Shown here: piece by piece, positions 1 to 36,177 of the stretch
How the letters are laid out: every line of letters begins with the position of its first letter
Numbering within the stretch: position 1 is the stretch's first letter
Origin: Acidobacteriota bacterium
GTDB taxonomy: Bacteria; Acidobacteriota; UBA6911
Assembly: GCA_012729555.1 (NCBI GenBank)
Contig: JAAYCX010000096.1
Location: forward strand, 1-36,177
Reading direction: 5' to 3'
DNA: 36,177 nt
The notes under the pieces: generated by a model
The model's input: only the letters and a program-made list of their open reading frames with translations
Database searches by the model: none
Told to the model about the DNA's origin: nothing
Program-made: the position numbers and the translations under genes

Positions 1-104
1 CCCTCCGCCGCACTGACGGCAACCAGACGCTGGCCGCCCAGCGCCTCAACCTCAGCAAGGGCTCTCTCCGCCACCGGATGCTGACGCTCAACATCAAATT
101 GTAA
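1..104 (+). CDS. C-terminal end of a sigma-54 response regulator (PilR-like), partial
   Basis: Only the last 33 codons are inside the window, read from base 3 to a TAA at 102-104. The peptide contains DGNQTLAAQRLNLSKGSLRH, which has the spacing of the Fis-type helix-turn-helix that closes NtrC-family activators. The family binds upstream DNA and drives sigma-54 RNA polymerase. Its position just before a sigma-54 promoter and a type IV pilin gene suggests PilR, the response regulator of the PilS-PilR pair. The AAA+ and receiver domains lie outside the window, so PilR is an inference from context; an NtrC-type C-terminus is well supported. Confidence 0.75.
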   Translation, partial: LRRTDGNQTLAAQRLNLSKGSLRHRMLTLNIKL

Positions 105-197
105 TCCCCGAAATCTTTCTTGGCACTCCGCCCGGTCCGTTCATTTGAGTAGAGGGCGCCCGTGCGTCCCGCAGGGTGCGGAATCCCATCACCCCCG

Positions 198-214
198 ATG
201 CTGAGATTCAGCAT
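198..214. repeat. 7-bp perfect dyad between the regulator and the pilin promoter
   Basis: ATGCTGA, a 3-base centre, then TCAGCAT. It lies about 125 bp upstream of the -24 element, a plausible distance for an enhancer-type activator site, but it could equally be a small hairpin. The rest of 105-339 shows no gene. Confidence 0.35.
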
Positions 215-339
215 TCAAAACGGTTCCCGCTCCACGCCCGAGCAGGAGATCTTTCGCGCCCCTCTTCGGGCATCAGGTAAGTGCATGCAAATAAAGGATT
301 AAAAAAATATTACAAATTGCTATTTCCATCGGTCACTTT

Positions 340-354
340 TGGCACGCCGATTGC
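340..354 (+). promoter_or_regulatory. Sigma-54 (-24/-12) promoter of the pilin gene
   Basis: TGGCACGCCGATTGC matches the sigma-54 consensus closely, with GG at 341-342 and GC at 353-354 at the required 12-base pitch. Transcription would start near 366, about 50 bases before the pilin start codon. This also shows that an in-frame ATG at 281 cannot be the pilin start. Confidence 0.85.
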
Positions 355-415
355 TCTATGTGAGGGCGTCATGCAATCAAGTTACAAACTTAACCCAACA
401 GGAGAAAAAACTCAG

Positions 416-856
416 ATGAAAAAAGAACAGGGCTTTTCGTTGATCGAGCTTCTGATCGTCGTGGCGATCATCGCCATCATCGCCGCCATCGCCGTCCCCA
501 GCATGCTGACCGCCCGCATGGCCGCCAACGAAGCCGGCGCCATCCAGGGCTGCCGCACCCTCGGTTCCGCAGAAATGGCTTCTGCGGCAGTGAACAATCA
601 GCAGTTTACCGACCTTGCCGGTCTGGTAGCTGGAAACTTCGTTGATTCCAGGTTCTCGGGCGCAGGATTTAATGGGTACGAGTACGCTGATGAGCTTGGA
701 ACGGACAACATGACCTTTAGATTTGATTCCACTCCTGTAAGTTCAGGATCCACTGGGCGCTACGAATATTTTGTTGACGAGAGTATGGTTGTGCGCTATG
801 GAGATAGTGCTCCGACTGGTTTAGCGTCAGGAGAAGCAATCGGACAGATCAAGTAG
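416..856 (+). CDS. pilA: Type IV pilin, major-pilin-like prepilin
   Basis: This 146-aa prepilin begins MKKEQGFSLIELLIVVAIIA. It has a short basic leader, a prepilin-peptidase site between G6 and F7, Glu at mature position 5, and the hydrophobic N-terminal helix that packs the fibre core. The globular part is Gly/Ser/Ala-rich and has a single Cys, so it lacks the C-terminal disulfide loop of Pseudomonas-type pilins. The start is set by GGAG at 401-404 and by the sigma-54 promoter at 340-354. The PilR-like regulator upstream and the sigma-54 promoter argue that it is the major pilin PilA rather than a minor pilin. The globular half is visibly less G+C-rich than most neighbouring genes, which is common for surface-exposed pilin regions. 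Confidence 0.9.
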   Translation: MKKEQGFSLIELLIVVAIIAIIAAIAVPSMLTARMAANEAGAIQGCRTLGSAEMASAAVNNQQFTDLAGLVAGNFVDSRFSGAGFNGYEYADELGTDNMTFRFDSTPVSSGSTGRYEYFVDESMVVRYGDSAPTGLASGEAIGQIK

Positions 857-877
857 TTGCCAAAACAGTGTGAATGA

Positions 878-910
878 GAGGCGGGTTCCATAAGGTGCCC
901 GCCTCTTTTT
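878..910 (+). terminator. Rho-independent terminator of the pilin gene
   Basis: GAGGCGGG (878-885) pairs with CCCGCCTC (898-905) around a 12-base loop and is followed by five T residues. It starts 22 bases after the pilin stop codon. Confidence 0.9.
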
Positions 911-996
911 CTGTCCAGGCCTTTTACCTGTTTTGCCGCCCTGCCATGATTGCCCGCCCCAATATAGGATTTGACAAACAGGCTGTACCCGACATC

Positions 997-1018
997 GAAA
1001 CGTTTCTATAGATTATAG
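997..1018. repeat. Two adjoining dyads upstream of the GT-C-like gene
   Basis: GAAACGTTTC (997-1006) is a perfect 10-bp palindrome. It runs directly into CTATA-GAT-TATAG (1006-1018), a second perfect dyad. They lie 36-57 bp before the start of the next gene and look like an operator or an overlapping promoter/operator. A lone TTGACA at 971-976 has no -10 box at standard spacing. Confidence 0.4.
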
Positions 1019-1053
1019 GGCGAAATGCATTTACCATCTATAGCGGCTTTTTC

Positions 1054-3069
1054 ATGAGAGGGAATGTGCTGATTCACTCAAAATGGCGCTGGTTCTGGTT
1101 ATCCTATCCGCTTCAGTTCCTGGCGATGTGTTTTGTTCTAATCCCGTTCGTCCGGTTCAACAATCTCCTGGAATGGGACTTTTCCGGCCACTACGCCGCG
1201 GTCTGGCACGTCAAATTCCACCTGCTCCCCTGGTTTTCGGGCTGGAACCCATTTTTTTATGGCGGCTTCCCCGAGAATGTCTTCTACCCCCCCCTGGCCC
1301 ACTTTCTGGCGGCAATTTTAAGTTACCCCCTGGGGGTGGCGGGGGCGATGAAGCTGCTGGTTTGCCTTAGTCTCCTCGTCCTCCCGGTCGCCTTCTACTC
1401 CTTTGGGCGCCGCTGGGGGCTGGACGATCTGCAGGCGGCGGTATGCGCCACCTGGATGACGGCCCAGATGTTCCTGTGCGGCGAGCTGTTCGGGTCCCAG
1501 AACCTGGGGTCCGATTTGAAGGCCCTCCTGAATGTCGGATTGTTCGCCAACGCCCTGAGTCTGCCGCTCCTCTTTTTCTTCATGGCCGGCTGCGGGGGGG
1601 GAGATCTGCGGAAGCATTGGAAGGGCCCGGCGCTCCTGCTGGGTGTCCTGATCCTGGTCCACCCGCTCGCGGCCCTGATTGCGGGGATTTTCTGGGCCTC
1701 GCTCTGCATGGACCAATTCCTGGTTTCCCCACAGGACCGGTCGTGGCGAACGTTGATCAGGATTTTGGCGATCGGTTTTCTCCTTTCTGCGCTCTGGGCC
1801 GTCCCCTTCATCGCCCGGCGCGGATACATGAATCCCGAAACCATCCCTATTAACTGGTCTTTGCCCCTCCTCTTTCTCGTCATCAACGGGTCGTTTTTGG
1901 CGCTCTCCCATGTTCGCAGTCAGCGGCTGCGCCCGCTGGCCGTTACTTTCACCCTGCTGGCCAATTTCATCCTGATCGGGAGCATGTGGAAGATCGACAT
2001 CCAATTCCCGCGCCTGACCATCTACCTGCTCTTTCTCCTGCCGATCTTCCTGGTGGCCTGGCTGCGGTCGAGATTCCTCCTGTTGTCGGCCGGGGCCATG
2101 GCCATTGCCGTGGGAGCGTATGGCTACTTTAATGGCGGGATCCAACCAAAAGGGGTTCCCGATTTTGCGATGCCCGATTTCGGCAAGGTGGAGGGCCGGA
2201 TCCTCTCTGCCGCCCACCCGGCCCATCTGCCCTCCTATCACGTCCATCATGATTTGATCCCCGTGCGGACCGGGAACCAGGCGATCCTCGGCCTCTTCAT
2301 CGAATCGGGGATCAATGGCCGATTCATGGCCGACCTCACCCGGATGATCGACCCTCATGCTTATGTCTGGGGAACTCCCTCCGATTTTGTCGGGCCCGGA
2401 GTTCTTAAGGAGAGGTATCTGCAATATGTGATGGACCGGTTGAGGCTTTTCGGCATCAGCCATGTCTATACGGACACCAAGCTCGAAGTGACGCTCGACC
2501 CGGGGCTGGCCACGAAAAAACGATATATCAACAGCTATCCGGCTCCGAAATTTAATAAGCCGGAGGAGCGCGAATACGTCAACAAGCGCTATCACCTGCG
2601 CGGCGACCAGATCGATTTTTATCTTTATGAAGTGGGGACGGGGGAACTGGCGGAAGCGCTTCCCTATGTCCCGAAGAGTCCGCAGTCGCACTGGAAGATG
2701 ACCAACACCCTCTGGTTTATGCAGATGCAGGGGGTGCCGATCTTCACGGAGAAGCCGGCGCCCCAGGCGGCGCGCGGCGCCCTGCCGGGGGAGCGGGTCG
2801 AGGTCCTTTCCAAATCTCGCAACGGGGACCGGCTGGAACTGCAGGTGCACGCGGAGCAGGAGATTCCGGTATTCGTCCGGATGGGTTACTTCCCGAACTG
2901 GAGGCTCACGATCGACGGGCATGAAGCGGAGATCTACCGGGCATCGCCCGACCTCATGTTGTTTTACGGCAAGGGGCGGGCGGTGCTGGAATTTGAGCGC
3001 TCCTGGATCGAATATGCCGGACTGCTCCTCTCCTGTATTGGACTGCTGGCCCTCGTCAGGCTGAAGTAG
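1054..3069 (+). CDS. Large polytopic membrane protein, GT-C/YfhO-like (PTPS-related type)
   Basis: This 671-aa protein has many hydrophobic segments from residue 12 to about 360 and a soluble C-terminal part ending in one more membrane helix. The first extracytoplasmic stretch (about residues 39-75) contains DFSGHYAAVWH and FFYGGFPENVFYPP, an Asp plus aromatic pattern typical of GT-C-fold lipid-linked-sugar glycosyltransferases and of the '6-pyruvoyl-tetrahydropterin synthase-related' membrane family. The late segment YFPNWRLTIDGHEAEIYRAS resembles the C-terminal beta domain of YfhO proteins, including the convergent neighbour. A role in transferring sugars to a surface polymer or to protein is inferred; the substrate is unknown. 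No clear SD precedes ATG 1054. A GTG at 1066 with AGAGGG just before it is an alternative start. The 3' end overlaps the opposing gene by 14 bp. Confidence 0.7.
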   Translation: MRGNVLIHSKWRWFWLSYPLQFLAMCFVLIPFVRFNNLLEWDFSGHYAAVWHVKFHLLPWFSGWNPFFYGGFPENVFYPPLAHFLAAILSYPLGVAGAMKLLVCLSLLVLPVAFYSFGRRWGLDDLQAAVCATWMTAQMFLCGELFGSQNLGSDLKALLNVGLFANALSLPLLFFFMAGCGGGDLRKHWKGPALLLGVLILVHPLAALIAGIFWASLCMDQFLVSPQDRSWRTLIRILAIGFLLSALWAVPFIARRGYMNPETIPINWSLPLLFLVINGSFLALSHVRSQRLRPLAVTFTLLANFILIGSMWKIDIQFPRLTIYLLFLLPIFLVAWLRSRFLLLSAGAMAIAVGAYGYFNGGIQPKGVPDFAMPDFGKVEGRILSAAHPAHLPSYHVHHDLIPVRTGNQAILGLFIESGINGRFMADLTRMIDPHAYVWGTPSDFVGPGVLKERYLQYVMDRLRLFGISHVYTDTKLEVTLDPGLATKKRYINSYPAPKFNKPEEREYVNKRYHLRGDQIDFYLYEVGTGELAEALPYVPKSPQSHWKMTNTLWFMQMQGVPIFTEKPAPQAARGALPGERVEVLSKSRNGDRLELQVHAEQEIPVFVRMGYFPNWRLTIDGHEAEIYRASPDLMLFYGKGRAVLEFERSWIEYAGLLLSCIGLLALVRLK

Positions 3070-5509
3070 GGTTCTTTCCCCGGCGCCGGTGCCGGGGAAG
3101 CAGGGCGTGCGTCGCGACCAAGCCTCCCGCGAGGAGGAATACGGCGCTGATGACCAGGCCGAGGTAGAAGACTCTCGGGCAGTAGCGAAACTCCACGACG
3201 TGTCGGCCCGCGGCGACCGGGACCGCGCGAAAGGCGTAATTGGCGCGCCGGATTTCGGCCGGTTTTCCGTCCACCCGCGCCTCCCATCCGGGATAGTAGC
3301 TGTCTAGCAGCACCAGGTGTCCGTCGAGATCGGCGGATACCTCGCAGACCACCCGCGTACTGCTGTATCCCTTCAGTGTTACCGATCCCGCCCCGGGTGT
3401 CCCGCTTCGGCTTGAGCCTTCTCCCTCCAGAATTACCGCGGCTCCGGCCGCGAACGAGGGGTCGAGCAGTCTCTCCAGGGCTGCATCCGGTGATGGGACG
3501 AACTCCGTTCCAGAGGTGAAATAGGCGCGCTGGAGCGACTGCTGCAGCCAATAGGCGTGGACCTGCCGCTGACTGATCGTGTCCATGGAAACGATGGGAG
3601 TGAGCCCTTCAAAGGCCAGCGGCTCCATGGAGAGGATCCAGGGCGAATTCAGTCTCCTCAGGGGATCGAGACGCTTCGGCTGAGGCAACCGCCTGATTTC
3701 TTCCCACAAGGTTTCGGATTCTTTTGTGTTCAGGCTGTCAACGGAGTGATCCACCGAATAGTGGATGCCGTCCATGATGCCGTACATCGGCTGTCCCGTC
3801 ATCCGGTAGTAAAGGGTGAGCCAGGCTGATGATTGGTTGGGCGCCTGGAAGCGCAGGTTGGGCTGCGGTCCTCCTGACTGCATCAAAAGGGGCGGCACCA
3901 CCCGGAAGGGCTCTTTCGGGCCCTTTTCGGCGATGGTGCGGTTCATCTCAGAAACATGGTTGATGTTCGCTTCGCTGATCAGGGGGGTGAGGCGCAGGTT
4001 GGCGGGGATCAGTTCCGCCGCGATCAGGAGCGGAATCAGCAGGATCAGAAGCCGGTACTGGATGCGGTGGGCCATTAGCAACAGGGTCCCGTAGATGGCC
4101 GAAAAGAGGGTGCTGGTGAGCAGGGCGTTCCAGAGGAAGGAGAGGATCCAGTCATAGTCCTTGACGCCGTTGCCCGCCGGGTCCCCCGCGGCCCGGATCC
4201 ACCGTTCCAGGACCTCCGGGTGGGTCTTGAACCAGGCCAGGAAACAGGCGCCCAGACCGGCCAATACCAGGGCGGGCACGGCCAACCCTTTCCTGTTTCT
4301 TATTTTCCGGCTTTCCGATCGCTCCAGCAGGGATTCCACCCCGAGGGATGAGAGGATGCAGAGGGCCAGGGCCGCGAGCAGGAAGAACTTGGATGGGTAG
4401 CGTCCCAGGGAGAAGAAGGGGACGTTGTGGAACATCCATTGGTGAAAGGGGAGGTGGCTCCCGAGCGACAGGATGAGGCCGGCTGTGGCCAGGGCCGTCA
4501 ATACGGCCAGGAGCTTTCTGCGCGCGCTGGCCATGGAAACGGCCGCGAGCAGGATGACGCCCGTTCCGAGGAAGAAGGAAACCAGGTAGCTCTCCCTGCC
4601 GTGGTGGAACGCTTCCCCCCAGGACTGTACGAACCCGATCGTATAGAAATGGCCGAAAAGGTTGGGGACGATCACGCCGAGCAGGTCCAGCGGGTGGGTC
4701 GACCACCCTCCGGCTTCGGCGTAGTCGAGCGCGCCCCGGGCCGAGAGGGGGAGCAGTTCCAGCGTCGGCAGGACCTGGACGGCGGCCAGGCCCAGGGCGA
4801 ATGCGGCGCCCGACAGGCCGACACGAAGGATGCGCCGGAGGGCCGCCGGGCGGTCGGTCTGTTCCAGGAGGTGCAGCGCGGCCATGCCGGCCAGGAGCAG
4901 AAGCAGGCACTGGGCCATCAGCGGTTCGAAGGCGAGGATCTCGAGCGCCAGCAGGGCGCCGAACAGGAGGCTCCGCTTGAACGGTCGCTGCTGCAGGGCT
5001 CCCAGAAAGGCCCAGGCGATCCAAGGGAGGAGGGCGACCGCGGGCACGATATTGTAGAGGTTCAGAAAGGAGATGACGGTGCCGGACAACTCGTAGGCGA
5101 GGGCTCCCGTGAATGCGGCGGCAGGGCGGATGTCCAGCCGGCGCTGGAGGAAATAGAGCCCCAGTCCGCCCAGGATGGGGTGAAGGACGAAATGGAGCTT
5201 GAACGCATAGTTGAAAGGGAGGAAGAGGTGGAGCAGGTTCGTCGGGTAAAAGGCCATGTAATTGGGATTGGCCAGCATCGGCTGCCCCAGGGCGATGTGG
5301 GGGTTCCACAGGGGGAATCCGCCCTGCGCGAAGGCATCGATCAACACCTTCCGAAGGGGGTAATGGAAATTGAGGATGTCGCGAAAGTAGAGATTCTTGG
5401 AGGTAAAAAAGAAATCATGAAAGAAGAGAAAACCGACAAGAACGAGTGCCACCGGGGCGATGATGTCGGGCCTCATCTTCCGGAACTTCGTCGGCTGAAA
5501 ACCCTGCAT
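3056..5509 (-). CDS. YfhO-family membrane protein (GT-C-type, glycosylation related)
   Basis: This 817-aa protein has an N-terminal membrane helix at about 12-32 and then the extracytoplasmic FRDILNFHYPLRKVL and GGFPLWNPHIALGQPMLANP region characteristic of the YfhO family (acidic residue, PLWNP, GQP). About a dozen membrane helices follow, then a C-terminal soluble domain with YYPGWEARVDGKPAEIRRAN and a last helix with a basic tail. Characterised YfhO proteins take part in glycosylation of lipoteichoic acid, but this organism looks Gram-negative, so the acceptor is unknown. It starts 3 bp after the stop codon of the sigma-54 activator gene at 5513-7006, so the two are probably cotranscribed. 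Its C-terminal domain resembles that of the convergent gene at 1054-3069. Confidence 0.85.
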   Translation of the reverse strand: MQGFQPTKFRKMRPDIIAPVALVLVGFLFFHDFFFTSKNLYFRDILNFHYPLRKVLIDAFAQGGFPLWNPHIALGQPMLANPNYMAFYPTNLLHLFLPFNYAFKLHFVLHPILGGLGLYFLQRRLDIRPAAAFTGALAYELSGTVISFLNLYNIVPAVALLPWIAWAFLGALQQRPFKRSLLFGALLALEILAFEPLMAQCLLLLLAGMAALHLLEQTDRPAALRRILRVGLSGAAFALGLAAVQVLPTLELLPLSARGALDYAEAGGWSTHPLDLLGVIVPNLFGHFYTIGFVQSWGEAFHHGRESYLVSFFLGTGVILLAAVSMASARRKLLAVLTALATAGLILSLGSHLPFHQWMFHNVPFFSLGRYPSKFFLLAALALCILSSLGVESLLERSESRKIRNRKGLAVPALVLAGLGACFLAWFKTHPEVLERWIRAAGDPAGNGVKDYDWILSFLWNALLTSTLFSAIYGTLLLMAHRIQYRLLILLIPLLIAAELIPANLRLTPLISEANINHVSEMNRTIAEKGPKEPFRVVPPLLMQSGGPQPNLRFQAPNQSSAWLTLYYRMTGQPMYGIMDGIHYSVDHSVDSLNTKESETLWEEIRRLPQPKRLDPLRRLNSPWILSMEPLAFEGLTPIVSMDTISQRQVHAYWLQQSLQRAYFTSGTEFVPSPDAALERLLDPSFAAGAAVILEGEGSSRSGTPGAGSVTLKGYSSTRVVCEVSADLDGHLVLLDSYYPGWEARVDGKPAEIRRANYAFRAVPVAAGRHVVEFRYCPRVFYLGLVISAVFLLAGGLVATHALLPRHRRRGKNPTSA

Positions 5510-5512
5510 GGT

Positions 5513-7006
5513 CTAAATCTCCGGAGCCTCGTGTTTGTGGATGTATGCTTTTACCGTTCTCCGGTCCAGATGGAGGCGGCGGGCGGCGGCTTCGTAGCTG
5601 CCCAGGCGCCCGTAGAGGAGGCGGCAGTAGCCCGCCATGAGGGCGTCGGCCTCGAGAGCGCCGGCGGCGATTCCTTCCTGCAGTTTTGAGCACAGGTCCG
5701 GGGCGACCGTCCCGGAGTCCCCTTCGTAGGTTCCCTTGAGCAGGATGCGGCGGACGGCCTGCGCGAGTTCGCGCACGTTGCCGGGCCAGGCGTAGCCTCG
5801 CCCGGGTGAGGCGGCGAGGGAGTCGAGGACGGCGGCAATGGTTTCGCCCTGGCGGTCGCCGGTGATGCGGTGGACGATCAGCGAGACGAGGTCGTCGAGC
5901 TCGGCGGGGGTTTCGTCGAGGCGCTGCCGGAGCGGGGGGACGGTGATGACGTCCGAGGAGAGGCGGTAGAAGAAATCCTCGCGGAAGCGGCCCGAGCGGC
6001 GGAGGATGTCGAGCGGCTGGTTGGTGGCGGCGATGATGCGGCCGCGGAATCTGGCCGTCTCGTGAGAGCCGACGGGGGAGAAGGCGCGCTCCTCGAGCAC
6101 CCGCAGCAGGCGGATCTGGGTCTGGACGCTCGCGTCCCCGATCTCGTCGAGGAAGATGGCGCCGTAGGGGCTGCAGCGGGCGAGGATCCCCTCGTGCGCC
6201 TCGATGGCGCCGGTGAAGGCCCCTTTCCTGTGGCCGAACAGCTCCGATTCGACGAGCGACTCCGGGTACTGGGAGAGGTTCAGGGAGACGAAGCCCCGGG
6301 CGAAGCTCTCGGCGAAGGTGTTGGTCTTTTCGCTGTAGGGGATGAAGGCCGAGCGGCCGATGGCGGCGGCCGCCGCCCCTTTCCCGGTGCCGGTCTCCCC
6401 GAGCAGGAGGGTGGAGAAATCCTCCATCCGGTTCCAGAGCTGTCGTTCGTACATGCGGATGTCGTGGGTGAAGACGTTGTTCCAGAGGTGGCGCCGCAGC
6501 CGCTTCATCGACTCGCTCCGCCCGACGAGGCCGCGGTCGATGAAGAAGAAGGCGCGGCGGATCTGGTAGAGGATGGCGAAGAGACGGCGCGCCTCCCCGG
6601 GGGCGAAGCCGCGGCGGGAGAGGAGATGGAGGAGGTCCGCCGCGCAGGGGACGGGGAGGCTCCGTTCGGCGGCGGCAGACTGCTCGGCGATCAGCCGGTC
6701 GAGCTCGGGGAGGAAGCGGTGGTAGACGTCGAACATGATGGCGTAGCGGAGCAGGCGCTGGTCCGCCCCGGAGTGCCGGCCGAGGTCGAGGAGCCCGGCC
6801 GACTCCATCCGCTCCACCTCCCCGCTCAGCCGGGCGACGATGCGCTGGTACAGTTCCGCCGCGGGGGTTTCGGGGGGGCACCCGGCGATTTTCGAAGCGA
6901 GGGCGGCGTAGGCGTCGCCGAAGGGGTTGGCGGCGGCGGCGTCGGCCAGCAGGTGCAGGAAGTCGCGATCGGAACCGTGGAGGGTGTCTCTTTTATTCAT
7001 GCGCAT
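5513..7006 (-). CDS. Sigma-54-dependent transcriptional activator with unknown N-terminal sensor
   Basis: About 497 aa. Residues 1-155 form an alpha-helical region with no receiver, GAF or PAS signature that I recognise. The sigma-54 AAA+ domain follows: Walker A GETGTGKG (about 203-210), the sigma-54 contact loop GAFTGA (262-267), Walker B GAIFLDEIG (about 282-290), and GNVRELAQAVRR in the helical subdomain. A Fis-like helix-turn-helix near the C-terminus contains GSYEAAARRLHLDRRTVKAY. It should bind an upstream site and open sigma-54 promoters; no phosphorylation site was recognised. It is followed 3 bp later by the YfhO-type gene. The start is uncertain: GTG 7015, ATG 7006 and ATG 7000 are all in frame and none has a good SD. 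No sigma-54 site was seen directly before it. Confidence 0.88.
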   Translation of the reverse strand: MRMNKRDTLHGSDRDFLHLLADAAAANPFGDAYAALASKIAGCPPETPAAELYQRIVARLSGEVERMESAGLLDLGRHSGADQRLLRYAIMFDVYHRFLPELDRLIAEQSAAAERSLPVPCAADLLHLLSRRGFAPGEARRLFAILYQIRRAFFFIDRGLVGRSESMKRLRRHLWNNVFTHDIRMYERQLWNRMEDFSTLLLGETGTGKGAAAAAIGRSAFIPYSEKTNTFAESFARGFVSLNLSQYPESLVESELFGHRKGAFTGAIEAHEGILARCSPYGAIFLDEIGDASVQTQIRLLRVLEERAFSPVGSHETARFRGRIIAATNQPLDILRRSGRFREDFFYRLSSDVITVPPLRQRLDETPAELDDLVSLIVHRITGDRQGETIAAVLDSLAASPGRGYAWPGNVRELAQAVRRILLKGTYEGDSGTVAPDLCSKLQEGIAAGALEADALMAGYCRLLYGRLGSYEAAARRLHLDRRTVKAYIHKHEAPEI

Positions 7007-7092
7007 AATGTACACTATGGGCGCTAATTTTGTATGCGGCGAAATGGTCGCTGCGATGGTGTCTGCGGGTGTGGGTTGATTGGGGAGCGGGG

Positions 7093-7887
7093 CTAGTTGG
7101 GAAGAATGACGAGGCGCCCCCCTTCGACGCGGATGTCCTTGATGTAGGGGGGGAGCTGGAGTTTTTCCCGGTTTGCGGGGGAGCCGAAGATGCGGTCGGC
7201 GGCGGCGCGGAGCACCGCGGAGGAGAGGGGGAGGGAACCCAGCTTTCCGCGGGTCGGCTCGAGCGTCAGGTGCCCGGCCTCGTTATGGAGTTTACCTTCC
7301 AGTTCGAGCGACTGGTTTTTGCCGTAGAGATCGACGACGGCGTAGACCCTGAGGGAGTCCGCGAGGAGCTCGATCTTGACGTCGCGCACGGTGGAGCGGA
7401 CCTCGTCGAGTTCGGAGCTCCCCTCGGCAAGGGCCGTGGCCGCGTCGTTGACGACCCCGACGATCGATTCGGGGGTGTGATCGGAGGGGGAGAAGCCCCC
7501 GGGCCTGGAAAGGGCCAGGTTCTCCTCGAGCCAGCCGTTCAGCTCCCCTTCCTCGAGGATCAGGGGCGCCCCGGTGCCGTAAAGGGCGGCGGAGCGGAAG
7601 GCGCGGACCTTTTGCTCCGCTTGTTTTGCGGCCTCGGGCGTGACCTCGATCTCGGGCGGGGGGGAGTTTTTCAGGACGAGGACGAGGGTGAGGAGGGCCA
7701 GGGCGGGCACCCCCCAGCGCGCGATCCTGAAAAGTCTGCGGAAGAGTGTGGGGGGGGTGTGGGCGATGTCGACCGTGCTTGAGCTCGAGTGTGGGGCAGC
7801 ATGTCCGCGCCAGCGGGCGAAGACGAGGCCGCAACGGGGGCATTCGGGTCCGATCTCCTGGCTGAAGCCGCATTTGGGACAGATCAT
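7093..7887 (-). CDS. Zinc-ribbon membrane-anchored protein of unknown function
   Basis: This 264-aa protein begins with a zinc ribbon (CPKC at 3-6, CPRC at 16-19). A basic, proline-rich linker and one membrane helix (about 57-70) follow, then a soluble domain of about 180 residues that is probably extracytoplasmic. That domain has an acidic helix with EEGELNGWLEENLALS, a VRDVKIELLADSLRVYAVVD strand pair and a terminal LPPYIKDIRVEGGRLVI. The same order of elements occurs in the protein at 34719-35381, so the two look like distant paralogues. The fold may be a lipid-binding TULIP/DUF2993-like one, but that is speculation. GGAG six bases before ATG supports the start. It is separated by 86 bp from the sigma-54 activator gene downstream. 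Confidence 0.7.
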   Translation of the reverse strand: MICPKCGFSQEIGPECPRCGLVFARWRGHAAPHSSSSTVDIAHTPPTLFRRLFRIARWGVPALALLTLVLVLKNSPPPEIEVTPEAAKQAEQKVRAFRSAALYGTGAPLILEEGELNGWLEENLALSRPGGFSPSDHTPESIVGVVNDAATALAEGSSELDEVRSTVRDVKIELLADSLRVYAVVDLYGKNQSLELEGKLHNEAGHLTLEPTRGKLGSLPLSSAVLRAAADRIFGSPANREKLQLPPYIKDIRVEGGRLVILPN

Positions 7888-8022
7888 CTTGGTCTCCAGG
7901 GGTTGCCTGCCTTTTTGATGTATCGGTTAAGGATCGGCCGGGGGAGGGCGCAAATGCAAGGTTTATTGCGTGGGCGCACAATTTTCCGGAAAGGGGGTAT
8001 AATCGGTCCTTGGGAGGGGGGA

Positions 8023-8763
8023 GTGAATTATCGCCATCATAAAATCGAGACCGAAAACCGCAACCTGCTCGACTTCATCCGCCAGCTGGCCGAAGGGAAG
8101 TTCCTGATCCCGACCTTCCAGAGGCAGTTCGTCTGGGAGCCGGGGGACATCGTCAGCCTCTGGGACAGCCTCTACCGCCGCTACCCCATCGGCAGCATCC
8201 TCTGCTGGAACACCACGATCCGGCTCCACGTGCACCGCAGAATCGGGGGCTTCTTCGTCCCCGAAAACGGCGGGGAGGGGGCGGGGCACCACGTCTACAT
8301 CCTCGACGGGCAGCAGCGCTCCACCTCGCTCGTGGCCTCGTTCTACGGCGGGGCGGGGAGGGTCAAGGAACACTACGACGTCGACCATACCGTTCATTTC
8401 GACCTGACCCGGGGGGAGTTTTTCCTGGAGCAGGACTACTTCCGGCACCGGTGGGAGTCCGACCCGGCGTTCCTTTTCCCGGTGCGGGAGGCGCCCGGGC
8501 TCCCCGACGACTACGTCGCGGGGCTTACGGGGATGAAGGGGTACGGGCGGAAGGCGGTGGAGAACTTCGCCCAGCTTAAATACATGTTTTCGGAGTACCC
8601 GGTGCCGCTCATCCACCTGCGGGGGTTCAACATCGCCGACGTCTGCTCCATCTTCGAACGGATGAACCAGTCGGGCAAGCGTCTGGAGAACCTCGACATT
8701 CTCATTGCCCGCGGATTCAGGAACTACGCCACCGTGGTCGAGGAAGACTTTCCGATCTCCTGA
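8023..8763 (+). CDS. DUF262-domain protein, apparently C-terminally truncated
   Basis: 246 aa from GTG 8023, chosen because GGGAGG at 8012-8017 precedes it and an exact TATAAT lies at 7998-8003; frame open upstream of this is probably not coding. Residues about 10-225 form a DUF262 (ParB/Srx-like, GmrS-type) domain: FLIPTFQRQFVWEPGDIVSL, YPIGSILCWNT, the NTP-site motif ILDGQQRSTSLVAS, and IFERMNQSGKRLENLDILIA. Such domains occur in type IV restriction enzymes and other defence-linked proteins. Full-length members usually carry a further helical or DUF1524 HNH nuclease part. Here the frame stops shortly after the DUF262 core and no continuation was found in other frames downstream. It may be a remnant or a stand-alone NTP-dependent sensor. 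It has no defence-gene neighbours. Confidence 0.8.
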   Translation: MNYRHHKIETENRNLLDFIRQLAEGKFLIPTFQRQFVWEPGDIVSLWDSLYRRYPIGSILCWNTTIRLHVHRRIGGFFVPENGGEGAGHHVYILDGQQRSTSLVASFYGGAGRVKEHYDVDHTVHFDLTRGEFFLEQDYFRHRWESDPAFLFPVREAPGLPDDYVAGLTGMKGYGRKAVENFAQLKYMFSEYPVPLIHLRGFNIADVCSIFERMNQSGKRLENLDILIARGFRNYATVVEEDFPIS

Positions 8764-8895
8764 CAGGGCCGGTCCCACTGAACTTCCCGTAATGAACGTG
8801 GGGGCGCGTCGGGATCCGTGGTAGAATGAGGGAAATCAGGGCGGCGCGGCCGCCGACGCCTTTTGCCTGTCTTCCACGGTTCCGGAGGGAGTCCC

Positions 8896-9138
8896 ATGGT
8901 CGAAGAAGAACTGAGATCGGAGCTGGAACAACTGCGGGCGGAAAACGAGGCTCTCAAAAAAGCGGCTTCCAGGGAGCTGTCGATGAAGGTGAGCCAGAAG
9001 GGGGCCCTTTCGGTCTACGGCCTGGGCCGTTTCCCGGTGACGCTCTACAAGGAACAGTGGCTGCGGCTGCTCGAGTTCGCGGGGGAGATCAGGGACTTCA
9101 TCTCCCAAAACGAGGACGGGCTCAAAGTGAGGAAATAG
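8896..9138 (+). CDS. Small conserved protein with N-terminal coiled coil
   Basis: 80 aa. ATG 8896 is preceded by GGAGGG at 8883-8888. Residues 1-30 (EEELRSELEQLRAENEALKK) form a clear heptad coiled coil. Residues about 33-65 contain GALSVYGLGRFPVTLYKEQW, a stretch I have the impression is well conserved in small unannotated proteins of several phyla. There is no signal peptide or membrane segment, so it is likely a cytoplasmic oligomer or adaptor. The function is unknown. It follows the DUF262 gene on the same strand after 132 bp, with TAGAAT at 8822-8827 as a possible -10 box. Confidence 0.75.
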   Translation: MVEEELRSELEQLRAENEALKKAASRELSMKVSQKGALSVYGLGRFPVTLYKEQWLRLLEFAGEIRDFISQNEDGLKVRK

Positions 9139-9200
9139 GGGGGCGGGGGGGGCGGGCGACCGCGAGCGGGCGCCCGACCCTTTAATATTGTGGCAGCTGC

Positions 9201-9656
9201 CTAGTCCTCGTAGGGATAATGCGCGGGCCGCTTCTTCTGTCCTTTGGCCGTGATGGTCATGTCGGATATCGACCCCTCGGCGAAGGTGAGGCATTCGGCC
9301 GGGGGGTTGCTGATCGCCATCGGCTCCCAGGAGGGGTAGCCTCCCTTGTAGACCAGCTCGTACCCGGAATTCCCCAGCGTTACCTTTTTCTCCTTCTTGA
9401 AGCGGAGGACCTCCTGCTTGAGGTATTCCAGCTCCGGGCTCCGGTTCGGCGGCGGGAAGTTCTCGATTCTCACCCTGAGCGTGACGGATTTGAAATTGCC
9501 GTCGACAACCAGCTCCACGGCCTGCCCGTTGAACTCGGCGTACGGAATCACGATTTCCTTCTGGGGGTCGTAATCGTCGGCGGCGGCGGTAAAGGAAAGC
9601 AGGGAACAGACGGTAATGGATAACAAGGCGGCAGCCACTCCATACCCGTGTCTCAT
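9201..9656 (-). CDS. Secreted hypothetical protein
   Basis: 151 aa with a Sec signal peptide: basic MRHGYG, a hydrophobic core and cleavage near the TAAADD region (about 24-28). The mature part is small and beta-rich, with VELVVDGNFKSVTLRVRIEN, a Lys-rich helix (about 78-95) and a Pro/Lys-rich end. No Cys pair or family motif was recognised. The start is fixed by AGGAGG (complement of 9663-9668) six bases before ATG 9656; the TTG one codon earlier is too close. It is probably monocistronic, since the next minus-strand gene upstream in transcription ends at 9763 with 106 bp between them. Confidence 0.75.
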   Translation of the reverse strand: MRHGYGVAAALLSITVCSLLSFTAAADDYDPQKEIVIPYAEFNGQAVELVVDGNFKSVTLRVRIENFPPPNRSPELEYLKQEVLRFKKEKKVTLGNSGYELVYKGGYPSWEPMAISNPPAECLTFAEGSISDMTITAKGQKKRPAHYPYED

Positions 9657-9762
9657 CAATCACCTCCTGGTGCGGAAATGCAAAGGTTTTTCAGATCTTG
9701 GGGGTATTGTATGACAAAGCGGCGGCGGCTCAACGAAAAAATGCGTACCGCGGGGTGCGGGC

Positions 9763-11637
9763 TCAGAATTCGCGCAGCGATTCCTGGATCCCCTTGTGGG
9801 TTTCGTACCAGAAACCGAGCGCCGCCTCCATCTTGTCCTCGGCGAACCGGTCGAGCCAGGAGAGGAGTTCGGGCCCCTGCTCCCCTTCGACATCGCGCTT
9901 GCGCAGCAGGAAGCGGTGGACATAGTCGGCCGAGCGTTCCGATTCCCAGAAGGTCGATGAGTTGCGGCAGTGGATGCGGGCCGCGGTCATGGCCGCGCAT
10001 CCGAGGTAGGCGTCCTTCATCCCGTAGAGAGCGTCGATGATCTCGGGCGCCATCTCCTCGGCCCACTGGCGGTGGAAACGGCAGATGCCGAGGTTGTCGA
10101 GCACCAGTTCGGCGACCATGCGGTCGGCGTTTCTGCGCCCCAGTTCGCGCGGGGGGACGAAATCGTAGCCGTAATACATGTAGTACTTCCCCATGATCGA
10201 CATCGGGGAGAGCACGCCGGGGGTCCAGTACTGGTTGGGCACCATCCACCCCTTGCGGGCGAAGGCGGTGTAGACGAAGCGGTCCAGGGCCTCCTTCCCC
10301 TTCAGGCGGGAAAGGCGGCGGGCGAATTTGCGCGCCCCCCCTGACAGGTCCACGAGCCCCCTCTTTTCGATGATGGCGTCGAGCAGCCCGATGCCGATGC
10401 CGGCGTTATGCGCGCTGTCGGCGACCACGTCGAAGCCCGCGGGATCGAAGACGGGGCGCCGGTCCACGCCGAATTCCTCCGGCTCCGCGAGCCCTTCGGC
10501 CAGGCACTCCATCATCCAGGAGACCACCCCCCCGGCCGAAATGGCGTCGAACCCCAGCATGTCGGCGTGGTGGGTGAGGCGCTCGGCCGCCCGCTGGTCG
10601 AACACCCCCGCCAGCGGCCCCAGCGCCTGGTAGGGCTCGTAGTCCTTCTTGAACTCCCCCCGCAGCTTCTTGCACACGGCCGAGCACGGTTCCCCGCACG
10701 TAGTCTGATGCCTGGGCTGAATCGTCTCCTCGTTGAACTGCCGGAGGTAGTGGCCGAGCACGAATTCCCGGTGGATGCGCACCCGCTCCTCTTCCGACAT
10801 GTAGATGCTGCGGTAGTTGAAGGAGAGCATGCGGCCGCCCAGGGTGGCATAGTTGACGCCGAAGGTGCCCCCGGTCTCGAACCTCGGTTCGAACCGGTAT
10901 TTGGTCGTCGCCTCCATATCCTTGGCCAGCAGTTTTTTCTCGTATTTGTGCTGGAACCATTCGTCCGCCACCTTCCGGTCCCGGAAATCGTCGTCGAGCA
11001 CCGACCCGCCGTAGATGACGGCGGCGATCCCGTGCTGCGCGAGGAGCTTCGACCCGAACCCGCCGCGTCCGGCCCAGGTGTCGGCGGGACTCATCTCCCC
11101 CCGCCTGACCGGGGCGGAGCAGAGGGCGCCCATGTCGGTCGTCAGGGCGGCGGGGCCGACCGCGAGCACGCGGGGATCGTTTTCATACCGGCCGCCGAAA
11201 CGCCCCAGGGCGTAATCCATCATGGCGTACACGCCGCCGCGCCCCTCGCGCCACACCCCGGCGGCGTCGACCGGCTCGATCTCCACCTCGACCTCCTCTC
11301 CGTGGCAGCGGTTGAGGTAGAGGATCGAAGGGGAGGGCGCCCGGCCGGTGATCGAGAGCATGTTGAGCCCCAGGTTTTCGAACACCAGCCCCGCCCCCCC
11401 CATCGAGGAGACGAAAAACCCGCCCCAGCAGGGGGAAAAGCCGGTGACGATCAGCCGGTTGGACCCCGGGAAGATGGAGCCGGCCAGGAGCCCGATGCCG
11501 AAGTTCAGGCTGTTCTGCTTTCCCGCCAGGTGCAGCCCCAGGTCGACGGGGCCGAAGAAATCCCCGACCCGGTATCGGTTCATGCGGTAGAAGGAGGTCG
11601 AGGCGTCGACGACCAGCACTCTCTGGTGGGAATCCAT
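9763..11637 (-). CDS. Aldehyde:ferredoxin oxidoreductase family protein (tungsten enzyme)
   Basis: This 624-aa protein has the usual AOR length. The family oxidises aldehydes to carboxylates, or the reverse, at a bis-pyranopterin tungsten (rarely molybdenum) centre next to one [4Fe-4S] cluster, with ferredoxin as partner. Visible features are the N-terminal domain with NFGIGLLAGSIFPGSNRLIV, TWAGRGGFGSKLLAQHGIAA (about 187-206), the cluster-binding Cys group at 314, 318 and 322 (CGEPCSAVC), the conserved GFDAISAGGVVSW, and the fourth cluster Cys at 519 in DNLGICRFH. The Cys spacing is CX3CX3C instead of the CX2CX3C of archaeal AOR. It is translated 6 bp after an NCS2-type permease, with GGAG overlapping the permease stop region, so the two form an operon. 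The substrate cannot be told from sequence. Confidence 0.88.
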   Translation of the reverse strand: MDSHQRVLVVDASTSFYRMNRYRVGDFFGPVDLGLHLAGKQNSLNFGIGLLAGSIFPGSNRLIVTGFSPCWGGFFVSSMGGAGLVFENLGLNMLSITGRAPSPSILYLNRCHGEEVEVEIEPVDAAGVWREGRGGVYAMMDYALGRFGGRYENDPRVLAVGPAALTTDMGALCSAPVRRGEMSPADTWAGRGGFGSKLLAQHGIAAVIYGGSVLDDDFRDRKVADEWFQHKYEKKLLAKDMEATTKYRFEPRFETGGTFGVNYATLGGRMLSFNYRSIYMSEEERVRIHREFVLGHYLRQFNEETIQPRHQTTCGEPCSAVCKKLRGEFKKDYEPYQALGPLAGVFDQRAAERLTHHADMLGFDAISAGGVVSWMMECLAEGLAEPEEFGVDRRPVFDPAGFDVVADSAHNAGIGIGLLDAIIEKRGLVDLSGGARKFARRLSRLKGKEALDRFVYTAFARKGWMVPNQYWTPGVLSPMSIMGKYYMYYGYDFVPPRELGRRNADRMVAELVLDNLGICRFHRQWAEEMAPEIIDALYGMKDAYLGCAAMTAARIHCRNSSTFWESERSADYVHRFLLRKRDVEGEQGPELLSWLDRFAEDKMEAALGFWYETHKGIQESLREF

Positions 11638-11643
11638 GAGGGT

Positions 11644-13188
11644 TCACTCCTCTTCCAGCTCTTCGGGCCGGCGCGCCATGCGCGCGGCGAGAAGGAAGGC
11701 GGCCACGAGCGCGTAGCCCAGGGTTATGTGCCAGACGATCGGGTTGTCCAGGCGCCAGGGAAGGTAGAGGCTCCCCGCGGGGGAGACCGAGTGCATCAGC
11801 CCGAACATCGCAAACAACGCGCACAGGAGGGCGTACGCGGCCCCGGTCCGGACGCGGCCGTCGATGAGGCTGGCCAGCATCCCCCCCCACAGGATCGCCG
11901 TCAGGATGAAGCCGTTGCCCAGGGCGCGCAGGATGACCTGGTCGGCCGCCACCGCGTCCGGGAGCGTGAGCGCCGGGCCGAGCTTGTCGAGCAGGCTGCT
12001 GGTGTGGGTCAGCACCAGGTAACCGACCGCGGGGATGACGGCGAAGGCGACGGCCGGGGCGTGGGCGCGGGGGGATTCGACGAAGGCCTGGGCGACGATC
12101 TGGATCCCGACAAAGAGGAGGATGGGGGTGATGACGGCCTCGGGGATCGCCTCGATGACGAAGGAGAGGGCGCCCAGCGCCCCCGCGACGCCGATGAAGA
12201 GCCCGGTGGCCAGGGTGTAGGCCGCCCGGCCCCCCATCGCCTTGTAGGCCGGGTGGCCGATATAGGGGGTGGTCTGCGCCACCCCCCCGAACAGGGCCGC
12301 CACCATCGTCGCCAGCGCCTCGGTCAGGAGGATGTCGCGCGTGCGGTAGGGGTCGCCGGCCACCCGCGCGCTCTCGGTGTTGTTGATCCCGCCGATGATG
12401 GTGATCAGGGCGAAGGGGAAGGCGATCGGCAGGTAGGCGAGCGCCCGGTCGAGCCCGTCGAGGAACCCGAGCGTAGGGAGGGGGAGGGCGGGGTGCAGCT
12501 CGAGCACCGGCGCCGCCGCCCGGGCGCCCAGAACGCCCAGGCCGCCCATCAGGTAGTAGAGGAGGCAGCCGACGGCCACGGCGAGGAAGGCTCCGGGGAT
12601 TCCAAAGGGGAGCCGGCGCCGGGCCACGATGGCGTAGAGGATGATCCCCAGGGAGGCGATCCCGGCCACCGGGGCGGAGAAGATCTTGAGCATGGGGAAG
12701 AAGGCGAGGAGGGTGACGCCGATCCCGGCCAGCGACCCCAGGAGCCCGGCCTGCGCGGCGTGGCGCCGCACCCAGCCTCCCAGGAAGGAGAGGGCCAGCT
12801 TGAGGATCCCGATGATCATGAGGGCGGCCATGCCCACCTGCCACGCGGTCACGGCGTCCCGGGTTTCGAGGTAGACGGGGCCGAGCACGGCGGCCGCGAT
12901 GCCCACCGTGCTCGGCGTGTCCAGGCCGAGAGGCATCGCCGTGATGTCGCTCCGCCCCGTTTTCCGCGCCAGGCGGAAGGCGAGCCAGGTGTAGACGGCG
13001 TCCCCCACCAGGACCCCGAGGGCGGTCCCGGGGATCATCAGCCGGTAGACGCTTTCGGCGGGGTAGCCGTAGACCCCGACGAGGATCCCGGTGAGGATGA
13101 CGAGGTTGGTGACGTTGTCGAGCATCAGGCCGAAGAAGGCGTTGAGATCGCCCCACTGGGCCCAGCGGTATCCGGATGTGTGCGGCAT
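11644..13188 (-). CDS. NCS2-type (xanthine/uracil-like) permease
   Basis: A 514-aa polytopic membrane protein with about 12 hydrophobic segments and a short acidic tail. It has the general pattern of the NCS2/AzgA superfamily (UapA/UraA fold), including GLMLDNVTNLVILTGILVG near the start, the GGINNTESARVAGDP segment before TM8 and PYIGHPAYKAMGGRAAYTLA. It lacks the exact nucleobase-binding signatures of UraA or AzgA that I know, so the substrate is open: a nucleobase, another planar anion, or conceivably an oxyanion, since the related SulP fold carries molybdate and sulfate. The ATG has GGGAGGGG just upstream. It is the first gene of the operon with the aldehyde oxidoreductase, which suggests it supplies that enzyme's substrate or metal. 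Confidence 0.82.
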   Translation of the reverse strand: MPHTSGYRWAQWGDLNAFFGLMLDNVTNLVILTGILVGVYGYPAESVYRLMIPGTALGVLVGDAVYTWLAFRLARKTGRSDITAMPLGLDTPSTVGIAAAVLGPVYLETRDAVTAWQVGMAALMIIGILKLALSFLGGWVRRHAAQAGLLGSLAGIGVTLLAFFPMLKIFSAPVAGIASLGIILYAIVARRRLPFGIPGAFLAVAVGCLLYYLMGGLGVLGARAAAPVLELHPALPLPTLGFLDGLDRALAYLPIAFPFALITIIGGINNTESARVAGDPYRTRDILLTEALATMVAALFGGVAQTTPYIGHPAYKAMGGRAAYTLATGLFIGVAGALGALSFVIEAIPEAVITPILLFVGIQIVAQAFVESPRAHAPAVAFAVIPAVGYLVLTHTSSLLDKLGPALTLPDAVAADQVILRALGNGFILTAILWGGMLASLIDGRVRTGAAYALLCALFAMFGLMHSVSPAGSLYLPWRLDNPIVWHITLGYALVAAFLLAARMARRPEELEEE

Positions 13189-13392
13189 CGACCCCTCCCT
13201 GTCCGATCAACCCGGGATTGTACACCAGCGTGCGGATGGGGAATATGGTATAGTGGCGACAAACAGGACGGATCATGGCCATGCTTCCTTGCTGCCTTCG
13301 CCCCCCTGCTTTCCCTCCACGGTTTGACGCTGTACGGTCCCGGCCGGATCCGGCATCCCGGTTGAGTTTCCCTATCGTGACTGGGAGGATTC

Positions 13393-13887
13393 ATGACCAA
13401 AAAGATGCAGTTGCGTGAAACGCTCCGGATTCAGAAGCGCGGGCGGGTGGGCGGACCCCGGCCCGGGAAATACCGGCTCCATACGAAATGTCCGGAATGC
13501 GACCTGGTTTTTCTGGATGGCGCCTGGAAGCGGGACCCGTCGGCCGCCTCGGGCGCGCGGGGACGCACACTCTGCCCCGCCTGCAGGCAGATCCGGGACG
13601 GGCAGGCCGGGGGGCTGGTGGAACTCGACGGCTCTTTCGCCGAGGCGCATCGCGAGGAACTGCTCAACCGCATCCGCAATGTCGAGCGGCGGACCAGGCT
13701 GGAGCGGCCGCTCGAGCGGATCATCAGCCTGGAGGAGGGGGCGGAGGGGATCAGGGTGTCCGCCACCACCGAGCACCTGGTCGCCCGCATCGGCAAGTCG
13801 ATCCAGCGGGACTTCGGGGGGACCCTCAGCCTCCGCTACGCCCCCCAGGACAAGTTCGCCGTCGTCCACTGGCACCGGGACGCCTGA
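13393..13887 (+). CDS. BCAM0308-family zinc-binding protein
   Basis: This 164-aa cytoplasmic protein has two Cys pairs, CPEC (about 33-36) and CPAC (about 61-64), that form a zinc site. A helical PLERIISLEE segment and a C-terminal alpha-beta part follow, with TEHLVARIGKSIQRDFGGTL and KFAVVHWHR. The order (basic N-terminus, CxxC, CPAC-RQIRDG, then V-ELDGSF--AHREE) fits the BCAM0308 family, whose role is unknown; distant likeness to NMD3-type ribosome factors is known only by analogy. GGGAGG at 13383-13388 fixes the start. The gene is divergent from the permease operon (204 bp between) and convergent with aspA (18 bp between). Confidence 0.75.
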   Translation: MTKKMQLRETLRIQKRGRVGGPRPGKYRLHTKCPECDLVFLDGAWKRDPSAASGARGRTLCPACRQIRDGQAGGLVELDGSFAEAHREELLNRIRNVERRTRLERPLERIISLEEGAEGIRVSATTEHLVARIGKSIQRDFGGTLSLRYAPQDKFAVVHWHRDA

Positions 13888-13905
13888 TCGCCGGGGTGAT
13901 GGGGG

Positions 13906-15297
13906 TTACTTGATCCCCGGCTCGGTCATCTTCTCGAGCTCGAGGATGCCGTCGATCCGGTCGGCCGGGATCAGGCCCCGGCGCAGGACTATGTCCCGGA
14001 TGGAGTCGCCCGACTCGAGGTACTCCCGGGCGACCTCGGCCGCGGCCGCGTAGCCGATGTGGGGGTTGAGGGCGGTCACCACGCTCATGCTCGACTCGGC
14101 GTAACGCCGGCAGCGCTCGGGGTCGGCCCGGATCCCGGCCAGGCAGAAACGGCCGAAGACGCCCAGCGCGTTGGTCAGGATCGAGATCGCGTGGAGCAGG
14201 TCGTGGGCGACGACGGGCATCATGACGTTCAGTTCCAGCTGCCCCGCCTGCGCCGCCAGCAGGATCGTGCTGTCGCAGCCGATGACGTGGAAGCAGACCA
14301 TGTCGAGCATCTCGGCCATGACGGGGTTGACTTTCCCGGGCATGATCGAGGAGCCGGGCTGCCGTTCCGGCAGCCGGATTTCCGCCAGGCCCGTTTTCGG
14401 CCCCGAGCCGAGGAGGCGGAGGTCGTTGGCGATGCGGATGAGATCCTGGGCGAGCGCGCGCACCGCGCCGGAAAGCTCCACGAAGGGGCGCAGGGACTGC
14501 ATCGCCTCGAAATAGTCGTCGCATTCCCGGAAATCGATCCCGGTCTGCCGGCTCAGCTGCCTGACCATCAGGGGGCGGTAGCGGGGGTGCGCGTTGACGC
14601 CGGTGCCTACGGCGGTCCCCCCGATCCCCAGTTCCAGGCTGCTTTCGGCCGCCCTCCGGATCGCCTCGCCGTGTTTGCGCATCGAGGTGGCGTAGGCGCC
14701 GAACTCCTGCCCCAGCCTGAGGGGCACGGCGTCCTGCAGGTGGGTGCGGCCCGACTTGACGACGGGGTCGAACTCCCCGGCCTTGTCCCGGAACAGCTTT
14801 TCCGCCCCGGCGACCGCTTCCAGAAGGCGGGCGCTCTCGGTGAAGGCGGCGATGCGGATGGCGGTCGGGCAGACGTCGTTGGTGGACTGCGCCATGTTCA
14901 CGTGGTCGTTGGGGTGGACCAGGGAGTAGTCCCCCTTCGTTCCCCCGAGGAGCTCTATCGCCCGGTTGGCCACGACCTCGTTCACGTTCATGTTGTGCGA
15001 AGTCCCGGCCCCGGCCTGGAAGACGTCCACCACGAACCACTCCCGGAGCCGGCCCCCGAGGATCTCCCGGCAGGCCGCCGTGATGGCGTCCGCCCGCTCC
15101 CCGTCGAGCAGCCCCAGGGAGCGGTTGACCCCGGCCGCGGCCATCTTGATCTGCAGGGTGGCGTCGACGTAGGCGGGGGAGGGCGGGATCCCGCTGATGG
15201 GGAAGTTTTCCAGCGCACGGTGGGTCTGGGCGCCGTAATAGGCGTCTTCCGGGACCCGGCGCTCTCCCAGGGAGTCCTTCTCGGTCCTTGTCCTCAT
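13906..15297 (-). CDS. aspA: Aspartate ammonia-lyase (aspartase/fumarase superfamily)
   Basis: 463 aa, the usual length. The enzyme deaminates L-aspartate to fumarate and ammonia as a cytoplasmic homotetramer. N-terminal VPEDAYYGAQTHRALENFPI and QAGAGTSHNMNVNEVVANRA are more aspartase-like than FumC-like. PNDHVNMAQSTNDV and the superfamily signature GSSIMPGKVNPVMAEML, with the catalytic Ser loop, are intact. GQLELNVMMPVVAHDLLHA also matches bacterial aspartases, though a fumarase activity cannot be excluded from sequence alone. The start ATG overlaps the stop of the beta-hexosaminidase gene (ATGA), so translation is probably coupled. Confidence 0.85.
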   Translation of the reverse strand: MRTRTEKDSLGERRVPEDAYYGAQTHRALENFPISGIPPSPAYVDATLQIKMAAAGVNRSLGLLDGERADAITAACREILGGRLREWFVVDVFQAGAGTSHNMNVNEVVANRAIELLGGTKGDYSLVHPNDHVNMAQSTNDVCPTAIRIAAFTESARLLEAVAGAEKLFRDKAGEFDPVVKSGRTHLQDAVPLRLGQEFGAYATSMRKHGEAIRRAAESSLELGIGGTAVGTGVNAHPRYRPLMVRQLSRQTGIDFRECDDYFEAMQSLRPFVELSGAVRALAQDLIRIANDLRLLGSGPKTGLAEIRLPERQPGSSIMPGKVNPVMAEMLDMVCFHVIGCDSTILLAAQAGQLELNVMMPVVAHDLLHAISILTNALGVFGRFCLAGIRADPERCRRYAESSMSVVTALNPHIGYAAAAEVAREYLESGDSIRDIVLRRGLIPADRIDGILELEKMTEPGIK

Positions 15298-17345
15298 GGG
15301 GTCTCTCCTTGTCGTGAAAAACGGGAATGGACGGCCCGGACCAGCTTCTGGATCGCCGGCTCGACGGCGATTTCGATTTCGGGAAATGAGCGCGCCCGCT
15401 CGAGGACGCCCGAGGCCTTCTCGAGCCAGGCGGCCGGCGGCGCCGTGGCGGCCTCGAGGTGGTCGAGCGCCTCGAGCCCCAGGGCGCAGGCCGCGGCGGC
15501 GCTTTCGGCGACGGGGACGGTTTCGGCCAGGAGAAAGGAGCTCTGCAGGGCGGGCCGGGCGTTTACGGCGCCGAGGCGCCAGCGCTCGAGCGACTCCCGT
15601 ATCCCCGCACGGTCGGCCGGGGAGGGCGCCCCCAGCGCGCGGTCAACGAGGAGGTCGAACCGGCGCGCCTCGGCGCTTTCGGGCGGGAGGATGTCGACCA
15701 GGCGCCGGAGCGGGGTTTCGCGGGTGTATTTCCGCGCCCGCTGGCGCTCGGCCAGGCCCCGGGGGCGGAGGATGGCGGCCAGGCGGGCGACCGGGGCGGG
15801 GTCTCCGGCGGGGAGGAGGCCGCCGAGCAGGCGCGGGAAGGCGCTCCGGTGCCGCACCCCGAGTCGCTCGAGTTCCACGTCCACCGCGTCGAGCCTGCGG
15901 TACATGTCCGCGACGTCGGTGAGCCCGGCGGGGGACCAGAGCCTTTCGGCGACGGCGGCCGCGCGCGGCCAGATCCGGGACTCGATGATCTCCTCGTCGA
16001 CGAACTCGGCCCACATGCACGCTTCCCCCCCCAGGATCCGGCCGGCGGCGTCCGGGGTGAGCCCGGCGCCGGGGTCGATCCCGTAGTGCCACGATGCCGG
16101 GCGCATGTGATCGAGGTAATAGCCCCTGGAAAGTATGCCCGGGTAGCCCAGCTTCAGGTTGTCTTCGAACCTGGGGGGCATGCGCCACGTCTGCACCGTC
16201 ACGGTGGTCGGGAGCGAGGGGTGCACGATCTCGTCCCACCCCACCATCCTTTTGCCGTGCCGGGCCAGGATCGCCTCGAGGCGCCGGGTGAAGTAGGCCT
16301 GCAGTTCCCGGTTGCCCCTCATCCCGCTTTTGGCCTTGAACTCCCGGATGCGGGGGTTCGCGTTCCATTGCTTCCCGTTGACCTCGTCCCCCCCGATGTG
16401 GAAATACTCGTCGGGGAAGAGCGGGGCCATTTCCGCGATGAAGAGGTCGAGGTGTTCGTAGACCTCCTCCCGGCTGGGGTCCATCGAGGGGTCGAAGACG
16501 CCCCACGAACTCTCGACCCGGTAGGGGCCCGGGGCGGCGGCCAGTTCCGGGTAAGCCGCGAGCCAGGCGGTGGCGTGCCCCGGCATTTCGAATTCGGGGA
16601 CCACGCGGATGCCGCGGTCGCGCGCGTGGGCCACGACCGTCCGGACCTCCTCCTGGGTGTAATACTTTCCTTCCCCCCCGATTTCGTGCAGGCGGGGGAA
16701 GCGGTGCGACTCCACCCGGAATCCCTGGTCGTCGGAGAGGTGCCAGTGAAAGACGTTCATCTTCACCGCGGCCATGGCGTCCAGGTTTCTCAGGATGACG
16801 TCTACCGGCTCCCAGTGCCGGGCAACGTCGATATGGAGCCCCCTCCAGCGGAAGCGCGGCCGGTCCTCGATCCTGAGGCAGGGAAGGCAGTACGATTCGC
16901 CGTCCGGGGCGATCAGCTGCGGGAGGGTCTGGAGGCCCCGCAGGACCCCCACCGGGGAGGGGGCCTCGAGGAGGATCGACCCGGGGGAGATTTCGAGGAG
17001 GTACGATTCGTCGGTGCCGGGCGTCTGGACGCGTCCGCCGTCCCCCCCGCAGCGCAGGATCAGCGACGCCTGCCGCGGGCTCGTGCCCTGCGGGGGGAAG
17101 CCCGTCCTCCGCCGCACCATTTCGAGCAGGCGGTTGGCGGCCGCGGCGACGCGGGCGTCGCGGCACGCGTCCAGGGAGAAAGTCAGGTTTCCGGCGAGGC
17201 GGTGAACCCCGGGCTTCGCCTCCAGGGATTGCGGCCAGGGCATGATCGCGGGCGCCCCGGCAGGAGGCGCGGTGCCTTCGGGTGCCCGGGCCGGCAGCGT
17301 CCCTGCCAGCAGCAAGACGGCGAGAATCAGGCTTCGGCCCCTCAT
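15294..17345 (-). CDS. Secreted beta-N-acetylhexosaminidase, glycoside hydrolase family 20
   Basis: 683 aa. A Sec signal peptide (MRGRSLILAVLLLAGTLPARA) is followed by an N-terminal GH20b-type domain starting at IMPWPQSLEAKPG. The TIM-barrel catalytic domain begins near RPRFRWRGLHIDVARHW. The HIGGDE motif gives the D320-E321 catalytic pair of substrate-assisted GH20 enzymes, and MVGWDEIVHP and VTVQTWRMPP line the usual active site. A C-terminal helical part (about 490-680) follows. It should release terminal GlcNAc or GalNAc from chitin, peptidoglycan or glycan fragments in the periplasm or outside. GGGAGGG precedes the ATG. It is first in a two-gene operon with aspA. Confidence 0.93.
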   Translation of the reverse strand: MRGRSLILAVLLLAGTLPARAPEGTAPPAGAPAIMPWPQSLEAKPGVHRLAGNLTFSLDACRDARVAAAANRLLEMVRRRTGFPPQGTSPRQASLILRCGGDGGRVQTPGTDESYLLEISPGSILLEAPSPVGVLRGLQTLPQLIAPDGESYCLPCLRIEDRPRFRWRGLHIDVARHWEPVDVILRNLDAMAAVKMNVFHWHLSDDQGFRVESHRFPRLHEIGGEGKYYTQEEVRTVVAHARDRGIRVVPEFEMPGHATAWLAAYPELAAAPGPYRVESSWGVFDPSMDPSREEVYEHLDLFIAEMAPLFPDEYFHIGGDEVNGKQWNANPRIREFKAKSGMRGNRELQAYFTRRLEAILARHGKRMVGWDEIVHPSLPTTVTVQTWRMPPRFEDNLKLGYPGILSRGYYLDHMRPASWHYGIDPGAGLTPDAAGRILGGEACMWAEFVDEEIIESRIWPRAAAVAERLWSPAGLTDVADMYRRLDAVDVELERLGVRHRSAFPRLLGGLLPAGDPAPVARLAAILRPRGLAERQRARKYTRETPLRRLVDILPPESAEARRFDLLVDRALGAPSPADRAGIRESLERWRLGAVNARPALQSSFLLAETVPVAESAAAACALGLEALDHLEAATAPPAAWLEKASGVLERARSFPEIEIAVEPAIQKLVRAVHSRFSRQGETP

Positions 17346-17442
17346 CGACCCTCCCGGCGCGCCCCCGGCCGGCGGGGCGCCGAAGCCTCATCATAACCGA
17401 GTCGGGCCGATTTTTCATGCCCGATGACGGCCTCCGGAGCTG

Positions 17443-17471
17443 TTGACACGGCCGAGCCTTGTCGGTTACCT
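17443..17471 (+). promoter_or_regulatory. Putative sigma-70-type promoter of the nfu gene
   Basis: A perfect TTGACA (17443-17448) is followed after exactly 17 bp by TTACCT (17466-17471), a weak -10 box. It lies 64 bp before the GTG start. The -35 is convincing and the -10 is not, so an activator may help. Confidence 0.45.
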
Positions 17472-17534
17472 TCCTCCTCATCGGGCGGCGTGGTGCAAAG
17501 CGCGCCCGGGCCCATCAGCCGAAAGGAGAAGATC

Positions 17535-18125
17535 GTGGAACAAGAGATATCGATCACCGGCGAACCGGCCGTCAGTCCCGAGACCTGCCTGTTCAGGGTG
17601 GACCGCCCCGTCTACCCGGGGGGCGCCGCCTTTTTCGGGAACCGGGAGGCGGCCGGGCTCTCCCCTCTTGCACGGCGGATCTTCGGGATCGCGGAGGTGG
17701 AGAGCGTCCTGATCGCCGGGGAGCGGGTCACGGTCACCAAATCGGGGATCGACCCCTGGCCCGTCATCGGCAGGCAGATCGGCGCGAAGATCCGCGAGCA
17801 CATCCGCTCGAACGATCCCGCGGTCAGCGAGGAATTCGAGCGGCGGATGCCGTCCGAGGCGGAGATCCGGACCAGGGTCGAGGCGCTCCTCGAAAAGGAG
17901 GTCAACCCGGCGCTTGGGGCGCACGGCGGTTATGTGGAGCTCGTCGAGGTCCGGAAGAACTCGCTCTACCTCAAGCTGGGAGGGGGGTGCCAGGGGTGCG
18001 CGTCCGCCGGAATGACCATGAAGCTTGGGGTCGAAAAGGCGATCCGGGCCGCCATTCCCGAGGTCGGGGAGGTTCTGGACACGACCGATCACGCCGCCGG
18101 GCGCAACCCCTACTGCGCTTCCTGA
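17535..18125 (+). CDS. Nfu-type iron-sulfur cluster scaffold/carrier protein
   Basis: 196 aa from GTG 17535, chosen because AGGAG lies 6 bases upstream. Residues 10-100 form an Nfu N-terminal domain (LFRVDRPVYPGGAAFFGNRE, then LIAGERVTVTKSG). Residues about 107-185 form the NifU C-terminal domain with GAHGGYVELVEV and the cluster-binding CQGC (C152, C155). Such proteins receive [4Fe-4S] clusters and hand them to apo-enzymes. No isc/suf genes are adjacent. The C-terminus ends NPYCAS, with a third Cys. Two alternative hairpins follow its stop codon. Confidence 0.9.
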   Translation: MEQEISITGEPAVSPETCLFRVDRPVYPGGAAFFGNREAAGLSPLARRIFGIAEVESVLIAGERVTVTKSGIDPWPVIGRQIGAKIREHIRSNDPAVSEEFERRMPSEAEIRTRVEALLEKEVNPALGAHGGYVELVEVRKNSLYLKLGGGCQGCASAGMTMKLGVEKAIRAAIPEVGEVLDTTDHAAGRNPYCAS

Positions 18126-18129
18126 ACCG

Positions 18130-18166
18130 CCCGAAAGCGACGAAATCGGGGCTTTCGGGCCCCGAT
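18130..18166 (+). other. Two mutually exclusive hairpins downstream of nfu
   Basis: CCCGAAAGC (18130-18138) can pair with GCTTTCGGG (18151-18159). ATCGGGGC (18145-18152) can pair with GCCCCGAT (18159-18166). The arms overlap, so only one stem can form at a time. No T run follows, so it is not a classical terminator. Confidence 0.5.
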
Positions 18167-18298
18167 GGCGCTCGGACAGCGATAAATAGCGGGTTTTTGT
18201 AAAATCTTCATTGCTTTTTCTGAGAATTTACGGAAAATGTCCATAGCCTGTTTGCTGTGTTCCAAAAAGTTCATAACCAAATTTTCGGGAGGAGTTTA

Positions 18299-18598
18299 AT
18301 GGCTGGAAAAGTGATGACGAAGGCTCAGTTAGTTTCCCTGATAGCTGACAAGGCTGACATTACCAAGGCAGCGGCAAACCAGATTCTCGAAATCATCGCC
18401 GCCACGGCGGTGGTTGAGACCAAGAAAAACGGCCAGTTCATCATCCCTGGAATTGGCAAACTCGTGAAATCGCATCGCAAGGCGAGAATGGGACGGAATC
18501 CCCAGACCGGTGCCGCGATCAAGATCCCGGCCAAGACGGTGGTGAAGTTCAGAGTGGCCAAGGCCTGCAAGGACGCCGTCGTCCCGGGCAAAAAGTAG
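18299..18598 (+). CDS. HU/IHF-family DNA-binding protein
   Basis: A 99-aa basic protein. The N-terminal helices (MTKAQLVSLIADKADITKAA) and the beta-arm region (FIIPGIGKLVKSHRKARMGR, then NPQTGAAIKIPAKTVVKFR) match the HU/IHF fold. The DNA-intercalating Pro region reads NPQTG, where NPxTG is typical. The dimer bends and compacts DNA. GGGAGGAG just upstream of ATG 18299 sets the start. The leader (18126-18298) is AT-rich compared with its surroundings, as is common for strongly expressed nucleoid proteins, but I could not define a convincing -35/-10 pair. HU versus IHF subtype is not decidable here. Confidence 0.93.
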   Translation: MAGKVMTKAQLVSLIADKADITKAAANQILEIIAATAVVETKKNGQFIIPGIGKLVKSHRKARMGRNPQTGAAIKIPAKTVVKFRVAKACKDAVVPGKK

Positions 18599-18622
18599 CC
18601 GGACCTCCACGGGATTTTTTAA

Positions 18623-18665
18623 AATCAGGCCTTCAGGAGTCCGCTCCGGAAGGCCTGATTCGTTT
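18623..18665 (+). terminator. Strong hairpin terminator of the HU-type gene
   Basis: AATCAGGCCTTC (18623-18634) pairs perfectly with GAAGGCCTGATT (18649-18660). GGAG/CTCC extends it inside after one mismatch. A short CGTTT follows. It starts 25 bases after the stop codon. Confidence 0.8.
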
Positions 18666-18718
18666 AACTCCCCCCCCCCTGTTCCCCCCGCAAAGGGTAT
18701 TCGATATATCAAATTTGA

Positions 18719-18747
18719 TTGTGTGCGCCCGCCCTTGGATTTATAAT
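18719..18747 (+). promoter_or_regulatory. Sigma-70-type promoter of the 1787-aa regulator gene
   Basis: TTGTGT (18719-18724), a 17-bp spacer, then an exact TATAAT (18742-18747). The predicted start near 18754 gives a leader of about 110 bases before ATG 18863. The flanking 18700-18720 is AT-rich. Confidence 0.6.
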
Positions 18748-18862
18748 GCCCGGGTTCGCCCCCCGCTCACCCTGGATGTGCCTGTGACGGCCCGGTTCCC
18801 CGGCGCCTTCGCACCCTTTGTGCTTCTGATGGCAGTGAACCGATCCTTCCGGGAGGAAGGCT

Positions 18863-21800
18863 ATGAGCGTACATCAGGGAAAACTCAAGGAGGGCTCCAT
18901 TGTCGCCCGGCGGTACCGGGTCGAAGGGATTCTGGGTTGCGGTACGGCGGGGGATGTCTACGCCTGCCGGGACCTTTGCGACGGTTCGGGCGATCTGGTC
19001 CTCCGGATGCTGGGCCCGGTGGATGCGACCGGGGAAGAGGGGCATGCCCTTCGGGCCACGTTGTCGATGCTGGTGCGCCTGCGCCATCCGGGCCTGGTTC
19101 CCGTCCTCGATTTCGGGATCGCCGAGGATTCGGGCGCGCTGTTCCTGACCGAGGAGCGGGTGGAGGGGGCGAGCCTGCGGGCGGCCGCCGGGGGGCTGAC
19201 CCCGGAGAAGGCGCTCGCCCTGGGCGCCGAACTGGCGGCCACCCTCCACCACCTGCACGGCAGGGGGATCGTGCACGGGGATCTGACGTCCTCGACCATC
19301 CTGCTGGTGGGGGAGGGGGAAGAGGCGCGCCCCGTCATCCTGGGCTACGGAGTGCGGCGGTTCCTCCCCGATGACGGCGATCGCCTCTCCCCGTCCTGCG
19401 CCGCTCCCGAGCTGCTGCTGGGCGGGCGGCCCACGGCCCGGTCCGACATCTACGCCCTGGGTATCCTGCTCTACCTGCTGATCTGCGGGCGTTTCCCCTT
19501 TGAAGACGACGACGAGGGGTTCCTGATCCAGAAGCAGCTCCAGGCGGGGGTGGACCTGCGCCCGATCGAGAGCCTGCGCCGGGGCGGCGCCCTGGCCCTG
19601 CTCCTGGGCCGGATGCTCGAAAAAGACCCGGAAAACCGGACGATAACGGCGCTGGAGGCGGCTGCCGCCATCGGGGGCCTCGTCCGCTCCGACGGGCCGG
19701 TCTGGGAGCCGGAGTGCCGTTTTTCCGCCGCCCCTTTCGTGGGGAGGGAGCGCGAAATGCAGCGGGTCCAGGCCCGCGCCCGCAGGGTGAGGGAAAGCGG
19801 GCGGGGATGGACCCTTTTCCTGGCGGGGGAGGCGGGGGCCGGGAAGACCCGGTTCATGGAGGAGATGAGAAGCCGGGCGCTGCTCGAGGGGTGGCACGTG
19901 GCCGAAGGCGCCTGCGGGGTCCGGGCGGAGTCGGGCTACGCCCCCTATCGGCAGGTCCTTTCGCAACTGGACCCGGAAGGGGAGACCTCCCTTTTCGACC
20001 AGGCGGTCCGGACCGGTTCCTCGGACCCGGGCGACGGGGCGTCGGGTTTCGCCACGGGGCAGTTCCAGGATCAGCTGACCCGGGAACTGGTGCGGCGGCT
20101 GGGAGACACCCCGACGCTCCTGCTGCTGCACGATTTTCACAATGCCGACCGCTCCAGCTGCGCGGTGCTCGACTACCTGGGGGCCGATATCCACTCCCAC
20201 CCGGTCCTGGCCTGCGTCAGTCTCCGTTCGGGGGAGGAATCGAGCGGGTACCTGGAGGCGGTCATGGAAACGGCCGTGCGCAACGAAAGGGGGGAAGTCC
20301 TCACGCTCGAGCCCCTGGACCGGGAGAGCCTCCGAAGGATGGCCGTGGGGATCACCGGCTCGAACGATCTGCCCGCGGCCCTGAACGACTGGCTCTACCG
20401 CGCCGTCGGGGGGAACCCCCTCTTCCTGGAGCAGATGTTGAAGCATCTGCTGGAACAGGGGGCGTTGCGCCGCAGCTCGGGGGTATGGAAGTTCTTCGAG
20501 GGGAGCGCAAAAGACCTCGAGGTGCCGGCCGAGGTCGGGTCGGTTCTGACGAAGCGGCTGCAATCCCTGCCCCCCCCGGCAAGGAGCCTGGCGGACTGGC
20601 TGGCGCTGCGGCACCGACCCGTGGCCGCAGACTCCCTCGCCCCGGCCATGTCCTGGAGCCCCGGCCGGGTGGCGGGGGCGGTGGCGGAGCTCAGGCGGCG
20701 CCAGATGGTGCGGGTGGAGAGCGCGGGCGACCGGGAAACGGTCGACTTCAGCCACGAGCTCATTCCCGAAGTCGTGCGGCGGAACCTGCCGAAAGGGGCC
20801 GCGCCCCGGATGCATCGGAAGATCGCGGAGGGGATATTGCGGGAGAAAGGGGGTGCCGGGCGCTTCCACGAGCTGGCGCACCACTACATCGAGGGGAGGG
20901 CGGGCGTCGCTTCCATCCCGACGGTACTGGCCTCCGCGGCCCGGTCGCGGGCCGAATTCGCGCATGAAAAGGCCCTGCGCTGCTACGAGCACGTCTTCAG
21001 CCGCCGCAACGGGCTGACGGACGAGGAGGCCTGCCGCGCGGCGATCGATGCCAGCGACACCATGTTCGCCCTGGGGATGGCCGCCCGGGCGCTCGCCCTC
21101 CTCAGGAAGATCCTCGGCCGGCACCGGTCGGTGGGGCCGGAAGTGCGTGCGCGCATGTACATGCAAATGGCCCTGGCGTGCCAATATATCGGCAACGTCC
21201 GGATGCAGGAAGCCTACTGCAGGAAGGGGCTGGATGTGTTCGACCGCCATCCGGCCCCCGGCCCCAACCTGACCCGGGCCATGCTCTGGGCCGAACTTGC
21301 CTTCATCGCCGTACTCCAGTCCAGCCCCCGCAAGGGCCTGAGGTGCCTGGACAAGGCGCTCGCGGCCTGTCCTGAGAAGAACGCCACCGCCTTGAGGGGC
21401 CGGATTCAGAATTTGTATGCTTCGCTTTATTGTGTTGCGGCGGATCTAAAAAACGCTCTTGCTGCCAGCAAAAGAGCCACTTCGATAATGAAGGATTCCA
21501 GTGAATCTTTCTTGGCATGCTCTGCAATGTCGACAAATGGCTTGATTCTTATGAGACTGGGAAGATTTGGTTTGGCCCTCGATAGGCATGAGCAAGCTGT
21601 AGAATTGAGCGAGAAGAGCCGATCCTTTGTTATCCTTTCACAATCTCTTGGGAACAAAGTAGAGTGCCTCTGCCGAATGGGTCAGCTACAAAACGCATTG
21701 ATCGCCGAGGATAAAGCAGCAAAAGCTGTGGAGCATGCAAACAATCCCGCAATACGATTGGCTGTTGTAACGATAATGGCTGAGGTTCGATTCGCATCCG

Positions 21801-24226
21801 GGGATTATCGCAAGGCTTGCGAATTGATCTCGATGATGTTTCAGGATGGCAATAAGAATCTCTCCCCTTTCAATATCGGACATGCGCACTACGTTGCAGC
21901 GGAGTTAAGCTTTTACCTGGGCCGGCTGCCGGAAGCCCTGCGACGTATCGAGGAACTGTCCAGATACGGCAGCGCCGAGGCCCCCCTCTATGAGCATGAA
22001 CTGGCGGAGGGGCTTCGGGCGCGTATCATGGCCGAGCAGGGGCGGGGGGAGGAAGCGCTGAAAAGGCTGAGGGCGCTCGATCGCGCGGTGACCCGGAAAC
22101 ACTGGCCCTACCAGATGTGCATCATTCGGCTGCATCTCGGCGAGGTCCAGTTTCAATGTGGGAGGCCTGTGGAGGCTGAACGATATGGCAGAAACGCCCT
22201 CAGGCTGGCCCGCGGCATGGGGGCCGGTCCCCTGATGCAGAGGGCTCGTCTCCTTCTCGGATCGATCTATTCCCCCTGCCGCGGACGGTCGGGGGAAGCC
22301 GTCACGGACAGGAACAAGGCAGTTGAGCAACTGGACCTGTGTATCCGCGGCGACGAATCCTTTGCACATCATGAATCCCTCTGGCGCGCCCATGCGGAAT
22401 TGAGCCTGCTTTATGGCGAAGAGGGGGACCAGAGGCGAAGTTACGAGTGCGCTGAAAAGGCTTATGCGCACCTCTGCAGGCTGGAGGGCCAGCTCCCGCC
22501 GGAGGCGCTGGTTTCCTTTTACACCGTCTTCGGCCGGAGCCGGCTGAAACTGGAACTCCTTGGCGCCATCGAAAACGGGCGGACGCAGCGGCCGATCCAG
22601 GTCGGTTTCGAGGGACCGGGCTCCGGAGACCGGAACGCTCGTACGCTGCAGCGCCTGAGCGCGGTGATCACTTCCTCGCAGGACCTGGACAATCTTCTGG
22701 AGGCGCTTCTGGAGCAGCTGCTGCCGGCGATCGGGATGACGCGGGCGTTCGTCTATCTGTGCCAGGAATCCTCCGGGAGACTGCGGCCTGCAAAGGGGAG
22801 GGGGATCGAAAAAGTCAACCTGACCGAGCCCGGTTCGGTCCACCGGGAGGTCGTGGAGACCGTGTTCCACGAAGAGATCCCCGTCATCAGCGCCGATTGC
22901 CGGCGGGATCCACGGATCAGGGCCCCCCGGGGGGGCGGGGGGAGATTGATGTGTGCCCCCTTGAAGGCTCCCGGCAGGGTGATCGGGGTCCTGTATGCCG
23001 AGCATGACGCCCCTTCGGACGGCATTTCCGAGCCGGTGATCAATCTCTTTGCCGCCGCCTGCTCCCTGACGGCACTGGGGATCGCAAACCTTCTCACGCG
23101 GCCGCGTCCGCCTGCAATCCATATCCCTCCGGCCGGTGCGCGGTCCGATGCGAAGGACCCCTATCCCGAGATCGTAGGAAAGAGCCCGGCGATCTGTGCC
23201 CTGAAAGTGCAGATCGGGTCGGTTGCCGCCTCGCCGCTCGACGTGTTGATCACCGGGGAGAGCGGCACTGGAAAGGAACTGGTGGCGCGCGCCATTCATC
23301 GGACGAATCCCGGAAAGCGCGGCAAGTTCTTATCGGTGGATTGCGGCGCCCTTTCGGAGTCGCTGGTGGAATCGGAGCTGTTCGGCTTTCGCCGGGGCGC
23401 CTTCACGGGGGCCTTGGAGGACAGGCCGGGGTGTTTTGAAGCCGCCGATGGGGGAGTGCTTTTCCTGGATGAGTTCAGCAATCTGCCGTTGACGACTCAG
23501 GTGAAATTCCTCCGGGTGATACAGGAACGGGAGGTGCGCCGGATCGGCGAAATGCATACCCGGAAATTGGATATCCGCATCATCACCGCTTCCAACCGCA
23601 TCCTCCTGGACGAAGTGCGCGCGGGCCGCTTTCGGGAGGACCTTTACTACCGGATCAAAATCGTGCAGATCCACCTCCCTCCCTTGCGCGAGCGCAGGGA
23701 AGACATTCCGCTCCTCATAGACTGGTTTCTCGAAATGTGCGCGAAGCAGAAGGGTTTTCGCAGGCACGTGGGCTCCAATGCCATGGACCTGCTCCTCCGC
23801 TATTCCTACCCGGGGAACGTGCGCGAGTTGGGGGGGATGATTCAGGGAATCTATTATAACGGGAACGATCCCGTCATCGATGTCGGGGAGCTGCCCCCGG
23901 AGGTGCTCTGCGGACGGTTTTCCGGACCCTTGGCCGATCCGGATCCGGCCGAGCGAATCTATCGCGCCATCCTCGAAGGGCAGGGGGATTTCGACGGACT
24001 GGTCAAAGCCCCGTTTCTTCTTCACCGGATGGGCGCCGCGCTGGTGAGCGACATCATCGGCAAGGCACTGGCGGAAACGAACGGCAACTACAGGATGGCG
24101 TTGAGGCTTCTCCGGGTTCCCGATCGGCGCTACACCTCCACCCTGCAGTTTCTCAAGCGGAACGGGTGCTACCTGCCCTACCGGTCTTTTCGAAAAAAGG
24201 GGGGAGACGGGGACAGCGATTCCTGA
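18863..24226 (+). CDS. Pseudokinase-AAA-TPR-GAF-sigma-54 activator fusion, giant regulator
   Basis: 1787 aa; GGGAGGAAGG precedes the ATG. In order: (1) residues 19-270, a Ser/Thr kinase fold with a Gly-rich loop (LGCGTAGDVY), APE (181-183) and SDIYALGILLY. Usual catalytic residues are replaced: the VAIK Lys is R48, the HRD loop reads HGDLTSST (Lys to T142, Asn to T145), and DFG is GYG (161-163). (2) About 291-560, an AAA_16/STAND-like ATPase with Walker A GEAGAGKT (322-329) and LLLLHDFHNAD as Walker B. (3) About 700-1215, TPR-like helical repeats. (4) About 1260-1410, a GAF domain. (5) About 1435-1690, a sigma-54 AAA+ domain with GESGTGKE, GAFTGA and VLFLDEF. (6) A C-terminal helix-turn-helix-like region. 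It probably integrates small-molecule and protein signals to open sigma-54 promoters; the targets are unknown. It converges with the HD-GYP gene 21 bp away. Confidence 0.88.
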   Translation: MSVHQGKLKEGSIVARRYRVEGILGCGTAGDVYACRDLCDGSGDLVLRMLGPVDATGEEGHALRATLSMLVRLRHPGLVPVLDFGIAEDSGALFLTEERVEGASLRAAAGGLTPEKALALGAELAATLHHLHGRGIVHGDLTSSTILLVGEGEEARPVILGYGVRRFLPDDGDRLSPSCAAPELLLGGRPTARSDIYALGILLYLLICGRFPFEDDDEGFLIQKQLQAGVDLRPIESLRRGGALALLLGRMLEKDPENRTITALEAAAAIGGLVRSDGPVWEPECRFSAAPFVGREREMQRVQARARRVRESGRGWTLFLAGEAGAGKTRFMEEMRSRALLEGWHVAEGACGVRAESGYAPYRQVLSQLDPEGETSLFDQAVRTGSSDPGDGASGFATGQFQDQLTRELVRRLGDTPTLLLLHDFHNADRSSCAVLDYLGADIHSHPVLACVSLRSGEESSGYLEAVMETAVRNERGEVLTLEPLDRESLRRMAVGITGSNDLPAALNDWLYRAVGGNPLFLEQMLKHLLEQGALRRSSGVWKFFEGSAKDLEVPAEVGSVLTKRLQSLPPPARSLADWLALRHRPVAADSLAPAMSWSPGRVAGAVAELRRRQMVRVESAGDRETVDFSHELIPEVVRRNLPKGAAPRMHRKIAEGILREKGGAGRFHELAHHYIEGRAGVASIPTVLASAARSRAEFAHEKALRCYEHVFSRRNGLTDEEACRAAIDASDTMFALGMAARALALLRKILGRHRSVGPEVRARMYMQMALACQYIGNVRMQEAYCRKGLDVFDRHPAPGPNLTRAMLWAELAFIAVLQSSPRKGLRCLDKALAACPEKNATALRGRIQNLYASLYCVAADLKNALAASKRATSIMKDSSESFLACSAMSTNGLILMRLGRFGLALDRHEQAVELSEKSRSFVILSQSLGNKVECLCRMGQLQNALIAEDKAAKAVEHANNPAIRLAVVTIMAEVRFASGDYRKACELISMMFQDGNKNLSPFNIGHAHYVAAELSFYLGRLPEALRRIEELSRYGSAEAPLYEHELAEGLRARIMAEQGRGEEALKRLRALDRAVTRKHWPYQMCIIRLHLGEVQFQCGRPVEAERYGRNALRLARGMGAGPLMQRARLLLGSIYSPCRGRSGEAVTDRNKAVEQLDLCIRGDESFAHHESLWRAHAELSLLYGEEGDQRRSYECAEKAYAHLCRLEGQLPPEALVSFYTVFGRSRLKLELLGAIENGRTQRPIQVGFEGPGSGDRNARTLQRLSAVITSSQDLDNLLEALLEQLLPAIGMTRAFVYLCQESSGRLRPAKGRGIEKVNLTEPGSVHREVVETVFHEEIPVISADCRRDPRIRAPRGGGGRLMCAPLKAPGRVIGVLYAEHDAPSDGISEPVINLFAAACSLTALGIANLLTRPRPPAIHIPPAGARSDAKDPYPEIVGKSPAICALKVQIGSVAASPLDVLITGESGTGKELVARAIHRTNPGKRGKFLSVDCGALSESLVESELFGFRRGAFTGALEDRPGCFEAADGGVLFLDEFSNLPLTTQVKFLRVIQEREVRRIGEMHTRKLDIRIITASNRILLDEVRAGRFREDLYYRIKIVQIHLPPLRERREDIPLLIDWFLEMCAKQKGFRRHVGSNAMDLLLRYSYPGNVRELGGMIQGIYYNGNDPVIDVGELPPEVLCGRFSGPLADPDPAERIYRAILEGQGDFDGLVKAPFLLHRMGAALVSDIIGKALAETNGNYRMALRLLRVPDRRYTSTLQFLKRNGCYLPYRSFRKKGGDGDSDS
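21410..21910. other. AT-richer patch inside the TPR region of the giant regulator gene
   Basis: Base composition drops abruptly from roughly 70 % G+C to about 45 % (109 of 240 bases in four 60-base rows counted by hand) and returns as abruptly near 21910. The reading frame stays open across both edges. The encoded residues, about 850-1015, are TPR-like helices. The patch looks like an exchanged or recombined segment. Confidence 0.65.
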
Positions 24227-24247
24227 ACGCGCGGGGCCGGTGGGGAG

Positions 24248-26704
24248 TCAGGGGCGCTGGGTGAAATCAATGACGTTATCGCCCTGCGGCAGTTCAGCTG
24301 ATGTGGATTTGACCGCTTCCAGGGCGGTATGCAGGAGGGTCATGATGGTGGCGCCGTCCCTGGGATGGACGGCGATGCCGGCCTTGAAGTCGACGGCGAT
24401 CCCCTGGACCGCATTGGTGACCTCCCGCCTGATTTGCTGCTTCAACCGGTCGGCGCAGCGGATGGCCTGCTCTTCCCGCATCCCGGGGAGGAGCGCCACA
24501 AACCCCTGGTTCCCGTAACGCACCAGGGTGTCCGTCCCCCGGAGTTCGGGCTTGATGCAGCCGGCGATCCTTCGGAGCAGGGAGTTGCCCTGATGACCGC
24601 CGTAGAGGCGGGTGATCTGGTTCAGATTCCTGATTTCCAGGTAGATGAGCGCGAGCGGAGCCTTGGTGGTTGCTGCCGCGGCAAGGAGTTGCGGGCCGAT
24701 GGCGGCCAGGTAGGAGACCCGGGGGACCTGGGTCGTGGGATCGAGCAGATCCGGGTCCTCCGATCCCTTGCGCTTTTTGGACTCGGCAATCAGGGGCGCG
24801 ATCAGGTCGGCCAGCATCTGCAGGTGGTCCTGGTGCTCCTGGGTATAAAAGCCCTTTTCCTGCGCGTAGAGGGAGAGGGTGCCCAGGGGCTCGTCCTCGT
24901 AGACCACCGGGACCGCGAGGGCGTCGGCGAGTGAGCTGAAATCCCCCGCCAGCCCTGTGAAATCGAGCGCCGGACCGGTGTTGCGCATGGGGCGGCGGTA
25001 GGCTGCCACCCAGCCGCTGATCCCCATTCCCATTTCCATGCCATGTCCACGGAGATGCTGGGAATGGCGGCCGGTCGCGGAGGCGGCTTCAAGGCGGCCT
25101 TTTTCATTCCCTAGATAAAGCGCACAGGTGCTGAAGGGCAAAAAAGGCTCCAGCTGGCTGAGCACCACCGGAAAAACATCCTTCAGTTCAAAGTAGCCCG
25201 ACATGGTGTTGCAGAATTCGGCGATGCGGACGAATTCCGCCGGCAGATCGGCGGCTGGCGTAGACAACAACCGGGCTGCGGTACCGGACTGATCAGGCTG
25301 GAAGTATTTGCGGAAGGAGAGTTCGGGGGCGTTGGACGATTCCCGAATGGCTTCTTCCTCCAGTTCGTGGATGTGCTCCACCAGCAACTGCACCAGTTTG
25401 GGGTCGAAAAAGGTGCCCGATTCGGATCGCAGAACCTCGAGGGCTTCTTCGGTAGACATGGCGAGCTTGTACGGCCTGGAGAAGCGGATGGCGTCGAAGG
25501 CATCCGCGACCGACAGGATCCGGCCTCCAAGCGGAATGTCTTCTCCCTTCAACCCGTCGGGATACCCGTTCCCGTCCCATCGTTCATGGTGGCAGCGTAC
25601 ATACCGGGCCACCGGGAAGGGGAACCGGACCTGCTGCAGGATTTCGTCACCTGCGGCGGCGTGCATTTTGATTTTTTCGAACTCCTGGCTCGTAAGTTTT
25701 CCGGGCTTGTTCAGGATGAAGTCATCCACCGCCAGCTTGCCGATGTCATGCAGGAGCGCGCCGGTCTCTATCGCCTTCAGTTCATCGGGAGCCGTGATGC
25801 CGATGAACCTGGCCAGCCCCATTGCGTACACCCTGACCCTGCGGATATGACCGTAGGTGGTCTGGTCCTTGGCGTCCACGGCCAGAGCAAGGGATTCTAC
25901 AGTCCTTAAATATAAATCTTCCTGCTCTTTAAGGTGATTTTCCGCCTCCAGGATCCGGGCGTTGTTGGCGATGATGCGGGAACGGTTCTGCTGGTGGTAT
26001 CCCCAGACGAGTCCCAGCAGCGGTGCCAGGGCAAGGGGAAGGAACTCCTGCCACCGGTGCAGGATCACGAAGGAGGTGGCGATCCCCGCCGAGGCCGAGA
26101 ACTCCATCGCCAGCGGCATCATGGTTTTGGCCCAGAATCTTACAATGTTTTCGTTTAAGGACCAAGAAATTGCAACGGCTACCAAACTGGAATTCGCTGC
26201 AAAGTATGTAATGGTTAAAATGGCGGATCCAACCACAATATCAAGGATCTGATCGTGACCCCCAATCATCCTGTGATAGACAAAGCTGTAAAGCCAAGCT
26301 ACACAAATTGTACTGGATAGATTAAATACTATCTGATACGTGGGTATTTTGGGGCTTTTGGCGAATACCGAAATCAAAAAAGTGTGGCAGAAGGTGGCTA
26401 CAACGCATGGGGCAATCCCATACATCATGCCAATCGCCATAATGTATGCATCCCCAATGCTTATAGTAGTTTTTGCGGAATCTATGGAGATCTTGAGAGA
26501 AACAGAGATGATGACAAGGGCGAGAAATAATAGCCAGCCGGGACTATAGGATTCAGTGACAATTTTCCCCAAGGTCCATATAACTATAGGCATAGCTATA
26601 ATGGACAGGAGTATTATGTATGCTTTTAGCTTTTTTGGAAGATCAGCCCATTTCATGGATTTCTGCCGCATATCATAAGCGATCATATCGACAGCTGAAC
26701 CCAT
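24248..26704 (-). CDS. Membrane HD-GYP phosphodiesterase with GAF and degenerate GGDEF domain
   Basis: 818 aa. Residues 28-235 hold several membrane helices, a MASE-like sensor of unknown type. A linker helix (245-270) leads to an HD-GYP domain at about 270-450: HDIGK (319-323), HHERWDGNGYPDG (372-384) and ADAFDA (400-405), so metal and c-di-GMP-hydrolysis residues look complete. A GAF domain covers about 490-640. The C-terminal 650-805 is a GGDEF fold in which the signature is GNQGF (731-735), so it cannot make c-di-GMP. The inhibitory-site motif RGTD (722-725) is kept at the normal 5-residue distance. It probably hydrolyses c-di-GMP under control of a membrane signal and nucleotide binding. 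Residues 1 to about 190 are encoded by AT-rich DNA, unlike the rest. No good SD was seen before ATG 26704. Confidence 0.88.
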   Translation of the reverse strand: MGSAVDMIAYDMRQKSMKWADLPKKLKAYIILLSIIAMPIVIWTLGKIVTESYSPGWLLFLALVIISVSLKISIDSAKTTISIGDAYIMAIGMMYGIAPCVVATFCHTFLISVFAKSPKIPTYQIVFNLSSTICVAWLYSFVYHRMIGGHDQILDIVVGSAILTITYFAANSSLVAVAISWSLNENIVRFWAKTMMPLAMEFSASAGIATSFVILHRWQEFLPLALAPLLGLVWGYHQQNRSRIIANNARILEAENHLKEQEDLYLRTVESLALAVDAKDQTTYGHIRRVRVYAMGLARFIGITAPDELKAIETGALLHDIGKLAVDDFILNKPGKLTSQEFEKIKMHAAAGDEILQQVRFPFPVARYVRCHHERWDGNGYPDGLKGEDIPLGGRILSVADAFDAIRFSRPYKLAMSTEEALEVLRSESGTFFDPKLVQLLVEHIHELEEEAIRESSNAPELSFRKYFQPDQSGTAARLLSTPAADLPAEFVRIAEFCNTMSGYFELKDVFPVVLSQLEPFLPFSTCALYLGNEKGRLEAASATGRHSQHLRGHGMEMGMGISGWVAAYRRPMRNTGPALDFTGLAGDFSSLADALAVPVVYEDEPLGTLSLYAQEKGFYTQEHQDHLQMLADLIAPLIAESKKRKGSEDPDLLDPTTQVPRVSYLAAIGPQLLAAAATTKAPLALIYLEIRNLNQITRLYGGHQGNSLLRRIAGCIKPELRGTDTLVRYGNQGFVALLPGMREEQAIRCADRLKQQIRREVTNAVQGIAVDFKAGIAVHPRDGATIMTLLHTALEAVKSTSAELPQGDNVIDFTQRP

Positions 26705-26746
26705 AAAATTTACGAAATCCTCTCGTCCGGTGGGTGAGGGGCTCGA

Positions 26747-26780
26747 GGAAGGCAGGCCGATATGACTCGGCCTGCCTTCC
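26747..26780 (-). terminator. Perfect 14-bp hairpin upstream of the HD-GYP gene
   Basis: GGAAGGCAGGCCGA (26747-26760) and TCGGCCTGCCTTCC (26767-26780) pair fully around a 6-base loop. No T run follows on either strand, so it may be a pause, attenuation or processing hairpin, or an RNA 3' end. It ends 42 bases before the HD-GYP start codon on the transcribed strand. Confidence 0.55.
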
Positions 26781-26795
26781 GGTTAGCCAGTGTCC

Positions 26796-26945
26796 CTAGG
26801 GCTGGGCGACAGTCCAGAACACTCCAGGCGTTTCACGGCTTTCGAGAACTTCAATTTCAGTCTGCATTTGAGTCTCCACTTGGTTTTGAGTGAGCCAATG
26901 ATTCTGTTTCACCACCGGCTACAGCCAAAGAATCGCACTTGCCAT
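26796..26945 (-). other. Mini-ORF with strong SD and an in-frame amber codon
   Basis: AAGGAGG sits 6 bases before ATG 26945. The frame reads MASAILWL, then TAG (26919-26921), then runs open again for 40 codons (PVVKQNHWLTQ... to ...ETPGVFWTVAQP) until TAG at 26796-26798. It may be an 8-residue leader peptide, a small gene broken by a nonsense mutation, or a second small ORF from GTG 26912. The sequence is not a family I recognise. The strong SD is the main evidence that anything here is translated. Confidence 0.35.
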
Positions 26946-27397
26946 AGCTACCCTCCTTTTCAAGCTTGGGAGTGGCAATTGACAATCTCCGATTAAAAGC
27001 ACAAACACACCCCCCCTTGGCTTTTGAAACCAAAAGGTCTGCGTTTGCAACACAATGAGGTCGAACACAGGATGGTTCAGCGCCCATGCCGCCGACCGGA
27101 TAAACTGCTAATGCATCCGTCCGGTCTGCCGATAAATCCGAACAGGATCTTTCGGCAAAAAACACAACCTGCAAGGCAGAGCCTTTTTCGACCCCAGGTT
27201 AGCGCTCTTACTCAGATTGGTAGTAGCACCGGGTTCCGCTTGAACTTTCTGTCAATGGACCAAGCGCTCTTCAAGGTGAGAGAGCTATTCGAGAAACTTC
27301 ACTTTCCCCACGGATCCGCCAAACCCGGAAGCCATTTAGCGCCCATGCCATAACTTCCGGCAACGTCTCCGCTTACGACAAACTTAGTGATGGCGCC

Positions 27398-27427
27398 AAT
27401 CTATCAGCACTTTTCGAGCACTGTCAA
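27398..27427 (-). promoter_or_regulatory. Sigma-70-type promoter reading into the 820-bp stretch
   Basis: On the minus strand: perfect TTGACA (27427-27422), an 18-bp spacer, then TAGATT (27403-27398). Predicted transcription starts near 27391 and runs toward the mini-ORF, the hairpin and the HD-GYP gene. Confidence 0.5.
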
Positions 27428-27524
27428 CCATTTTCCGCGTGGTTTATTTAATTTTTTATTGGGGCTTCCGGGCCGGAAATCTTGGCTTCAGAGGATCTTC
27501 GGGACGTGTCCGGCCGGCGGGGAA

Positions 27525-29927
27525 TCAGGGGAGGTATTCCCAGAACTCGGTTCGGATCCATCGAACCGCCCGGCGGAAGGCGATGGCGAAGACGGTGCGC
27601 TTGCCGCAGAGGATCTTTCCGACCCCCGTCATCCCCGATTTCAGGGTGCCGTCGGTGTTGGTCAGCTCTCCGTGGACGAGCACCGTGCGGTCGGTTCCGG
27701 TGGTGGCGGCCACCGGCGCAATGCTTTTGACATGAGCCTCGTACCAGCGGCCCGGGTACCCCCGTACCTTGAGGCTGATCGGCATCCCGACGCTCACCTC
27801 CCCGATCTCCTTTTCGGGGACCGGCATCTCGATGAGCATGCTCCCTTCGCTGACGATGTCGCAGAACGGGTCCCCCTTCTCGAGGTAATCCCCGATCCGG
27901 TTCTGCAGGTGGGCGGTGGCGACGATCCCCTCTATGGGGCTGCGTACCTTGAGCTTTTCCCTCTGCCGCTCGAGGATGCCGAGCTTCTCCTCCAGCTTCG
28001 ATACCTGGGATTCGCTCGCCCGGACCGATTCCTTTCGGGCGCCCGCCAGCAGGATATTGAGCTGGCTCTCGGCCTGGGCCAGCTCCTTGCGCTTGATGTC
28101 CCGGTTCCGGTCCGTCTGCTCTTCCAGGATGCTCAGCTGCCCCCTGGCTTCCGCCAGTTCCTTCTGCTGGACCTCGAAGGCGGTCCGGTCGCGGTCGGCC
28201 TCGATCCTGGCTATGAGGCCGGAATTCAGGAGGCTCAGGGTCCTTTCATAATTCAGCTGGGCGTTCTTCAGCTCCGATTCCCGCTTGGCGATAGTCTCCC
28301 GGAGCAGGGCCCTTTCCTGATCGATCCGTGAGACGTTAACCAGCTCGGCCCGCTTGGTTTCCACCTGCCGCCGGGCGTTTTCGATCTCCTCCGGGCGGCT
28401 CCCCGCCTTGAGCAGGTCGAGCGACGCCCGCTGCGACGCCAGCTCCCCCCTGGTTTCCTCGTAGCTGTTGGACAACTCCAGATTTTCAATTTCCGCAAGG
28501 AGTTGCCCCGCCTGCACGCGGTCCCCCTGGTCCACGTGGATGCGCATCAGGTTCCCGTCCACCTGGGGGGACACCGAGACTTTCTGTGCGGCCGTGATGG
28601 CGAACTCGCCCGAAATCTTGAGCTGCCAGGGGAGGAACCCCGCCAGGAGCGCCAGCAGCAGGAGACCCATGTAGATCAGCGGCTTTTTCCTGATTCGGAT
28701 GATCATGCCTGTCAATAGCTTGCGCGATGTCTCCACGTTCTCTTTCCGGGTGATCGGGATGGTGGCGAGAAAAAGGGCCGAGGTCGCGAGGATGCCCCAG
28801 AAGCGGTATTCCTGGATGATCCATCCCCCTATGCGGTGGAGCATGACGGCGACGAGGACGACAGTGAACAGGGAGGAGGCCAGGCCGTACCAGACCAGGA
28901 TCCGGCGTTCTCTCCGGTTCGGTCCGTCCTCCGCCGCCGGCGTCCCGGTGACGAATCCCACCACCCGGTTTTTCAGGTAGGCGAGGGCCTTGGGCCTCAG
29001 GTTGGGGACCTGGACGTAGTCGCTCAGCATGTAATAGCCGTCGAGCCGGATCAGCGGGTTGAAGTTGAAGAGGGTCTGAATCCCCGAAAAGGCGATGATG
29101 ATGAGGCACACCTGGCTGGCCAGGGTCTCAGGCGCCAGGATCCTCCAGGCGATGGTGGCCAGGGCCCATATGAAGATCTGGATGTAGCCTCCCGCCACCG
29201 AGACCAGGAGCCGTTCCCGCTTCCCCAGCATCCAGGCGTCGCTGACGTTGCAGTAGAACGCCGGGATGAAGTAGAGGAGCATGACGCCCATTTCCTCCAC
29301 CCTGCCGCCGTGGTGTTTGAGCGTGAGCCCGTGCCCGAACTCGTGGATGGTGACGACGGTGAAGACCACCAGGAGGATCAGGGGGATGGAGTAGAGCGAA
29401 AAGAGCGACCCCATGGAGACGAAGAGCGAGCGGGCGTGCACGATGGAGAGGATGCCGGCGACGACGGCGGCGCCCCAGAAGACGGCCGAAAACGCGGGGG
29501 TGAAGAAAAAACGGAGCCTCTTTTCCAGCAGGGTCAGCGTCCGGTCGGGGTTGAAGGCGTGGAGCTTGATCGACAGCAGGTTTTTGAAGCTCCCCTTCGA
29601 GCCCCGGGCCACGCCTTCGAGCCGTGTCCAGCAATAGGGGTGATCCAACAGGAGCAGGTGGCGCAATTTCCCGACGAAGTCCTCCAGCTGGTGCTCCAGG
29701 ACTTCGGCCCGGTGTTTTTCGGACGCCTCGGCGGCGATGGCGGCCAGGTCCCGGCTGCCGTCCAGAAGCTCGAGCACCGTTGCCTGGACGGGGGTGAAGC
29801 GGTAGAAGCGGCGGGTGACGGGGTCTTTGACGATGACGCCGGAGGTGCCTTCGGGCGAGATCTCGAGATCCGTTCGCAATTTCTCCAGCGCTGTTGCCAT
29901 CCCGGGCCTCGGCGAGCTGTTGGACAT
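27525..29927 (-). CDS. PqqD-like/M50 metalloprotease/HlyD fusion membrane protein
   Basis: 800 aa. Residues about 25-95 resemble PqqD, the peptide-recognition domain of RiPP pathways (VKDPVTRRFYRFTPVQATVL, LLDGSRDLAAIA). Residues 145-440 form a multi-helix M50 site-2-protease domain with the zinc motif HEFGH (195-199) and LDGYYMLSDY (Asp 296 as third ligand). From about 445 a HlyD-type periplasmic adaptor follows: a biotinyl-lipoyl half (VSPQVDGNLMRIHVDQGDRV), a long coiled coil (about 485-665) and the closing lipoyl/beta-barrel part. This is the 'putative peptide zinc metalloprotease' type, linked with peptide export and maturation. No ABC transporter, radical-SAM enzyme or obvious precursor gene is adjacent. 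ATG 29927 lacks a clear SD. ATG 29900, with GAGG 6 bases upstream, is a credible alternative start. Confidence 0.87.
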   Translation of the reverse strand: MSNSSPRPGMATALEKLRTDLEISPEGTSGVIVKDPVTRRFYRFTPVQATVLELLDGSRDLAAIAAEASEKHRAEVLEHQLEDFVGKLRHLLLLDHPYCWTRLEGVARGSKGSFKNLLSIKLHAFNPDRTLTLLEKRLRFFFTPAFSAVFWGAAVVAGILSIVHARSLFVSMGSLFSLYSIPLILLVVFTVVTIHEFGHGLTLKHHGGRVEEMGVMLLYFIPAFYCNVSDAWMLGKRERLLVSVAGGYIQIFIWALATIAWRILAPETLASQVCLIIIAFSGIQTLFNFNPLIRLDGYYMLSDYVQVPNLRPKALAYLKNRVVGFVTGTPAAEDGPNRRERRILVWYGLASSLFTVVLVAVMLHRIGGWIIQEYRFWGILATSALFLATIPITRKENVETSRKLLTGMIIRIRKKPLIYMGLLLLALLAGFLPWQLKISGEFAITAAQKVSVSPQVDGNLMRIHVDQGDRVQAGQLLAEIENLELSNSYEETRGELASQRASLDLLKAGSRPEEIENARRQVETKRAELVNVSRIDQERALLRETIAKRESELKNAQLNYERTLSLLNSGLIARIEADRDRTAFEVQQKELAEARGQLSILEEQTDRNRDIKRKELAQAESQLNILLAGARKESVRASESQVSKLEEKLGILERQREKLKVRSPIEGIVATAHLQNRIGDYLEKGDPFCDIVSEGSMLIEMPVPEKEIGEVSVGMPISLKVRGYPGRWYEAHVKSIAPVAATTGTDRTVLVHGELTNTDGTLKSGMTGVGKILCGKRTVFAIAFRRAVRWIRTEFWEYLP

Positions 29928-29973
29928 TGCGGTGACATTATCCCGCCTGGGTGCGAATCATATTAAATGCACG

Positions 29974-29987
29974 GTTGCGATTGCAAC
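29974..29987. repeat. Dyad between divergent genes
   Basis: GTTGC-GATT-GCAAC lies between the divergent M50-HlyD gene and the SUMF1 lipoprotein gene, 24-37 bp upstream of the latter's -35 box. It is a possible shared operator. Confidence 0.35.
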
Positions 29988-30010
29988 AGTTATGTAACCT
30001 TTTAGTGTAA

Positions 30011-30039
30011 TTGACTGGCAAATGGAGGTATTGTATAAA
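30011..30039 (+). promoter_or_regulatory. Sigma-70-type promoter of the SUMF1-domain lipoprotein gene
   Basis: TTGACT (30011-30016), a 17-bp spacer, then TATAAA (30034-30039). Each hexamer differs from consensus at one position. The predicted start near 30046 gives a leader of about 38 bases. Confidence 0.7.
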
Positions 30040-30083
30040 TCGCGGTTCAGGCTGGTAAAAGCGTAATCATGGAGGAACGGATG

Positions 30084-30914
30084 ATGTCGAAGAAAGCTCT
30101 GATGGTCCTTGCCGCACTGATTCTGATGTACGGGCTCGTCGCCTGCGGGAAGAAGGATGCCGAGCCGCAGGAAGAGGCGGCCGTGGAGCCGGCGGCGCCT
30201 GAAGTCGTGCCCGGGGAGATGGTCCTCATCCCGGAAGGGGAGTTCATCCTGGGGACGAACGACAAGGAATCGATCGCCTATCCCGAGCAGAAGGTCAACC
30301 TTCCCGCGTTCTGGATCGACAAGTACGAAGTCACCAACATGGAGTTCCTGGAGTTCTCCATCAAGAACAGCTACGCCGGTGAAGGGGCCAAGGAGGGGCG
30401 CGACTGGAGGCTTTTCTTCACGCCCGAAAAGGGGATGTTCCCCGTGGTCTATATCACCTGGAACGACGCGGACGCCTACTGCAAGGCGCAGGGGAAGAGG
30501 CTGCCGACCGAGGAGGAGTGGGAAAAGGCCGCCCGGGGCACCGAGGGGTTCATCTACCCCTGGGGGAACGAGTGGCAGGACGGCATGAGCAACACCTACG
30601 AATCGGGGCCGGCCAAGCCCGAGGCCATCGGGCAGTACAACGACGTGAGCCCCTTCGGGGTGCGTGACATGCTGGGGAACGTCCAGGAATGGACTTCCTC
30701 GTGGTATACCACCTACAAGGGAAACCCGAAGAGGGATCCGAAATCGGGCAAGACCCTGCGCGTGGTCCGCGGCCTCGCCTCCCGTTACCGCGGGAAGATG
30801 GGGCACCTGTACGACCGGGCGGCTCAGCCGCCGAGCGCGCTCTATGATTTCGGCTGCCGTTGCGCCAAGGACGCCACCCCCGAGGATGTCGCCCAGGCCG
30901 CCCAGGCCCGATAG
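30084..30914 (+). CDS. Lipoprotein with formylglycine-generating-enzyme-like (SUMF1) domain
   Basis: 276 aa from ATG 30084; GGAGGA at 30071-30076 lies at the right distance, so upstream in-frame ATGs are less likely. Residues 1-21 form a lipoprotein signal ending in a lipobox (LVAC, Cys 21), followed by an acidic Glu/Pro linker. Residues about 45-260 form an SUMF1/FGE fold: EMVLIPEGEFILGTNDKE, FWIDKYEVTNMEF, VYITWNDADAYCKAQGKRLP, TEEEWEKAARG, YPWGN and GVRDMLGNVQEWTSSW. The usual RGGSW is replaced by RGLASRY, and GCRC stands where GFR(C) is expected. There is no sulfatase nearby, so it is more likely a binding or structural member than a true formylglycine generator. Confidence 0.85.
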   Translation: MSKKALMVLAALILMYGLVACGKKDAEPQEEAAVEPAAPEVVPGEMVLIPEGEFILGTNDKESIAYPEQKVNLPAFWIDKYEVTNMEFLEFSIKNSYAGEGAKEGRDWRLFFTPEKGMFPVVYITWNDADAYCKAQGKRLPTEEEWEKAARGTEGFIYPWGNEWQDGMSNTYESGPAKPEAIGQYNDVSPFGVRDMLGNVQEWTSSWYTTYKGNPKRDPKSGKTLRVVRGLASRYRGKMGHLYDRAAQPPSALYDFGCRCAKDATPEDVAQAAQAR

Positions 30915-30936
30915 GCCCGATAACGAAGACAGGCTC

Positions 30937-30969
30937 GTTCAGGCGCCGGCGCTCTCCCGGCGCCTGGAC
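30937..30969. terminator. Shared hairpin between convergent genes
   Basis: GTTCAGGCGCCGG (30937-30949) pairs with CCGGCGCCTGGAC (30957-30969) with one U-G wobble and a 7-base loop. It sits between the lipoprotein stop (30914) and the methyltransferase stop (30981). No T run is present; it may act on both strands. Confidence 0.6.
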
Positions 30970-30980
30970 GGGCTGCCGCG

Positions 30981-32156
30981 TTACAACGCCCGCAGGATGA
31001 AGCACTTCAGGTAATAGGTTTCAGGCATCCCCGCCAGACTGGGGTGGTCGGCCGCCTGTCCCCGTTTTTCGACCAGCTGCAGGGGGCGTCGGCAATCGCG
31101 CGCCGCCTCCGAGATCAGGTCGAAGAAATCGGCTTCGGACATGTGGTAGGAACAGCTCGAGGTGATGAGCACCCCCTCGGGCCGCAGGAGCTTCAGCGCA
31201 CGCAGGTTGATTTCCTTGTACCCGCTCCGGGCGCCCGCAATCGACTTCCGGTTCTTGGCAAAGGCTGGGGGGTCGAGGCAGATCGTGTCGAACGTCTCCC
31301 CCGCGCGTTCGAGTTCGCGCAGCAGATCAAAAACGTTCCCCTCGCGGAAATCGGTGTTGTCGAACCCGTTCAGGGCGCTGTTGCGCCCGGCCATGGCGGC
31401 CGATTCCGGGGAGGCGTCCACCCCGAGCACGCTCTGGCAGCGCGAAGCGAAATGGAGCGCGAAGGCGCCGGTGTGGGTGAAGCAATCGAGGGCGCGCCCG
31501 GAGGCGTACGTCTTCGCCGCGACCCGGTTGTCGCTCTGATCCAGGAAAAACCCGGTCTTCTGCCCCCGGCGCAGGTCGACGATGAAGCGGACCCCGTCCT
31601 CGGCGATCTCGATCTCCCCGGGGATCTCCCCGCGCAGGACGCCCGAGACCTCATCGAGCCCCTCGAGCCTGCGAGCCCTGACGTCGTTGCGTTCGAGAAT
31701 CCCCGCGGGGTGGAGTGTCTCCTCGAGGATGTCGGCGATCAGGGTCTTGAGAGCGTCGGCCCCCCGGGACAGGGTCTGCAGCACGAGCCGGTCCGAATAA
31801 CGGTCCACGATGATGCCCGGGAGGAGGTCCCCCTCCGCGAACACCAGGCGGCAGGCGGAGGAAGGGCCGATCCGGCCGCGTCTCCGCCCGACGGCGGACT
31901 CGATCCGCGCGCGGAGCAATTCCGGCGAGGCGACCTCGGGGCTGCGGGTGAACAGGCGCAGCCGGATCTGGGACTGCGGGCTGTAGAAGGCCGTGCCGAG
32001 TTCGTTCCCTGCGCCGTCGGCGACCCGGACGAATACCGGATCCCCCTCCGGCCCGCGCTCGAGGTCCCCCGCATAGATCCACAGGTGCCCCCTGCGGATC
32101 CTCCGCACCGCGGCACCGTTCACCTGGACTGTCTGGTCGAGCGAAAATGGGTTCAA
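30981..32156 (-). CDS. rlmI: RlmI-type 23S rRNA (cytosine-5) methyltransferase
   Basis: 391 aa. An N-terminal PUA domain (about 8-85, RRGHLWIYAGDLE) and an EEHEC-like middle part lead to a Rossmann methyltransferase domain. Motifs are GQKTGFFLDQ (198-207), the SAM-binding LDCFTHTGAFALHFA (from 223), LDPPAF (294-299), and SSCSYHM (from 333) with the Cys proposed for catalysis. The E. coli enzyme makes m5C1962 in 23S rRNA; exact target specificity here is inferred. The start is TTG 32156, supported by GAGG 6 bases upstream and no better codon nearby. It is the last gene of the minus-strand operon, 27 bp after the tRNA nucleotidyltransferase. Confidence 0.87.
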   Translation of the reverse strand: MNPFSLDQTVQVNGAAVRRIRRGHLWIYAGDLERGPEGDPVFVRVADGAGNELGTAFYSPQSQIRLRLFTRSPEVASPELLRARIESAVGRRRGRIGPSSACRLVFAEGDLLPGIIVDRYSDRLVLQTLSRGADALKTLIADILEETLHPAGILERNDVRARRLEGLDEVSGVLRGEIPGEIEIAEDGVRFIVDLRRGQKTGFFLDQSDNRVAAKTYASGRALDCFTHTGAFALHFASRCQSVLGVDASPESAAMAGRNSALNGFDNTDFREGNVFDLLRELERAGETFDTICLDPPAFAKNRKSIAGARSGYKEINLRALKLLRPEGVLITSSCSYHMSEADFFDLISEAARDCRRPLQLVEKRGQAADHPSLAGMPETYYLKCFILRAL

Positions 32157-32183
32157 TCGATGCCTCGAATCTGTGAATGGGGT

Positions 32184-33461
32184 TTAAGTGTCTCCGTGCC
32201 GCTCCCGGAGGTACCGGAGCGCCTCCTCCCTCGTCGAGAGGGCGCCTTCGAACTGGAGGTTCCGGACGGTATCCAGGATCTCCCGGAACGCCGGCCCGGG
32301 CTCGAGGCCCAGGGCCACGAGGTCGGATCCATCGATGAGGGGGCGCAGGGGGGGGGAATCCCGGAATTCCCGCAGGCGGCGGCGCCACCCCGCGTGGAGC
32401 GAAGGAGTCCCTGAGCCGGCCGCCACCGCCGCCCCGAGCAGCCTCAGGTGGTCTTCGATGTCGGGGAGCGCCGCCATCCGCATCCATTCGCCCCGGCTCA
32501 TTTCCGGGAGCCGGAAAAATTCGGGGTGGGTTTGGACCAGGCCGCGGACGGCCCGGATATCCCCGTTGGACATTTTCAAGCGGCGGCAGATCCGCTCGAC
32601 CGTCTCCCCCCTTTGCGCCCCGCGCCCCTCGGTCCCCTCGGCCCGGTGTCCCGGCCCGGCGCCGACGTCCTTGAGCAGCGCGGCGAAGGCCAGGACCGGG
32701 GACCGGCCGCGGAGACGCGAAAGGACGGCCGAAGCGTGCGCCAGGAGGTCGCCGGAGCGGGGGTGGGGCGCCTGCTCCAGGATCGCGACCTCCGGCAGCA
32801 GCTCGGCGAGCAGGCGGCTCCTGTGGAGCAACTCGAGCCCGCGTCCCGGGTCGCGGCCGGTGAAGATCTCCTCCAGTTCGCCCCGGATCCGCTCCCAGCT
32901 GACCTCGGTGATGCGGGGGGCCAGGGTCCCGATGGCGTCCCATGTCTCCGGGGCGATGTCGAACCCGAGGCCGCAGGCGAAACGCAAGGCGCGCAGGAGG
33001 CGGAGCTTGTCTTCCCGGAACCGTTCCCGGGGGTCTCCTATGGTCCGGACGAGGCGGCGCTCGATGTCCTCCCGGCCGCCGACGTAATCGATGAGGCGGC
33101 CGCCGGTGGGGTCGTAGAACAGGCCGTTGATGGTGAAATCCCTGCGCCGGGCGTCTTCCGCCGGGCCGGAAAAGACCACGGATGAGGGGCGTCGCCCGTC
33201 AACATACTCCCGGTCGCTCCGGAAGGTGGCGACTTCGAACGCGCGCCCGTACATCGACACCTGGACCACCCCGAAATGGGCCCCGATCGCGCGCGAACGG
33301 GGGAAGAGGCGCCGCACCTCGTCGGGCGGGGCGCTCGTGGCGATGTCGATGTCCCTCGGTCTTCTCCGGAGCAGAAAATCGCGCACCCACCCCCCGGCGA
33401 AGTAGGCTTCGTACCCGCCGAGACGCAGCCTGTCGACGATGCGTCGCGCGGCTCTGATCAT
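32184..33461 (-). CDS. cca: tRNA nucleotidyltransferase/poly(A) polymerase family protein
   Basis: 425 aa, class II family. The palm domain carries GGWVRDFLL and the metal-binding DID (D37, D39), then RRRDFTINGLFYDP and REDKLRLLRALRFA. The family either adds CCA to tRNA 3' ends or adds poly(A); the two are hard to tell apart from sequence, so the gene symbol is tentative. The central part where many members keep an HD domain has ALLKDVGAGPGH, with Lys in place of the first His, so a phosphohydrolase activity is unlikely. The gene lies in an operon with a TPR protein (55 bp upstream) and rlmI (27 bp downstream), a setting that suits RNA maturation. Confidence 0.85.
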   Translation of the reverse strand: MIRAARRIVDRLRLGGYEAYFAGGWVRDFLLRRRPRDIDIATSAPPDEVRRLFPRSRAIGAHFGVVQVSMYGRAFEVATFRSDREYVDGRRPSSVVFSGPAEDARRRDFTINGLFYDPTGGRLIDYVGGREDIERRLVRTIGDPRERFREDKLRLLRALRFACGLGFDIAPETWDAIGTLAPRITEVSWERIRGELEEIFTGRDPGRGLELLHRSRLLAELLPEVAILEQAPHPRSGDLLAHASAVLSRLRGRSPVLAFAALLKDVGAGPGHRAEGTEGRGAQRGETVERICRRLKMSNGDIRAVRGLVQTHPEFFRLPEMSRGEWMRMAALPDIEDHLRLLGAAVAAGSGTPSLHAGWRRRLREFRDSPPLRPLIDGSDLVALGLEPGPAFREILDTVRNLQFEGALSTREEALRYLRERHGDT

Positions 33462-33516
33462 GGTTCCTTCGGGGCCCGTGCCGGGGGGAGGGCGAAGGGC
33501 CTCTCCCCGGGCCGGC

Positions 33517-34635
33517 CTAGGACAGCTTGTCGAGCTGCTTGTTCCAGTTGTCGTCCTTGAAGAGCTTCCGGAACAGGGAGCGGTAACGGGCGAAGGCTTT
33601 TCTGTCCCCCAGCTTGTGGCAGGCGAGGGCCATGCGGACGTAGAAGAGATCGTCGTTGGGAAACCGTTTGGCCAGCCTGAGCGTGGCTTCCCCCTCCTCC
33701 ACCGCCTCCTTGTAGCGCCCGAGCTCGTAGTAATTGTCGGTCAGGAAGCTGCGGGCCTCCGCCTTCTCCAGGACGTCCTGGGGATTGCGGTGCAGCGTCT
33801 CCAGCGCGATCAGGAGCGACTTTTCAAAGGAATTGGTGCGGAAATGGCACTCGGCCATTTTCAGGTAGATCCAGGCCAGGTCCCTGCTCCTGGAGGTCAG
33901 CTGCTTCAGCTTGAGGATCTTCTCGTAGGTCTCGATCGCCATCGTGTAGTTGGACAGCTTCCGGTAGCATTCGGCCAGTTTCGCGTGGATTTCGTCGCGC
34001 CGCTCGAAGCGCGGATCCAGCTCCAGCACCTTGGAATAGTGCTTGATGGCCTCCTGGTGCTGCCCGAGCCCCAGGTAGTTGTTGGCCATGCTCTCGTAGA
34101 GGTAGGCGAGCCCCGGGTCGTTGTCGCTCAGCACCTGGATGGCTTTCTGGGAATAGCGGATCGCCTCGCCGTGCTTCCCCATCGCCTCGTAGTTCCGGCT
34201 GAGCCCCGCGTAGAGCATCCACTGGGTGTCCTTCTCCTGGCTGTCGATCTGCTCCTCGCACCTCTTCCGGGCCTCGAGCGATTTGGCCGTCTTCCCGTGG
34301 TATTCGTAGAGCGACCCGAGGTGGAAGAAGATGAACCCGTACATGTCCTGCATGAATTCGGGCTTCCGGGGGTCGAAAAGCCTGGCCGATTTGAGCAGGT
34401 ACTCGAAAGCCTTCTTGTCCTCCCCGTTGTTGAAGTGGCAGATCCCGACCTGGCCGGCGAAATAGGCCTTGATGTTCTTCTGTCGGACGATCCCGAGCGC
34501 CTCGCCGTAGACCCGGGCGGCCTCCGGGTAGTTTCCCTTGTTGAAGAGCTCTTCGGCGTAGGCGTCGTGGAGCGAGATCCTCTCCGCGTCGGACCCGGCT
34601 CTTTTCAGTCTGGCGTTGAACTGTTGTTTGTTCAC
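33517..34635 (-). CDS. TPR-repeat protein
   Basis: This 372-aa protein begins at GTG 34635 with AGGGGG upstream. It is made of about eight tetratricopeptide-type helix pairs across nearly its whole length, for example YAEELFNKGNYPEAARVYGE, NYLGLGQHQEAIKHYSKVLE and CYRKLSNYTMAIETYEKIL. There is no signal peptide or enzymatic domain, so it is probably a cytoplasmic protein-binding scaffold. It sits between a membrane-anchored protein and the tRNA nucleotidyltransferase in the lepB operon. The partner is unknown. Confidence 0.85.
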   Translation of the reverse strand: MNKQQFNARLKRAGSDAERISLHDAYAEELFNKGNYPEAARVYGEALGIVRQKNIKAYFAGQVGICHFNNGEDKKAFEYLLKSARLFDPRKPEFMQDMYGFIFFHLGSLYEYHGKTAKSLEARKRCEEQIDSQEKDTQWMLYAGLSRNYEAMGKHGEAIRYSQKAIQVLSDNDPGLAYLYESMANNYLGLGQHQEAIKHYSKVLELDPRFERRDEIHAKLAECYRKLSNYTMAIETYEKILKLKQLTSRSRDLAWIYLKMAECHFRTNSFEKSLLIALETLHRNPQDVLEKAEARSFLTDNYYELGRYKEAVEEGEATLRLAKRFPNDDLFYVRMALACHKLGDRKAFARYRSLFRKLFKDDNWNKQLDKLS

Positions 34636-34718
34636 TCGATGCCCCCTGGAAACGATGTTTCAGACAGACGGTACTATACAATATTTCAGCGAAAGATGGA
34701 GATTTTCCCTAAGCGGGG

Positions 34719-35381
34719 CTACTGGTGGGCGACGAGGCGACCCGGTTCGATGTCGACCCGTTCGATTCCGTAGGGAAGAGTCGAGGGCTCGGTGGGATTG
34801 AAGGGAGGGGTCTGCCGCATCCCCACGGCCGCGATGATCTCGTTGACCAGCCCGCTCGGCAGGACGCGGCCGTCGAAGCGCGCTTGCTCCAGTTCATACC
34901 GCCCCCGGCCGTTGCCGGTGTGGAGCCTGCCGTCCGCGTCGAGGATGCGGGTGCCGGAGAACATGTAGGCGAGCAGGTTGCGGAACAGGCCCGTCGACGA
35001 GGTCCGCAGGCGGTCGAAGTCGATCACGGCGCGGGCCTGGAGCCGGTCCTGCTCGAACCTGACCTGGAGACTGCGCAGCGACGGGTGGTAGCGGGGTTTC
35101 AGGACCAGCTGAAGGTAGGAGTTGATCTCCTCCTCGGTAAAGGGGGTCGACAGGCTTTTCCCCGATTCCTTCTCCCGGGTGAAGCGTTCCATCTCCCTGA
35201 TTTTTTCGGCGCAGCGCTCCGCGGCTTCCCCGGACAGGGCCGGTTCGGAACCCCGGAGCGGGAGGAGCCCGCCGGAGGTGAGGAGAATCACAAGCCCCCA
35301 CGCGAGGGCGCGGCTAGCGGATGACCCTGGCCGTCCGTTCCCACCGGGTCTTCGTGAAGAAGTTGAGGAAGACATCGCCAA
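34719..35381 (-). CDS. Membrane-anchored or secreted protein of unknown function
   Basis: 220 aa from ATG 35381 (ATG 35375 is also possible), overlapping the last 68 bp of lepB. No good start exists after the lepB stop codon except a GTG that would remove part of the signal. A Ser/Arg/Gly-rich N-terminus leads into one hydrophobic helix (about 25-42). The exported domain contains EEEINSYLQLVL, LRSLQVRFEQDRLQARAVID, a Gly-Arg-rich turn, FDGRVLPSGLVNEIIAAVG and the terminal GIERVDIEPGRLVA. Order and spacing resemble the domain of the zinc-ribbon protein at 7093-7887. It may be a lipid- or envelope-binding domain, but the function is unknown. Confidence 0.7.
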   Translation of the reverse strand: MAMSSSTSSRRPGGNGRPGSSASRALAWGLVILLTSGGLLPLRGSEPALSGEAAERCAEKIREMERFTREKESGKSLSTPFTEEEINSYLQLVLKPRYHPSLRSLQVRFEQDRLQARAVIDFDRLRTSSTGLFRNLLAYMFSGTRILDADGRLHTGNGRGRYELEQARFDGRVLPSGLVNEIIAAVGMRQTPPFNPTEPSTLPYGIERVDIEPGRLVAHQ

Positions 35382-35973
35382 ACTGTTTCATCCTGTCCGA
35401 AGCGCTGGTTTGAAGATATTCGTCCCTGGGGGTTTCGAAGGACCAGTAGATCACGAGCGCCTTCCCGAGCAGGTAGTCGCGCGGCACGCACCCCCAGAAT
35501 CGGCTGTCCTGGCTGTTGTCCCGGTTGTCCCCCATGGCAAAATACTGGTCCTCCGGGACCTCGTACGGGCCGTAATGGCGGTAGATGCTGTCGGCGTCGA
35601 TGTACTGGGTGTAGTCCTCCTCGAGCGCCTCGCCGTTGATGAAGATCTGCCGCCCGACCATCTCGACCTTGTCTCCCGGCATCCCTATAAGCCTTTTGAC
35701 GTAGGCGACCTCGGGATTGTTCGGATATTTGAACACGATGACGTCTCCCCGCCGGGGCGTCCGGTAAGGGAGCAGTTTGGCCAGGAAGCCGGGGGTGATG
35801 CCGTAGGCGAGCTTGTTGACGAGGAGGTGGTCGCCGATGAGGAGGTTCGATTCCATCGATCCGGTCGGGATCTTGAACGCCTGGACCACGAAGGTGGTGG
35901 CGAAGAGCGCGATGATGGCGGTGATGACGATCGATTCGAAATATTCGCGTACGGTCGATTTATGGAATTCCAA
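35314..35973 (-). CDS. lepB: Signal peptidase I
   Basis: 219 aa. One N-terminal membrane anchor (about 12-32) is followed by the catalytic PTGSM box with Ser 39, then GDVIVFKYP and YVKRLIGMPGD with the general-base Lys 93, and the conserved GDNRDNSQDSRFWG (148-161). It removes Sec signal peptides on the periplasmic face. The start codon is TTG 35973, supported by GGAGG five bases upstream; no in-frame ATG fits before the anchor. It is the first gene of the minus-strand operon that continues to rlmI, and it is divergent from the tRNA-Val gene. Confidence 0.95.
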   Translation of the reverse strand: MEFHKSTVREYFESIVITAIIALFATTFVVQAFKIPTGSMESNLLIGDHLLVNKLAYGITPGFLAKLLPYRTPRRGDVIVFKYPNNPEVAYVKRLIGMPGDKVEMVGRQIFINGEALEEDYTQYIDADSIYRHYGPYEVPEDQYFAMGDNRDNSQDSRFWGCVPRDYLLGKALVIYWSFETPRDEYLQTSASDRMKQFGDVFLNFFTKTRWERTARVIR

Positions 35974-36096
35974 GATCCCCTCCAGCCTGCCATGATTCCT
36001 AACGACCCACGGCGACTCATAGCAAAGGTCAAAAGTCTAACACAGCCCCGGCGTCCCGACAATCGCCCGGGGCCGGGCGGGGGCGGAATTTACCGG

Positions 36097-36125
36097 TTGG
36101 AATAATGGGTTAAGTCGCGTAATAT
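36097..36125 (+). promoter_or_regulatory. Promoter of the tRNA-Val gene
   Basis: TTGGAA (36097-36102), a 17-bp spacer, then TAATAT (36120-36125). The predicted start near 36132 is 5 bases before the mature tRNA 5' end. Confidence 0.65.
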
Positions 36126-36136
36126 CACCTCACAAC

Positions 36137-36177
36137 GGGCGGTTAGCTCAGCGGCAGAGCATCGGTCTTACACACCG
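36137..36177 (+). tRNA. tRNA-Val (anticodon TAC), 5' part only
   Basis: GGGCGGT acceptor strand (36137-36143), TA, D-arm GCTC/GAGC around AGCGGCA, then the anticodon stem TCGGT with loop CTTACAC and the start of ACCG. The loop centre gives anticodon TAC, valine. The window ends inside the 3' side of the anticodon stem, so the variable loop, T-arm and acceptor 3' strand are missing. Confidence 0.9.

Follow-up and report, generated by a model that had tools for sequence, protein, structure and literature searches.

The stretch described here covers 820 bases between two minus-strand genes, 27525-29927 (800 aa) and 24248-26704 (818 aa, HD-GYP), within a window of 36,177 nt, by which we mean the whole stretch of acidobacterial DNA that was analysed. 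In the named collection, the genomes nearest to that of the host are Acidobacteria MAGs, which places the host in the Acidobacteriota. The features of this locus, listed from the upstream gene to the neighbour beyond the downstream one, are as follows:

27525..29927, minus strand: RRE - M50 intramembrane protease - HlyD fusion protein, 800 aa, with HEFGH and LDG (domain matches and predicted RRE fold)
27398..27427, minus strand: sigma70-like promoter, TTGACA plus ATAGAT/TAGATT (scan and family comparison)
27195..27296, minus strand: conserved structured RNA element, ~100 nt (alignment, RNAalifold, pair counts, model R1)
26919..26945, minus strand: sORF1, MASAILWL, 8 codons, with Shine-Dalgarno AAGGAGG immediately upstream, conserved in relatives
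26796..26867, minus strand: sORF2, 23 codons, RRE-type leader MQTEIEVLESRETP followed by GVFWTVAQP, with a cut predicted after the Pro by analogy with daptides
26747..26780, minus strand: perfect hairpin with a 14-bp stem and a 6-nt loop, seen in the sequence 3′ of sORF2
24248..26704, minus strand: HD-GYP phosphodiesterase with a GAF domain and a degenerate GGDEF motif (GNQGF)
18863..24226, plus strand: Ser/Thr kinase - AAA - TPR - GAF - sigma54-activator regulator, a convergent, conserved neighbour

The HD-GYP homologue keeps its place in the gene order of relatives. The HD and GYP motifs are intact in all eight HD-GYP proteins checked, the window's included, and the GGDEF motif is degenerate in all five of the eight where the pattern located the site; by eye, the N-terminus of the window protein is hydrophobic. 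Past the HD-GYP gene, the sigma54-type regulator with its kinase and TPR parts is found in G000, G003, G005, G006, G007, G012, and G013. At the other end of the locus, 13 of the 15 family genomes contain a match along the length of the fusion gene, G002 and G010 being the exceptions; the copy in G011 has an in-frame TAA.

The original prediction for this stretch described a perfect TTGACA followed by TAGATT after an 18-nt spacer, and both hexamers are present, the TTGACA at 27427. A TTGACA occurs within ~230 nt of the fusion gene in 12 of 13 family loci (G011 being the exception), and inspection of these loci by eye places a -10-like hexamer 16-17 nt past it, a spacer that suits the listed relatives better than 18 nt; the promoter scan alone found one site versus 0.6 expected, which is within chance. 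The predicted dyads are also there (-80.1 kcal/mol over 231 nt, z -2.07, with 5 of 200 shuffles equally good), as is the 14-bp hairpin at 26747-26780, which has a perfect stem and no T-run and is absent from the terminator scan list. Because the same stem in G006 precedes TTTTTT, the simplest reading of this hairpin is that it terminates the peptide unit, its T-run probably having been lost in the window. It would then end that unit ahead of the HD-GYP gene, which makes it less probable that the leader belongs to the HD-GYP gene itself. An earlier suggestion that the stretch is the leader of a c-di-GMP gene is in this way weakened as to its target, while its link to c-di-GMP is supported from outside the window, by riboswitches in two related loci.

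No coding frame in the stretch had been considered convincing, a view that is overturned by two short minus-strand ORFs, 26919-26945 and 26796-26867, which have Shine-Dalgarno sequences and are conserved in relatives. The stretch encodes two very short conserved peptide genes, and hence it is not purely non-coding. The full product of sORF2 in the window is MQTEIEVLESRETPGVFWTVAQP, and its leader in the family follows MQT[ED]IE[IV]LExR[ED][TNA]P, a pattern found at 15 places in 10 of 40 genomes, all of them from the family, against 0 in the control. Among the 15 family genomes, G002 and G010 are without the locus, and in G001, G011, and G014 the contig ends before it. The cores that follow the leader are GVLWTIGQP (G006), VIVWT three times (G008), MILWA (G003), IVLWGWH (G007), GILWGGKGR (G005), MIVWY (G013), and SVLWI three times (G012), while the gene is truncated by the contig end in G004, G009, and contig C236 of G003; a further place, on contig C261 of G003, precedes HD-GYP and regulator genes and evidently represents the opposite end of this split locus. 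Tandem copies number three in G012, three in G008, and at least two in G003, and searching 60 relatives with the DNA of the stretch returned, besides the close matches that were expected, a ~70-base piece of G012 as three tandem repeats. Wherever the core is complete, which is so in eight family genomes, Trp occupies the fourth position past the leader Pro. The changes between relatives are biased to the third codon position, with 16 extra alleles versus 3 and 2 at the others (P 7e-5) in 10 of 12 rows, G001 being gapped and G011 left out since the bases aligned for it do not belong to sORF2; with the misaligned G011 row included, the counts are 20 versus 12 and 8 (P 0.02).

Upstream of sORF2, sORF1 belongs with the conserved genes of 8-10 codons, a size class that annotation mostly overlooks. 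Its versions in relatives include MASGILWL (G007, G009), MNKPGAILWL (G012), and MQKFGAILWL (G013), with two different AILWL ORFs in G011 (MRTLSAILWL and MFSAKAILWL) and a second copy 3′ of the sORF2 array in G008. The peptides end in [AG][IV][IL]W[LV], where Trp is the fourth of the last five residues, and all three stop codons occur among relatives. When aligned with no ORF filter, the last six codons carry eight extra alleles at the third position versus 1 and 2 (P 0.009) in 10 of 12 rows, G005 and G001 having no aligned ORF; the test over all nine codons is weak, with 11 versus 4 and 5 (P 0.04, and P 0.075 minus the G011 row). The last six codons also give a dN/dS of 0.06-0.07, a value that comes from ORFs chosen by regular expression, two of which were double-counted. 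A degenerate sORF1 pattern matches 11 of 396 Acidobacteriota genomes, 10 of which belong to the family, with 11 places at the locus and two stray places (G392 and a second G003 contig), compared with three matches in the reversed control; the pattern overlooks MRTLSAILWL in G011, which has no AGGA, and MKETYGVIWV in G025, which has a GTG codon.

Larger coding units in the stretch were rejected. Read-through of the sORF1 TAG into sORF2 would be in frame in the window, where the two starts are 78 nt apart, and is out of frame at the 79 nt of G004 and the 80 nt of G006, the same spacings at which a 39-aa GTG extension of sORF2 loses its frame. A 105-aa TTG ORF (26857-27174) has an open counterpart in G006, but its frame is broken in G004, and the differences from G006 (9, 11, and 6 at positions one, two, and three) have no third-position bias.

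The fusion protein provides the candidate processing enzyme for sORF2. Its M50 catalytic residues (HEFGH and LDG) are invariant in 20 sequences, including that of the window. All 20 match daptide_HExxH (NF041824), to which the window protein scores 227 bits, below the curated cut-off of 300, and 16 of them match NF058609, an M50 peptidase model of epipeptide type. The N-terminus in isolation scores 24.6 bits against Pfam PqqD, just above the cut-off of 23.4, while the match in the full-length window protein falls under the Pfam cut-off; at E 0.1, PqqD is matched by 13 of the 20 members. A model of this domain (pLDDT 85.7) finds as its best solved structures among the matches listed TbiB1 (Z 11.7, 2.2 Å over 83 residues), TfuB1 (Z 11.4), and PqqD (Z 9.0), its best structural matches being RRE domains with bound leaders. 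Foldseek places the same families on top at E 0.01 to 0.03 (best 0.011), with 0 matches at E 0.001 or better. An RRE fold for the N-terminal domain, residues 1-112, is supported by this modelling. The model of all 800 residues has a pTM of 0.45, and its domain arrangement was therefore left unused.

Between the promoter and sORF1 lies the RNA element, for which comparative folding of 10 family genomes produces a common hairpin with covariation. In the RNAalifold structure, a conserved unpaired UCUCGAAUA stands ahead of one long hairpin, made up of the stem GCUCUCUCA/UGAGYAAGAGC, UUG/CAA, and a variable outer hairpin. Single-sequence minimum-energy folds recover the hairpin in 7 of the 10 (not in G008, G003, and G012). 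Counted on the very alignment from which the structure was derived, 88.7% of cells are paired versus 82.6% in shuffles (0 of 500 as high) and ~40% when the structure is slid, and eight pairs have two-sided changes versus 3.6 in shuffles (2 of 500). All eight are in the outer stem; the basal stem is nearly invariant and has none. A model of the element, R1, finds one copy in each of 10 of 396 Acidobacteriota genomes at E 0.001, all of them its training genomes, and the element is not found in G005 and G013 though the locus is present there, with sORF2 but no sORF1 in G005 and with both ORFs in G013. We rejected the idea of a many-copy family, as the own genome holds one exact core, one-mismatch matches number 26 versus 26 in the reversed control, and R1 is empty beyond its ten training genomes (E 0.001, with stricter filters for over 40 genomes). 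The original prediction recognised no riboswitch or RNA family in the stretch, in agreement with Rfam, which gives 0 matches at the gathering score and, at E up to 10, only far sub-cut-off ones. The proposal of a structured non-coding RNA holds for this conserved leader outside Rfam and fails for the stretch as a whole, which also codes for two peptides.

The corresponding position in two distant relatives is held by c-di-GMP-I riboswitches. Loci L109 and L099 each contain two of these, which separate the fusion gene from a 10-codon ORF (MKETYGVIWV and MNETYGVIWV, respectively), arranged as a tandem RF01051/RF03167 in L109 and as RF01051 twice in L099. Following the 10-codon ORF on its 3′ side, L109 has a second peptide, MTENTALLNEIAQIEELEQKTAPSASAVVV, whose core SASAVVV is without Trp, and then an HD-GYP homologue with 31% identity to that of the window; in L099, from a gp5 Acidobacteria MAG, the contig stops after the 10-codon ORF. 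The window leader differs in that it has no match to RF01051 or RF03167 at E up to 10. It is possible, if somewhat unlikely in our estimation, that the element is itself a riboswitch, perhaps a new c-di-GMP-responsive one that replaces the c-di-GMP-I riboswitches of relatives. Its position between fusion gene and sORF1 is the place of RF01051/RF03167 in L109 and L099, RF01051 is found in none of the 15 family genomes yet in 7 of the 40 genomes searched, and both the hairpin architecture with its covariation and a weak terminator-like site 3′ of the element (27180-27168) are in keeping with such a role. However, the element is known from one operon only, the terminator scan gave two sites versus 1.3 expected, which is about chance, and an RNA bound by a protein would give an identical picture. 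A conserved orphan RNA at a site that c-di-GMP riboswitches occupy elsewhere makes its ligand directly testable. Tandem c-di-GMP-I riboswitches also stand ahead of genes resembling, by eye, those of subtilases in the class relatives G015 and G020 (L132 and L134), and L111 contains a match to group II intron D1-D4-4 (2834-2974, minus strand).

The leader could alternatively act together with sORF1, which would then be a regulatory leader peptide (a translational attenuator or arrest peptide) that controls sORF2 with the RNA element and yields no functional product. In favour of this are the extreme shortness of sORF1, its strong Shine-Dalgarno sequence, and its location, with the RNA element on one side and sORF2 on the other; G005, in which sORF2 is present, is missing both sORF1 and the element. 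Against this, the codon changes among relatives are mostly synonymous with the amino acids retained, the end of sORF1 resembles the sORF2 core, and the two AILWL ORFs of G011 and the extra copy after the G008 array would be odd for an attenuator. We think this role for sORF1 unlikely.

Leaders of the sORF2 type extend well beyond the family. Short ORFs with the leader motif, defined as [ILV][EQD]x[LI][EQ]x[RK]x(1,2)P plus a Shine-Dalgarno-like sequence, number 34 in 21 of 31 fusion-gene loci (400 kb) and 0 in 43 control loci (139 kb), a non-independent test as the motif was derived from some of the loci tested; outside the family's own locus, they occur at 12 of 19 fusion loci. The distant leaders are typically [ILV]ExLExRIAP and come from records of Acidobacteria, Aminicenantes, Gemmatimonadetes, and Rokubacteriota. 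The other 10 of the 31 loci (L083, L085, L103, L105, L112, and L113, plus the contig-ended L076, L086, L087, and L099) yielded no ORF with the motif, and a relaxed motif still finds none in L103, L105, L112, L113, and L085. Nine peptides with this kind of leader, compared with Pfam and NCBIfam, have 0 significant matches (best E 0.06), and no paper on an RRE-M50-HlyD peptide system is among the matches listed in open-access PMC. In essence, this is a very short peptide gene family that can be recognised by an [ILV]ExLExRIAP-like leader beside an RRE-M50-HlyD fusion. Precursor genes with the core TRAAIAMG stand in tandem beside the RRE-M50-HlyD gene in an uncultured-bacterium MAG (L106, three genes) and an Aminicenantes MAG (L107, four genes). 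At L105 and L113, where the leader-motif ORF is missing, the fusion gene adjoins related genes that by eye resemble a TAT-exported PLP enzyme.

Seen from these distant loci, the leader might be a tag by which small peptides of a structural or envelope kind, with no part in signalling, are exported or sorted. Several distant cores are Gly/Ser/His/Cys-rich or repetitive (L084, L104, and L110), and in L081 (G040:C116) the leader of a peptide beginning MSRKLKVEELESRIAPSVGLW is weakly similar to PF07595, a planctomycete extracellular motif (E 0.33), and is perhaps the same kind of export signal. The family of the window departs from this pattern, with cores of only 5 to 9 residues and a locus that sits among c-di-GMP genes, and a tag system is in our judgement an unlikely explanation for it.

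Daptides are among the closest described counterparts of the window system. They have an RRE N-terminally fused to an intramembrane (site-2) protease and several short precursors per locus, as the window does, and their leader motif ELExMEAP resembles the LExRxxP variant found in the window family (PMC10036551). Since daptides are cut after a conserved Pro (PMC10036551), cleavage after the leader Pro and a short Trp product are predicted here, and by analogy the family products would have 5 to 9 residues, the fourth of them Trp. Daptides differ in having an invariant C-terminal Thr (PMC10036551), whereas VIVWT is the only core of the window family with a final Thr, the last residue of the others being P, A, I, Y, H, or R. 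Further differences are that the window-type protease is additionally fused to HlyD, that the window family's cores have 5-9 residues, and that the RRE-M50-HlyD records are from Acidobacteriota and a few other phyla. Pfam finds no daptide oxidative decarboxylase, aminotransferase, or methyltransferase of that system among 28 window ORFs, the sole methyltransferase among those scanned being an rRNA methyltransferase, and neither a peptide ABC transporter nor a core-modifying enzyme is among them; the neighbour genes of relatives were clustered and are mostly without annotation. With no daptide-type modifying enzyme among the 28 window ORFs, we call the system RiPP-like and reserve the strict term RiPP.

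Epipeptides, with the precursor YydF/EpeX and the M50 protease YydH/EpeP, are a further counterpart. An M50 protease there cleaves and maybe exports a small peptide, which can be compared with the NF058609 matches of the fusion sequences, while the window differs in its leader and in having no radical-SAM epimerase among the ORFs scanned (PMC10885120). The enterococcal cCF10/iCF10 pair is used as a working analogy only. That system is not known to include an RRE or HlyD. It comprises two rival hydrophobic peptides processed by Eep, and it is like the proposed window system in that very short hydrophobic peptides are freed by a membrane metalloprotease and form a similar competing pair; unlike the window, it is a Gram-positive plasmid system in which cCF10 derives from a lipoprotein (PMC7117660).

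We consider it likely that the stretch encodes the peptides of a minimal RiPP-like system in a single unit, consisting of a promoter, a leader RNA, two peptide genes, and a terminator, with processing by the RRE-M50-HlyD protein and a secreted or envelope signal coupled to c-di-GMP. This reading draws on what the computations show, namely the genes and their conservation, the RRE fold, the RNA element, the riboswitches, and the gene order. Transcription would start at the conserved sigma70 promoter and pass through a leader RNA with the conserved hairpin element and the two peptide genes to the terminator. Through its RRE domain, the fusion protein would bind the sORF2 leader (MQTEIEILExRExP), allowing its M50 domain to cut past the leader Pro and release a hydrophobic Trp peptide of 5 to 9 residues, predicted to be GVFWTVAQP in the window and MILWA, VIVWT, SVLWI, or MIVWY in relatives, with the HlyD part assisting its passage through the envelope. 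sORF1, a leaderless peptide with nearly the same pentapeptide end (AILWL) as the sORF2 core, may be a cytoplasmic or competing partner of the released peptide. The leader RNA, whose place is filled by tandem c-di-GMP-I riboswitches in two distant relatives, probably tunes expression. With an HD-GYP phosphodiesterase encoded downstream, the released peptide could serve as a secreted or envelope signal coupled to c-di-GMP, and the locus as a whole suggests a hitherto undescribed small-peptide system tied to this messenger, in which peptide control of c-di-GMP becomes directly testable.

A stronger form of this proposal is a closed circuit, in which a leader riboswitch of a new class sets both peptide genes via c-di-GMP, the Trp pentapeptide cut by RRE-M50-HlyD is secreted, the leaderless mimic competes in the cell, and HD-GYP senses the peptide and lowers c-di-GMP; we regard this full circuit as quite improbable. 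That the stretch is instead a non-coding RNA or a decayed element whose short ORFs arose by chance would accommodate the promoter and hairpins of the original prediction, which are real, but is in the main refuted by the conserved ORFs (their patterns, codon-position bias, and the leader-motif ORFs) and is extremely improbable. Conservation in relatives, the lack of which was named at the outset as part of what would refute the original prediction, was found for the ORFs and the RNA element alike.

Elsewhere in the window, a plus-strand gene divergent from the fusion gene (30069-30914) encodes an FGE-sulfatase-domain protein with, by eye, a lipoprotein signal, and members of its cluster again adjoin the fusion gene in several relatives. 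An aldehyde ferredoxin oxidoreductase-like gene with AFOR_N and AFOR_C lies at 9763-11637 on the minus strand, a possible defence gene with a GmrSD restriction endonuclease N-terminal domain (PF03235) at 7789-8763 on the plus strand, and a tRNA at 36137-36177 on the plus strand is interrupted by the contig end.
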